A stretch of 64,000 nucleotides of DNA, taken from the NCBI GenBank assembly GCA_015143295.1, contig CM026565.1, positions 16,936,548 through 17,000,547 of the forward strand, read 5' to 3'. The notes beneath the pieces were generated by a model that searched no databases, had not been told where the DNA came from, and saw nothing but the letters and a program-made list of their open reading frames with translations. Each line of letters starts with the position of its first letter. The stretch's first letter is position 1. Shown here piece by piece: positions 1 through 64,000 of the stretch. This stretch comes from Tetracentron sinense (lineage: Eukaryota > Streptophyta > Magnoliopsida > Trochodendrales > Trochodendraceae). A program made the position numbers and the translations under genes.

Positions 1-2044
1 CAGCGTAGCTGGCCCTTCTACAGCACTCCAGTCCGCCCCCTGGGGTTCTCAACCTCTCTAAGAATCCCCAAGCTACCCTTGGGTCCCTTGAACTCTATAA
101 ATAGCACCCTCATTCCAGCTTCTTCTCCATTCCAAGAAACCTCAAGTGAAAACTCTGTTAAAACATTGTACAGCCCGGAATCAAGCTTTCCTCAGCCTTG
201 GTCCCTCACCTGTGACCACTCCAGCTCATTCCAGAAGTTATGCTAGACCACCTCAGGCCTCCTCCACCATGCACCACCATCCCCCGCCCCTGTGGGAATC
301 AAACCGAGAGAGGGTAGATCCTCCCCTCCCCCTTCTCTTTTTTTTGCTATTTGTACAACTCTGTAAGGCCCCTGGTCCTACTCAAGGGGCCATTTTGCTT
401 CTATTTTATTTCATCTAACCCAAGGATAGGGCCCCTTTGCCTCTTCGTATGTATGGGGGACACCTAAAGGATTTGAAAATCATGGGTACAAGATCACCCA
501 CTTGCTTGGCATTCTCCTTAGTCTTCTGGGGGTCCCTCAAGCCATGAGGGATCCCCTAGAACACTCCTAGTGCAGCCCCCAATGGGGAAATTTCATTTCT
601 GGAAAATTCCAGAAATTAGGGTAGAATAATTACTGTCATTCCTGGCTTTCTACTTTGCAACATTGTTGCACCCCTTTGGCTAGGACCTTGGTCCATTCCA
701 GGGCCATGGTTAGACTCTCCTGCCTCTTAACCATCTACCCTGGTCATTCCAGGTTACCCTTTGTTGTTTAACCATGGTTAAATTGGCCTAACTCAACATT
801 GTCCTAATGGAGATAGAGTTTCTACCGCCATTTCAGTATACAAAACACAGTATATTTAGACCACTGTGGGGCCCACTCCAGACCGCCTCTAGGGCCCACA
901 TCAGGCCCAAGACCTTTCCTAGACTTCCCTCTTCAAATTTGTGGGTCCAGCACCCCTTAGGTTCATCCCTAACTCAAACCCCAGACATGCAAAACCCCCC
1001 TGGAATTGCTTTCGTAATGATGGTAATGTTATTACCGTCATTATTGATATTTTGTATATTGGGCTTTTGCACAGGGCCCAAACCAGGTAGAAGGCCACTT
1101 TATGCCCTACCATGCTCTCTAGGCCCACCTTGACCTGCCTGGACCTTTAACCAGGGTTAACCTAACCCTGCTAAGAGAGCAAAATGATTCTGCTTTGGCC
1201 TTTTTTACAATGGTTAGCAACCCTAACCATGGTTGACTTCTCATTTAAATCCAGTTAGCAACCCTAACCTCAGTTAAATCATCTTTGACCTACCGGGCCT
1301 AATCCCTTTGCCTACTAGGCTTACTCTTGGCCTACCGGGCCTAACCTCAGCCTATCAGGCTTAACTTTGTTACCCTCAACTATGGTTAGTAATCCTAACT
1401 ATGGTTAGTTTGACCTTTAACCCCGATTAGCAACCCTAACCTTGGTTAAATCAACCCTTGGCCTATCGGGTCTATTTTAATTCTACCGAACCTACCCCTT
1501 GGCCTACCAAGCCTAACCTTGGTCTACCGGACTAATCCTAAGTTTACCGGACTAACCCTAAGCCTACCGGGCTCAAACCATACACTTGACCAACCTGGTC
1601 AACTAAACCCTAACATCCAGGTCAGACCATTAGCCACCCTTGGTGCACACACACACACCCCTTAGCCTTAGCATAGACCCATGTGCCAGAACTACGCTCA
1701 GTCTGATCTCACATTGTGAGTACATAGGCAACCCAACTAGGGTTCGACCCTAGTTAACTTTCTATTTCTTGGCTTAGCGTTATCTTAAATATTTAGGCAT
1801 TTGAACAAACAACTTGATTTTAATTGGCTTACACCTAGAAAGTAGGGAACCATTGTAAAATAGAAGTCCTGGGGTGCCTAATACCTTCCCCGGACTTAAC
1901 CGAACCTCTTACCTAAACCTCTACCGTAGACCAATACCTTATCTACAATCGGGGACTTATACCTTCTGAATTAATAGGTGGTGACTCTTAACATAAAACC
2001 CGTGAGGTATTAGGAAATAAAATCCCATACTCATATTCAACATC
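1..2044 (+). mobile_element. Element X, 5' LTR (partial, Ogre/Tat-like)
   Basis: This is the right part of a long LTR that begins before the window. It is homologous to 32324-34944: both have the stretch around a GGATCCCCTRGAA block followed by a TAGAATAAYTACYGTCATTC block (541-640 versus 33240-33350), many copies of the palindrome-like AACCATGGTTAA, a degenerate tandem of 'gcctaccgggcctaa' (about 1280-1570), and an end block containing AATTAATAGGTGGTGACTC (about 1970-1990). The two copies are clearly diverged, so X is the oldest insertion of the left half. The exact right end is uncertain. Short ORFs inside are unsupported. Ogre/Tat assignment is inference from the TGTAAGCACCCAATTTT start of the other copy and the purine tract before it. 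Confidence 0.6.
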
Positions 2045-2429
2045 ATCGTGTGTACCATTAACAACTGGCCGGCCAGTGCTGCATCTTATCAGCATACCGA
2101 CACACCCACATGTCCCTCTTTCGACAGCTCCGTGTGTCCCTTGACATCATCGTGTGTACCACTGACAACCCACCAGCCAGCCCCACATCTTGTTAGCATG
2201 TCGACACACCCGCATGTCCTCCTGACAACTAATTAAAAGTGCACCATTGACACCCTATGTGTCCTTGACACTCCGCGTATCTTTCGATTGATTTGGCTAA
2301 TGCCTTCATGTGATGCCATGACAATCAATCTGGCTAGCGCCTTCAGGGGATGCATTTCCAATTAGTTAGCTAGGGCCTCCAAGTGATGTCATCCATCCGG
2401 CTAGTGCCTCTGGGACATGCCACATCTTT
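2045..2429 (+). repeat. Element X interior, left part, with imperfect duplication
   Basis: Non-coding. It contains an imperfect direct repeat of about 100 bp (about 2044-2140 and 2151-2235, both starting ATCGTGTGTACCA and carrying CCGACACACCC-like and CATGTCC blocks), then a 'ggctagygcctyc' repeat at 2300-2420. It continues across the G insertion at 32051. No reading frame of note. Confidence 0.45.
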
Positions 2430-2843
2430 TGTCACGCCCCAAAATACCCCCTAACAGTTAAGGGATACTTTAGTCGTGACTGTACTTAACCTACCAAACC
2501 ATCCTGAAATGAACAAGGTAATAATTTAGAAATAGAATATGATACGGAGTGCGGAAACTTAAATACAATGTGGAAGCGTGAACTAAAATTTTCTTTTCTA
2601 TACAAAGTATGTATTCTAAGTTCAAATAAAAAAAACATATCAAATTAAAAGTGGACATGCCCACCTATCAAAATACAAAAAAGGTAAAATCTCACAGACT
2701 CTCTCTACTAACAGTAGTCTAGATACGGCCACACATCTAAATCTTTATCCGCCTGCGTCTGCATCAGAATAGGTGGCTCTCTCTCCTCAACATACTCTTC
2801 CTCAACCCAAGGCTTAGGGTCGAGGACATCCACAGTACCAACC
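2430..2843 (-). mobile_element. Solo LTR G, piece 1 (unit 1 copy); duplicate at 4950-5363
   Basis: Starts TGTCACGCCCCAAAATACCCC, the reverse complement of a Tekay-type LTR 3' end. It is preceded by TCTTT (2425-2429), repeated exactly after the far end of G at 32051-32055. The piece stops at 2843 where F is inserted. It carries, on the minus strand, codons 4 onward of the conserved LTR short ORF, with stop at 2708-2710. Confidence 0.88.
2708..2838 (-). pseudogene. LTR short ORF of G, body, split from its ATG by F
   Basis: On the minus strand this encodes the PWVEEEY core and the WPYLDYC end, then TAG. The first codons (ATG TCG GTA) lie at 22677-22685, on the other side of the F insertion. Removing F and one TSD copy gives a continuous 46-codon frame, the same length as in A and D. 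Codons differ from A mainly at third positions (GTT for V, TAT and TAC for Y, CCG for P, CTA for L). A second copy lies in the duplicated unit at about 5228-5358. Confidence 0.7.
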
Positions 2844-3116
2844 TGTAGAGCCCTGGATTTTCTACAAGCACTGTTCATGTGCAAGCATTGTTCATGTGAG
2901 TGAATAGTGCCGAGGGCACTAGTATTGGAAGGGCCAAAGGCCTTTATTATAAGTTGGGTTTGGTTAATGAGAGTGAGGGTTCCTCATGGCCTGAGTGTGA
3001 GGTGAGTTTGGTGGATGAATCAAGGGATGAGAGATGTCTTTCAAAAAACAAGCAAAAAGTATAAGACATGCCCTAAGTGTTAGAGTGTTAGGGCCACATG
3101 AATCTTGATGTTCATG
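2844..3116 (+). mobile_element. Solo LTR F, 5' piece (unit 1); duplicate at 5364-5638
   Basis: Starts TGTAGAGCCCTGG, preceded by CAACC; the LTR ends at 22675 followed by CTACC, a 5-bp TSD with one mismatch. The piece ends at the A insertion site, TCATG. Non-coding here. Confidence 0.8.
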
Positions 3117-4803
3117 TGTAGCACCTCGGACTTTTTCATCCTTAATGAATAGCACTTTCGTAGCTAATTGACCGTTTTTGTAGTCTAATTAATGAATAAG
3201 GGAGAAATCGGAAATTCCGAAACGTCAGAAATGTGCGTTTTCGAAAGACGAACCCAACGCAAGTTGAATCGTCGAAATCCGACGAGCGAGTCAAAAGATA
3301 TGGTCAAAACAGTCCAGACATACAGAGAACCGATCGCTCGGTCCAGTCAGCGATCGATCGGTCCATAACCGATCGATCGGTAGCTATCGCACGGTCAGAA
3401 ATTTTGTATGGGGAAATTTTCCAGAGAGTGAGTTTTTGACCGGTCGATCGGTCATAAACACCGATCGCTCGGTAGGCAACCGATCGATCGGTCATAACCA
3501 CCGATCGCTCGGTCTTCGCGTTTTTGCAGAAATTTCAGTAAGGGCGTTTTCGTCTTTTGGGTGTTAAACCCTTACCCATAAGGGTTTGCTCGACCCTTTG
3601 AGGCCTCACTTACAACATTTGAGGGATTTTGAGAGATAGAGAGAGAAGAGGAGAAAGCTCTAACCTAGGGTTTGGTTTTGAGAAGGAAATTAAAGGGGGT
3701 TTAAGAACCATAGCTCACCCCAACTCGAGTTGCTTCAAAATCGAGGCTCAAGCTCGTGTGTGAACCATTCTCCAAGCTAGGGCAGCAACCCAAGCACGTT
3801 TTTGAAAGGGGTTTCTTCCCCAACTCAAGTCTCCTTCAAGCAAAGGTGTTCTTCTTTCGAGTTGGAGCTTCAATCAAGGTTTCTACCAAGGATCAAGCCT
3901 TGATTTAAGGTTAGTACACCCTACTAACTTACCCTAGCAATAAATCTAGGTTTTCCTTATGAAATATGATTCTTGTTAGTATGTTTTATTCTTTACAAAA
4001 TGTGTTATCTATAATAAATATAAACAAGATAAAGAAAGGTGTGGATGTGTGGATGGAATGTTGGATACGGCGATTGGATGCCGAATGTGTGATGTATGAT
4101 GTGTGGGTTGTGGATTGGAAAATGGAGGATGGGCATTGTACAAATAACAAACTTACCCTTGTGTGATTGAATGGAAAATATGCATTAAAAAGAATGAGAT
4201 AAACTACTAAGGAATAACGTATGAAAGTGTTTGACAAAATGCCTAAACTATGAATAAATGATCTCAATGAAGGATATAGAAATGGGTTTTATGCATGCGT
4301 TCTTATAAATGATCAATTGATCAAATGTTATGCAAACTACTTATGTTACTTATGTTCATATCATGAATTGAATTATAATGTCATATTTGGTTATTTCCAT
4401 TATCATGATTGTCACTATGGACACGTACACGAACACGCATGATAGCATGAATCGAGATTTCAAGAGCATGTGCATATAATAAACAACAAGAAAATATTGC
4501 ATGTCAAGGAGGTTGGTAGCCCAGGGAGGATTCGGGTACTAACCTCTGGCTCACAAGAAAACCCTGCATTGCATAACAAGGAGGTTGGTAGCCCAGGGAC
4601 ATTCAGGTGCTAGCCTCTGGCTCACAAGTGCATTGCATAACAAGGAGGTTGGTAGCCCAGGGACATTCGGGTACTAACCTCTGGCTCACAAGAAAACAAG
4701 TGCATTTCATAACAAGGAGGTTGGTAGCCCAGGGAGGATTCGGGTACTAACCTCTGGCTCACAAGTGCATTGCATATCAAGGAGGTTGGCAGCCCAGGGA
4801 GAT
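3117..4803 (+). mobile_element. Truncated extra copy of the element A LTR
   Basis: Identical in layout to 5639-7326 and about 99% identical by eye. It includes the U3 palindrome cluster (about 3330-3514) and most of the 'aaggaggttggtagccc' array, but stops before the conserved hairpin and short ORF. It arose by tandem duplication rather than transposition, since it has no 3' end or right TSD of its own. Confidence 0.93.
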
Positions 4804-5850
4804 CTTCGATTGATTTGGCTAATGCCTTCATGTGATGCCATGACAATCAATCTGGCTAGCGCCTTCAGGGGATGCATTTCCAATTAGTTAGCTAGGGCCT
4901 CCAAGTGTCATCCATCCGGCTAGTGCCTCTGGGGACATGCCAAATCTTTTGTCACGCCCCAAAATACCCCCTAACAGTTAAGGGATACTTTAGTCGTGAC
5001 TGTACTTAACCTACCAAACCATCCTGAAATGAACAAGGTAATAATTTAGAAATAGAATATGATACGGAGTGCGGAAACTTAAATACAATGTGGAAGCGTG
5101 AACTAACATTTTCTTTTCTATACAAAGTATGTATTCTAAGTTCAAATAAAAAAAAAATATCAAATTAAAAGTGGACATGCCCACCTATCAAAATACAAAA
5201 AAGGTAAAATCTCACAGACTCTCTCTACTAACAGTAGTCTAGATACGGCCACACATCTAAATCTTTATCCGCCTGCGTCTGCATCAGAATAGGTGGCTCT
5301 CTCTCCTCAACATACTCTTCCTCAACCCAAGGCTTAGGGTCGAGGACATCCATAGTACCAACCTGTAGAGCCCTGGATTTTCTACAAGCACTGTTCATGT
5401 GCAAGCATTGTTCATGTGAGTGAATAGTGCCGAGGGCACTAGTATTGGAAGGGCCAAAGGCCTTTATTATAAGTTGGGTTTGGTTAATGAGAGTGAGGGT
5501 TCCTCATGGCCTGAGTGTGAGGTGAGTTTGGTGGATGAATCAAGGGATGAGAGATGTCTTTCAAAAAACAAGCAAAAAGTATAAGACATACCCTAAGTGT
5601 TAGAGTGTTAGGGCGGCCACATGAATCTGATGTTCATGTGTAGCACCTCGGACTTTTTCATCCTTAATGAATAGCACTTTCGTAGCTAATTGACCGTTTT
5701 TGTAGTCTAATTAATAAATAAGGGAGAAATCGGAAATTCCGAAACGTCAGAAATGTGCGTTTTCGAAAGACGAACCCAACGCAAGTTGAATCGTCGAAAT
5801 CCGACGAGCGAGTCAAAAGATATGGTCAAAACAGTCCAGACATACAGAGA

Positions 5851-6036
5851 ACCGATCGCTCGGTCCAGTCAGCGATCGATCGGTCCATAACCGATCGATC
5901 GGTAGCTATCGCACGGTCAGAAATTTTGTATGGGGAAATTTTCCAGAGAGTGAGTTTTTGACCGGTCGATCGGTCATAAACACCGATCGCTCGGTAGGCA
6001 ACCGATCGATCGGTCATAACCACCGATCGCTCGGTC
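5851..6036. promoter_or_regulatory. U3 palindrome cluster ACCGATCGATCGGT type
   Basis: Seven 14-bp near-palindromes (ACCGATCGCTCGGT, GCGATCGATCGGT, ACCGATCGATCGGT, ACCGGTCGATCGGT and so on) in 186 bp, ending about 60 bp before the TATA-like site. The same cluster lies in the other A LTR copies (13409-13594, 17182-17367) and, with variants, in B, C, D and E. Position suggests an upstream activating or protein-binding array. That is inference. Confidence 0.6.
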
Positions 6037-7028
6037 TTCGCGTTTTTGCAGAAATTTCAGTAAGGGCGTTTTCGTCTTTTGGGTGTTAAACCCTTACCCA
6101 TAAGGGTTTGCTCGACCCTTTGAGGCCTCACTTACAACATTTGAGGGATTTTGAGAGATAGAGAGAGAAGAGGAGAAAGCTCTAACCTAGGGTTTGGTTT
6201 TGAGAAGGAAATTCAAAGGGGGTTTAAGAACCATAGCTCACCCCAACTCGAGTTGCTTCAAAATCGAGGCTCAAGCTCGTGTGTGAACCATTCTCCAAGC
6301 TAGGGCAGCAACCCAAGCACGTTTTTGAAAGGGGTTTCTTCCCCAACTCAAGTCTCCTTCAAGCAAAGGTGTTCTTCTTTCGAGTTGGAGCTTCAATCAA
6401 GGTTTCTACCAAGGATCAAGCCTTGATTTAAGGTTAGTACACCCTACTAACTTACCCTAGCAATAAATCTAGGTTTTCCTTATGAAATATGATTCTTGTT
6501 AGTATGTTTTATTCTTTACAAAATGTGTTATCTATAATAAATATAAACAAGATAAAGAAAGGTGTGGATGTGTGGATGGAATGTTGGATACGGCGATTGG
6601 ATGCCGAATGTGTGATGTATGATGTGTGGGTTGTGGATTGGAAAATGGAGGATGGGCATTGTACAAATAACAAACTTACCCTTGTGTGATTGAATGGAAA
6701 ATATGCATTAAAAAGAATGAGATAAACTACTAAGGAATAACGTATGAAAGTGTTTGACAAAATGCCTAAACTATGAATAAATGATCTCAATGAAGGATAT
6801 AGAAATGGGTTTTATGCATGCGTTCTTATAAATGATCAATTGATCAAATGTTATGCAAACTACTTATGTTACTTATGTTCATATCATGAATTGAATTATA
6901 ATGTCATATTTGGTTATTTCCATTATCATGATTGTCACTATGGACACGTACACGAACACGCATGATAGCATGAATCGAGATTTCAAGAGCATGTGCATAT
7001 AATAAACAACAAGAAAATATTGCATGTC

Positions 7029-7352
7029 AAGGAGGTTGGTAGCCCAGGGAGGATTCGGGTACTAACCTCTGGCTCACAAGAAAACCCTGCATTGCATAAC
7101 AAGGAGGTTGGTAGCCCAGGGACATTCGGGTGCTAGCCTCTGGCTCACAAGTGCATTGCATAACAAGGAGGTTGGTAGCCCAGGGACATTCGGGTACTAA
7201 CCTCTGGCTCACAAGAAAACAAGTGCATTTCATAACAAGGAGGTTGGTAGCCCAGGGAGGATTCGGGTACTAACCTCTGGCTCACAAGTGCATTGCATAT
7301 CAAGGAGGTTGGCAGCCCAGGGAGATTCGGGTGCTAGCCTCTGGCTCACAAG
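7029..7352. repeat. Tandem hairpin repeats in A LTR
   Basis: Five units of about 55-72 bp, each with GAGGTTGGTAGCCC and, after a 10-11 nt loop, GGGTACTAACCTC or GGGTGCTAGCCTC. The arms pair over about 13 bp with one bulge and G-U pairs. Units are separated by CTGGCTCACAAG. Copies lie in each A LTR (4509-4803, 14586-14909, 18359-18682) and, reversed, with three units in each D LTR. Confidence 0.8.
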
Positions 7353-7615
7353 TTACAAGATGGAGGTTTACAAGATGATGATCATGCATTCATGCATGCA
7401 CGCATACATGATTTCTACGAGACATACCGGGACATGACAAGGGTTTTCAAGCATGAGTTTTATCGGCATTTTCGCATTCATGTACGCACGTCAGGATGCT
7501 TGTATTGTGTCATGCCCTATACTGTTTCCTTGTGATGTTTCTATTACTGCTTGTATGATGTTACTATTATGTGTTTTTTTTTATTGTTGTTATGGTCTGC
7601 TAGTAGCTTGTACTC

Positions 7616-7636
7616 GCTGAGTATTCCATGCTCAGC
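7616..7636. promoter_or_regulatory. Conserved LTR hairpin GCTGAGTAT-TCC-ATGCTCAGC
   Basis: Inverted repeat with a 3-nt loop and one mismatched pair, 9 nt before the short ORF ATG. It is kept in A, B, D and E; F and G have the perfectly paired ATACTCAGC arm; C has ACTGAGTAC-CTTT-GTACTCAGC, changed on both arms. Other A copies: 15171-15191 and 18946-18966. Confidence 0.7.
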
Positions 7637-7645
7637 CGTACTTTC

Positions 7646-7786
7646 ATGTCGGCAGGTACTGAGGGAGCCCTCGACCCGGAGCCTTGGGTCGAGGAAGAGT
7701 ATACAGAGGAGAGAGAGTCGGCTATCCCATTACAGTCTCAGGCGGACCGAGACCTCGATGCGTGGCCATACCTCGACTACTGTTGA
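7646..7786 (+). CDS. LTR-embedded short ORF, 46 aa, conserved between LTR families
   Basis: ATG TCG GCA GGT start, TGA stop. The product is an acidic peptide with PWVEEEY at residues 13-19, an EER segment and WPYLDYC at the C-terminus (40-46). No signal peptide or membrane segment. D and G LTRs encode equally long homologues, E and B shorter ones ending differently, C a variant without the ATG, and F a diverged one. Between A, D and G the shared residues are encoded by different synonymous codons (V as GTC/GTT, E as GAA/GAG, P as CCA/CCG, Y as TAC/TAT, L as CTC/CTA), which is what protein-level constraint looks like. An in-frame ATG also sits in the hairpin, 18 nt upstream. Function unknown; translation unproven. 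It matches no family I recognise. Confidence 0.6.
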   Translation: MSAGTEGALDPEPWVEEEYTEERESAIPLQSQADRDLDAWPYLDYC

Positions 7787-7837
7787 GGGGAGAGTATGAG
7801 AGGGTTTGGTGTATTTTGATATTTTGATATTTTGATA

Positions 7838-7853
7838 GGTGGGCCTGTCCACC
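7838..7853. promoter_or_regulatory. Second conserved LTR hairpin GGTGG-GCCTGT-CCACC
   Basis: Perfect 5-bp stem about 50 nt after the short ORF stop. D has GGTGG-GCATGT-CCACC. B and E have GCGG...CCGC, so a T-A pair is replaced by C-G on both arms. Could be a leader or R-region RNA structure. Confidence 0.5.
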
Positions 7854-8081
7854 TTAGGCTTAGACATGTCTTGTATTTATGTTAACTTGGAATACTATTT
7901 TGGATCATCAGAAGAAATGAAAATTTGTTTACGCTTCCGCATATATGATAGCTTCCGTGCTCTGATTATCGTTATGAGTACTGTATTTTATCTTGTGCAT
8001 TACAGGATGGTTTGATAGGTTCGCAGTGTGACACCTAAAATATCCCTAAACTCCTAGGGGGTATTTCGGGGCGTTACAGAG

Positions 8082-8093
8082 TGGTATCAGAGC
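8082..8093 (+). other. Element A primer binding site (initiator Met tRNA)
   Basis: TGGTATCAGAGC three bases after the 5' LTR end, the standard plant iMet-tRNA complement that primes minus-strand DNA synthesis. Confidence 0.95.
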
Positions 8094-8137
8094 TCTAGGC
8101 ATTAGAGTCCCTAGGGTCACTTAGATGATTGAACAAG

Positions 8138-8396
8138 GTATTAGAATCACCTTAGAGAGTTGTATTCCAAGTATAGACTAACAAGTTAGTCTTAGTCAAA
8201 ATGGGTTGAACTTCAACCGAACATAGTGTCCTACGCTAGGAACACGGATTGTATGTTATGCTATTGTGTTATATACCATGTGTACATTATTTGTGTTGTA
8301 CTTATTAAATGTGCTTGATGAATATGTATTAAGTGAATTGCGAAATTGTACTAAATGCGTATCCAAGTTAGACTCATGTTGTATTGTCGTTCTCAG
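8138..8396 (+). other. Candidate 5' UTR intron before gag in A
   Basis: Donor-like GAACAAG|GTATTAG and acceptor-like GTCGTTCTCAG|GAG, nine bases before the gag ATG. D has the same pair at 43531 and 43272 (minus), and C has CTAAG|GTATTAAG with TTCTTCTTCTCAG|GAC at 50275-50440. The sequence between is AT-rich with stray ATGs that splicing would remove from the gag leader. Confidence 0.4.
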
Positions 8397-8404
8397 GAGA
8401 AATC

Positions 8405-9657
8405 ATGAGACGCAATACCCGGGGTCGCGGGTACAACACGAGGGGTAATGGAGGTGATGCTCCATCGGGTGATGATCAACCCGACTTTGCCCGAGCATTC
8501 GCATCCATAGCCGAGACCTTGGCTATGTTGGCGGCAAGGCAACCGGCCACTCCGCCTAATGCGGCACTCATACCGGCTCCTCCTAACCGAGCCCAAGCCG
8601 GGATAGAAGCTTTTCGGAGGATGAGGCCTCCAACTTTTTGTGGAAGCATTGATCCACTTGTTGCCGAGGGTTGGATCCGGCAACTTGAGAAGATATTCTC
8701 GGTATTAGCACCTACTGAAGTGGAAAGGGTCACATGGGCCGCCTTTATGCTTGAAGGCGAGGCCGATCATTGGTGGAAGTCTGCACTTCGGACCCGAGAG
8801 TTGACCCGGCAAGGTCAAGATTGGACTTGGGAGGAATTCTTGGAGGTTTTCAACAAGAAGTATTTTCCGGTCGGGATGAAAGAAAAGATGGAAGTCGAAT
8901 TCATTACCTTGGAGCAAGGTAATATGTCCGTAGCGGCTTATGAAGCCAAATTTTCGGAGCTATCTCGATTTGCTCCACACATGATAGCGACCGAGGTTAT
9001 GAAGGCCCAGAAATTCGAGAGGGGGTTGAAGGCCTATCTCAAGGACCGAGTCTCGATGTTTAGACATGAGACATATTCTGAAGTTGTTGATAAAGCACTA
9101 TTGGCCGAGTCGAACTCCGAAGAGTTCTTCAAGAGGAGAGGAATGGAAAAAGGACAGTCGAGTAGTTCAGGGGAGAAAAGAGCAAGGACGAGCTTGTATC
9201 AGTCTGCAGGCCCGGCTCAGTCACAGAGGATGTATTCAGCACCACAGGCTCCCCGCTCTTTCGCTCCACCGGCTTTTCGCCCGGCTACCTCATATGCTCC
9301 TCGCCCCGCAGTTACTCAGGCTACGGGGTATGCTCCGTCCTCCTATTTGCATGATGTTTGCACTCTTTGTGGGAGGAGGCATCCAGCGGGAGAATGCCGG
9401 AGAGTTTCAGGAAGTTGCTTCCATTGTGGTGACCAAGGCCACATGGTCAGAGATTGTCCCCGGCGTCAATTGCCAACTCAGTCTTCAGGGAGCAGGCCCC
9501 CGGTTAGGCAGACATCTCAGCCCAGCTCTTCTCAGGCTTCGAGGGCCTCACAGTCTACCCGGCCTCCTCGCCCAGCCACACAGGGCCGAGTCTTTGCCTT
9601 ATCCGAGAGAGACGCACGTGCATCCGACGATGTCGTGCAAGGTACGCACGAATTCTA
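8405..9657 (+). CDS. gag: Gag polyprotein of element A (417 aa)
   Basis: Structural protein that packages element RNA into cytoplasmic particles. I start at MRRNTRG because an acceptor-like CAG lies nine bases upstream and D, C and B begin with the same MRR; the frame is open for seven more codons upstream. The Retrotrans_gag core lies at about residues 80-190 (motifs GEADHWW, FITLEQGNMSVAAYEAKF). Two cysteine-histidine clusters follow: a variant CTLCGRRHPAGEC at about 319 and a canonical CCHC knuckle CFHCGDQGHMVRDC at about 338-351. A Ser/Gln/Pro-rich tail ends in VVQG and stops just inside the spacer. Splicing of 9642-9773 would fuse it in frame to protease. Confidence 0.93.
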
Positions 9658-9773
9658 GAATTTAAATTGTGTAAAATTTCTATGGTTTGCTTTGTGAGTT
9701 TCTATACTAAGGGTTACCTATGTATGATGCTTGTTGTTTGAAATCTACTAATAGTAGTCACTTAATCGCACAG
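9642..9773 (+). other. Gag-protease intron-like spacer in A (132 nt)
   Basis: Begins CAAG|GTACG, ends ATCGCACAG|GCG, and has TACTAAT at 9746-9752, about 21 nt from the acceptor, matching the plant branch-point pattern. Without splicing the gag frame stops at 9655-9657. With exact removal the codon split G|GC joins ...VVQG to [11 protein letters not shown] and DTGSTHSF, the usual gag-protease continuity of Tekay elements. C and D have the same arrangement. Confidence 0.7.
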
Positions 9774-12700
9774 GCGCTTTGTTAGTGAACGAATGTCTTG
9801 CCCGAGTGTTGATCGACACAGGATCCACTCACTCCTTTGTGTCGCCTAGTTTCGCAAAGGGATTTTTGACTGAGGCTACTCCGTTAAAGCAGGAGTTGAC
9901 CATTGCAACTCCACTCGGCAAGTCAGTTGATACAGACAAGATATTCGGGGATAGTGTGGTTCAAGTGGGGGAGAATGAACTGTTAGCCGATCTCATCGTC
10001 CTAGATTTTCAAGACTTGGATTTTGATGTCATCTTAGGGATGGATTGGTTGTCAAACCATCACGGGCATGTTGCGTGTTTTGAGAAGATGGTGAATTTCA
10101 AGCCGGAAGGGGGTAAGCCTTTTCACTTCCGAGGATTAAGAGAGAGGGACATTGCTCGCCTCGCAGCCTTGAGTGTAACAAACCTAGAAGCACAAAACTC
10201 CTCGGCCATTCCGGTCGTGAGTGATTTCTTGGACGTGTTTCCGGAGGAACTTCCCGGGTTACCTCCGAATCGGGAGATTGAGTTCGCTATAGAGCTTACT
10301 CCGGGCACCGCTCCAATTTCAAGAGCCCCATATAGAATGGCCCCGATAGAGCTTGAAGAATTGAAGAAGCAAATTGAGGAGTTACAACAACTTGGTTTCA
10401 TCCAACCAAGTGTGTCACCGTGGGGAGCTCCGGTCCTTTTTGTAAAGAAGAAAGACGGGTCGATGAGAATGTGCATAGACTACCGTCAGTTGAACAAGGT
10501 AACTATCAAGAATCGTTATCCCTTGCCAAGGATCGATGACTTGTTCGACCAACTGAAGGGAGCGAGATTCTTCTCCAAAATTGATCTTAGGTCGGGGTAT
10601 CATCAATTAAGGATCAGGGCGGAAGATGTTCCGAAGACGGCCTTCAGGACTCGGTATGGGCATTACGAGTTCCTTGTCATGCCTTTTGGGCTGACGAATG
10701 CACCGGCGGCATTCATGGATTTGATGAATCGGGTGTTCCGATCTTACTTGGATCGATGCGTGATTGTATTCATTGATGACATTTTGGTGTATTCCCAGAC
10801 ACGGGAGGATCACGCGCGAGACCTCCGCCTTGCTCTGGAGATGTTGAGAGAGCATAGGCTATATGCCAAATTGAGTAAGTGCGAGTTCTGGTTAGAGAAG
10901 GTCGCATTTCTTGGACACGTGGTGTCGGCCGAGGGCATTTCTGTAGATCCAGCCAAGGTTGAGGCAGTCATGAGTTGGGAGAGGCCCAAGAGCGTCACGG
11001 AGATACGTAGTTTCCTCGGATTGGCAGGCTACTACCGGAGATTTGTGGAGGGATTCTCCAGTCTGGCTGCACCTCTCACCTACTTGACAAGGAAAAATGC
11101 AAAGTTCAGTTGGAGTGACCGATGTGAAGTAAGTTTCCAAGAGTTGAAGAAACGCCTCACCACAGCCCCTGTCCTTACTGTGCCATCTGGACCTTTTGGG
11201 TATGAGGTGTATAGTGATGCCTCGCACGTCGGACTCGGGTGTGTCCTAATGCAACACAAGAAAGTCATTGCCTATGCATCAAGGCAGTTGAAAGAGCATG
11301 AAAAGAACTATCCCACTCACGACTTGGAGCTTGCGGCGGTCGTGTTTGCACTTAAAATTTGGCGACATTATCTGTACGGGGTGGAGTTCTATGTGTACAC
11401 GGACCACAAGAGCCTCAAGTATCTCTTTTCCCAAAAAGAGTTAAACTTACGACAACGGCGTTGGATTGAGTTCTTAAAGGACTACGAGTGCACTATCCAA
11501 TATCACCCGGGAAAAGCAAATGTGGTGGCAGACGCTTTGAGTAGGAAACCATCGGGGTTGTTGGCTCACATGTTGGTGCGGGAATGGAGACTGTTAGAAG
11601 ATTTGGCAAATCTAGACATCAGTGTGAACGATTCTGTCCGCAGTCCGGTTTTGGCAAATGTTACAGTTCGGCCGTACCTTATAGACTTGATCCAGGAGTA
11701 TCAAGCCACAGACACTGACTTGTTGGCTTTCCGGGATAAGGAAGTGGCCAAGGGTAGTACGGACTTCTCTCTCACTAGCCGAGGTGCTATTACATTCAAG
11801 GGAAGACTTTGTGTCCCAGCCAATGTAGACCTTCGGAGAGAGATTATGGACGAGGCTCACCGGTCTAAGTATACAGTGCATCCCGGAGGGACAAAGATGT
11901 ATCGGAACCTCAAGAGTCACTTTTGGTGGCGAAACATGAAGAGGGAGGTTGCGGAGTATGTGGCACGGTGTTTGGTGTGCCAACAGGTGAAAGCGGAGCA
12001 TTTGAGACCGGCGGGTCTTTTGCAGTCTCTCCCTATTCCCGAGTGGAAATGGGAACATATCTCTATGGACTTCATCGTGGGATTGCCAAAGACGGTCAAG
12101 AAGACCGATGCTATATGGGTAGTTATTGATAGACTCACGAAGTCCGCTCATTTCTTACCATACCGGACTACATTCAACTCCAACCAGTTAGCGGAGCTAT
12201 ACATCAAGAAATAGTCCGATTGCATGGGGTGCCAGTGAGTATTGTGTCGGATAGAGACCCAAGATTCACATCCAGGTTTTGGAAAAGTTTTCAAGGTGCA
12301 ATGGGCTCCCGGTTAGACTTTAGCACAGCTTTCCACCCACAGACCGACGGGCAAACCGAGAGGGTGAATCAGGTTATTGAAGATATGCTCCGAGCATGTA
12401 TGCTAGACTTCAAGGGAAGTTGGGAAGATCACCTACCTTTGGTGGAATTCGCTTACAACAATAGTTATCAAGAAAGCATACAAATGGCGCCTTTCGAGGC
12501 TTTGTACGGAAGGAGTTGTAGATCCCCGTTGTATTGGGATGAAGTGGGAGAAAGAAAGATTTTGGGCCCCGAGTTAATTGAACAAACCGCGGATAAGGTC
12601 AAGCTTATCCGGGAGAGGTTAAAGACCGCACAAGATAGACAGAAAAGCTATGCCGACAACCGAAGGAGGGATCTTGAATTCCGAGTCGGTGATTTTGTGT

Positions 12701-13104
12701 TTGTAAGGATTTCACCGACCAAAGGTGTTATGCGATTCGGGAAGAGAGGCAAGCTTAGCCCGAGATATGTGGGTCCGTTCGAGATCATTACTCGAGTTGG
12801 CGAGGTGGCTTACCGTGTTGCTTTGCCCGCTCACATGGCGGCGGTCCATAATGTATTCCATGTCTCTATGCTCCGGAAGTACATCTCGGATCCTTCTCAT
12901 GTCATCGAGCTTGATCCGATAGAGATCCGAGAGGACCTCACTTTAGTTGAGAAGCCGGTTCATATTTTGGATAGGAGAGATCAAGTGCTTCGCAACAAGA
13001 CTATTCCGCTAGTCCTCGTGCAATGGCAACATCATGCACGAGAAGAAGCCACGTGGGAGCGTGAAGCCGAAGTCAAAGCAAAGTATCCCGAGTTGTTTGA
13101 ATAG
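9774..13104 (+). pseudogene. pol: Element A pol: protease, RT, RNase H, integrase (one frameshift)
   Basis: Domains in order: aspartic protease DTGSTHSF (about 9818), reverse transcriptase with [12 protein letters not shown] and catalytic FIDDI (about 10770), RNase H with YSDAS and TDHKSL and ending at VADALSR (about 11545), integrase zinc-binding HHCC (HPGG, CLVC; 11880-11980), catalytic D in SMDFIVGLP, second D in VSDRDPRF, E in DGQTERVNQ, then [14 protein letters not shown] and a chromodomain-like [16 protein letters not shown]. One base is missing near 12205-12211 (ATCAAGAAATAG where C and D read ATCAAGGAAATA), which stops the frame at 12212-12214 inside the integrase core; the rest is open from 12220 to 13104. 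No ATG is needed at the start if the upstream spacer is spliced. Otherwise intact. Confidence 0.95.
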
Positions 13105-13183
13105 ACTTGTGCATATGGCTTGTAATTTTGTTTTGATTTTGTGCATGTATGTATCGTCCAAATTTCGGGGACGAAATTTTTGT

Positions 13184-13196
13184 AAGAGGGGGAGAA
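13184..13196 (+). other. Element A polypurine tract
   Basis: AAGAGGGGGAGAA immediately before the 3' LTR, preceded by the TTTCGGGGACGAAATTTTTG block that recurs in B, C and D. It primes plus-strand DNA. Confidence 0.92.
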
Positions 13197-15633
13197 TGTA
13201 GCACCTCGGACTTTTTCATCCTTAATGAATAGCACTTTCGTAGCTAATTGACCGTTTTTGTAGTCTAATTAATAAATAAGGGAGAAATCGGAAATTCCGA
13301 AACGTCAGAAATGTGCGTTTTCGAAAGACGAACCCAACGCAAGTTGAATCGTCGAAATCCGACGAACGAGTCAAAAGATATGGTCAAAACAGTCCAGACA
13401 TACAGAGAACCGATCGCTCGGTCCAGTCAGCGATCGATCGGTCCATAACCGATCGATCGGTAGCTATCGCACGGTCAGAAATTTTGTATGGGGAAATTTT
13501 CCAGAGAGTGAGTTTTTGACCGGTCGATCGGTCATAAACACCGATCGCTCGGTAGGCAACCGATCGATCGGTCATAACCACCGATCGCTCGGTCTTCGCG
13601 TTTTTGCAGAAATTTCAGTAAGGGCGTTTTCGTCTTTTGGGTGTTAAACCCTTACCCATAAGGGTTTGCTCGACCCTTTGAGGCCTCACTTACAACATTT
13701 GAGGGATTTTGAGAGATAGAGAGAGAAGAGGAGAAAGCTCTAACCTAGGGTTTGGTTTTGAGAAGGAAATCAAAGGGGGTTTAAGAACCATAGCTCACCC
13801 CAACTCGAGTTGCTTCAAAATCGAGGCTCAAGCTCGTGTGTGAACCATTCTCCAAGCTAGGGCAGCAACCCAAGCACGTTTTTGAAAGGGGTTTCTTCCC
13901 CAACTCAAGTCTCCTTCAAGCAAAGGTGTTCTTCTTTCGAGTTGGAGCTTCAATCAAGGTTTCTACCAAGGATCAAGCCTTGATTTAAGGTTAGTACACC
14001 CTACTAACTTACCCTAGCAATAAATCTAGGTTTTCCTTATGAAATATGATTCTTGTTAGTATGTTTTATTCTTTACAAAATGTGTTATCTATAATAAATA
14101 TAAACAAGATAAAGAAAGGTGTGGATGTGTGGATGGAATGTTGGATACGGCGATTGGATGCCGAATGTGTGATGTATGATGTGTGGGTTGTGGATTGGAA
14201 AATGGAGGATGGGCATTGTACAAATAACAAACTTACCCTTGTGTGATTGAATGGAAAATATGCATTAAAAAGAATGAGATAAACTACTAAGGAATAACGT
14301 ATGAAAGTGTTTGACAAAATGCCTAAACTATGAATAAATGATCTCAATGAAGGATATAGAAATGGGTTTTATGCATGCGTTCTTATAAATGATCAATTGA
14401 TCAAATGTTATGCAAACTACTTATGTTACTTATGTTCATATCATGAATTGAATTATAATGTCATATTTGGTTATTTCCATTATCATGATTGTCACTATGG
14501 ACACGTACACGAACACGCATGATAGCATGAATCGCGATTTCAAGAGCATGTGCATATAATAAACAACAAGAAAATATTGCATGTCAAGGAGGTTGGTAGC
14601 CCAGGGAGGATTCGGGTACTAACCTCTGGCTCACAAGAAAACCCTGCATTGCATAACAAGGAGGTTGGTAGCCCAGGGACATTCGGGTGCTAGCCTCTGG
14701 CTCACAAGTGCATTGCATAACAAGGAGGTTGGTAGCCCAGGGACATTCGGGTACTAACCTCTGGCTCACAAGAAAACAAGTGCATTTCATAACAAGGAGG
14801 TTGGTAGCCCAGGGAGGATTCGGGTACTAACCTCTGGCTCACAAGTGCATTGCATATCAAGGAGGTTGGCAGCCCAGGGAGATTCGGGTGCTAGCCTCTG
14901 GCTCACAAGTTACAAGATGGAGGTTTACAAGATGATGATCATGCATTCATGCATGCACGCATACATGATTTCTACGAGACATACCGGGACATGACAAGGG
15001 TTTTCAAGCATGAGTTTTATCGGCATTTTCGCATTCATGTACGCACGTCAGGATGCTTGTATTGTGTCATGCCCTATACTGTTTCCTTGTGATGTTTCTA
15101 TTATTGCTTGTATGATGTTACTATTATGTGTTTTTTTATTGTTGTTATGGTCTGCTAGTAGCTTGTACTCGCTGAGTATTCCATGCTCAGCCGTACTTTC
15201 ATGTCGGCAGGTACTGAGGGAGCCCTCGACCCGGAGCCTTGGGTCGAGGAAGAGTATACAGAGGAGAGAGAGTCGGCTATCCCATTACAGTCTCAGGCGG
15301 ACCGAGACCTCGATGCGTGGCCATACCTCGACTACTGTTGAGGGGAGAGTATGAGAGGGTTTGGTGTATTTTGATATTTTGATATTTTGATAGGTGGGCC
15401 TGTCCACCTTAGGCTTAGACATGTCTTGTATTTATGTTAACTTGGAATACTATTTTGGATCATCAGAAGAAATAAAAATTTGTTTACGCTTCCGCATATA
15501 TGATAGCTTCCGTGCTCTGATTACCGTTATGAGTACTGTATTTTATCTTGTGCATTACAGGATGGTTTGATAGGTTCGCAGTGTGACACCTAAAATATCC
15601 CTAAACTCCTAGGGGGTATTTCGGGGCGTTACA
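13197..15633 (+). repeat. Element A 3' LTR (2,437 bp)
   Basis: Nearly identical to 5639-8078; differences are a few substitutions and a shorter T run near 15130. Followed by the TSD TCATG. Confidence 0.96.
15201..15341 (+). CDS. LTR short ORF, A 3' LTR copy
   Basis: Same 46 codons as the copy at 7646 with no difference that I can see. The copy in the duplicated LTR is 18976-19116. Confidence 0.55.
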   Translation: MSAGTEGALDPEPWVEEEYTEERESAIPLQSQADRDLDAWPYLDYC

Positions 15634-16416
15634 TCATGTGGGCTTTTGACATCCATGGATGTGTTAGAAATTATTTTAAGGTCCTATGGACCTTTATGAA
15701 TAGCTTAAGGACGTTAAAACAAGACTGTGAAAACACTCGAAGTGTTCTAGGTGTTGAAAAGGTATGTTACGGTATTTACCTTAACTTTAAAGGGCTCAGA
15801 ATCGAGTGAGTATTGAATTTTTTGAAAGGTATTAGAACCCTCTTCGAGGTTTATGTTGATCACTTTTTCGGATTTTGAGTCGAGGTAGAGTCAAACGTCC
15901 GATTTTTGGAATCGGATCTGCTGCAAAAATGGGTTAATGAAACCCATTCGCATATCAGCCAGCTCTAGAGGCAAAATGGTCCAAGAAAAAAGAAGAATTA
16001 GAAAAAGTGAAAAACATCAAAGTTTTTCCCCTTCAAAAGACAAATCCAACGTATTGAATTGTCAAAATCGGACCACTGATTCAAAAGTTATGGCCAAAAT
16101 ACCGAAGGGCATTTTTGCAGACAAACTCGCTCAAGCGAGGTCCAAATCCACTCGAGCGAGATTGACCAAAATGTTGTTTTTGAGTACCGGGAGGAACCCA
16201 CTCGAGCGAGATTGAAGCCCGCTCGAGCGAGATCACCCAGAAATGGTTTTTTTGGGTTTTTCTCAACCCAAACACCTATATATATTTCGGGGGACTAACC
16301 TAGAGAAGGATTTTTTGAGAGAAAAATGAGGAAACTTAGGTTTCCAAAAGGGGGTTGTCTTAAGATCAAAGAAACCCCCAATTTTAATCTTCAAGCTTCT
16401 CAAGAACAAATAGGGG
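15634..16416 (+). mobile_element. Solo LTR F, piece copied in duplication unit 1
   Basis: F sequence directly after the A TSD. It contains F's U3 palindromes of CTCGAGCGAG type (about 16119-16235) and a TATA box CTATATATATT (16276-16286). It is repeated at 19409-20189. The short reading frame 15937-16215 spans the palindromes and is not supported as a gene. Confidence 0.85.
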
Positions 16417-16877
16417 AAAGCTATGCCGACAACCGAAGGAGGGATCTTGAATTCCGAGTCGGTGATTTTGTGTTTGTAAGGATTTCACCGACCAAAGGTG
16501 TTATGCGATTCGGGAAGAGAGGCAAGCTTAGCCCGAGATATGTGGGTCCGTTCGAGATCATTACTCGAGTTGGTGAGGTGGCTTACCGTGTTGCTTTGCC
16601 CGCTCACATGGCGGCGGTCCATAACGTATTCCATGTCTCTATGCTCCGGAAGTACATCTCGGATCCTTCTCATGTCATCGAGCTTGATCCGATAGAGATC
16701 CGAGAGGACCTCACTTTAGTTGAGAAGCCGGTTCATATTTTGGATAGGAGAGATCAAGTGCTTCGCAACAAGACTATTCCGCTAGTCCTCGTGCAATGGC
16801 AACATCATGCACGAGAAGAAGCCACGTGGGAGCGTGAAGCCGAAGTCAAAGCAAAGTATCCCGAGTTGTTTGAATAG
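16326..16877 (+). CDS. Chimeric ORF: F leader fused in frame to integrase C-terminus (183 aa)
   Basis: The duplication junction put the tail of A pol behind the promoter and leader of LTR F. The ATG at 16326 lies about 45 nt after the F TATA box. The first about 31 residues come from F leader DNA; from [13 protein letters not shown] on it is the integrase C-terminal GPY/F region and the chromodomain-like tail, open to the normal pol stop. The frame depends on a 1-nt deletion in this F copy (GGGGGTTGTC versus GGGGGTTTGTC at about 20124). No catalytic residues remain. Expression is unknown; it may be only an accident. Confidence 0.5.
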   Translation: MRKLRFPKGGCLKIKETPNFNLQASQEQIGESYADNRRRDLEFRVGDFVFVRISPTKGVMRFGKRGKLSPRYVGPFEIITRVGEVAYRVALPAHMAAVHNVFHVSMLRKYISDPSHVIELDPIEIREDLTLVEKPVHILDRRDQVLRNKTIPLVLVQWQHHAREEATWEREAEVKAKYPELFE

Positions 16878-16969
16878 ACTTGTGCATATGGCTTGTAATT
16901 TTGTTTTGATTTTGTGCATGTATGTATCGTCCAAATTTCGGGGACGAAATTTTTGTAAGAGGGGGAGAA

Positions 16970-19408
16970 TGTAGCACCTCGGACTTTTTCATCCTTAATG
17001 AATAGCACTTTCGTAGCTAATTGACCGTTTTTGTAGTCTAATTAATGAATAAGGGAGAAATCGGAAATTCCGAAACGTCAGAAATGTGCGTTTTCGAAAG
17101 ACAAACCCAACGCAAGTTGAATCGTCGAAATCCGACGAGCGAGTCAAAAGATATGGTCAAAACAGTCCAGACATACAGAGAACCGATCGCTCGGTCCAGT
17201 CAGCGATCGATCGGTCCATAACCGATCGATCGGTAGCTATCGCACGGTCAGAAATTTTGTATGGGGAAATTTTCCAGAGAGTGAGTTTTTGACCGGTCGA
17301 TCGGTCATAAACACCGATCGCTCGGTAGGCAACCGATCGATCGGTCATAACCACCGATCGCTCGGTCTTCGCGTTTTTGCAGAAATTTCAGTAAGGGCGT
17401 TTTCGTCTTTTGGGTGTTAAACCCTTACCCATAAGGGTTTGCTCGACCCTTTGAGGCCTCACTTACAACATTTGAGGGATTTTGAGAGATAGAGAGAGAA
17501 GAGGAGAAAGCTCTAACCTAGGGTTTGGTTTTGAGAAGGAAATTAAAGGGGGTTTAAGAACCATAGCTCACCCCAACTCGAGTTGCTTCAAAATCGAGGC
17601 TCAAGCTCGTGTGTGAACCATTCTCCAAGCTAGGGCAGCAACCCAAGCACGTTTTTGAAAGGGGTTTCTTCCCCAACTCAAGTCTCCTTCAAGCAAAGGT
17701 GTTCTTCTTTCGAGTTGGAGCTTCAATCAAGGTTTCTACCAAGGATCAAGCCTTGATTTAAGGTTAGTACACCCTACTAACTTACCCTAGCAATAAATCT
17801 AGGTTTTCCTTATGAAATATGATTCTTGTTAGTATGTTTTATTCTTTACAAAATGTGTTATCTATAATAAATATAAACAAGATAAAGAAAGGTGTGGATG
17901 TGTGGATGGAATGTTGGATACGGCGATTGGATGCCGAATGTGTGATGTATGATGTGTGGGTTGTGGATTGGAAAATGGAGGATGGGCATTGTACAAATAA
18001 CAAACTTACCCTTGTGTGATTGAATGGAAAATATGCATTAAAAAGAATGAGATAAACTACTAAGGAATAACGTATGAAAGTGTTTGACAAAATGCCTAAA
18101 CTATGAATAAATGATCTCAATGAAGGATATAGAAATGGGTTTTATGCATGCGTTCTTATAAATGATCAATTGATCAAATGTTATGCAAACTACTTATGTT
18201 ACTTATGTTCATATCATGAATTGAATTATAATGTCATATTTGGTTATTTCCATTATCATGATTGTCACTATGGACACGTACACGAACACGCATGATAGCA
18301 TGAATCGCGATTTCAAGAGCATGTGCATATAATAAACAACAAGAAAATATTGCATGTCAAGGAGGTTGGTAGCCCAGGGAGGATTCGGGTACTAACCTCT
18401 GGCTCACAAGAAAACCCTGCATTGCATAACAAGGAGGTTGGTAGCCCAGGGACATTCGGGTGCTAGCCTCTGGCTCACAAGTGCATTGCATAACAAGGAG
18501 GTTGGTAGCCCAGGGACATTCGGGTACTAACCTCTGGCTCACAAGAAAACAAGTGCATTTCATAACAAGGAGGTTGGTAGCCCAGGGAGGATTCGGGTAC
18601 TAACCTCTGGCTCACAAGTGCATTGCATATCAAGGAGGTTGGCAGCCCAGGGAGATTCGGGTGCTAGCCTCTGGCTCACAAGTTACAAGATGGAGGTTTA
18701 CAAGATGATGATCATGCATTCATGCATGCACGCATACATGATTTCTACGAGACATACCGGGACATGACAAGGGTTTTCAAGCATGAGTTTTATCGGCATT
18801 TTCGCATTCATGTACGCACGTCAGGATGCTTGTATTGTGTCATGCCCTATACTGTTTCCTTGTGATGTTTCTATTACTGCTTGTATGATGTTACTATTAT
18901 GTGTTTTTTTTTATTGTTGTTATGGTCTGCTAGTAGCTTGTACTCGCTGAGTATTCCATGCTCAGCCGTACTTTCATGTCGGCAGGTACTGAGGGAGCCC
19001 TCGACCCGGAGCCTTGGGTCGAGGAAGAGTATACAGAGGAGAGAGAGTCGGCTATCCCATTACAGTCTCAGGCGGACCGAGACCTCGATGCGTGGCCATA
19101 CCTCGACTACTGTTGAGGGGAGAGTATGAGAGGGTTTGGTGTATTTTGATATTTTGATATTTTGATAGGTGGGCCTGTCCACCTTAGGCTTAGACATGTC
19201 TTGTATTTATGTTAACTTGGAATACTATTTTGGATCATCAGAAGAAATGAAAATTTGTTTACGCTTCCGCATATATGATAGCTTCTGTGCTCTGATTATC
19301 GTTATGAGTACTGTATTTTATCTTGTGCATTACAGGATGGTTTGATAGGTTCGCAGTGTGACACCTAAAATATCCCTAAACTCCTAGGGGGTATTTCGGG
19401 GCGTTACA
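16970..19408 (+). repeat. Element A LTR, duplicated copy
   Basis: Full-length LTR made by the 3.77-kb tandem duplication, followed again by TCATG and F sequence. Contains the short ORF at 18976-19116. Confidence 0.95.
18976..19116 (+). CDS. LTR short ORF, duplicated A LTR copy
   Basis: 46 codons, same start and stop context as 7646. Its presence adds no independent evidence of constraint because the LTR is a recent copy. Confidence 0.5.
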   Translation: MSAGTEGALDPEPWVEEEYTEERESAIPLQSQADRDLDAWPYLDYC

Positions 19409-21174
19409 TCATGTGGGCTTTTGACATCCATGGATGTGTTAGAAATTATTTTAAGGTCCTATGGACCTTTATGAATAGCTTAAGGACGTTAAAACAAGAC
19501 TGTGAAAACACTCGAAGTGTTCTAGGTGTTGAAAAGGTATGTTACGGTATTTACCTTAACTTTAAAGGGCTCAGAATCGAGTGAGTATTGAATTTTTTGA
19601 AAGGTATTAGAACCCTCTTCGAGGTTTATGTTGATCACTTTTTCGGATTTTGAGTCGAGGTAGAGTCAAACGTCCGATTTTTGGAATCGGATCTGCTGCA
19701 AAAATGGGTTAATGAAACCCATTCGCATATCAGCCAGCTCTAGAGGCAAAATGGTCCAAGAATAAAGAAGAATTAGAAAAAGTGAAAAACATCAAAGTTT
19801 TTCCCCTTCAAAAGACAAATCCAACGTATTGAATCGTCAAAATCGGACCACCGATTCAAAAGTTATGGCCAAAATACCGAAGGGCATTTTTGCAGACAAA
19901 CTCGCTCAAGCGAGGTCCAAATCCACTCGAGCGAGATTGACCAAAATGTTGTTTTTGAGTACCGGGAGCAACCCGCTCGAGCGAGATTGAAGCCCGCTCG
20001 AGCGAGATCACCCAGAAATGGTTTTTTTGGGTTTTTCTCAACCCAAACACCTATATATATTTCGGGGGACTAACCTAGAGAAGGATTTTTTGAGAGAAAA
20101 ATGAGGAAACTTAGGTTTCCAAAAGGGGGTTTGTCTTAAGATCAAAGAAACCCCCAATTTTAATCTTCAAGCTTCTCAAGAACAAATAGGGGAGCAAGGA
20201 TCATGCAAAATCAAGGCTTTTCTCACGAGCTAAGCCACACGGAAAGGATCACAAAGGGGATTTCATGAGAAGAACAAGAGGAGCTCGAATCCTCCATTCC
20301 AAGGCCATTCAAGCTTGGATCTTGGGTCCAAGGCATCCTCAAGTGGAGATTTGATCTCCTTAAGGTATAACACTCTACTAGGTTTTCATGTGGTGATTCT
20401 TCCATGATTTCTAGTATGATAAGCCCTTGTTTGGATGATTGAAGGATAATAATATACCACCTAACTTAGTTATGATTACTCAATGCATATTAAGTTTTGA
20501 TGCATGATTTTGTTTGAATAAGATGAAAGGGAAGGGTTTAGACAAAGACAATGTGAATGTAATCTCTAAATGGATAGTTAGAAATTCTTGATATTAAGGA
20601 GGAATGGATGGGTAATGATGAGAGAGTAGAACATTTTACTCACTCTCCTTTTTGTGCAAAGCTCACAAATAAAATCATGTTAGATCTAGGGTGGATGAAT
20701 GTTTTGGGTTAATCTATGGCCTAGGGCCTTATATACATAAAACATATACTATGCATGTTGTATGGATATTTACGTTGCATATTTATTAGAATGATTTCTT
20801 AGTCTTCCCTAACTATTCTTATGGATTGGTATGATTCCTTGTTTTCCTTAACTGTACACCAAGCATATGCACACACCCACTACTATGTGTTTGACATTTC
20901 CTCGTGTATGATGCCACTCAAACATGATTTCTTAAGATCAAACCAAGTATGATTTACCACGCACGAGAACAAACATGATGTTTCAGGATGAATATCAAAC
21001 ACGTTTTCCCAAGGACAAGAATATGACATGAATCTCCTAAGATTAAGAGTAAACATCATTTCCCAAGAACACGAACGAGCATGATTTCTCACGATCAACA
21101 CGAGTATGATAAATCAAGAACAAACATGATTTCTAAGATCAAGAACGAGCACGAATCACAAGAAAGAATAAGAA

Positions 21175-21812
21175 AGTATGTTAGTGTACTATGACTAAGG
21201 TACGGGCACTAACATACATTTCCAAGACAAGAAAAATTCACAAGAAATGAAAAGAAAGTTCAAAAGCAAGAATAAGAAAGGATACTAGTGGACTATGATC
21301 AGGTACGAGCACTAGTATCTGTTTCCAAGAATTAAGTGTGTTAGTGTACTATGACCAGGTACAGGCACTAACACACGTTTATAAGACAAGAATAAAAGGA
21401 TGCCAGTGTACTATAACCAGGTACGGGAACTGTCATCTGTTTCCAAGACAAGTAATAAATGATGTTAATGTACTATGACCAAGTACGGGCATTAACATCA
21501 GTATACTATGATCAGGTACGGGTACTAGTGTCTGTCTCCAAATATGAAAGTATGTCAGTGTACTATGACCAGGTATGGGCACTAGTATAGGTTTCCAAGT
21601 CAAGAAATAAAGTATGCTAATGTACGATGACCAGGTATAGGCATTAGCATATGCCTCAAGATAAGTAAGAAAGATGTTAGTGTACTATGACCAGGTACGG
21701 GCACTATCATCTGTTTCCAAGCAAGCAAGATCATAAGAAACTCACAAGCAACTTAACGAGAATACAAGAGAGGATGCAAGTATACTATGACCAGGTACGG
21801 GTACTGGCATCT
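21175..21812. repeat. Tandem repeat array of F with covarying hairpin arms
   Basis: About ten units around TGTACTATGACCAGGTACGGGC flanked by complementary arms: GTTAGTG...CACTAAC, ACTAGTG...CACTAGT, TTAATG...CATTAA, GCTAATG...CATTAGC. The arms change together between units. Spacers contain AAGACAAG-type sequence. Confidence 0.85.
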
Positions 21813-22281
21813 GTCTCAAAGCAAGAACAACACAAGACAAGAAATACGATACAAGAAATATCAAGTAAACATGAAATGAACAAGACAAGCATGAACTAGA
21901 CATGACAACCATGATACACGGAGAATAGGAGGAGACAAGCATAATATACGCAAGAATGAGATAAAACAAGCACGAACTAGACACGCAATGTACACATGAC
22001 AAGAAAAGATGAACAATGATGGTCCTGACATGACAAGAACTAAGACAAGACTATTATGATCCGCTCAAGGTCAAGACAAGGTAAAATGAGTTCCACTAGT
22101 CAAAGATCAAGACAAGAATCAAGGCTTATAAAATTGTATTATGCTTTCGTACTCTGATTATTATTATTGATTATACTATTTAGATTGTGAACTGCTTTAA
22201 TACATATGTAATATAAAGTTCATAACATGGTTAGTTAGTAGTTTGTAGACGCTGAGTATTCCATACTCAGCCGTACATTTT

Positions 22282-22392
22282 ATGTCGGCAAGTTCATTCG
22301 ACATTGTATCCCAGGGCATTAGATCGAGATGGATTATGGAGGGTAGGAGCCTTTGGGATGTTCTTGAGGATGATAGGGGTCTTGACATATGA
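22282..22392 (+). CDS. Diverged LTR short ORF in F (36 aa)
   Basis: ATG TCG GCA start 10 nt after the conserved hairpin, as in A, then a different body with EGRSLWDVLEDDRGLDI near the end. The PWVEEEY core is not recognisable and CGGCAG is CGGCAA. It may be a decayed or rapidly changing homologue. Confidence 0.3.
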   Translation: MSASSFDIVSQGIRSRWIMEGRSLWDVLEDDRGLDI

Positions 22393-22675
22393 CCTTATGA
22401 TTGAGTGATGTAGAGGGAGAGACATGTATTTTGGGTTTTTATTTCTGGGGATATTTGTATCAGTTTGAGTTGGTAACTCATGTTAAGGATTTTATGTATA
22501 TGTCTTAGTTTATATCCAGTTATTGTAAATGATTAAACATGGAATACAGTCAAGTTATTAAAAACAATTTCAGTTCACTATTTAGCATGCCTTGTATACT
22601 CTTTGCAGATGATTTTAAGTGTAAGTGACGTCGCCAAAGCCTGGTAACTCCTAAGGGGGATTTTAGGGCGTTACA

Positions 22676-23911
22676 CTACCGACATAAATGTACAGCTGAG
22701 TATGGAATACTCAGCGATTATAATCTACTAGCTAACAATAGTAATAACAAAACACGATAAAAGCAACGAGATATAATTCATCACATCAATTTAAAATGAT
22801 AATAATAACATATGATATTCATAGCATCAAAAGTAAGGAAATGTAATAGTCTTGACATGCTTGAATGAATGCAAAAACTCCGATAAAACTCATACTTTAA
22901 AAGTGATGTCTTGTTCTTGAAAATATCCTTTCATGTTGTTCAAAACTTGCTTATCATGTTTAAAAACTGTGTCTTGTCTTGGTCTCGTTTGTAAGAATCA
23001 TGCATGTCTTGTCTTGTTCTTGCTTGGAATCACTTGTCATGTCATGCTTGCTATGTCTTGACTTGACTTGTTTAACTTGTGAGCCAGATGTTAGTGCCTT
23101 TGTAGCGACTTGTGAGTTGGGAATGTAAATTCCCTTCAGCGAAATATATATAGAAAAGGGTACACCAACATCCTTGACCGACCCTCTATCCGGCATTATC
23201 AACTTATTTTCTTGTGAGCTAGGTATGACATACCTTGCGATATGCCCTACCCTTAACTGGCCCGATGTTTGGCTTTATCAATCATGCTTGTTTACTTGTG
23301 AGCCAGGTATTACATATCCGGGAGATATGCCCTACCCTTGACCAGCCTAATGTCCGTCTTTATCATTCGTTTCGTGAATCATATTTCTTGTTCTTGTTAT
23401 TTCTTTCAAATACTTATAATTCAAAAACATCGGTTCATGCATGCATGCATTTGGTGTGTGACAATATGTGAGCATAATAATGACATGATAAGATTGAGGG
23501 CAACTTATAGCAATTCGACAATTATAGGTACATGTGTAGTCTAGGAAACTCATAAAGCATATTATCCTGTTTACAAAATTTTGGGGAAGTATCCCTAGTT
23601 CATATCTAATAACTTTTATTCCACATTTTGCACATACATTGCATCAAACACCTTGCATGCAACATTTGTTCAACCCTTTATTCATGTTTCCTAAATCTTA
23701 GGTTTTTAACTCATTCATGCATTTTCTCAAACATTTAGTATGCGACACTTCCATAGCCATTTTATTCGAGTTCTTAGTTCATACATTTCCACAAACACAT
23801 AGTGTGCGTTTATTATGCATACTATGCCCTTCCACCATTTTCTATCACACATAACACATCACATTCATATGGCATCCCATCACCTCACCCTTAATCCATT
23901 CACACATGCCA
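22676..23911 (-). mobile_element. Solo LTR G, piece 2
   Basis: Resumes G after F, beginning with the ATG end of the G short ORF (22677-22685) and the hairpin CTGAGTATGGAATACTCAG. Holds a three-unit repeat (about 23080-23345) with hairpins such as GGTATGACATACC and ATATCCGGGAGATAT. Ends at the B insertion, TGCCA (23907-23911). Other ORFs are not supported. Confidence 0.8.
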
Positions 23912-26229
23912 TGTAACGCCCCAAAACCCACCCTAGGAGTTAGAGTGAACTTTGGATGACTAATCATGACATACATGACTTGCTTGACAAACCATCCTGC
24001 AAAAACCCACAGAGCATATACAAAAGAGGACATAAATAACTGAAACATACTCTAACATGGCACAGTGGAAGACTTAACCAAACCTCTATGTATATATATG
24101 TGATCCAAGTTTATACAAAAAGATACACAAGGAAAGTGCGGACAGGCCCGCCAAAATACATGAACATATATCTCTCAACTCACCCACAGTCACTCAGAGT
24201 CTACCACCTAGTAGTACTTGTCTACACGAGGCTCCTCCATAGGTTCTTTAATGTACTCCTCTTCTACCCAAGGGCCAGGGCACAGATGTCGAATGGAGCA
24301 GTAGCTCCCTCATTACCTGCCGACATAAACGTCCGGCTGAGCATGGAATACTCAGCGTGTACCAAATACTAACCAACAGTCATAGCAACATAGCAATATA
24401 GAATTGGAATAAAGTAGGAAGTAGTTCATATGGTCAACAGGGAAAAGAAATAGTTTATAGTTCATGCTTGAATCATATCGAAGTCAGAAAAACTCTTGAA
24501 ATCATCTTGTGCTGTACTTGGCTTGAAATAATCAGTCATGCGTGAAAACTCATCATGTCTATCTTGCTCGTCTGTTATGCTCGACTGGGTGTGCCTAGCT
24601 GCCGTTCATAGACCGTCGCAACTAGTATCCCCTACGCTGAACTGGGTATGCCTAGATGTCGTTCATAGACCGTAGCAACTAGTATCCCCTATGCTGGACT
24701 GGGTATGCCTAGATGCCGTTCATAGACCATCACAACTAGTATCCCCTATGCTGGACTTGTGATATTGGAGCAAAGCATATCTTAGGATATGCCCTACTCC
24801 TAAGCAAAATGTATCTTAAGATATGTCCTACCCCTAGTACTTGAAAAACCCGATAAACCATGTCATGCATGTCGTGCCTGTGAAATCGTGTACGCTTAAC
24901 TCATGAAAATTAAATGAAACATAATAGGCTCAAAATCCTTCAAGGCGTCATTGAATATCAAAGCAATTAAATCTACACGTATAAAATCCTAGAAAGCAAA
25001 TAAATTTACAATCATACAATTCTAGAAAGCGAATAACACACTATCATGAACCCTAAGAATTTCCATATGCTTCAAATCATGCTTTTCTTAAGTTATAATT
25101 CATTTTCTTCATATTGGCATTTCATCAAACATATGGTGTGTACATTATGGTTAATGCCTAAATCTTGCTTTTCTAGATGGGTTAAGCTCATAGCACACAT
25201 GTGTGTTTATTATTAATACAATGCCCTTCCCCTTTCGTTCATCGTAAAACATACACATGGCATCCATTCGCCCAAATCCCTCCTCACACAACCATTCCAT
25301 TCACATCCCACTAGGTTCATACTTTAGGAAAACAATAAAAGGAAGGAAAGAATGGGGGGTATGAACTAGGAGGGTAGTAAAAGGTACCGACCTTGACAAA
25401 TGAGGGAAGAAACCCCTTGCAAAAACGTGTGTGAGTCGCTGCCCTAGCTTGGGAAAAGTGCTCCTCACGAGCTTGAGTCGAGAACTTGAAGAAGAACAAG
25501 CTTGAGGATGATTGTGGGTCTTCAACCCTTTGATTCCTCCTCAAAAGAAAACCCTAGGTTTAGAAACCCCTTTCTCTTCACTCCTTATCTCTCAAATCTT
25601 CTAAGTGTTGAGAATGAGCCCTAAAGACTCGGGCGAGCCTTATATGTAAAGGGTATAACACCCAAATGCCGAAAAAGCCCTTAATGAAATTTTGCAAAAA
25701 CATGATAGACCGATCGATCGGTGGTTATGATCGAGCGATCGGTTGCATACCGAGTGACCGGTGAATTGACCGAGCTCTTGGTCAAAAACAAGCTCTCTAG
25801 AAAATTTCCCCATACAAAATTTTCAACCAGTTGATAGCCTCCGATCAATCAGTTGTGGACCGATCGATCGCTCAATGGACCGAGCGATCGGTGGTCTGCA
25901 GGTCCAAACTGTTTTGGCCCTATCTTTTGACTCGTTCATTGGATTTTAACGATTCAACTTGCGTTGTGTTCGTACTTCGAAAAGGAACATTTTTGATGTG
26001 TCAGAATTTTTTATTTTCTCCCTTATTCATTGACCAAATTACCCCTAAAGTTAACTGATCCATAAATAGAGTTCAGTAAACCGGATTTTTAACATATCCG
26101 ACTTAGGAATCCCTCTTCCCAACACTTAACATTCTTTAAAATTTCTCCTTCCATAGGAATGGAAGATTACAAAGACCTAAAGCCTTGGCACGGACTCCAA
26201 TACATGGGCAAAAGTTTCGGGTTTCTACA
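23912..26229 (-). repeat. Element B 3' LTR (2,318 bp)
   Basis: Reads TGTAGAAACCC...GGGGCGTTACA on the minus strand. Contains U3 palindromes (about 25708-25895), TATA-like TACATATAAGG (about 25650), donor-like CAAG|GTCGGTAC, three repeats of about 57 bp (24590-24760), the conserved hairpin and a damaged short ORF. Confidence 0.92.
24208..24326 (-). pseudogene. Frameshifted LTR short ORF in B
   Basis: Starts ATG TCG GCA GGT at 24326 like A. It closely resembles the E version (TAPFDICAL versus AAPFDICAL), but one base is missing before CCTTGGGTA, so the frame stops at 24264. The other frame continues PWVEEEYIKEP and ends TAG at 24208. In the B 5' LTR a deletion of about 280 bp removed the start and hairpin. 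Confidence 0.6.
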
Positions 26230-26240
26230 TCCTCCCCCCT
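26230..26240 (-). other. Element B polypurine tract
   Basis: AGGGGGGAGGA on the minus strand beside the 3' LTR, preceded by TTTCGAGGACGAAATTCC. Confidence 0.85.
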
Positions 26241-26703
26241 TATAGGAATTTCGTCCTCGAAATTAAGACGTTACTAAATCAATTGGGGATACCTTCCCAT
26301 GGTTACCCTTGCCTACTGAATGGTATGCTAATCCTTTATTGATCAACTTAAGGCTAGGCACTCACTTGTCGGTAACCACCTAGGTTTTCTCATAAAGCGA
26401 AACATCAATCCAAACAACTAGGAAACTTTCATAACATAAGGTAGCATAATTACATACATGCGGCAACTGACTGCCCATGACAAAACACAAAATACATTCA
26501 TTTCTACAAAAATCTCTTCTCTCTCTCACGTCCTCACGCCCTATCATTTGGTGCCTGAGCATTCTGTCCCGACGAGGCAAAGGCTTGTCCCTGGTGAGCC
26601 TAGCAAGGTGGCTGTGTGGACTGTTGGGGGCTTGATGCCTGTGTAGGGCCCTACAGAGGTGACCGCCTAACCGTGTGCCTATTTCCCTGAGAATAAGTGG
26701 CAT

Positions 26704-27255
26704 CTAACGGCGGGGACAATCCTTGATCACGTGGCCCCAGCAACCACAGTGGAAACATCCACCGGAGATCCTCCTACATTCTCTGGCCGCATGCCTCCTC
26801 CCACAAAGGGTACAGATCTCATAAGAGTAGGTGGAAGGTGCATATCCCGTGGCCTGAGATAGTGCGAGGCGGGGTGCCTGCATGGTAGTTGTGTGCGAAG
26901 CCGGTGGGGCAACTGAAAGAGAAGCCTGTGGTGTAGTAGGAGGACTCTGTACCTGCGTATGACCAGAGGACTGGTACCTAACCCATGCTTCTATAACCAA
27001 TGGGTCTATGCAATCATAAAACATCGGGGGTCTCATCCTCCAAAATGTCTCAATTCCTATGACATGATGTGTAGGGGTAGGTACAAGTACTGCCGCAGGA
27101 GTGGGGGTAGAGGGCTACCTAACTGCAAGCAATGCTAGTGACTCTGCTATGGATCCCAAGACCTGAGTGAGATCAGGCTGCTCCTTCCCCGATGGAGGAG
27201 GAGATACTCTACCTCTCCTAGTGTGATATCCACGACCCTGATCGCCACGTCTCAT
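26704..27255 (-). pseudogene. gag: Element B gag remnant
   Basis: Begins MRRGDQGRG at 27255, shortly after an acceptor-like CCTCAG. An in-frame TAG replaces a Q codon near 27118. About 190 residues of the Retrotrans_gag core are missing between PLVIEAWVRY and QSSGHTQ, with the frame kept. The Cys-His clusters CTLCGRRHAAREC and CFHCGCWGHVIKDC survive. The frame stops at CPRR (26704); recognisable tail codons (QGQAFASSGQ) run on to about 26530. It can hardly form particles but resembles A and D gag. Confidence 0.85.
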
Positions 27256-27489
27256 GGGTTACTCCTGAGGATGATAGCAAAGCATGAGTCTAACTCGAGT
27301 CCCATCATAATCCGACATTACATTTTCATAATAGTAGGTATGCATCAAAGTCTAGAACATACATCAAGATACACACACCATAGCATAATAATATACTCTA
27401 AGGTTCCTAGCAAAGCCAAGATATGAGGTTGGTTGAGTTGCAACCGGTTATGGTCTAAGGCTAACTTGTTAGTCGCTACTCGAGGGCAA

Positions 27490-28830
27490 TAACTTCTCCT
27501 GGGTGTAAGTTGAACTCAAGCCCCTAACCTATGTGAGCACATCGTATATATCCAAGTACAACTACAATAGTATAATTATACACTTAGTTTTCCTAGCGAC
27601 GCAAAGTGTCACACTCAGTTAAGGTATTAACCGATTACCTACTTAAGACCTTAACCAGTTTAAACTAATACTAATGGCTAGGTCATTTATTTGAATTGTT
27701 TAAGTGAAATCCCCTTACTTTTTGTGACATGTATGAGGCTTCTAAGATCTACTGGACGCATGCAAGATATGCACATGATGTTTATGGTATGTGTGTGATG
27801 TTTATGCCATGTATGGAATGCATGACATGTATGAAAATGTATGATGTGAATGATATGTATGAGGCTCATGCAATGCATGATGCTTATGCCAAGTATGGAG
27901 TGCATCTTATGTATGATGATCATGAGGTGTATGATGATTATGCTATGTATGAAGTGCATGCTACCCTTTGGAGTTTGTAATTTCTTCATTATTTTGGACT
28001 GGGCATCGTGTCTAGAACGTGCTGCAGAATGAACGCGCATCTGTATCTAGACTAGGACCGAGCACTGAGTCTAGGAGACGCGCCTCCAGAAACGTGCATC
28101 AGACATCCGTGAGCTTGTCCAAAATTATTATTATTTGGGACTGAGCACTGGGTCTAAAACGTGCTGCAGAAATTGCGCAACTGTACTTAGAAGCGTGCAT
28201 CGAGCATCCCTAGGCTTGTTAAAATTACATTTGTTCCTTGAGTTTAAAAGATATCGCTACCTATATCTGTTTCTACTAGTTGTGGGGTTACCTGGACTTA
28301 TCGTCATACCGTGATGCGCGACTTATGCTTATTTGTGATGTCATACGCATTAAGTATAGTTTTAACAAGTCAAATTACACCGGATACACATAATATTATA
28401 TATCAAAACCTATGTCCCTATTTTCGCAAAAATTCTAATTTTACTAACTTGTAAGACGAAGGAGAATCCTATAGCCTCTCTTGGGAAACAAATCCCTACT
28501 AAAACCAAATTACAAAATGTATAACAAGGACCTACCCTCCTTTGTCAAACAATGCCTAGGCTAGACTCTAGCCTGAGTATTAACTAACTCATGAATCTAT
28601 CTGGGAATTCATAAATAAAACATTGGTTCTCACTTAGTACGTGACATATAGTATGCACACCACATAATATATAATATTCCATAACAATACCACACATAAT
28701 AGTATAAGTACATAGCACGCACACCATAAAACATATAATACCACATAACAATACCACATATAATAGTATAGTAGCATAATATTCATCACGTCAAGTCATC
28801 AGAGTATTTGTAATAATATACTTTGGCATT
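27490..28830. other. Extra sequence in the B leader, origin unclear
   Basis: B has about 1.75 kb between primer site and gag, against about 0.3 kb in A. A leader motif occurs twice (about 27405-27485 and 28835-28915), bracketing about 1.3 kb of unrelated DNA. It holds an ATGTATGA-rich stretch (27720-27970), an imperfect about 150-bp duplication with GACTGRGCAYYGNGTCTA...CGTGCTGCAGAA (about 27998-28230) and AT-rich repeats with ACATAATA (28640-28790). No credible coding sequence. Confidence 0.45.
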
Positions 28831-29011
28831 CTAGTGTTCCTAAGACCCGTACTTGGTTGAAGCAACCATTGTAGACTAAGACTAACGTTTTGTCTCACAC
28901 TTGGAACATGACTCGCTTCCGACTTACTTCCTTCCTAACTTGTTTCCTAACTTATGCTCTTGTCAAGCCGTCGTATTAGATTCTAAGTGACCCTAGAGAC
29001 CTAAAGCCTAA

Positions 29012-29023
29012 GCTCTGATACCA
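29012..29023 (-). other. Element B primer binding site
   Basis: TGGTATCAGAGC on the minus strand next to the 5' LTR, complementary to initiator Met tRNA. Confidence 0.9.
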
Positions 29024-29027
29024 CTTC

Positions 29028-31081
29028 TGTAACGCCCCAAAACCCACCCTAGGAGTTAGAGTGAACTTGGGATGACTAATCATGACTTACATGACTTGCT
29101 TGACAAACCATCCTGCCAAAACCCACAGAGCATATACAAAGGAAGACATAAATAGCGGAAACATACTCTAACATGGCACAGCGGAAGACTTAACCAAACC
29201 ACTATGTATATATATGTGATCCAAGTTTATACAAAAAGATACACAAGGAAAGTGCGGACAGGCCCACCAAAATACATGAACATATATCTCTCAACTCACC
29301 CACAGTCACTCAGAGTCTACCACCTAGTAGTACTTGTCTACACGAGGCTCCTCCGTAGGTTCTTCAATGTACTCCTCTTCTACCCAAGGGCCAGGGCACA
29401 ATGTACTCCTCTTCTATCTTGCTCGTCTGTTATGCTCAACTGGGTGTGCCTAGCTGCCGTTCATAGGCCGTCGCAACTAGTATCCCCTATGTTGGACTGG
29501 GTATGCCAGGATGCCGTTCACCGTCACAGCTAGTATCCCCTATGCTGGACTGGGTATGCCTAGATGTCGTTCATAGACCATCACAACTAGTATCCCCTAT
29601 GTTAGACTTGTGATACCGGAGCAAAGCATATCTTTGGATATGCCCTACTCCTAAGCAAAACGTATCTTAGGATATGTCCTACCCCTATTACTTGAAAAAC
29701 CCGATAAACCATGTCATGCATACCGTGCCCCTGAAATCGTGTACGCTTAACTCATGAAAATTAAATGAAACATAATAGGCTCAAAATCCTTCAAAGCATC
29801 ATTGAATATCAAAGCAATTAAATCTACACGTATAAAATCCTAGAAAGCGAATAAATTTACAATCATACAATTCTAGAAAGCGAATAACACACTATCATGA
29901 ACCCTAAGAATTTCCATATGCTTCAAATCATGCTTTTCTTAAGTTATAATTCATTTTCTTCATATTGGCATTTCATCAAACATATGGTGTGTACATTATG
30001 GTTAATGCCTAAATCTTGCTTTTCTAGATGGGTTAAGCTCATAGCACACATGTGTGTTTATTATTAATACAATGCCCTTCCCCTTTCGTTCATCGCAAAA
30101 CATACACATGGCATCCATTCGCCCAAATCCCTCCTCACACAACCATTCCATTCACATCCCACTAGGTTCATACTTTGGGAAAACAATAAAAGGAAGGAAA
30201 GAATGGGGGGTATGAACTAGGAGGGTAGTAAAAGGTACCGACCTTGACAAATGAGGGTAGAAACCCCTTGCAAAAACGTGTGTGAGTCGCTGCCCTAGCT
30301 TGGGAAAAGTGCTCCTCACGAGCTTGAGTCGAGAACTTGAAGAAGAACAAGCTTGAGGATGATTGTGGGTCTTCAACCCTTTGATTCCTCCTCAAAAGAA
30401 AACCCTAGGTTTAGAAACCCCTTTCTCTTCACTCCTTATCTCTCAAATCTTCTAAGGTGTTGAGAATGAGCCCTAAAGACTCGGGCGAGCCTTATATGTA
30501 AAGGGTATAACACCCAAATGCCGAAAAAGCCCTTAATGAAATTTTGCAAAAACATGATAGATCGATCGATCGGTGGTTATGACCGAGCGATCGGTTGCCT
30601 ACCGAGCGACCGGTGAATTGACCGAGCTCTCAGTCAAAAACAAGCTCTCTGGAAAATTTTCCCATACAAAAATTTCAACCAGTCGATAGCCTCCAATCGA
30701 TCCGTTGTGGACCGATCGATCGCTCAATGGACCGAGCGATCGGTGGTCTGCAGGTCCAAACTGTTTTGGCCATATCTTTTGACTCGTTCATTGGATTTTG
30801 ACGATTCAACTTGCATTGGGTTCGTACTTGGAAAAGGAACATTTCTGATGTGTTAGAATTTTTTATTTTCTCCCTTATTCATTGACCAAATTACCCCTAA
30901 AGTTAACTGATCCGTAAATGGAATTCAGTAAACCGGATTTTTAACATATCCGACTTAGGAATCCCTCTTCCCAACACTTAACATGCTTTAAAATTTCTCA
31001 TTCCATAGGAATGGAAGATTAAAAAGGCCTAAAGCCTTGGCACGGACTCCAATACATGGGTAAAAGTTTCGGGTTTCTACA
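29028..31081 (-). repeat. Element B 5' LTR (2,054 bp)
   Basis: Same as the 3' LTR except for a deletion of about 280 bp near 29400, where the motif GTACTCCTCTTCTA occurs on both sides of the break. The deletion removes the conserved hairpin and the start of the short ORF. Confidence 0.9.
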
Positions 31082-32050
31082 TGCCACACCATTTATTATC
31101 TTGTTCATTTTGGAAAAGTTAGGGTATTACAACAAGAAAGAGAAAATAAAGGAGATCTATACACTACATTCATAAGGAAATCTAGGTTATTAGCAAGGTA
31201 GTTAGTAGGGTATACTAACCTTGAGGATTACTGCTTGATTGGAGAAAGCCCTTGATTTGGAATCCCTAGCTTGAGGAAGAAGGCAACCACTTAAGAAGGG
31301 ATGTGAACCTTACTTGATTTGAGGAAGGTCAACCTTGATCGTAAATCAAGGGTCTGTACGATTGTACGTAGTTTCCTACCATAGATCGTAAATCATCCAG
31401 CAAGTTTTCCCAGTTATGGGGTTTTACGATCATTCGAAGAAGATTTACGATCGCTTGTAGCTCACCTACGATCGTTCATAGGGTCTGTATGATCATTCGT
31501 AATTTAGACAGTAATTTTCCAAATTTTTCCTACTTTGGTATTTTGGTCATAACTTTTGACTCACTAGTCGGATTTTGACGGTTCAACTTGAGTTGGTTAA
31601 TTACCTAAATAGGCTCTAAAGCTAACTGGTCCGAGAATGGATTTTAGGAACCCAGATTTTTAGAAATCCAACTTCGGAAATCCCACTTTTAACTCCACCC
31701 CGACTCAAAATATGGAAAAGTGATCAACATGAATCTCGAACAGAGTTCCAATACCTTTTCAAAAATTCAAGAATCACTTGATTCAGATAAGCGGTGACAA
31801 AACTATAGCTTCTTCAAGTTGAGGGCAATGTTAGGACATTTCCATTTTTAACGCTTAGAACCTTTCCCACTTCTATTTGACACCCATGAACATTCCTAAA
31901 ACCTTTTTTAATACTATAATTCATTATCTTAATATTTAATTAAGACTACAAGGATTTCAAAATTCTCATTTTATAGAATGTGGAAGATTACAAAGGCTTA
32001 AAGCCTTGGCACAAGTTTCTATATATGGACAAAAGTTTCAGGGCGCTACA
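31082..32050 (-). mobile_element. Solo LTR G, piece 3 (U3 end)
   Basis: Ends GGGCGCTACA at 32050, the reverse complement of the TGTAGCGCCC start, followed by TCTTT. Contains donor-like CAAG|GTTAGTATACCC (about 31213-31228) and G's own palindrome-like cluster of ACGATCGTTCG type (about 31345-31505). Non-coding. Confidence 0.85.
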
Positions 32051-32323
32051 TCTTTGCCCATACCATACAATTTTCCCCAGCATAAGTCCTTGTCACTCCT
32101 CATCTCCAATAGGTCACCTATTTCCCAAGCGGATGTTTTTTTATTAAGTCTGCTTGTGTCTTTCACTCATCATTGATTGCACCGTCACTGCATACTTGCA
32201 CATCATGCCTGCATACATGCATATCACTGTATTCCCAAAATCCAATCTCTATGTAAAAATATGATGATTCCAGTCTTGTTATTCAATTGCCAACCTAGGC
32301 ATTCTCCGACAAAGAGGGGCAGC
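32051..32323 (+). other. Element X interior, right part, with polypurine tract
   Basis: Short non-coding stretch ending AAAGAGGGGCAGC (32311-32323), a polypurine tract directly before TGTAAGCACCC. X interior excluding insertions is only about 0.65 kb, so X encodes nothing. Confidence 0.6.
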
Positions 32324-34944
32324 TGTAAGCACCCAATTTTTACACCCCTCCCTGAACCATGGTTAAGAAATTTAACTATGGTTAGCCTAGTCAAACCATA
32401 GGTAAACCCTAAGTCAAACCCTAGTCTAACCCTACATTGAACCCTAATCTAACCATAGGATGAACCATAGCTTAACCCTAGTTCAACCCTAGATCAACAC
32501 AAGTTAAACCCTAGGTCAACCCTAGCTAGCCCTAAAATAGCCCTAGTCCAAACCTAAAATAGTAGCCAAGGGCCCAAGGCCTACATAGGAACCAAGCCAA
32601 GGCCATAAGGGCTTAAACCCGTAGGCAAACAAACCCTAGGCCCTATCATGGGCCCAGAACCCTAGCTAAGCCCTAGAAGGAGGGCCCAGCCCAAAAATTC
32701 AAATTTTCCATAAAGTCAATAGTCCATCTACCGACATTTATTTTATGGTAAAACAATTCATACCGCATAGGGTGCATTTAAGCCTGGGCTAACCCATTTT
32801 TGGAAAAACCCTTAAGTGGTGGTAAAAATTCTACTGTTATTTCTCATTTTGCCTAAGAAGAACCCTGTCGAAACCACCACAGGACCTCTCCCCTTCCAAA
32901 ATCTCAATCCAAGAATAGAATAGTCGTCCTGAGGGCTAGCCTAGGCTTCTCATCACTGTAAAAGGACCCCCTCTTTCGCACAGTCACTACCACCACCACC
33001 ATTGGAGCTCGAAGATAGAGGGTAGGACTCCATCTTCCTCCCCACTTCTTCCCTCTTCTGTACACAGCTTGTGAGCCCTTAGTCCTACTCCAGGGGACTT
33101 TGTTTAATTCCTTTTTATTGCAAAACCTAGGAGTTGGGACTCCTCTTTCCTTTCCTTCAAGCAAGGGGATCTTCTCAAGAGAGAAACCCTCGGCAATATA
33201 TCCATTCACGCGTGTAGACACCTCCCAAGCCTTCTAGGGGACCTTCAGTCTATGAAGGATCCCCTGGAAGCGTGTTGGTACAGTGCCATGGGAGAAAAAT
33301 TCATTTTCTGAGAAAAATCTATAATGGCGGTAGAATAACTACCGTCATTCTGGATTTTCATTTTTGCAGTGGCCATAGGCCACATTTGGCGTGTCCTTGG
33401 TCCACTCCAAGGCCTAGTTTAGGTCCCTGAGATCTCCCCTATCCATCTCTGGTCCTCCTAGGGTCACCAGACCAACTTAACCATGGTTAAAATAACCAAA
33501 AATCAAAAATGCCCATGAATGTCGGTAAACAGTCTACCAACATTCTGGAATGTCTTATTCATTGATAAAATGGCCATTGTGGGCCCAATCCAGACTTGGC
33601 CCAGGGCCCAGGCCAAGCCCAGACCCCTTTATAAAGTCCTCTAATCAACCCTAAGGGTCTAGAACCCTCTAGGTGCCCCCCTTGACCTTGCCCCAAGCTA
33701 GCAAAGCCATTTCCAGAATTACTAGAAATGGCAATACAACGTTCACCGCCATTCCAATTCTGTGAAGGATTGGATTGGCGGTAAGGCGTTATTTGCCAAT
33801 TCCAGCTTCTATTAATTTGAGCCTAGCACAAGGCCCATACCAGGTAAGAGACTAGTCTTGGCCCTACCATGCTCTCTAGGCCCACGTCAAACTTTCCTAG
33901 ACCCTTGATCAAGGTTAAACTTACCCCCAGTTAACTTTTAACCATGGTTAAACCTATTTTAACTTTGGGAAAATATGAGTAAACCCATAAAAATCCTAAA
34001 AAAATTTTAAAATGTAGGAAATAATCAAAAATGGACTTTAGAGCATTCCTAACCATGGTTAACTCATTCCTTAACCATGGTTAAACCCATCTAACCTTGT
34101 GAAAAATCCATGAAAATCTCAAAAGAAATGAAAAAATAAAAAAGACCCAAAAATATGATTTGGAACATTTCTAATCATGGTTAATAGTTTAACCATTGTT
34201 AAACTCTCCCTAACTGTGGTTAACCAACTGAATACATGACTAAGCCTTCTTGGGCTTCTAGGTGCAAACATTGGCCTCTGGGCCTAAACCTAGGCCTCCA
34301 GGTCCATACCTTAGCCTCTGGGCTCAAACCTATGCCTCTGGGCCCTTGCCATAGCCTCCAGGCCCATCCTAGGCCTTCGGGCCTAATCACTAGGCCTCCG
34401 GGCCCAATCCATAGCCTTCGGACTTAACCTTTGGCCTCTGAACCCAAACTTTGGCCTCCAGGCCCCAATCCCTTGCCTTCGAGCTTAATCTTTGGCCTCT
34501 GGGCCCATACCCTAAGACCATGCACTTGACCACCCCGATTAATCAAACCTTAGTCTTTGGAGTAAGTCTCAGCTACCCCGATGCACACACACACTCCCCT
34601 AGCGTTGGCACGAACTCATGTGTCAGAACTACACTCGGTCTAATCTCACCCCATGTGAGTACGTAAGCAACCCTACCCGGGTTTGACCCTAGTTAGGATT
34701 TTCTCCTTTATTGGATTAGTATACTCTAAAACTTTTGACATTAATTTGGCTAATACCTAAGGAGTGGGCAACCATTATAAAATGAGGGTCCTATGATGCC
34801 TAACACATTCCCTGGGACTTAATCGAACCTCTTACCTAGAATCACATTGAGACCATTAGACGTTATCCATATCTGAGACCTATCCCTCAGAATTAATAGG
34901 TGGTGACTCCTAATCGAAACCAGTGAGTAAAATTTGTGCTCACA
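32324..34944 (+). mobile_element. Element X, 3' LTR (Ogre/Tat-like)
   Basis: Begins TGTAAGCACCCAATTTT after a polypurine tract, a form I associate with Ogre/Tat LTRs. Rich in TTAACCATGGTTAA palindromes (33478, 33945, 34050, 34075 and others), with a degenerate tandem of 'ggcctctgggcccaaacc' at 34260-34510. The right end is not certain. ORFs inside are low-complexity. Confidence 0.6.
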
Positions 34945-35692
34945 ACGACCATATCTCGTCACATGGCCTCATTTGCTCATTTCACCTCAAGAGTCAAAGC
35001 TCTGCTCTGCAAATTCTAGAGAGAGAAAGTGAGGAGAGAGAAAGAGGAGAGAGATAGGAAGAGAGAGAAAGAAGAGGAAGTCTACCTGAGGTTTTTCAAC
35101 GTTCCCAACTCGTTGGCGACATCTGTTTTCCTCTGGTGTACCTCGATTTACATATATGGAGAGAGATTAGAGAGAGGCTAGAGAGAGAAAGTAGAGGGTA
35201 GAGAGAGAGAAGGTCTATCTTAAGGTATTTCGACGTCCCAGAAATCCATTTTGTCATCTGGAACTTCTAAAAGCACGTAAGAGGTAAAATCCCTTTCCCT
35301 ATTTCCTATTTTCCCTTATTTAAGTTACTTTATCCATGTGGAATGGTTTGTGTGTTGTGGCATTGATGAAAAAGGCCAGCGACCTGATGGAACTTGTATA
35401 GAATGGATGGGAAAGTGTGGAAATGGAGCAGAGGGGTGTAGCTCTCAGTTTCAAGCTATTTACAACTCAAAATTTAGGCTCGGAGTGAATTGCAATCGAT
35501 CGCAGTGGTGTGTCAATCGATCATAGGCATGCAGAACTCGTGCGAAGGATCGTGTGATCGTTGTACTTAGGTATGTCCCAATAGAGTTCGGTTGAGGGTG
35601 ACAAGATACCTTGAGGTGAAATGACTTGAGTCACGGGAGATGACCCGAGATAGGCTGAGTCTGAGGGTAACAAGATACTTTGAGGTGAAAGG
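34945..35692. other. Unclassified repeat-derived DNA with GA-rich tract
   Basis: GAGA-rich microsatellite 35015-35230; an imperfect duplication of about 130 bp (around 35075 and 35210); ATCGATC motifs at 35490-35525 resembling another LTR's palindromes; two copies of GGGTRACAAGATACYTTGAGGTGAAA before the C insertion, continuing at 57614. Probably part of a further LTR family. No gene seen. Confidence 0.4.
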
Positions 35693-36252
35693 TGTAGAGA
35701 CCCCAAATCTTTTTCATGTTTTTACTTCATTGTATTAGGGGTATTATTGCCCTTGTGATGTTTTGATGTTTATTGTATTATATATTTATTTGGTGTGGTG
35801 TAAACTAGGCTTAATCAAACTTGTAACGGAGGGATGTCATATCACACCCTAAACTTTAGGAAGCTCTAGTTTTGGTACCGTTTACTGGAATTGAGTGATT
35901 CTTGAACCATTAGAAAGGTGTTGGAACCCTCTTCGAAGTTCATGTTTAATGTTTTTCCTTATTTTGAGTTTAAGCCAAGTCAATGGTGGGTTTTATCTAA
36001 TGGAATTGCAGATCAGTCAACTTTGGGGATAATTTAGTCTATTAATTATGTGAAATTTAGAAATTCTAAAATGTCAAAAATGTTCGTTTTCAAGAGACGA
36101 ATCCAACCCAAGTTGAATCGTCAAAATCCGTCGAGCGAGTCAAAAGTTATGGCCAAAACGGTACGATGGGTCAGAAATCTACAGAGCACCGATCGCTCGG
36201 TCAGAAGTAGCGATCAATCGGTCCAAAACCGATCGATCGGTATCTATCGACT
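35693..36252 (+). repeat. Element C 5' LTR, piece 1
   Basis: TGTAGAGACCCC start, matching 55159 onward. Includes the first C palindromes (about 36188-36241). Ends at the D insertion with CGACT (36248-36252). Confidence 0.92.
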
Positions 36253-38482
36253 TGTCGCGCCCCAAAATACCCCCTAGGAGTTAAGGGATACTTTAGAGGT
36301 GACTACGTGTACCTGTCAAACCATCCTGTAATGCAAGAGGCTAAACATAATATAATACAATGATAATCAGAGCGCGGAAACTAAACATAAGTGCGGAAGC
36401 ATAAGCCAACTTTTTCTTTTCGTCTATAACTCCAAATAGTATTCCAAGTTAACATATACCAAATACAATCAAAGTTTTGGTGGACATGCCCACCTATCAA
36501 AATACAAAAGGAACTCTCTAACCCTCTCCTCTCAACAGTGGTCGAGGTATGGCCACACCTCCAAGTCCCCATCCTCCAGAGAATGCCATGGGATAGGTGG
36601 CTCCCTCTCCTCTACATACTCCTCCTCGACTTAAGGCTCGGAGTCGAGGACATCCACAGTACCTGCCGACATAAAAGTACGGCTGAGCATGGAATACTCA
36701 GCGAGTACAAACTACTAGCTAACCATAACAATAGCGAAAGCATAACCACAGTGAGCAATACAAGATATTAATTTAAAGCAATAGTGAAAGCATAAGATAC
36801 ATAGCCATATCTTGACATGCATGTATGAATGCAAAAACCTCGGTAAAACTCATGTCTCGGAAACCTTTTTCGTGTCTCGGTCAAATCATGTATGTGTGTC
36901 GTGTCTTGTCTTGTATTTCATGTCTTGATTTGTTCTTGACTTGTATACTTGTGAGCCAGAGGCTAGCACCCTTCCTTAGGCTACCAACCTCCTTGTCATG
37001 TTCTTGTTCCATTTCTCTTGTGAGCCAGAGGCTAGCACCCTTCCTTGGGCTACCAACCTCCTTGTCATGTTCTTGTTCCATTTCTCTTGTGAGCCAGAGG
37101 CTAGCACCCTTCCTTGGGCTACCAACCTCCTTGTCATGTTCTTGTTCCATTTCTTGATTCAACATGTATAATACAATCTTGAAAAACCCGGTTTCATGCA
37201 TGCATGTGTGCTCGTGGGCGTGCCAATAGTGACAATCATGGGGACACGTGTAACAAGAGGGATATCGCATCATATTTCAATTCATAGTATAACATGTAAG
37301 CATTTAGGTGATCAACATGGCATTTGATCAAGTCATCATTTACAAGAATAATTACATAAAGCTTACATCCATTTCCTTTATCAATTTCATTTATTCTTGG
37401 TTTAGGCATATTATCAAACATCCGGTGTGCAACATTTTAGTAGTTTTATTTCCCCTTTTTAGCGCATAAATTTCCAACACAACATCCAAGTAGGTTCATT
37501 ATTCATAGAGTGCCCTTCCACCATTTTCCATACCCACATTTCACCACGTCTAACGGCATCCAATCGCCTCTACATCCACCATTCATACATACAACCCCAC
37601 ATTCACATTTATCTTGTTTAAGTTTAGGAAGTATAGCACATTTCAAGTAAGGGAAGATACAAGACCAACATCATAATGTCAAAGGGGAAAAACTAGATTA
37701 TTGCTAAAGAAAGTTAGTAGAGTGTACTAACCTTAGATCAAGGCTTGATCCTTGGTAAAAACCTTGATTGAAGCTCCAACTTGAAAGAAGAACACCTTTG
37801 CTTGAAGGAGATTCGAGTTAGGGAAGAAACCCCTTTCAAAAACGTGCTTGGGTTGCTGCCCTGGCTTGGAGAATGGTTCACACACGAGCTTGAGCCTCGA
37901 TTTTTGAAGCAACTCGAGTTGGGGTGAGCTATGGTTCTTAAACCCCTTTGATTCCTTCTCCAATGGAAAACCCTAGTTGCAAATCCCCTTCTCCTTTCTC
38001 TCTATCTCTCAAAATCCCTTAATGTTGTAAGTGAGGCCTCAAAGGGTCGAGCAAACCCTTATGGGTAAGGGTTTAACACCCAAAAGACGAAAACGCCCTT
38101 ACTGAATTTCTGTAAAAACGCGAAGACCGAGCGATCGGTGGTTATGACCGATCGATCGGTTGCCTACCGATCGATCGGTGTTATTGACCGATCGACCGGT
38201 GAAAAACTCACTCTCTGGAAAATTTCCCCATACAAAATTTCTGACCGTACGATAGCTACCGAGCGATCGGTGTTCTGCTGGTCCCGACTGTTTTGCCATA
38301 TCTTTTGACTCGCTCGTCGGATTTCGACGATTCAACTTGCGTTGGATCCGTCTTTCGAAAACGAACATTTATGATGTTTCGGAATTTCCGATTTCTCCCT
38401 TATTTATTAATTAGACTACGAAAACGGCCAATTAGCTACGAAAGTGTCATTCATTAAAGATGAAAAAGTCTGGGGTGCTACA
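36253..38482 (-). repeat. Element D 3' LTR (2,230 bp)
   Basis: On the minus strand TGTAGCACCCC...GGGGCGCGACA. Three hairpin repeats (36950-37155), U3 palindromes (38125-38275), short ORF 36532-36672. Confidence 0.95.
36532..36672 (-). pseudogene. LTR short ORF of D 3' LTR, one nonsense codon
   Basis: Same 46-codon frame as 43881-44021, but the TGG of PWVEEEY is TAA. Start ATG TCG GCA GGT and the WPYLDHC end are kept. Confidence 0.6.
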
Positions 38483-38592
38483 TTCTCCCCCTCTTACAAA
38501 AATTTCATCCTCGAAATTTAGACAATGCGTGCTTTACAATTTAAACAACTTAGCATAACAATTCGAAACAAAATTACAAGTCATACACAAAA

Positions 38593-41500
38593 TCATTCAA
38601 ACAACTCGGGGTACTTCGCCTTGACTTCGGCCTCACGTTCCCATGTAGCCTCTTCTCGAGCGTGATGCTGCCATTGCACGAGAACTAGCGGAATAGTCTT
38701 GTTGCGAAGTACTTGGTCTCTTCGATCCAAAATATGAACCGGCTTCTCAACCAAAGTGAGATCCTCTCGAATCTCAACCGGATCAAGCTCGATGACGTGA
38801 GAAGAATCCGGGATGTACTTCCGAAGCTGGGAGATATGAAACACGTTGTGGACCACCGCCATGTGAGCGGGCAAAGCAACACGGTAAGCAACTTCACCGA
38901 CTCGAGTAATGATCTCGAACGGACCCACATATCTCGGGCTAAGCTTGCCTCTTTTCCCGAATCGCATAACACCCTTGGTCGGTGAAATCTTGATAAACAC
39001 AAAGTCACCGACTCGGAATTCAAGATCCCTCCTTCGGTTGTCGGCATAGCTTTTCTGTCTGTCTTGTGCGGTCTTCAACCTCTCCCGTATAACCTTGACC
39101 CTATCCGCGGTTCGTTCAATCAACTCGAGGCCCAAAATATTTCTTTCTCCAACCTCATCCCAATACAAGGGGGATCTACAACTTCTTCCATATAAGGCTT
39201 CAAAAGGTGCCATTTGTATGCTTGCTTGATAACTGTTATTGTAGGCGAATTCCACTAAAGGTAGGTGATCCTCCCAACTTCCTTTAAAATCCAACATACA
39301 AACTCGGAGCATGTCTTCTATCACTTGATTCACCCTCTCTGTTTGCCCGTCGGTCTGTGGGTGGAAAGCCGTGCTAAAGTCTAGTCGGGAACCCATAGCA
39401 TTCTGAAAGCTTTTCCAGAACCTGGATGTGAATCTTGGGTCTCTATCCGACACAATACTCACTGGCACCCCATGCAATCGGACTATTTCCTTGATGTATA
39501 GCGCCGCTAACTGATTGGAGTTGAATGTAGTCCGGTACGGTAAGAAATGAGCGGACTTCGTGAGTCTATTAATAACTACCCATTTAGCATTGGTCTTCTT
39601 GACCGTCTTCGGCAATCCCACGATAAAGTCCATAGAGATATGTTCCCATTTCCACTCGGGAATAGGGAGAGACTGTAAAAGACCCGCCGGTCTCAAATGC
39701 TCTGCTTTCACCGGTTGGCACACCAAGCACCGTGCCACATACTCCACAACCTCCCTCTTCATGTTTCGCCACCAAAAGTGACTCTTGAGGTTCCGATACA
39801 TCTTGGTCCCCCCGGGATGCACTGTGTACTTTGAACGGTGAGCTTCATCCATGATCTCTCTCCGAAGGTCTGCATTGGCTGGGACACAAAGCCTTCCCTT
39901 GAATGTAATAGCACCTCGACTAGTGAGAGAGAAGTCCGTACTACCCTTGGCAATTTCCTTGTCCCGAAAAGCCAACAAGTCAGCATCCGTGGCCTGGTAC
40001 TCCTGGATCAAATCTATAAGGTACGGCCGAACCGTAACATTTGCCAAAACAGGACTGCGGACAGAATCATTCACACTGATGTCCAGATTTGTCAAATCTT
40101 CTAACAGTCTCCATTCCCACACCAACATGTGAGCCAACAACCCCGATGGTTTCCTACTCAAAGCGTCTGCCACCACATTTACTTTTCCTGGGTGATATTG
40201 GATCGTGCACTCATAGTCTTTTAAGAACTCAATCCAACGCCGTTGTCGCAAATTGAGCTCTTTTTGGAAAAAGAGATATTTGAGGCTCTTGTGGTCCGTG
40301 TACACATAGAACTCCACCCCGTACAGATAATGTCGCCAAATTTTGAGTGCAAACACGACCGCCGCAAGCTCCAAGTCGTGAGTGGGGTAGTTCTTTTCAT
40401 GCTCTTTCAACTGCCTTGATGCATAGGCAATGACTTTCTTGTGTTGCATTAGGACACACCCGAGTCCGACGTGCGAGGCATCACTATACACCTCATACCC
40501 AAAAGGTCCAGATGGCACAGTAAGGACAGGGGCTGTGGTGAGGCGTTTCTTCAACTCTTGGAAACTTACTTCACATCGGTCACTCCAACTGAACTTTGCA
40601 CTTTTTCTTGTCAAGTAGGTGAGAGGTGCAGCCAAACTGGAGAATCCCTCCACAAATCTCCGGTAGTAGCCTGCCAATCCGAAGAAACTACGTATCTCCG
40701 TGACGCTCTTGGGCCTCTCCCAACTCATGACTGCCTCAACCTTGGCTGGATCTACAGAAATGCCCTCGGCCAACACCACGTGTCCAAGAAATGCGACCTT
40801 CTCTAGCCAGAACTCGCACTTACTCAATTTGGCATATAGCCTATGCTCTCTCAACATCTCCAGAGCAAGGCGGAGGTCTCGTGCGTGATCTTCCCGTGTC
40901 TGGGAATACACCAAAATGTCATCAATGAATGCAATCACGCATCGATCCAAGTAAGATCGGAACACCCGGTTCATCAAATCCATGAATGCCGCCGATGCAT
41001 TCGTCAGCCCAAAAGGCATGACAAGGAACTCGTAATGCTCATACCGAGTCCTGAAAGCCGTCTTCTGAATATCTCCCGCCTTGATCCTTAATTGGTGATA
41101 CCCCGATCTAAGATCAATTTTGGAGAAGAATCTCGCTCCCTTCAGTTGGTCAAACAAGTCGTCTATCCTCGGCAAGGGATAACGATTCTTGATAGTTACC
41201 TTGTTCAACTGACGGTAGTCTATACACATCCTCATAGACCCGTCCTTCTTCTTTACAAAGAGAACCGGAGCTCCCCACGGCGAGACACTTGGTTGGATGA
41301 AACCAAGTTGTTGTAACTCCTCAATCTGTTTCTTTAATTCTTCAAGCTCTATAGGGGCCATTCTATATGGTGCCCTTGAAATCGGAGCGGTACCCAGAGC
41401 AAGCTCTATAGCGAACTGATCTCTCTATCAGGAGGTAATCCGGGAAGTTCTTCCGGGAACACATCTAAGAACTCACTCACAACTGGAATAGCCGATGAGT

Positions 41501-41924
41501 TTTGTGCTTCTGGGTGTGCTATACTCAAGGCTGCGAGGCGAGCAATGTCCCTCTCTCTTAATCCTCGGAAGTGAAAAGGCTTACCCCCTTCCGACTTGAA
41601 ATTCACCATCTTTTCAAAACACGCAACATGCCCGTGATGGTTTGACAACCAATCCATCCCTAAGATGACATCAAAATCCAAGTCTTGAAAATCTAGGACG
41701 ATGAGATCGGCTAACAGTTCATTCTCCCCCACTTGCACCACACTATCCCTGAATATCTTGTCCGTATCAACTGACTTGCCGAGTGGAGTTGCAATGGTCA
41801 ACTCCCGCTCTAACGGAATAGCCTCAGTCAAAAATCCCTTCGCGAAACTAGGTGACACAAAGGAGTGAGTGGATCCTGTGTCGATCAACACTCGGGCGAG
41901 ACACTCGTCCACTAATAAAGCGCC
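38593..41924 (-). pseudogene. pol: Element D pol: protease, RT, RNase H, integrase (one frameshift)
   Basis: Protease with DTGSTHSF starts just after the spacer (about 41880). The frame breaks near 41411-41423, where GAGATCAGTTCGC lacks one base relative to A's GAGATTGAGTTCGC; downstream 38593-41361 is open for 922 codons. It contains [83 protein letters not shown] and EEATWERE, so all catalytic residues are present and the A integrase break is absent. Function as in A. Confidence 0.95.
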
Positions 41925-42074
41925 TGTGCGATTAAGTAGCTACTATTAGTAGATTTCAAACAACAACAAGCATCATACATAGGTAACCCTTAGTATAAAT
42001 AATCACATAATAAACCATAGAAATTTACACAACTTAGACTCTAGAATTTTTTTTTTTTTTTTTTTTTTGCGTAC
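41924..42074 (-). other. Gag-protease intron-like spacer in D (151 nt)
   Basis: Same donor CAAG|GTACG and acceptor CGCACAG|GCG as A, same phase, and the TACTAAT-like branch sequence (CTACTAATAG). It is longer because of an A run of about 20 (T run at 42050-42068 on the plus strand). The length change does not matter if it is spliced out. Confidence 0.7.
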
Positions 42075-43263
42075 CTTGCACGACATCATCGGATGCACGT
42101 GCGTCTCTCTCCGATAGGGCGAAGACTCGGCCCTGAGTGGCTGGGCGAGGAGGCCGGGTAGACTGTGAGGCCCTCGAAGCCTGAGAAGAGCTAGGCTGAG
42201 ATGTCTGCCTAATCGGGGGCCTGCTCCCCGAAGACTGAGCTGGCAATCGACGTCGGGGACAATCCCGAATCATGTGGCCCTGGTCGCCACAATGAAAACA
42301 GCCTCCTGTAGCCTTCCGACATTCCCCTGCTGGATACCTCCTTCCACAAAGGGTGCAGACATCATGTGAATAAGTGGGAGGAGTATAACCCGTAGCCTGA
42401 GTCACTGCGGGGCGAGGAGCCTGTGGTGCCGAGTACCTCCTCTGTGACTGAGCCGGCCCTGCGGACTGATAAGACATAGTCCTATCTCTCTTCTCCCCTG
42501 AACTACTAGACTGTCCATTTTCTATTCCTCTTCTCTTAAAGAACTCTTCGGAATTCGACTCGGCCAACAATGCCTTGTTCACAACTTCTGAATATGTCTC
42601 ACGTCGGAACATTGAGACACGATCCTTGAGGTAGGCCTTCAACCCCCTCTCTAATTTCCGGGCCTTCATAGCCTCGGTAGCTATCATGTGTGGAGCAAAT
42701 CGAGATAGCTCTGAGAACTTGGCTTCGTAAGCCGCTACAGACATATTACCTTGCTCCAAGGTAATAAATTCAATTTCTTTCTTTTCTTTCATCCCAACCG
42801 GAAAGTACTTCTTGTAGAAAACGTCCAAGAATTCTCCCCATGTCCATTCTTGGCCTTGCCGGGTCAACTCTCGGGTCCGAAGTGCAGACTTCCACCAATG
42901 GTCGGCCTCGCCTTCAAGCATAAAGGCAGCCCATGTGACCCTCTCTACTTCCGTAGGTGCCAATACCGAGAATATCTTCTCAAGTTGCCGAATCCAACCC
43001 TCGGCGACAAGTGGATCAATGCTTCCACAAAAAGTTGGTGGCCTCATCCTCCAGAAAGCTTCTATCCCGGCTTGGGCTCGGTTAGGAGGAGCCGGTATAA
43101 GTGCCGCATTAGGCGGAGTGGCCGGTTGCCTTACCGCCAACATAGCCAAAGTCTCGGCTATGGATGCAAATGCTTGGGCAAAGCCGGGTTGATCATCACC
43201 CGATGGAGCATCACCTCCATTGCCCCTCGTGTTGTACCCGCGACCCCGGGTATTGCGTCTCAT
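42034..43263 (-). CDS. gag: Gag polyprotein of element D
   Basis: Starts MRRNTRG at 43263, nine bases after an acceptor-like TTCTCAG. Retrotrans_gag core with GEADHWW and FITLEQGNMSVAAYEAKF; Cys-His clusters CTLCGRRYPAGEC and CFHCGDQGHMIRDC; Ser/Gln-rich tail to VVQG. The unspliced frame runs on through a lysine stretch made by the A run and stops at 42034. About 15 residues shorter than A before the knuckles. Confidence 0.92.
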   Translation of the reverse strand: MRRNTRGRGYNTRGNGGDAPSGDDQPGFAQAFASIAETLAMLAVRQPATPPNAALIPAPPNRAQAGIEAFWRMRPPTFCGSIDPLVAEGWIRQLEKIFSVLAPTEVERVTWAAFMLEGEADHWWKSALRTRELTRQGQEWTWGEFLDVFYKKYFPVGMKEKKEIEFITLEQGNMSVAAYEAKFSELSRFAPHMIATEAMKARKLERGLKAYLKDRVSMFRRETYSEVVNKALLAESNSEEFFKRRGIENGQSSSSGEKRDRTMSYQSAGPAQSQRRYSAPQAPRPAVTQATGYTPPTYSHDVCTLCGRRYPAGECRKATGGCFHCGDQGHMIRDCPRRRLPAQSSGSRPPIRQTSQPSSSQASRASQSTRPPRPATQGRVFALSERDARASDDVVQGTQKKKKKKNSRV

Positions 43264-43271
43264 GATTTCTC

Positions 43272-43531
43272 CTGAGAACGACAATACAACATGAGTCTAA
43301 CTTGGATACGCATTTAGTACAATTTTCGCAATTCACTCAATACATATTCATCAAGCATATTTAATAAGCATAACACTATTAACGCACACATGGTATACAC
43401 AACAATGGCATCAGATACAATCCATGTTCCTAGCGTAGGACTCTATGTTCGGTTGGAGTTCAACCTACCTTGACTAGGACTAACTTGTTAGTCCATACTT
43501 GGAATACAACTCTTTAAGGTAATTCTAATAC
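43272..43531 (-). other. Candidate 5' UTR intron of D
   Basis: ACTAG|GTATTAG donor-like and TTCTCAG|GAG acceptor-like sites at the same places as in A; about 260 nt. Confidence 0.4.
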
Positions 43532-43585
43532 CTAGTTCAATCATGGTATCATTCCTATGTGACCCTAGGGACTCTAATGCCTAGA

Positions 43586-43597
43586 GCTCTGATACCA
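43586..43597 (-). other. Element D primer binding site
   Basis: TGGTATCAGAGC on the minus strand, a few bases from the 5' LTR. Confidence 0.93.
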
Positions 43598-43601
43598 CCT
43601 C

Positions 43602-45813
43602 TGTCGCGCCCCAAAATACCCCCTAGGTGTTAAGGGATACTTTAGAGGTGACTACGTGTACCTGTCAAACCATCTTGTAATGCAAGAGGCTAAACATAAT
43701 ATAATACAATGATAATCAGAGCGCGGAAACTAAACATAAGTACGGAAGCATAAGCCAACTTTTTCTTTTCGTCTATAACTCCAAATAGTATTCCAAGTTA
43801 ACATATACCAAATACAATCAAAGTAAAGGTGGACATGCCCACCTATCAAAATACAAAAGGAACTCTCTAACCCTCTCCTCTCAACAGTGGTCGAGGTATG
43901 GCCACACCTCCAAGTCCCCATCCTCCAGAGACTGCCATGGGATAGGTGGCTCCCTCTCCTCTACATACTCCTCCTCGACCCAAGGCTCGGGGTCGAGGAC
44001 ATCCACAGTACCTGCCGACATAAAAGTACGGCTGAGCATGGAATACTCAGCGAGTACAAACTACTAGCTAACCATAACAATAGCGAAAGCATAACCACAG
44101 TGAGCAATACAAGATATTAATTTAAAGCAATAGTGAAAGCATAAGATACATAGCCATATCTTGACATGCGTGTATGAATGCAAAAACCTCGGTAAAACTC
44201 ATGTCTCGGAAACCTTTTTCGTGTCTCGGTCAAATCATGTATGTGCGTCGTGTCTTGTCTTGTATTTCATGTCTTGATTTGTTCTTGACTTGTATACTTG
44301 TGAGCCAGAGGCTAGCACCCTTCCTTAGGCTACCAACCTCCTTGTCATGTTCTTGTTCCATTTCTTTTGTGAGCCAGAGGCTAGCACCCTTCCTTGGGCT
44401 ACCAACCTCCTTGTCATGTCCTTGTTCCATTTCTCTTGTGAGCCAGAGGCTAGCACCCTTCCTTGGGCTACCAACCTCCTTGTCATGTTCTTGTTCCATT
44501 TCTTGATTCAACATGTATAATACAATCTTGAAAAACCCGGTTTCATGCATGCATGTGTGCTCGTGGGCATGCCAATAGTGACAATCATGGGGACACGTGT
44601 AACAAGAGGGATATCGCATCATATTTCAATTCATAGTATAACATGTAAGCATTTAGGTGATCAATATGGCATTTGGTCAAGTCATCATATACAAGAATAA
44701 TTACATAAAGCTTACATCCATTTCCTTTATCAATTTCATTTATTCTTGGTTTAGGCATATTATCAAACATCCGATGTGCAACATTTTAGTAGTTTTATTT
44801 CCCCTTTTTAGCGCATAAATTTCCAACACAACATCCAAGTAGGTTCATTATTCATAGAGTGCCCTTCCACCATTTTCCATACCCACATTTCACCACGTCC
44901 AACGGCATCCAATCGCCTCTACATCCACCATTCATACATACAACCCCACATTCACATTTATCTTGTTTAAGTTTAGGAAGTATAGCACATTTCAAGTAAG
45001 GGAAGATACAAGACCAACATCATAATGTCAAAGGGGAAAAACTAGATTATTGCTAAAGAAAGTTAGTAGAGTGTACTAACCTTAGATCAAGGCTTGATCC
45101 TTGGTAAAAACCTTGATTGAAGCTCCAACTTGAAAGAAGAACACCTTTGCTTGAAGGAGATTCGAGTTAGGGAAGAAACCCCTTTCAAAAACGTGCTTGG
45201 GTTGCTGCCCTGGCTTGGAGAATGGTTCACACACGAGCATGAGCCTCGATTTTTGAAGCAACTCGAGTTGGGGTGAGCTATGGTTCTTAAACCCCTTTGA
45301 TTCCTTCTCCAATGGAAAACCCTAGTTGCAAATCCCCTTCTCCTTTCTCTCTATCTCTCAAAATCCCTTAATGTTGTAAGTGAGGCCTCAAAGGGTCGAG
45401 CAAACCCTTATGGGTAAGGGTTTAACACCCAAAAGACGAAAACGCCCTTACTGAATTTCTACAAAAACGCGAAGACCGAGCGATCGGTGGTTATGACCGA
45501 TCGATCGGTGTTATTGACCGATCGACCGGTCAAAAACTCACTCTCTGGAAAATTTCCCCATACAAAATTTCTGACCGTACGATAGCTACCGAGCGAACGA
45601 TGTTCTGCTGGTCCCGACTGTTTTGGCCATATCTTTTGACTCGCTCGTCGGATTTCGACGATTCAACTTGCGTTGGATCCGTCTTTCGAAAACAAACATT
45701 TCTGATGTTTCGGAATTTCCGATTTCTCCCTTATTTATTAATTAGACTACGAAAACGGCCAATTAGCTACGAAAGTGCCATTCATTAAAGATGAAAAAGT
45801 CCGGGGTGCTACA
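43602..45813 (-). repeat. Element D 5' LTR (2,212 bp)
   Basis: Very similar to 36253-38482. It has lost part of the palindrome cluster (about 45473-45600) relative to the partner LTR. Confidence 0.94.
43881..44021 (-). CDS. LTR short ORF of D 5' LTR, 46 aa
   Basis: ATG TCG GCA GGT start, PWVEEEY at residues 13-19, WPYLDHC end, TGA. Compared with A: same length, core and end identical apart from H for Y, middle different (VEEREPPIPW). Several shared residues use other codons (GAG for GAA, CCC for CCG). It lies upstream of D gag in the leader. Confidence 0.6.
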   Translation of the reverse strand: MSAGTVDVLDPEPWVEEEYVEEREPPIPWQSLEDGDLEVWPYLDHC

Positions 45814-47086
45814 CGACTGGTCCAAAATTTTGTATGGGAAAAATTTCCAGTGAGTGCTTTTTTGACCGATCGCTCGGTCCTTAGTGTTTTTGCAGAAATT
45901 TAGTAAGGGCTTTTTGGTCTTTTGTTCTCAGACCTTGGGGCTTTAAATAGAGGATCCTACTCGAAATATTAAAATATTCTACCTATTTCTAACCTAATTT
46001 GGCAAAAAGGGGAAGAAAACCTAGGGTTTGAGGGAGAGAGTTGCTTGGAGAAGAAGGAGGTTGCTAGAAGATTGAAAGGAAAGCTTGGAGTTCGACCTCA
46101 AAGCTTCTCCAAATCTCCTCGGGAGCGTTTTGAATCCAAGGGAAGGATTCCTAAGGTCGATATACTATCCTAATCAACTCTATTTTAATATTTGTGAATA
46201 TTAATTTGATAGAATAGAGATTAAATGCATTTTTCCCAAATTTTCTATGAAGTAAGCTAATTATTGATGGAAATGTGGATGGAAATGTGGATTGGATGTG
46301 GATAGAATATATGGAGGATAGGAAATGTATGGAGGATGGGAAATGTATGGAGCATGGGATTAATATGTGGATGTGAATAGTGAATTAATTGTATAGATAA
46401 ATTATGGTTTGATGAATGCTTGAAAATATAGAAGGGAAATGGATTCATATTATGCGTACACAAGGTGTTTGTGAAAATGCTTGAAAGGATAAATGCTATT
46501 ATACTCTTATGAAATGGTGGTGAATTGATTATGAATTGCGATATGAATTATGATAAGATATGTATATGTGAATTGTTTGTTAAGTATGTCTAATTATTTG
46601 CATAGAAATTGATAGTCGGGAAGGTAAGAACTTAGAGGAACATCTCTCAAACCGGGAATTCTCTAACTATTTGGTATGGGACAGTATAGTGGATTTTCCA
46701 TGGTGGGAGATCAGAATCTAAGCAATTACCAACTCGAATGTTAATTTCGACACTTAAGCACATATGCACATGTATGTTAAGATAAGAGTCTCACAAGTCA
46801 CACATGTGGACCACAAGCATGAGCATGGCATACGTATGACATTCTGAATAAGCATAAGCATGGCATGGTCCGTATCCGCCAAGAACGGCATGTCAATTAC
46901 ATTTGATTCTTAGGCATGGTCCGTATCCGCCAAGAACGGCATGTCAATTACATTTGATTCTTAGGCATGGTCCGTATCCGCCAAGAACGGCATGTCAACC
47001 ATTTGATTCTTAGGCATGGTCCGTATCCGCCAAGAACGGCATGTCAACCATTTGATTCTTAGACATGGTCCGTATCCGCCAAGAAC
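45814..47086 (+). repeat. Element C 5' LTR, piece 2
   Basis: Continues C after D. About 66 bp of palindromes are deleted between GATCGCTCGGTC repeats (about 45866-45878), compared with the 3' LTR. TATA-like CTTTAAATAGAGG near 45940. Tandem repeat from 46853 (five units of about 46-51 bp, GGCATGGTCCGTATCCGCCAAGAAC), where the 3' LTR has two. Confidence 0.92.
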
Positions 47087-49435
47087 TGTAGAGCCCCGGA
47101 CCTTTTCACATTTAATGCATGACACTTTCGTTGCCTTTTTTCCTTTAAAGAGGTATAATTAATAAATAAGGAAGAAATTGGAAATTCTGAAACATCAGAA
47201 ATGTTCCTTTTCGAAGTACGAACCCAACGCAAGTTGAATCGTCAAAATCCGACGAGCGAGTCAAAAGATATGGCCAAAACAGTCTGGACCTGCAGGCAAC
47301 CGATCGCTCGGTCCATGGAGCGATCGATCGGTCCAAAACCGATCGCTCGGAGGCTATCGACTGGTTAAGATTTTTGTATGGGGAAATTTTCCAGAGAGTG
47401 AAATTTTAACCGATCGCTCGGTTATGAAACCGATCGATCGGTAGACAACCGATCGATCGGTCATTAACACCGATCGCTCGGTACTCGCGTTTTTGCAGAA
47501 AATTTAGTAAGGGTGTTTTCATCTTTTGGGCATTTCACTCATACCTTAAAGGTTTTGCCCGATCATTTGAGGGTTCATACACAACCCTTAGAGTCTTTTG
47601 AGAGATAGAGAGAAAGGAGAAGGGTTTCCAAAACCTAGGTTTTCATTTGGGAGAAATCAAAGGGGTTAAGACCCTAGATCAACCCCAAGCCCGTTTTCTT
47701 CAAGATCAAGGCTCAAGCATTCGAGGAGCTCGTGATCCAAGCTAGGGCAGCAGCTACACGATCGTTTTTGGAAGGGGTTTCTTCCTCATTGTTCAAGGTC
47801 GGTACTTCTTGCTACCCTCCTAGTTATAGTTCTTCTTTTCCTTTATTTTCCTTGTGTTCCTTTATACATCCATGTATTATGAGATGGGTTGTGAATGGTG
47901 AATGGTGAATGATGAATGGAGATGAATGTGGGCGATTGGATGCCGTGTGTATTGATGTGATGGATGAACGGGGAGGGCATTGTACTCATAATAAACATAC
48001 ATATGTGATGTGAGTAAAACCCACCTAGAAAAGCATGTTGTAGGGTTAATAAATAATGAACACACTATGTTTGATGAGATGCCAAGGTGAATAAAATGAG
48101 TGATAAATTAAGGGAATACATGTTTAATTATTCATGAAATTGTTAGGGCATATGATAGTGTGTTTCTTACATTTCTCAAAATGTGCGATTTATTACTTGT
48201 TCAAATCGTGATATGCTATGCTTTGTAAATTAACCAAATTGTCATATTTAATTCCAAATGCAAGTATGCACACGATCTCACGAGCACGCATGCATGACAT
48301 GGATTACCGACGTTTTTCAAGAATGGGATTTAGAGGTGGGGCATATCCTACGATATGTTTTACCTCGCTTTTGGCAAGGACAAGTCAATCATGCATTATC
48401 ATAAGAAGGGTCTCTCTTCCCTCGCAAGTACATACATATCATAAGAAGGGTTTCCCTTCCCTTGCAAGTACATCTCACAAGGACACCTCACAAGCGAAAG
48501 GACATGACATGAGCATTTAGAAAGAAGGGTTTCCCTTCCCTCACAAGTAGTTTACTCTTCCAAGCATGACATGACACGGCATGACAAGCATGAGCATTTT
48601 AGGAAGAAGGGTCTCCCTTCCCTCACAAGTAGATTACTTTTCCGAACAAGCAAGCATGATACATGACATGACAAGCATGGGCATTTTAGGAAGAAGGGTC
48701 TCCCTTCCCTCACAAGTAGTTTACTTTCCAAGCAAGCATGACATGGCATGACACGCATGATATGATAAGATAAGACAACATGACAAGTTTCAAGCACGGA
48801 AATGGTATTTCCAATCAAGTCAAGTGCACAAGGTTTTCAAGGGTTTTAACGGCTTTCTACGAAATACAAGCATGATTATAAATTATTTTTACTTCCTTGT
48901 ATGATATGAATTGTTTCCTTCTAACTTATAAGAATTGTTCCTGCTTTATGTATGCTATCTGTATGCTATGACTGTTGGTTAGTGCTTAGTACCCGCTGAG
49001 TATTCCATGCTCAGCCGTACTTCTTATGTCGGCAGGTGATGGCGGAGCAGCTGCTCCATTTGATATCTGTGCTCTGAGCCCTTGGGTGGAGGAGGAGTAC
49101 GTCGAGGAGCCTTTGGAGGAACCTCCCGTAGAGGGTTACCATTAGGTGGTTGTAGATTCTGAGTGAATAGCTGTGGGTGAGATGAGAGATATACATTCAT
49201 GTATTTTGGCGGGTCTATCCGCACTTTCTTTTGGTTACTTTTTGTATAACTTGGATTTGCGTATGTATATTCATAGAGGTTTGGTTAGACTTCCGCTGTG
49301 TTTTATAGTTATGTTTCCGCTATATTTTCCTCTATGGTATATGCTCTGTGGGTTTTTCAGGTTGGTTGTCAAGCAAGTCATGATTAGTCATCCAAAGTTC
49401 ACTCTAACTCCTAGGGTGGGTTTTGGGTCGCGACA
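47087..49435 (+). mobile_element. Solo LTR E (2,349 bp)
   Basis: TGTAGAGCCCCGG...GGGTCGCGACA with exact TSD AGAAC (47082-47086, 49436-49440), inserted inside a C tandem repeat unit. Closest to B by its 3' end (CACTCTAACTCCTAGGGTGGG). Palindromes 47298-47483; donor-like CAAG|GTCGGTAC (about 47796-47805); repeats of GAAGGGTCTCCCTTCCC hairpins (48405-48720); conserved hairpin about 48995-49015. Confidence 0.93.
49026..49145 (+). CDS. LTR short ORF in solo LTR E (39 aa)
   Basis: ATG TCG GCA GGT, an APFDICAL segment shared with B, then PWVEEEYVEEP with codons GTG and TAC where A has GTC and TAT, ending VEGYH and TAG. Open frame in an LTR that has lost its element. Confidence 0.55.
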   Translation: MSAGDGGAAAPFDICALSPWVEEEYVEEPLEEPPVEGYH

Positions 49436-50136
49436 AGAACGGCATGTCACATCATTGTATGATCTGAATAAGTGCATAAGCATAAACATCTCACAAGCAC
49501 GTGGTCTCATAAGCATAAGCAACTCATAAGTGTATTGTCTTCCAAGTCAAAGATTCTCACAAGTACACGAGTCAAGGTGATGATATGATGTATATGCGCA
49601 CACGTTCTTCCACACTCTGATTATGTTATTATGTTATTGGATATGTTTCTAACTAAGTGCAGGCATATTATTATTGTTGGTTGGATTTTATATACACTGA
49701 GTACCTTTGTACTTAGCCGGACTTTGTCTTGGCAGGTTTAGAGCAGGAGTACACGGCGGAGCCGTGGGTTGAGGAAACATACTCCGAGGAAGGAGGTGAA
49801 GGTGAGCCTTCTGAGGAGGGAGCCAGAGACTTGGGTGGCTACACCTCTTAGTTTTTATTTCATTTGATTGAGAGAGTTGTATTAGACTTGAGTAGATGTT
49901 GCTTAGTAGAATTTTTTTTAGTTGTGTATCATACTCTTTGGTTTTAGTGGGTTGTATTTGTTGACTATAGACTCGTGCTATTTAGTGGGTTACAGTTGAT
50001 ATATCGGAAATTTTATTATCCTCATTTTTGGAGACTCGAGTTAGTGTGCCTTGCATGTCATGGATTTTAAGCAGGTTAAGTAATGTGGCGATCCTAAAGT
50101 CCTATTTTAGCCTTGTAGGATTTTGGGGTCGTTACA
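49436..50136 (+). repeat. Element C 5' LTR, piece 3
   Basis: Ends GGGGTCGTTACA at 50136. Contains the C form of the hairpin (ACTGAGTACCTTTGTACTTAGC) and the C short ORF. Confidence 0.92.
49717..49851 (+). CDS. C-type LTR short ORF, 5' LTR copy (no ATG)
   Basis: Open from just after a TAG in the hairpin arm (49714) to TAG at 49849. Encodes LAGLEQEYTAEPWVEE followed by an acidic Glu/Gly-rich tail. At the place of ATG TCG GCA it has GTC TTG GCA, so it needs another start or a spliced upstream exon. Confidence 0.4.
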   Translation, partial: PDFVLAGLEQEYTAEPWVEETYSEEGGEGEPSEEGARDLGGYTS

Positions 50137-50140
50137 GAGG

Positions 50141-50152
50141 TGGTATCAGAGC
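50141..50152 (+). other. Element C primer binding site
   Basis: TGGTATCAGAGC, four bases after the 5' LTR. Confidence 0.94.
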
Positions 50153-50274
50153 TCAAGGCATTAGGTTCCCTTGGGCTAAGTTGTCCTCTTAGTAGGACTC
50201 ATGTTATGTCACTCCGGGTCTGATACCAGAGGATATCAATCAGTGCTCAAGGCATTAGAGTCCTTAGGGCTAAG

Positions 50275-50440
50275 GTATTAAGTATAGGATATAGGAAGAT
50301 GTTACCCTCAGGGAAGCAACATCAAGTTTAGGATTCTAATTGTTCAGGATTGAGTTATGATTAAGTGTAGATTCAGGAATTTTATGTGAGTGTATTCCTA
50401 AATAAGTTGTTTTCTTCTTAAGTTGTTTTCTTCTTCTCAG
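50275..50440 (+). other. Candidate 5' UTR intron of C
   Basis: CTAAG|GTATTAAG to TTCTTCTTCTCAG|GAC, ten bases before the gag ATG. The acceptor has a strong pyrimidine tract. Confidence 0.45.
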
Positions 50441-50450
50441 GACTGTAAGC

Positions 50451-51654
50451 ATGAGAAGGGGTGGAAGAAACCATAGGAATGGAGGAGGCAGTGTGACAGA
50501 TGGGGATTCCCTAGATGGTACTTCCCAAGCCAATGTGAGTCGGGTCATGGAAGCTATTGCTGCAGCCATGGAGAGGCAGGCTGAAATTATGACTCAGCAA
50601 ACTGTATTACTAGCGGCTGGTCAAGCTAGGCAAGAGAGGCAGATTGATGTTCACCCACCCCGTCACAATGGAGTGGAAGCTTTTAGGAGGATGAGTCCTC
50701 CAGCCTTCTATGGTAGTACGGATCCCTCAGTTGCCGAGTTATGGATCATGCAACTAGAGAAGATTTTCTCCGTGCTTGAGGCCACCGATGAGCAGAGGGT
50801 GAAATGGGCCTCCTTCGTCATAGAAGGTGAAGCGGAACATTGGTGGAGGGCAACATCTAGGCAGAGGAATGAGGTGCGAGCCAGACAAGAGTGGACTTGG
50901 GGAGAGTTCCTCGACATCTTCTACGAGAGATACTTCCCAGTGTTTGTGAGAGATCAGAAGGAGATTGAATTCTCTACCTTGGAGCAAGGGAGGATGTCAG
51001 TGGCCGAGTATGAGGCCAAGTTTGTAGAGCTCTCTAGGTTCGCTCCTCACTTGATTGCTACGGAGAGAATGAAGGCAAAGAGGTTTGAGCGAGGCTTGAA
51101 GGATTTTATCTGGGAGAAGGTTTCGATACTTCAACTCGAAACATGTAGGGAGGTGTATCAGCGCGCCTTGATAGCTGAGAAGAATTCACAGGAATTTTTG
51201 AAGAAGAGGGAGAAGATGCAAGCAAGCAAGTTTGTCCCACAGGACAAGAGGCCGAGGATAGCAGGTCCTATGCCCATTGCTAGGCCTACCCCATATCAGA
51301 GGCCTACTCAGGCAGCCCCTCGAGCATCTCAGGTGGCTCCGCCTACTGCTGGTACCCAGTTGTATGATGCATGCAGCCAGTGCGGAAAGAAGCATAGAGT
51401 GGGAGAGTGTAGGGCAATTACTGGAGGTTGTTTCCATTGTGGAGAGGTCTCACACCGGATCCGAGATTGCCCACTCCGCATTCAGCAGGGGCTTCAGTCG
51501 ACTCAGCCACAGGGAGTCAGGCCCCCAGGTAGGCAGTCCACACAGTAGAGGCCACCACAGGGTCCTAGTCCTCAGCAGCCTCGCCAGCCAGTTCAGGGTC
51601 GAGTGTTTGCTACCTCGGAGTGGGATGCACAGGCGTCCGACGACGTTGTGCAGG
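50451..51654 (+). pseudogene. gag: Element C gag (one nonsense codon)
   Basis: Starts MRRGGRNHRNG. Retrotrans_gag core with GEAEHWW and EFSTLEQGRMSVAEYEAKF; Cys-His clusters CSQCGKKHRVGEC and CFHCGEVSHRIRDC. TAG at 51546-51548 follows STQ; beyond it the same frame runs on through a Gln/Pro-rich tail to DDVVQG, where the spacer begins. Otherwise the frame is complete. Confidence 0.92.
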
Positions 51655-51792
51655 GTATGTCTAATTGTGTTTTTAGTTAATTAAAATATTGATCTGATGC
51701 TATGTGTGTGATACTAAATATTATGTAGTATGATGTATGATGTATATATGCATTCATGATTTGACAAAATTGGCTTTGTGTATTTAATTCAG
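51655..51792 (+). other. Gag-protease intron-like spacer in C (138 nt)
   Basis: CAGG|GTATGT donor and TTTAATTCAG|GC acceptor in an AT-rich spacer. Removal joins VVQG to [11 protein letters not shown] and DTGSTHSF in the same phase as A and D, although the spacer sequence is quite different from theirs. Confidence 0.7.
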
Positions 51793-54700
51793 GCTCATTG
51801 TTGATAAATGATTTTCTCGCTCATGTTTTGATCGATACTGGTTCCACTCACTCCTTCATCACACCTAGTTTTGCACGAGAGTTTCCGATTGAGCCAAGTC
51901 TGTTAGATCGTGAATTGTCAATTGCTACTCCTGTTGGTAGTTCGGTCATCACCGATAAGGTCTATCGAGCTTGTGATATTCGAGTAGGTCAAAGGGAGAT
52001 GCCAGCTGATCTGATTGTCCTTGAGTTCCAAGACTTTGACGTCATTTTAGGCATGGATTGGCTTTCCAAATACCATAGGCATGTCGACTGTTTTGGAAAG
52101 GTAGTCAACTTTAGACCAATCAGTGAGCCCTCTTTTCGTTTCCAAGGGTTGAAGAAGAAGGACTTAGCTCGTTTTGCGGCATTGAGTCTTACTACCTCGG
52201 AAGCACCAGATTCCTCAAGTATCCCTGTTGTAGAGGAATTCATGGATGTCTTTCCTAAAAACTTACCGGGTTTGCCACCAAATAGAGAAGTAGAGTTTGC
52301 AATTGTGTTGGCTCCGGGTACGGCACCCATCTCTAAAGCGCCTTATAGGATGGCTCCAGCAGACTTGAAAGAGCTTAAGGAGCAGATTGACGAATTGCTT
52401 GGTCTTGGATTTATCCGCCCAAGTGTATCACCTTGGGGAGCTCCAGTGTTGTTTGTGAAGAAGAAGGATGGTTCGATGAGGATGTGCATCGACTATCGGC
52501 AACTAAACAAGGTCACTATCAAGAACAAATATCCTTTACCTAGGATCGATGACTTGTTTGATCAGTTGCAAGGAGCTAAGTATTTCTCCAAGATTGATTT
52601 GAGGTCGGGCTACCATCAACTGAAAATAAAGGAGAAAGATGTGCCTAAGTCTGCTTTCAGGACCAGATATTGGCATTTTGAATTCTTAGTCATGCTGTTC
52701 GGTTTGACAAATGCTCCGACAGCATTCATGGATCTCATGAACAGGATCTTCAAGCCGACTCTGGACCGCTTTGTGATCGTGTTTGTGGATGATATTTTAA
52801 TGTACTCCAGGACATAGAAGGAGCATGAGATGCATCTCCGGATCACCCTGAAGACACTCCGTGCGTATAAGCTATGTGCTAAGCTTAGCAAGTGCGAGTT
52901 TTTGCTAGAAAAAGTAGCATTTCTAGGCCATGTGGTGTCAGAAGAGGGGATTTCAGTTGACCCTTCTAAGATAGAAGCAGTGGAAGGATGGGGAAGGCCA
53001 AAGAGTGTTACAGAGGTTCGGAGTTTCTTGGGCCTAGCTGGATATTATCGAAGATTTGTAGAAGGATTTTCCAATTTGGCAGCTCCGCTTACTCATCTAA
53101 CTCGAAAGAACGCTAGATTCGAGTGGAATGAAAAATGTGAGAAGAGTTTTCTTGAGTTGAAGAAGCGTCTCACCACCGCTCCGATCTTGACTATTCCATC
53201 GGGTAGTGAAGGTTTTGTGGTGTATAGTGATGCCTCACTCGTTGGGTTAGGTTGTGTTCTTATGCAACACGGGAAGGTGATTGCCTATGCTTCTCGGCAG
53301 TTGAAAGACCACGAGAAGAACTATCCTACCCATGATTTGGAGTTAGCAGCCTTGGTTTTTGCTCTTAAGATCTGGAGACACTACTTGTACGGTGCGCAGT
53401 TTGAAGTTTTCACCGACCACAAAAGTCTAAAGTATTTATTCTCGCAGATAGAGCTGAATTTGAGGCAGCGCCGTTGGGTGGAATTCCTCAAGGATTATGA
53501 TTGCTCTATCCAGTACCACCCGGGGAAAGCGAATGTAGTGACAGATGCTCTAAGTATGAGACCTACTGGGTTCTTGGCATACTTGATGGTCCAAGAATGG
53601 AAGTTACTAGAAGAGGTGTCTAGCCTTGATGCGGGTTTCAGTGTGGGAGCATCTGGAGCCTTGTTGGCTAACATTATGGTCAGACCAACCTTATTGAACA
53701 GGATTAAAGACCTGTAGTGGAATGATGGAGAACTGCACGCTGCTATGAATAAGTCGCTTAACAGTGGGTTTGAGGATTTCTCTTGGAGGGATGGTGGAGT
53801 TTGTTTCAAGGGTAGACTTTGTGTTCTGGATGATGAGGATTTAAGAAGGGAGATTCTGGATGAAGCACACAAGTCCAAGTACACTGTGCATCTGGGAGGT
53901 ACTAAGATATACCAGAACCTTAAGAAGTATTTCTGGTGGAAAGGTATGAAGAAAGATGTCGCTACCTTTGTATCCAAGTGTTTGGTGTGTCAGCAGGTGA
54001 AGGCCGAACACAGGAGGCTGGCAGGACTTCTTCAGTCTCTTCCTATTCCCGAGTGGAAGTGGGAAAATATCTCCATGGATTTTGTTGTTGGTTTGCCAAA
54101 GACGGCCAAGAACTTTGATGCCATTTGGGTTGTGGTTGACCGATTGACTAAATCAGCTCACTTTCTTCCATATCGGACCACTTTCAACTCCAATCAATTG
54201 GCTAACCTCTATATCAAGGAGATTGTCCGTTTGCATGGAGTGCCAATTAGCATTGTTTCTGATCGAGATCCAAGATTTACATCCAAATTCTGGAAGAGTT
54301 TTCAGTAGGCCATGGGTTCCCATTTGGATTTTAGTACGGCATTTCATCCGCAGACAGATGGGCAAACTGAAAGAGTGAACCAGATCATAGAGGACATGCT
54401 ACGAGCTTGCATATTAGACTTTCAGGGTAGTTGGGTTGATCACTTGCCGTTGGTTGAGTTTGCCTACAACAACAGCTATCAAGCTAGCATTCAGATGGCA
54501 CCGTTTGAGGCACTTTATGGGAGGAGTTCTCGTTTACCTTTGTGTTGGGACGAAGTTGGCGAGAGGAAGCTTTTGGGTCCCGAACTCGTTGGTCAGACTG
54601 TGGATAGAGTTCAGTTGATCAGGGAGAGGTTGAAGGCAGTTCAGAGTAGACAAAAGAGCTATGCCGATACTCGGAGGAGAGATCTTGAGTTCCAAGTTGG

Positions 54701-55115
54701 AGATTTTGTGTTTGTAAAGATCTCACCTACGAATAGGGTGAAGAGATTCGGCAAGCGAGGCAAGCTCAGTCCGAGATATGTGGGTCCTTTTGAGATCATC
54801 ACCCGAGTCGGGGAAGTTGCTTATCGGGTCGCCTTACCACCTCACATGGAAGGTGTGCATAATGTCTTTCACATCTCTATGTTGAGGAAGTACATTGCTG
54901 ATCCTTCACATGTCATTCATTTGGAACCGTTGGAAATTCGAGAAGATTTGACTCTAGTAGAGCAACCGGCTCGAATTTTGGACCGGAAAGAGCAAGTTTT
55001 GCGTTCAAAGGTCATTCCTCTTGTGCTCTTGCAATGAGAACATCACTCAAGAGAAGAGGCTACTTGGGAGAGAGAAGCCGAAGTCCGCAAAAAGTACCCA
55101 CATTTATTCACCTAA
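51793..55115 (+). pseudogene. pol: Element C pol (four nonsense codons, no frameshift)
   Basis: Protease DTGSTHSF (about 51837), RT with FVDDILMYS (about 52787), RNase H YSDAS and TDHKSL, integrase HHCC (CLVC), [40 protein letters not shown] and EEATWERE. One frame runs from 51798 to the TAA at 55113, interrupted only by stops at 52815 (TAG), 53715 (TAG), 54306 (TAG) and 55035 (TGA, at a Trp codon). RT has LF for the usual PFGL proline. Confidence 0.93.
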
Positions 55116-55144
55116 GGTACGTAATTTCGAGGACGAAATTCTTT

Positions 55145-55158
55145 TAAGGAGGGGAGGA
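55145..55158 (+). other. Element C polypurine tract
   Basis: AAGGAGGGGAGGA-type tract before the 3' LTR, preceded by TTTCGAGGACGAAATTC. Confidence 0.9.
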
Positions 55159-57608
55159 TGTAGAGACCCCGAATCTTTTTCATGTTTTTACTTCATTGTA
55201 TTAGGGGTATTATTGCCCTTGTGATGTTTTGATGTTTATTGTATTATATATTTATTTGGTGTGGTGTAAACTAGGCTTAATCAAACTTGTAACGGAGGGA
55301 TGTCATATCACACCCTAAACTTTAGGAAGCTCTAGTTTTGGTACCGTTTACTGGAATTGAGTGATTCTTGAACCATTAGAAAGGTGTTGGAATCCTCTTT
55401 GAAGTTCATGTTTAATTTTTTTCCTTATTTTGAGTTTAAGTCAAGTCAATGGTGGGTTTTATCTAATGGAATTGCAGATCAGTCAACTTTGGGGACAATT
55501 TAGTCTATTAATTAAGTGGAATTTAGAAATTCTAAAATGTCAAAAATGTTCGTTTTCGAGAGACAAATCCAACCCAAGTTGAATCGTCAAAATCCATCGA
55601 GCGAGTCAAAAGTTATGGCCAAAACGGTACGATGGGTCAGAAATCTACAGAGCACCGATCGCTCGGTCAGAAGTAGCGATCGATCGGTCCAAAACCGATC
55701 GACCGGTATCTATCGACTGGTCCAAAATTTTGTATGGGGAAAATTTCCAGTGAGTGCTTTTTTGACCGATCGCTCGGTCAAGAGCACCGATCGCTCGGTT
55801 GAGAACCGATCGATTGGTCATAACCATCGATCGCTTGGTCCTTCGTGTTTTTGCAGAAATTTAGTAAGGGCTTTTTGATCTTTTGTTCTCAGACCTTGGG
55901 GCTATAAATAGAGGGTCGTACTCGAAATATTAAAAAACTCTACCTATTTCTAACCTAATTTGGCAAAAAGGGGGAGAAAACCTAGGGTTTGAGGGAGAGG
56001 GTTGCTTGGAGAAGAAGGAGGTTGCTAGAAGATTGAAAGGAAAGCTTGGAGATCGACCTCAAAGCTTCTCCAAATCTCCTCGGGAGCGTTTTGAATCCAA
56101 GGGAAGGATTCCTAAGGTCGATGTACTATCCTAATCAACTCTATTTTAATGTTTGTGAATATTAATTTGATAGAAATGATAGAATAGAGATTAAATGCAT
56201 TTTTCTTAAATTTTCTATGAAGTAAGCTAATTATTGATGGAAATGTGGATTGGATGTGGATAGAATATATGGAGGATAGGAAATGTATGGAGGATGGGAA
56301 ATGTATGGAGCATGGGATTAATATGTGGATGCGAATAGTGAATTAATTGTATAGATGAATTATGGTTTGATGAATGCTTGAAAATATAGAAGGGAAATGG
56401 ATTCATATTATGCGTACACAAGGTGTTTGTGAAAATGCTTGAAAGGATAAATGCTATTATACTCTTATGAAATGGTGGTAAATTGATTATGAATTGCGAT
56501 ATGAATTATGATAAGATATGTATATGTGAATTGTTTGTTAAGTATGTCTAATTATTTGCATGGAAATTGATAGTCGGGAAGGTAAGAACTTAGAGGAACA
56601 TCTCTCAAACCGGGAATTCTCTAACTATTTGGTATGGGACAGTATAGTGGAGTTTCCATGGTGGGAGATCGGAATCTAAGCAATTACCAACTCGAATGTT
56701 AATTTCGACACTTAAGCACATATGCACGTGTATGTTAAGATAAGAGTCTCACAAGTCACACATGTGGACCACAAGCATGAGCATGGCATACGTATGACAT
56801 TCTGAATAAGCATAAGCATGGCATGGTCCGTATCCGCCAAGAACGGCATGTCAATTACATTTGATTCTTAGGCATGTTTGATTCTTAGACATGGTCCGTA
56901 TCCGTCAAGAACGGCATGTCACATCATTGTATGATCTGAATAAGTGCATAAGCATAAACATCTGACAAGCACGTGGTCTCATAAGCATAAGCAACTCATA
57001 AGTGTATTGTCTTCCAAGTCAAAGATTCTCACAAGTACACGAGTCAAGATGATGATATGATGTATATGCACACACGTTCTTCCGCACTCTGATTATGTTA
57101 TTATGTTATTGGATATGTTTCTAACTAAGTGCAGGCATATTATTATTATTGGTTGGATTTTATATACACTGAGTACCTTTGTACTCAGCCGGACTTTGTC
57201 TTGGCAGGTTTAGAGCAGGAGTACACGGCGGAGCCGTGGGTTGAGGAAACATACGCCGAGGAAGGAGGTGAAGGTGAGCCTTCTGAGGAGGGAGCCAGAG
57301 ACTTGGGTGGCTACACCTCTTAGTTTTTATTTCATTTGATTGAGAGAGTTGTATTAGACTTGAGTAGATGTTGCTTAGTAGAATTTTTTTTAGTTGTGTA
57401 TCAGACTCTTTGGTTTTAGTGGGTTGTATTTGTTGACTATAGACTCATGCTATTTAGTGGGTTACAGTTGATATATCGGAAATTTTATTATCCTCATTTT
57501 TGGAGACTCGAGTTAGTGTGCCTTGCATGTCATGGATTTTAAGCAGGTTAAGTAATGTGGCGATCCTAAAGTCCTATTTTAGCCTTGTGGGATTTTGGGG
57601 TCGTTACA
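55159..57608 (+). repeat. Element C 3' LTR (2,450 bp)
   Basis: Uninterrupted reference copy of the C LTR. Palindromes 55653-55840, clear TATA box GGCTATAAATAGAGG (55901-55915), donor-like CTAAG|GTCGATGTAC (56111-56124), two tandem units (about 56818-56925), hairpin about 57169-57189. Confidence 0.95.
57129..57323 (+). CDS. C-type LTR short ORF, 3' LTR copy
   Basis: Open for 64 codons from a GTG at 57129; no in-frame ATG. Core EPWVEETYAEE, then Glu/Gly-rich, ending GGYTS and TAG. The part matching the other families starts at GCA GGT (about 57204). Differs from the 5' LTR copy by S to A in the core. Confidence 0.4.
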   Translation: MQAYYYYWLDFIYTEYLCTQPDFVLAGLEQEYTAEPWVEETYAEEGGEGEPSEEGARDLGGYTS

Positions 57609-57862
57609 AAAGGTCTTATGGATTCGGAGGATGACCCAAGATAAGCTGAGTCTGAGGGTAGCAAGATACCTTGAGGTGAAAGGCCTTGTGGATTCAAGGA
57701 TTACCCAACAAGAGGTTGAGTCCCGAAAGACAAGATTATGATGCTGTTGTCTGGTGAATATTGATGTGCATAGAATAATGTTAATTACTACCCCTTTATT
57801 TGCATATGTTAGTTATTTATCTTGCCTTAATTTTTCTAATTATAGTTTTTCTCTTATTATGT
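57609..57862. other. Continuation of unclassified repeat after C
   Basis: Starts with the TSD copy and two more units of AGGNTGACCCAAGATAAGCTGAG...ACCTTGAGGTGAAAGG, the same tandem repeat as 35570-35692. Then AT-rich non-coding DNA. Confidence 0.45.
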
Positions 57863-59053
57863 AGGAATTTGAGAGAGTTGTATAGGAATGAGGCTAAATC
57901 AAGGAATTAGAGAAGATAAAGCCCAAGTCCAAGACTCAAGTCAAAGCACAAATTGAAGAAATTCGAAGCTAAAAGCCCATTAGAGAGAAAAATCATACAG
58001 GGCCCACTCATCTAATTGGATTAAATCAAGGAGAAGATAGGGTTGCTGATATTTGGCAACCAAATGTACAAGAAAAGCAAGTAAATTTCGTGGGTGGCAA
58101 TATTGAGCAACAAATCCCCCCCAAAAAGGAAGATTTTCAGATTCCCGCCTAAACTGACCATGACTCACTAATTTGGTCATAACTTTTGATTGAGAGATAG
58201 GATTAAGGCAAGATTTAAGGCATTGGAAAGAAGACTCAAAAGGAAACAATATTGCATTTCATGAGGATTGCTAATTGGGAAGTTAAAAGGGTCAAAATAT
58301 TCGGTCAAGTGGAAGCTTATGCATAGAGCACAGAAAAATCAGGGTTAAAAAGAGTTTTTCTCTTCCTCTTTTGGGGGCTCTCTCTCTTTTTCTCTCATTC
58401 TCTCTAGTCTAAATCTTATTCTCTTTTCTCTCTACCATTCTCTTTCTTTTCTTTGATTTTCTATTTTGTAAGAGTAGAAGAGGGAGTGGTGTAAAAAGTC
58501 GATCAAACATCAATGAAGAGCGTGATTTATTTCATCGGTTTTATCTTGAATGCTACAATGTTCAGCTAACTCGTAATAAAGGGAAAAGGATGAAACCAAG
58601 AATCCGGTAAGATTAATCCTTCTTTTAGTTTTTAAATACTCCAAAATTGTATTGTTACGAAAATATTAAATCTGAATTTTAATTAAAGTTTTCATAAGAT
58701 CTATCTTTCGATCCAAAGCATTTGCTTGCTTATTGGATCGTGTTTCATTGGAGAATTTATAAATTAATTTTAGGATTAATTTTATTATATTTTTGGTGAA
58801 ATCCGGATCTCCTATTCTCTTCAACTTTAACAAAAAAAAAGGATTTCTTTTCTTCTTCTTTTTATTCCATTAGTTTTATTTTATTTTTAATTATAATCTT
58901 ACCATAACAAATTTTAAATCAGTTTTTATTTAACCTATAAAATAATTCTAAATTAATAATAGTACCTATTTAACAAGTCTCTGTGGATCGATCCCGTTTT
59001 GCCACTATCTTACAATAGAAAGTGTGCGTTCGGGTTAATTATATTTGAGCACA
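57863..59053 (+). mobile_element. Athila-like LTR remnant
   Basis: Contains TCTCTGTGGATCGATCCCGTTTTGCCACTATCTTAC near its right end (58979-59015), the kind of block found near the 3' end of Athila-type LTRs, and a long AT-rich leader-like stretch with a CT-rich segment (58360-58460). I found no convincing TSD, and the family call is inference. Confidence 0.4.
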
Positions 59054-59279
59054 CCAAATATAAGGTCCTGAAAGAAGGATTGAGATTTATAAGGACCATG
59101 CTAATGAGTAAAGGTAACAAATTTTCTTATGATAGGTTATTGTCATGACCAGTTGTTATTGCTTATGTAAGCATCTGATAAAAGTTTAAAATTCCCGCAT
59201 TTGCGTGAGCAAAGTATTTCACAGTGTGATAATGATGACTAGGCATGCATCTCGGAACATGTTTTCCCTAAGGCACGGG

Positions 59280-59640
59280 TTCAAGGCATCACACCTTAGG
59301 GCCTTAACACATATCATTACATGTTCAGAGTGTGTTCACACTCCTTCAACCCATTTTGAATCGAACACATGACATAACACTTCGATGTTATATCATAACC
59401 ATTCCTTGACACTTAGTATTTTTACTCTTAGCTTCGAACACCCAAAACCCAATCATGAACACAAAGTCTTATACTCTTTTCTTTACACATACAACACCAG
59501 ATGCAAATAAACCCCATTTCATTAATCATTACATGAACAAAAAAATTATATGAAGGCTTTGGCCTTTTACAAGACTAGTGCATAACACTATTCACAACAC
59601 TATTAATGGTGCCATGCCACCAAGTTCCGGGGTTCTACAT
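59280..59640 (-). mobile_element. F-like LTR start fragment
   Basis: On the minus strand begins TGTAGAACCCCGGAACTTGG and, like F at 2844, continues with ...GTGAATAGTG...CACTAG...AGGCCAAAG. Only the first few hundred bases are recognisable. Confidence 0.5.
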
Positions 59641-60270
59641 ATCATGTCTAACCCTATAACATATGAAAATATGAAATTCAGACTCATGTGACAAGCCAAG
59701 GTCCCAAAAGGATCACTAGCAAAATACCACATTTAGAAGCCCATTTACTCTATAATTTAGATAGAAATGGAATTTTGATACTAGGATCTTGGGTAGAAAT
59801 GGGTGATATTTTATTAGGTAAATTAACATCGTAGATGGTGAAAGAATCATCGTATGCTCCAGAAATAGATTATTACGTGCCGTACTTGGCATTCAGGTAT
59901 ACACTTCAAAGGAAACTTGTGTTTCTCTCTATAAGAATGGTGCATTCCGAGGTGTGAAGTGAGTAAGAAGGGATGTCATAATTGGGGTTTTGAATAAGAC
60001 GAGCTTTTTATTTTTCATTTTTTATTTTTTATATTGAATAAGTAAATAAGTAATAAGAATGAGAGGTATTACTGTTTATTTAGATATTTTATTTATTTAT
60101 TTGTATTGTAAATTTTTTGTTCCTTTTATCTTTCCAGAAATCTTCCTAATTCTATTTTTCTTTACCATATCATAAAAATATATATTAAATATAATTTTAT
60201 AATTATATATCATATAATATATATATATATAATATAAAATTATATATAAACCTATACAAACCTAAATATA
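59641..60270. other. AT-rich non-coding DNA with TA repeats
   Basis: Very AT-rich; (TA)n-like runs at 60175-60250. No gene or recognisable repeat boundary. Confidence 0.5.
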
Positions 60271-60271
60271 T

Positions 60272-60410
60272 TTTTATCTTCTTTAAGTATTTGTAGCTTC
60301 CAATTTTCTTGATTCTCATCTAGATAAGAGTTTTTATAAACTAGGTTATTTTTATAGCATGTCTCTTTGAAGAGAAAGAGGAATTCATCCTTTGTTTTGA
60401 AGATAATCAA
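60272..60410 (-). pseudogene. Possible plastid ycf1-like fragment
   Basis: Minus-strand frame with [13 protein letters not shown] and [14 protein letters not shown], basic and aromatic-rich like the plastid ycf1 product, next to certain plastid DNA. From memory of the family only; tentative. Confidence 0.3.
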
Positions 60411-60509
60411 TTCAGTTGTTGTGGTCGGACTCTATTATGGAGTTCTGACCACATTCTCTATAGGGCCCTCTTATCTCTTCCTTCTCTGAGCTCGGGTTAT
60501 GGAAGAAGG

Positions 60510-60592
60510 AACCAAGAAATGGTAGGTATAGCTAGTCCGTGAATAACCAACCATCATACTATAAAAATTGGATAAGTTTTTTCTATGGTCAT
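60510..60592 (-). pseudogene. psbF: Plastid psbF fragment (nuclear plastid DNA)
   Basis: Cytochrome b559 beta subunit, a small photosystem II haem protein. ATG at 60592, reading MTIEKTYPIFIV then a stop where the Arg codon of the conserved VRW stood (CGA to TGA), then WLVIHGLAIPT. The C-terminus is replaced by unrelated sequence. About 9 bases downstream of psbE, as in the plastid operon. Confidence 0.85.
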
Positions 60593-60601
60593 TGGGGCCT
60601 C

Positions 60602-60835
60602 CTAAAAGGATCTACTAAATTCATCGAGTTGTGCCAAAGGATCAAAACGGCCAACTATTAATGGAATTCCTTGTCAGCTTTCTGTAAAATACTCGTTTGG
60701 TCGAGGGCTTCCAAACACATCGTAAGCAAAACCCATGATGACAAATAACCAACCCGCAATGAATAGGGAAGCTATAGTAATGCTATGAATGACCCAATAT
60801 CAAATACTGGTAATAATATCAGCAAAAGAACGTTC
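60602..60835 (-). pseudogene. psbE: Plastid psbE fragment (nuclear plastid DNA)
   Basis: Cytochrome b559 alpha subunit, from about residue 7 to the natural stop ([10 protein letters not shown] ... [17 protein letters not shown] ... DEFSRSF). Two Arg codons have become TGA, the pattern expected for C-to-T decay of transferred organelle DNA. Its 5' end is joined directly to an rpoB fragment at about 60835. Confidence 0.88.
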
Positions 60836-60935
60836 CTATCAGTATCGGTATAAATGATCTTTCCCTCGTGTTCGGCTATAGTGAAAACCCCCGTATCTAG
60901 AGCTGCTTGGCATTCCAACCCAGTTCCATGAACAA
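60836..60935 (-). pseudogene. rpoB: Plastid rpoB fragment fused to psbE
   Basis: Encodes [14 protein letters not shown] and [13 protein letters not shown], matching the conserved GTGLERQAALDSG...YTDTD region of the plastid RNA polymerase beta subunit. rpoB and psbE are far apart in plastid genomes, so this is a rearranged, mosaic insertion. Confidence 0.75.
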
Positions 60936-61320
60936 GATGTTTCTTTTATTCCTTCCAGGCAATCAAAAGATAAAGAAATGGTTGATATCTTCAAGATAAT
61001 TTGTTTGGCATTTTTTAGAACCATTTGAGTACGTATATTTCCAGACTAACCCATTACAGTAAGACCTACGGAAACACGTATGGGTTCGGAGAAAGGATCT
61101 CCCGAATATTGGGTATTTCTCTTAAAATGACTCTCTCAAGAATATATCCCAATAAAAAAGAAGACTCAAGAGAGCTCCCAGAAAGTATAGAGCCCTCTAT
61201 TAGACATTATGCCCAGAAAAGTCATTTAAATTGTAAGATTCTTATTAATTAGATTAATAGAGACTTCTTCTTTATCTATTGTGAATTTATTATAGGTAAT
61301 TGTAAAGTCCATATTTTTTG
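60936..61320. other. Possible further plastid-derived or AT-rich DNA
   Basis: Moderately AT-rich, no stable frame on either strand that I recognise. It may include more plastid fragments (61040-61200 has a balanced composition unlike its surroundings). Confidence 0.3.
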
Positions 61321-62801
61321 TGTTGGCATATTCCGGTGTCAAAACAAGTGAGTATAGGTGTCTAGGTGTGTATCTTGTGTCATAGCCGTCAAGCATCTGC
61401 AAACAAGTGAAGTTAAAGACCATTGAAGACTCGGTTGATCATTTCCTTCATAGGATGGTAAGTGACCTAGATACCATGCTACCATAGGTGGGAATTGACT
61501 TAGAATAATCCTAATATGATGCCTTAGGTGGTAAGTGTCCTAGACTAACCACACGGACCCTAGGTGATGAGATAAGCAGTGCAAAACTTGTTCAAAATTC
61601 TGAAATTTTTCAAAAAAAACCAAGGTTGCTTTTTTTGGCATATCTCCCAAACCGTAGCTCAAATTTTTCTCCATAATATATCAAAACCACCACATCGAAA
61701 AGAGCTATTACTTTTGTGAAGAGTACAAGAGCCAAAAATAAATTTTTAAAATCATGTTTGCACCTCAGGGTCGACCCTAGGCATTGAGGGTCTACCTTGA
61801 GAATAGAAAAAAATGTATGGTTTTTTTACAGAGTGTTGAAAATTTGAGGTTCGACCCTTGAGGTGACTTGGGTTGACCCAAGTGCATAGTTGGGTTGACC
61901 TAAGTAAACCCCAGGGCCAACCCTGATATGGGAGTTTTGCAAAATTCTTTTCTTAGTCGTTTTTTGGCTATTTTGGGTTTTTAACCATCTTTTAGCAACT
62001 TCTAAACATTGAATTGAGTTCCCTATTTATATAGAACCCTTCTAGCTCATGGAGTAAAACCTTGGGAGTGTGTGGAGAGTGCTTTTAAGTTTCTCCAGAG
62101 GTTATAGAACCTATGGAAATTGTTATTCTCTACCCCCTTTCTTATGGCATTCAACCTAGAGTTTGCAAACCTAAAGTTCCAATTTTGCTTGTTTGGACTT
62201 GTCCTTTGAAAGAGTCCATCTAGGTGTTGATTTTTATAAAACCATCAACCAATTCTGGATAGAACACCTTGGCCAGAGTGTTCTGGAGCCTTTGCAAAGG
62301 AGATCAATCCGAGAAGGATCGTGGTAGTGTGATTTGGTTGGTAGAATCCGAAGCCGTCATTGACGGAGATCGAACGGAAGGTCGTGGATTGTTTTCGAGA
62401 CACAAAGAGAAGTACGAGCAGCTGTGGTTGATCACGGGACTTGAGAGTACGTGATGAATTTTTGAGGCATGGAGGACTAAAGAACTGAAGGATCGTAGTG
62501 TCGAGTCCGAAGGAGTCAATTTCGAGTCTTGTAAGTTCTTGTTTACTTTGTCTTAGTGGATTCTCATGGCTGGACAAGGTCCCGTGGTTTTTTTGGGAAG
62601 GGTTTCCACGTAAAAATCCTTGTATTGTGATTTGCTTGGTTTTCTATTTCCACACTTAAATTTTATCATCCCTTAAGTTAATAACTTAATTGTTAAAATA
62701 TTTAAAATGGTAGATAGACTTTTAGGGAAACCGAACCATCCCCTTGAACTTGTGAGATTCTCAACTCAAACATCGGATTTGAGGTTCACCAAATTTTTTC
62801 A
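61321..62801 (+). repeat. Copia 5' LTR (about 1.48 kb)
   Basis: TGTTGGCATATTCC start, TTTTTTCA end. The right end is fixed by the primer site; the left end is the nearest TGTTGG and is likely, but lacks a partner LTR in the window. ORFs at 62245-62577 are not supported. Confidence 0.7.
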
Positions 62802-62803
62802 AT

Positions 62804-62815
62804 TGGTATCAGAGC
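62804..62815 (+). other. Copia primer binding site
   Basis: TGGTATCAGAGC two bases after the LTR end. Confidence 0.9.
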
Positions 62816-62863
62816 AAATTCACTAAATTTTTAGTGTGATCCTGTCTCATATTTTCGGTGAAT

Positions 62864-63785
62864 ATGAATCTCCAAAGAGATGGAGAATCCATCTTTTGTC
62901 CCCCATTATTTTATGGAAATAATTATGCCTATTGGAAAGCTCGAATGAGAGCGTTTCTTAAATCATTAGTTGAGAGAGTATGGTTCTCCATTGAACAAAG
63001 TTGGACCCATCCAACAAAGACCATAAATGACCAGACCATCCCTAAACCTTCCTCTGAATGGATCAATGTAGAACTTGAAAGTTGTAGATGGAATAGTAAG
63101 GGTCTAAATACAATCTTCGCCGCTGTCATACTTGAAGAATTTCGGTGTATTTCTAAATGTGACACTTCGAAGGAGGCATGGGACATTCTTCAAATTACCC
63201 ATGAAGGGACTACAACTGTCAAGATCTCCAAACTTCAATTACTAACCTCTAAGTTTGAAAATTTGATGATGGATGATAATGAAACTTTTGATAGCTTTTA
63301 TGCTAATCTGATTGACATTGTCAATTCTAGTTTCAGTCTAGGGGAAAGAATTTCTGAGACCAAAATTGTAAGAAAAATTTTGAGATCTCTACCTGAGAGA
63401 TTTTCTTCGAAGGTTACCGCCATCGAAGAGAGCAAAAATATTGATGCTCTCAAAATTGAAGAGTTGGTTGCTTCACTCCAAATATATGAGTTAAACTAAA
63501 CTCATCTAAGAACCAAAATTTATTGTCTTGAAATCTGCCAAGGAATCCATAGATGGTTCAGATAGTGACTCTAAGGATGAAGAAGAAGAGTTGGCTTTAT
63601 TTGTTAAGAAATTCAGAAAATTTTTGAAACTTAATAAGAGATTTGATCCGAAAGGATAAAAATCTCTTGAAAAGTCCAAGTCCAAGTACTTTGAAAGTAA
63701 GAAATATTTTAAAAGTGTAGACAAGAAATCCCAACGTGTTCAATGCTATGAATGCCAAGGCTACGGCCATATTGCCGTTGAATGC
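62864..63785 (+). pseudogene. gag: Copia gag with frameshift and stop
   Basis: ATG at 62864. UBN2-type Copia gag: FYGNNYAYWKARMRAFL near the start, SKCDTSKEAWDIL and LRSLPERFSSKVTAIEE later; open to TAA at 63497-63499. The knuckle CYECQGYGHIAVEC at 63744-63785 lies in another frame, so a base was gained or lost near 63495, and a TAA interrupts that frame near 63656. An acidic DSDSKDEEEE-like stretch lies between. The frame continues acidic and Ser-rich to the window end. Confidence 0.85.
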
Positions 63786-64000
63786 TCTAATAAGAAAAGA
63801 TTTAAGGGCAAGGCAAGGGATGACAGTGAATCTGAATCTAAGGAATCAAATACTTCTTCTTGTGAGGAGACTAGGGGTTATGTGACCTTCACTGCATCCT
63901 TATCTGTGATTGAGGAATCTTCTTCAAATGCTGTGAGTGATCAACATCATAATGATGGTGAGGATGATGAGAGTCAGAATAACTCAGATTCTGAGGGAGA

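What the first reader, a model, noticed from the sequence alone, without database searches (positions are those of the whole stretch)
7646..7786. Conserved microprotein ORF hidden in the LTRs of several retrotransposon families
Seen: after a conserved hairpin, the A, B, C, D, E and G LTRs encode a short acidic peptide with core PWVEEEY (A, D, E, G) or close forms (B, C). A, D and G also share length (46 codons), start (MSAG; G MSVG) and end WPYLDYC or WPYLDHC. The core V codon is GTC in A, GTC in D, GTT in G, GTG in E, GTA in B and GTT in C; Y is TAT or TAC; P is CCT or CCG; E is GAG or GAA; in the tail CCA/CCG, TAC/TAT and CTC/CTA alternate. Changes concentrated at third positions while the flanking LTR diverges indicate selection on the protein. 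LTRs are normally described as non-coding. I know of no such protein in Tekay elements. It lies in the RNA leader before gag, so it may be a leader peptide regulating gag or an accessory factor.
Basis: partly seen in the sequence, partly recalled or inferred. Interest (0 to 1): 0.9.

Follow-up and report, generated by a model that had tools for sequence, protein, structure and literature searches.

The report
Protein-coding exon hidden in retrotransposon ends
The repeat ends of a large group of plant jumping genes carry a short protein-coding piece that evolution has kept readable, probably as the spliced-on tail of another protein of the element rather than as a free leader peptide.

Summary
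The observation mostly holds. A 46-codon ORF lies at 7646-7786 in the 2.44-kb LTR of a Tekay/Del-like element; homologues sit in the other LTR families of the window. Its core WVEExYxEE, with synonymous positions free, occurs 20,049 times in this 1.16-Gb plant genome (reversed control: 1). In 20 independent pairs of LTR copies, exon differences outside the selected core fall 85/98/153 on codon positions 1/2/3, against 516/494/487 in flanks (p 9e-6); gaps in the exon are multiples of three in 18 of 28 cases against 61 of 312 (p 1e-6). It is coding.

The interpretation needs changing. ATG lies near the boundary in 28 of 57 copies; 22 of 57 have no in-frame ATG, yet families without it are constrained too. 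What most share (52 of 57) is a splice-acceptor-like [C/T]A[G/A]|GT where the frame begins, in phase 1. I read it as a 3'-terminal coding exon in the LTR. Its likeliest partner is gag, whose phase-1 donor (9641|9642) already serves a gag-pol intron; 62 intron-less copies of that junction exist. No RNA evidence was available, and no processed copy with the LTR exon was found.

The parts
7656..7786 (+). LTR coding exon, family A 5' LTR copy: begins at AG|GT (phase 1), ends with TGA
   Evidence: Third-position excess and triplet gaps in 20 independent pairs; coordinates
7646..7648 (+).
7642..7655 (+). Putative 3' splice site TTTCATGTCGGCAG, next base 7656
   Evidence: Column counts over 44 copies; in-phase YAG|GT in 48 of 57, YAA|GT in 4
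7616..7636 (+). Conserved hairpin GCTGAGTAT-TCC-ATGCTCAGC just before the acceptor
   Evidence: Fold z -2.3; 34-43 of 44 copies paired per base pair, one pair T-A in 32 and C-G in 7
7838..7853 (+). Second short hairpin after the stop (GGTGGGCCTGTCCACC), similar in D, G, B, C, E; fold not better than shuffles
   Evidence: (z -0.67)
5639..8078 (+). Family A 5' LTR
6120..6432 (+). Inferred 5' leader exon (start approximate), no ATG; donor GATTTAAG|GTTAGTAC at 6432|6433
   Evidence: start inferred from a TATAAATA box in the F LTR only; no RNA data
8082..8093 (+). Primer binding site TGGTATCAGAGC
8397..9641 (+). Gag exon; acceptor TTCTCAG|GAGAAATCATG, ATG 8405, donor GTGCAAG|GTACGC in phase 1
   Evidence: Pfam Retrotrans_gag and zf-CCHC
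9642..9773 (+). gag-pol intron; removal joins SDDVVQ-G to the protease
   Evidence: Same layout in D, F and L113-L117; 62 intron-less junctions genome-wide
9774..13104 (+). pol (protease, RT, RNase H, integrase parts, SH3, weak chromo hit); frame changes at 12133-12214 in this copy
15211..15341 (+). LTR coding exon, family A second LTR (13197-15633)
   Evidence: offset 7555
18986..19116 (+). LTR coding exon, family A third LTR (16970-19408)
   Evidence: offset 11330
43881..44011 (-). LTR coding exon, family D 5' LTR
36532..36662 (-). LTR coding exon, family D other LTR; stop in core (approximate ends)
2708..2838 (-). Family G exon, interrupted at its 5' end by another repeat
5228..5358 (-). 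Family G exon, duplicate
49036..49145 (+). Family E exon (LTR 47087-49430)
49736..49851 (+). Family F exon (PWVEETY, no ATG), 5' LTR end
57208..57323 (+). Family F exon, 3' LTR
29324..29389 (-). Family B exon, core to stop; 5' part rearranged
24208..24316 (-). Family C exon; ATG and core in different frames (start approximate)

Best explanation
The LTRs of this plant's Tekay/Del-like elements carry a short coding exon: 3' splice site, about 36-48 codons of acidic protein in intact copies, stop, then the presumed poly(A) region. In the 3' LTR it acts as the last coding exon of a spliced transcript. Its start codon comes from an upstream exon that ends in phase 1, most likely gag, whose phase-1 donor at 9641|9642 already serves the gag-pol intron. 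One donor would then choose between the pol acceptor (Gag-Pol) and the LTR acceptor (Gag with a conserved acidic C-terminal tail and its own stop), which would set the Gag to Gag-Pol ratio. SHOWN: constrained coding frame, near-constant phase, lack of a conserved ATG, recurring gag donor, intron-less gag-pol copies. INFERRED: use of the LTR acceptor, the joining to gag, the place of the poly(A) site, the function of the tail.
For: Constraint outside the selected core: 85/98/153 vs 516/494/487 (Fisher p 8.8e-6); gaps x3 in the whole exon 18 of 28 vs 61 of 312 in flanks (p 1.3e-6). Families without the ATG alone: 36/38/61 vs 243/223/210 (p 0.0019), gaps 9 of 12 vs 27 of 137 (p 1.5e-4). dN/dS 0.22 over the exon, 0.33 outside the core, 16 independent pairs from 32 exons open for at least 17 codons. 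In-phase YAG|GT in 48 of 57 copies and YAA|GT in 4; ATG within 7 codons in 28 of 57. T-rich stretch before the site, C or T at -3 in 44 of 44. gag donor in phase 1 with SDDVVQ-G (SDDVVRG in L117) in A, D, F and L113-L117, intron sequence largely unrelated between family types. 62 intron-less gag|pol junctions, control 0. In silico, gag exon plus LTR exon stays open to the LTR stop. The Gag end obtained when the gag-pol intron is retained is not conserved (GTHEF in A, GTR in L114, GMSNCVFS in F; open through the intron in L115). Precedents: Cer1 CERV, EVADE short GAG, CRM polyprotein into the 3' LTR.
Against: No RNA data. Processed copies with the LTR exon were not found: joined to the A/D leader donor (0), to the gag-end donor (0, exact matches only), or to any AAG end not preceded by G in A/D/E-type exons (5 hits against 4 in the control; four read, all unspliced; the fifth not read). 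A gag-LTR product would lack the polypurine tract, so its absence is expected, but the missing leader-LTR form suggests the acceptor is rarely used in the 5' LTR. Agreement of phase with gag has a 1 in 3 chance by luck. The ATG is kept within one large subclade, so use as a start there is not excluded; in that subclade the gap test alone is not significant (6 of 15 vs 31 of 155, p 0.098). Exon identity is no higher than flank identity. My donor scores use a recalled plant matrix; E and B LTRs have no donor above its threshold and F has a different one.
Confidence: 0.62

Rival explanations
1. A free microprotein or leader peptide is translated from the LTR ATG.
For: In 28 of 57 copies ATG lies within 7 codons of the boundary, mostly as ATGTCGGCAG; ATG-subclade exons are constrained (44/50/82 vs 247/238/243, p 0.0012).
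Against: 22 of 57 copies have no in-frame ATG, and families without it are constrained. 56 ATGs precede it in the unspliced A leader. The ATG coincides with the putative intron end.
Confidence: 0.15
2. The segment is an RNA signal (purine-rich splicing enhancer or structure), and the apparent frame is incidental.
For: GAGGAAGAG-like purine runs follow an acceptor-like site and a conserved hairpin.
Against: Third-position excess and triplet gaps also in the C-terminal part outside the core (50/62/95, gaps 9 of 11); 40 of 46 copies are open for 11 codons after the core in frame 0 against 28 and 21 in the other frames.
Confidence: 0.06
3. The exon is joined to the LTR's own 5' leader exon (6432|6433), giving a mini-gene made entirely in the LTR, also from solo LTRs.
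For: The only donor above threshold in the A and D LTRs is the leader one; promoter, acceptor, ORF and presumed poly(A) region would all lie in the LTR.
Against: The leader exon has no ATG in A, and the in-phase join meets a stop (TAA|G) at once; no spliced A/D LTR copy.
Confidence: 0.08
4. A captured host-gene exon carried passively, kept by recent common ancestry of the LTR families.
For: No Pfam relative and no convincing PDB relative; origin unknown. The host genome was not searched for a non-LTR relative.
Against: Passive carriage predicts flat codon positions and gaps; flanks of equal age are flat, the exon is not.
Confidence: 0.05

Closest known systems
Cer1 CERV of C. elegans (Ty3/gypsy)
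   Same: Protein made from a spliced element mRNA; [quoted passage not shown]
   Different: CERV is 517 residues; here a few dozen codons within the LTR, splicing not shown
CRM group A chromoviruses
   Same: Coding sequence of the element lies in the 3' LTR (PMC3059260, passages)
   Different: There the polyprotein extends into the LTR and encodes the CR motif; here pol ends before the LTR and the exon is about 2 kb inside, behind a splice-site-like AG
EVADE/Copia short GAG and BARE1
   Same: Alternative splicing yields a Gag-only mRNA (review PMC12786077, passages)
   Different: Ty1/copia; the EVADE Gag end is a premature stop after the junction, not a conserved exon in the LTR
Ogre intron between gag-protease and RT regions
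   Same: Partly spliced intron between coding regions of a plant Ty3/gypsy element (PMC6317226, passages)
   Different: Non-chromovirus; intron lies elsewhere; no LTR exon in the passages seen
MMTV sag and lentiviral nef (recalled, no call; a search for MMTV wording found nothing)
   Same: Protein coded in an LTR
   Different: Retroviral, unrelated proteins

Membership tests
Ty3/gypsy element | gag, then protease-RT-RNase H-integrase | tested here: met
   Pfam hits in that order, read from three pieces of the A copy
Tekay/Del chromovirus | Chromodomain after integrase; place in the Tekay clade | tested here: inconclusive
Conserved protein-coding sequence | Substitution and gap pattern of coding sequence against flanks | tested here: met
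AUG-started leader microprotein | Conserved start codon | tested here: not met
   28 of 57 near the boundary; 22 of 57 none in frame
Spliced 3'-terminal exon | Conserved 3' splice site with constant phase | tested here: met
   52 of 57 in phase (48 YAG|GT, 4 YAA|GT, the latter not a splice site as written); boundaries of L047 and L071 doubtful
Spliced 3'-terminal exon | Spliced transcript or processed copy | tested here: inconclusive
   RNA not available; processed copies 0; four of five one search hits read, all unspliced
Cer1-CERV-like spliced gag fusion | gag donor compatible in phase and frame | tested here: met
Cer1-CERV-like spliced gag fusion | Actual joining in RNA; role in RNA export | not testable with these tools
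   No RNA data
CRM-type polyprotein extension into LTR | pol ORF continuous into 3' LTR | tested here: not met
   A pol stops at 13104 before the LTR at 13197; D and F also stop before their LTRs

The most novel reading that the evidence does not exclude
A large chromovirus lineage keeps its Gag C-terminus and stop codon in the LTR. One gag donor chooses between a near pol acceptor and a far acceptor in the 3' LTR, so alternative splicing, not frameshifting, sets Gag to Gag-Pol, and the LTR is a protein-coding exon present some twenty thousand times in the genome.
Probability: 0.38. Interest if true: 0.88.

Novelty: new variant of a known kind. Interest (0 to 1): 0.74.

Why it matters
Plant LTR elements are said generally to lack introns apart from a few exceptions (review passages), and how many Ty3-type plant elements balance Gag and Gag-Pol is unclear to me. 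A conserved coding exon in the LTR would change how LTRs are annotated and masked, would mean that solo LTRs may carry splice acceptors with coding exons that can tag host transcripts, and gives a clear, testable gene model (leader intron, gag-pol intron, LTR exon) for a very abundant lineage.

Tried and rejected
G copies as processed (spliced) copies: rejected. Their upstream part is another repeat family whose boundary falls next to the exon. Exon as a tail of pol: disfavoured; no AG|GT in phase near the pol end of A or D, and F has AAG|GTACGT only after the stop. Processed LTR copies: none found. Relatives in the protein collection (8 candidates, none at E <= 1), in viral contigs (3 pattern matches, none confirmed; hairpin pattern 0) and in prokaryote genomes (6 pattern matches, none confirmed): none, as expected for a plant element. 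Rfam on 5600-9000: none. Pfam: none (the ORF entry was off by one base and does not count). PDB: one hit at E 1.4, taken as chance. Within-family check: 20 young A copies chosen by flank, 4 synonymous and 7 other distinct changes in the ORF, too few for a test (and notebook entry 6 were off by one base and are replaced by it). V second-position changes: 1,692 against 20,049, but many of the listed strings look like unrelated WEEEEY repeats, so I do not lean on it. An earlier count gave splice coordinates 9648/9649/9771 and 6431; the right ones are 9641|9642, 9773|9774 and 6432|6433.

Full report
WHAT IS THERE. The ORF at 7646-7786 is real. [quoted passage not shown] that it fits initiator tRNA-Met is recalled). 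In the seven copies measured the core lies 348-394 nt before the LTR end. Of 13 LTR ends aligned, 12 of them chosen by core hits, one carries only a degenerate remnant.

GENOME. The window lies in a 1.16-Gb assembly of what must be a plant, judged by its elements. The pattern TGGGTNGARGARNNNTAYNNNGARGA, which fixes the amino acids WVEExYxEE and leaves synonymous positions open, has 10,046 forward and 10,003 reverse matches; read backwards it has 1. 100 places were listed, all on contig C1. I took 50 of them: the 30 that the tool cut out and 20 that I picked for different core sequences. With 7 copies from the window this makes 57.

CODING TEST. 57 copies were reduced to 46 that are at most 93% identical; 41 of these have a recognisable exon boundary (dropped: L061, L077, B, C, G). 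Nearest-neighbour independent pairs (20) were aligned as DNA, with no codon model, and differences were counted by codon position. Exon outside the selected core: 85/98/153. Flanks in the same register: 516/494/487. Fisher p 8.8e-6. Gaps of length 3n: 18 of 28 in the exon (core included), 61 of 312 in the flanks, p 1.3e-6. A first version with all 46 copies (22 pairs) gave the same picture for the C part (58/71/105, p 5e-4; 3' flank 324/310/324) but not significantly for the N part (59/59/78, p 0.16), which there included some intron end. The no-ATG families alone give p 0.0019 and, for gaps, p 1.5e-4; the ATG subclade gives p 0.0012 but gaps only p 0.098. Codon-aligned dN/dS is 0.22, or 0.33 outside the core, for 16 pairs from 32 exons open for at least 17 codons (choosing open exons favours this result). 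In the window, dN/dS (NG86, codon 5 on) is 0.46, 0.17 and 0.13 for A-D, A-G and D-G; YN00 worked only for D-G and gave 0.41. Overall identity of the exon is no higher than that of the flanks, so this is purifying selection on a fast protein, mixed with neutral decay after insertion.

THE START IS NOT THE ATG. Of 57 copies, 48 have an in-phase [C/T]AG|GT and 4 an in-phase [C/T]AA|GT. Of the other five, L061, L077 and C have frame slips, B is rearranged, G is interrupted. The boundaries of L047 and L071 are doubtful; for I moved them by hand. ATG lies within seven codons before the boundary in 28 of 57; 22 of 57 have no in-frame ATG. Positions -7, -9, -12 and -13 are mostly T and -3 is C or T in 44 of 44; the A(G/A)|GT itself was required by the search and is no evidence. 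A hairpin right before the site is kept, with one compensatory T-A to C-G change; its fold is better than most shuffles (z -2.3, 5 of 200 as good).

THE REST OF THE GENE MODEL. A leader exon without ATG (about 6120-6432) ends in GATTTAAG|GTTAGTAC, the only donor above my threshold in the A and D LTRs; E and B have none and F another. One of two D copies has an ATG in it. The start is inferred from a TATAAATA box in the F LTR; A has none. An acceptor TTCTCAG|GA lies just before the gag ATG in A, D, F and L118-L121. gag ends in SDDVV(Q/R) with a phase-1 donor, followed by an intron and the protease, in A, D, F and L113-L117; L117 is decayed at the acceptor. A pattern across the spliced gag|pol junction finds 62 places, control 0, of more than one family type. 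The simplest reading is that spliced RNA has been reverse-transcribed many times, so this intron is used; families that never had the intron are a lesser possibility. These 62 places were not read beyond the matched 32 bases.

WHICH EXON COMES BEFORE. The leader exon gives no start in A and meets a stop in phase. pol has no AG|GT donor at its end in A or D. The gag donor has the right phase and the joined frame is open to the LTR stop. Gag that ends by intron retention has no conserved end, and in one copy no stop (L115), whereas the LTR exon gives a conserved end. Hence my proposal: one donor, two acceptors. This is inference. Another phase-1 donor inside gag (8917|8918) is also possible. Searches for processed copies carrying the LTR exon found none.

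FUNCTION. The tail is acidic (12 D+E against 2 K+R in 41 residues of L048), with W and Y in the core kept by my choice of copies. It may balance the basic nucleocapsid part, steer Gag assembly, or mark a non-structural Gag as in Cer1, where CERV is needed for export of unspliced RNA (PMC10309623, abstract and passages). I cannot choose among these.

LITERATURE. Search listings: (the last two empty). Passages read: PMC10309623, PMC6317226, PMC7730604, PMC12786077, PMC3059260, PMC11963269. PMC7264820 was searched for 'within the LTR', 'in the LTR', 'Tekay', 'upstream of gag' and 'inside the LTR' with no occurrence; it was not read. In these searches I met no report of an LTR coding exon or a gag-pol intron in Tekay elements; most listed papers were seen only as listings, and subscription papers are not covered.

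Noticed in passing
window 9642-9773; genome-wide places: An intron between gag and protease in a chromovirus-like element, with 62 intron-less junctions in the genome.
   Followed up: partly
L115 1-601 (minus strand of the locus): In this copy the retained gag-pol intron is open and in frame from gag into protease.
   Followed up: no
window 5720-6030: U3 holds a strongly conserved block shared by the family copies aligned and repeated palindromes ACCGATCGATCGGT.
   Followed up: no
window 7020-7370: Tandem repeats (GGAGGTTGGTAGCCCAGGGA...) inside the LTR, in the stretch that would be intronic.
   Followed up: no
window 2283-7326 and 12644-20193: A 2.5-kb tandem duplication (99%) holding a G and an A LTR stretch, and a 3.8-kb tandem duplication that gives three A LTRs.
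   Followed up: no
window 35693-57608: Family F 5' LTR apparently split by a nested D element (36253-45813) and an E LTR (47087-49430).
   Followed up: partly
window 2840-3110: End of another repeat family next to the G exon; 46 matches listed from 846 candidates, 40 scored.
   Followed up: yes
exon boundaries of L045, L065, L067 and LTR ending 22675: Recurrent (C/T)AG|GT to (C/T)AA|GT changes at the acceptor, as expected from decay of methylated CHG sites (recalled rule).
   Followed up: no
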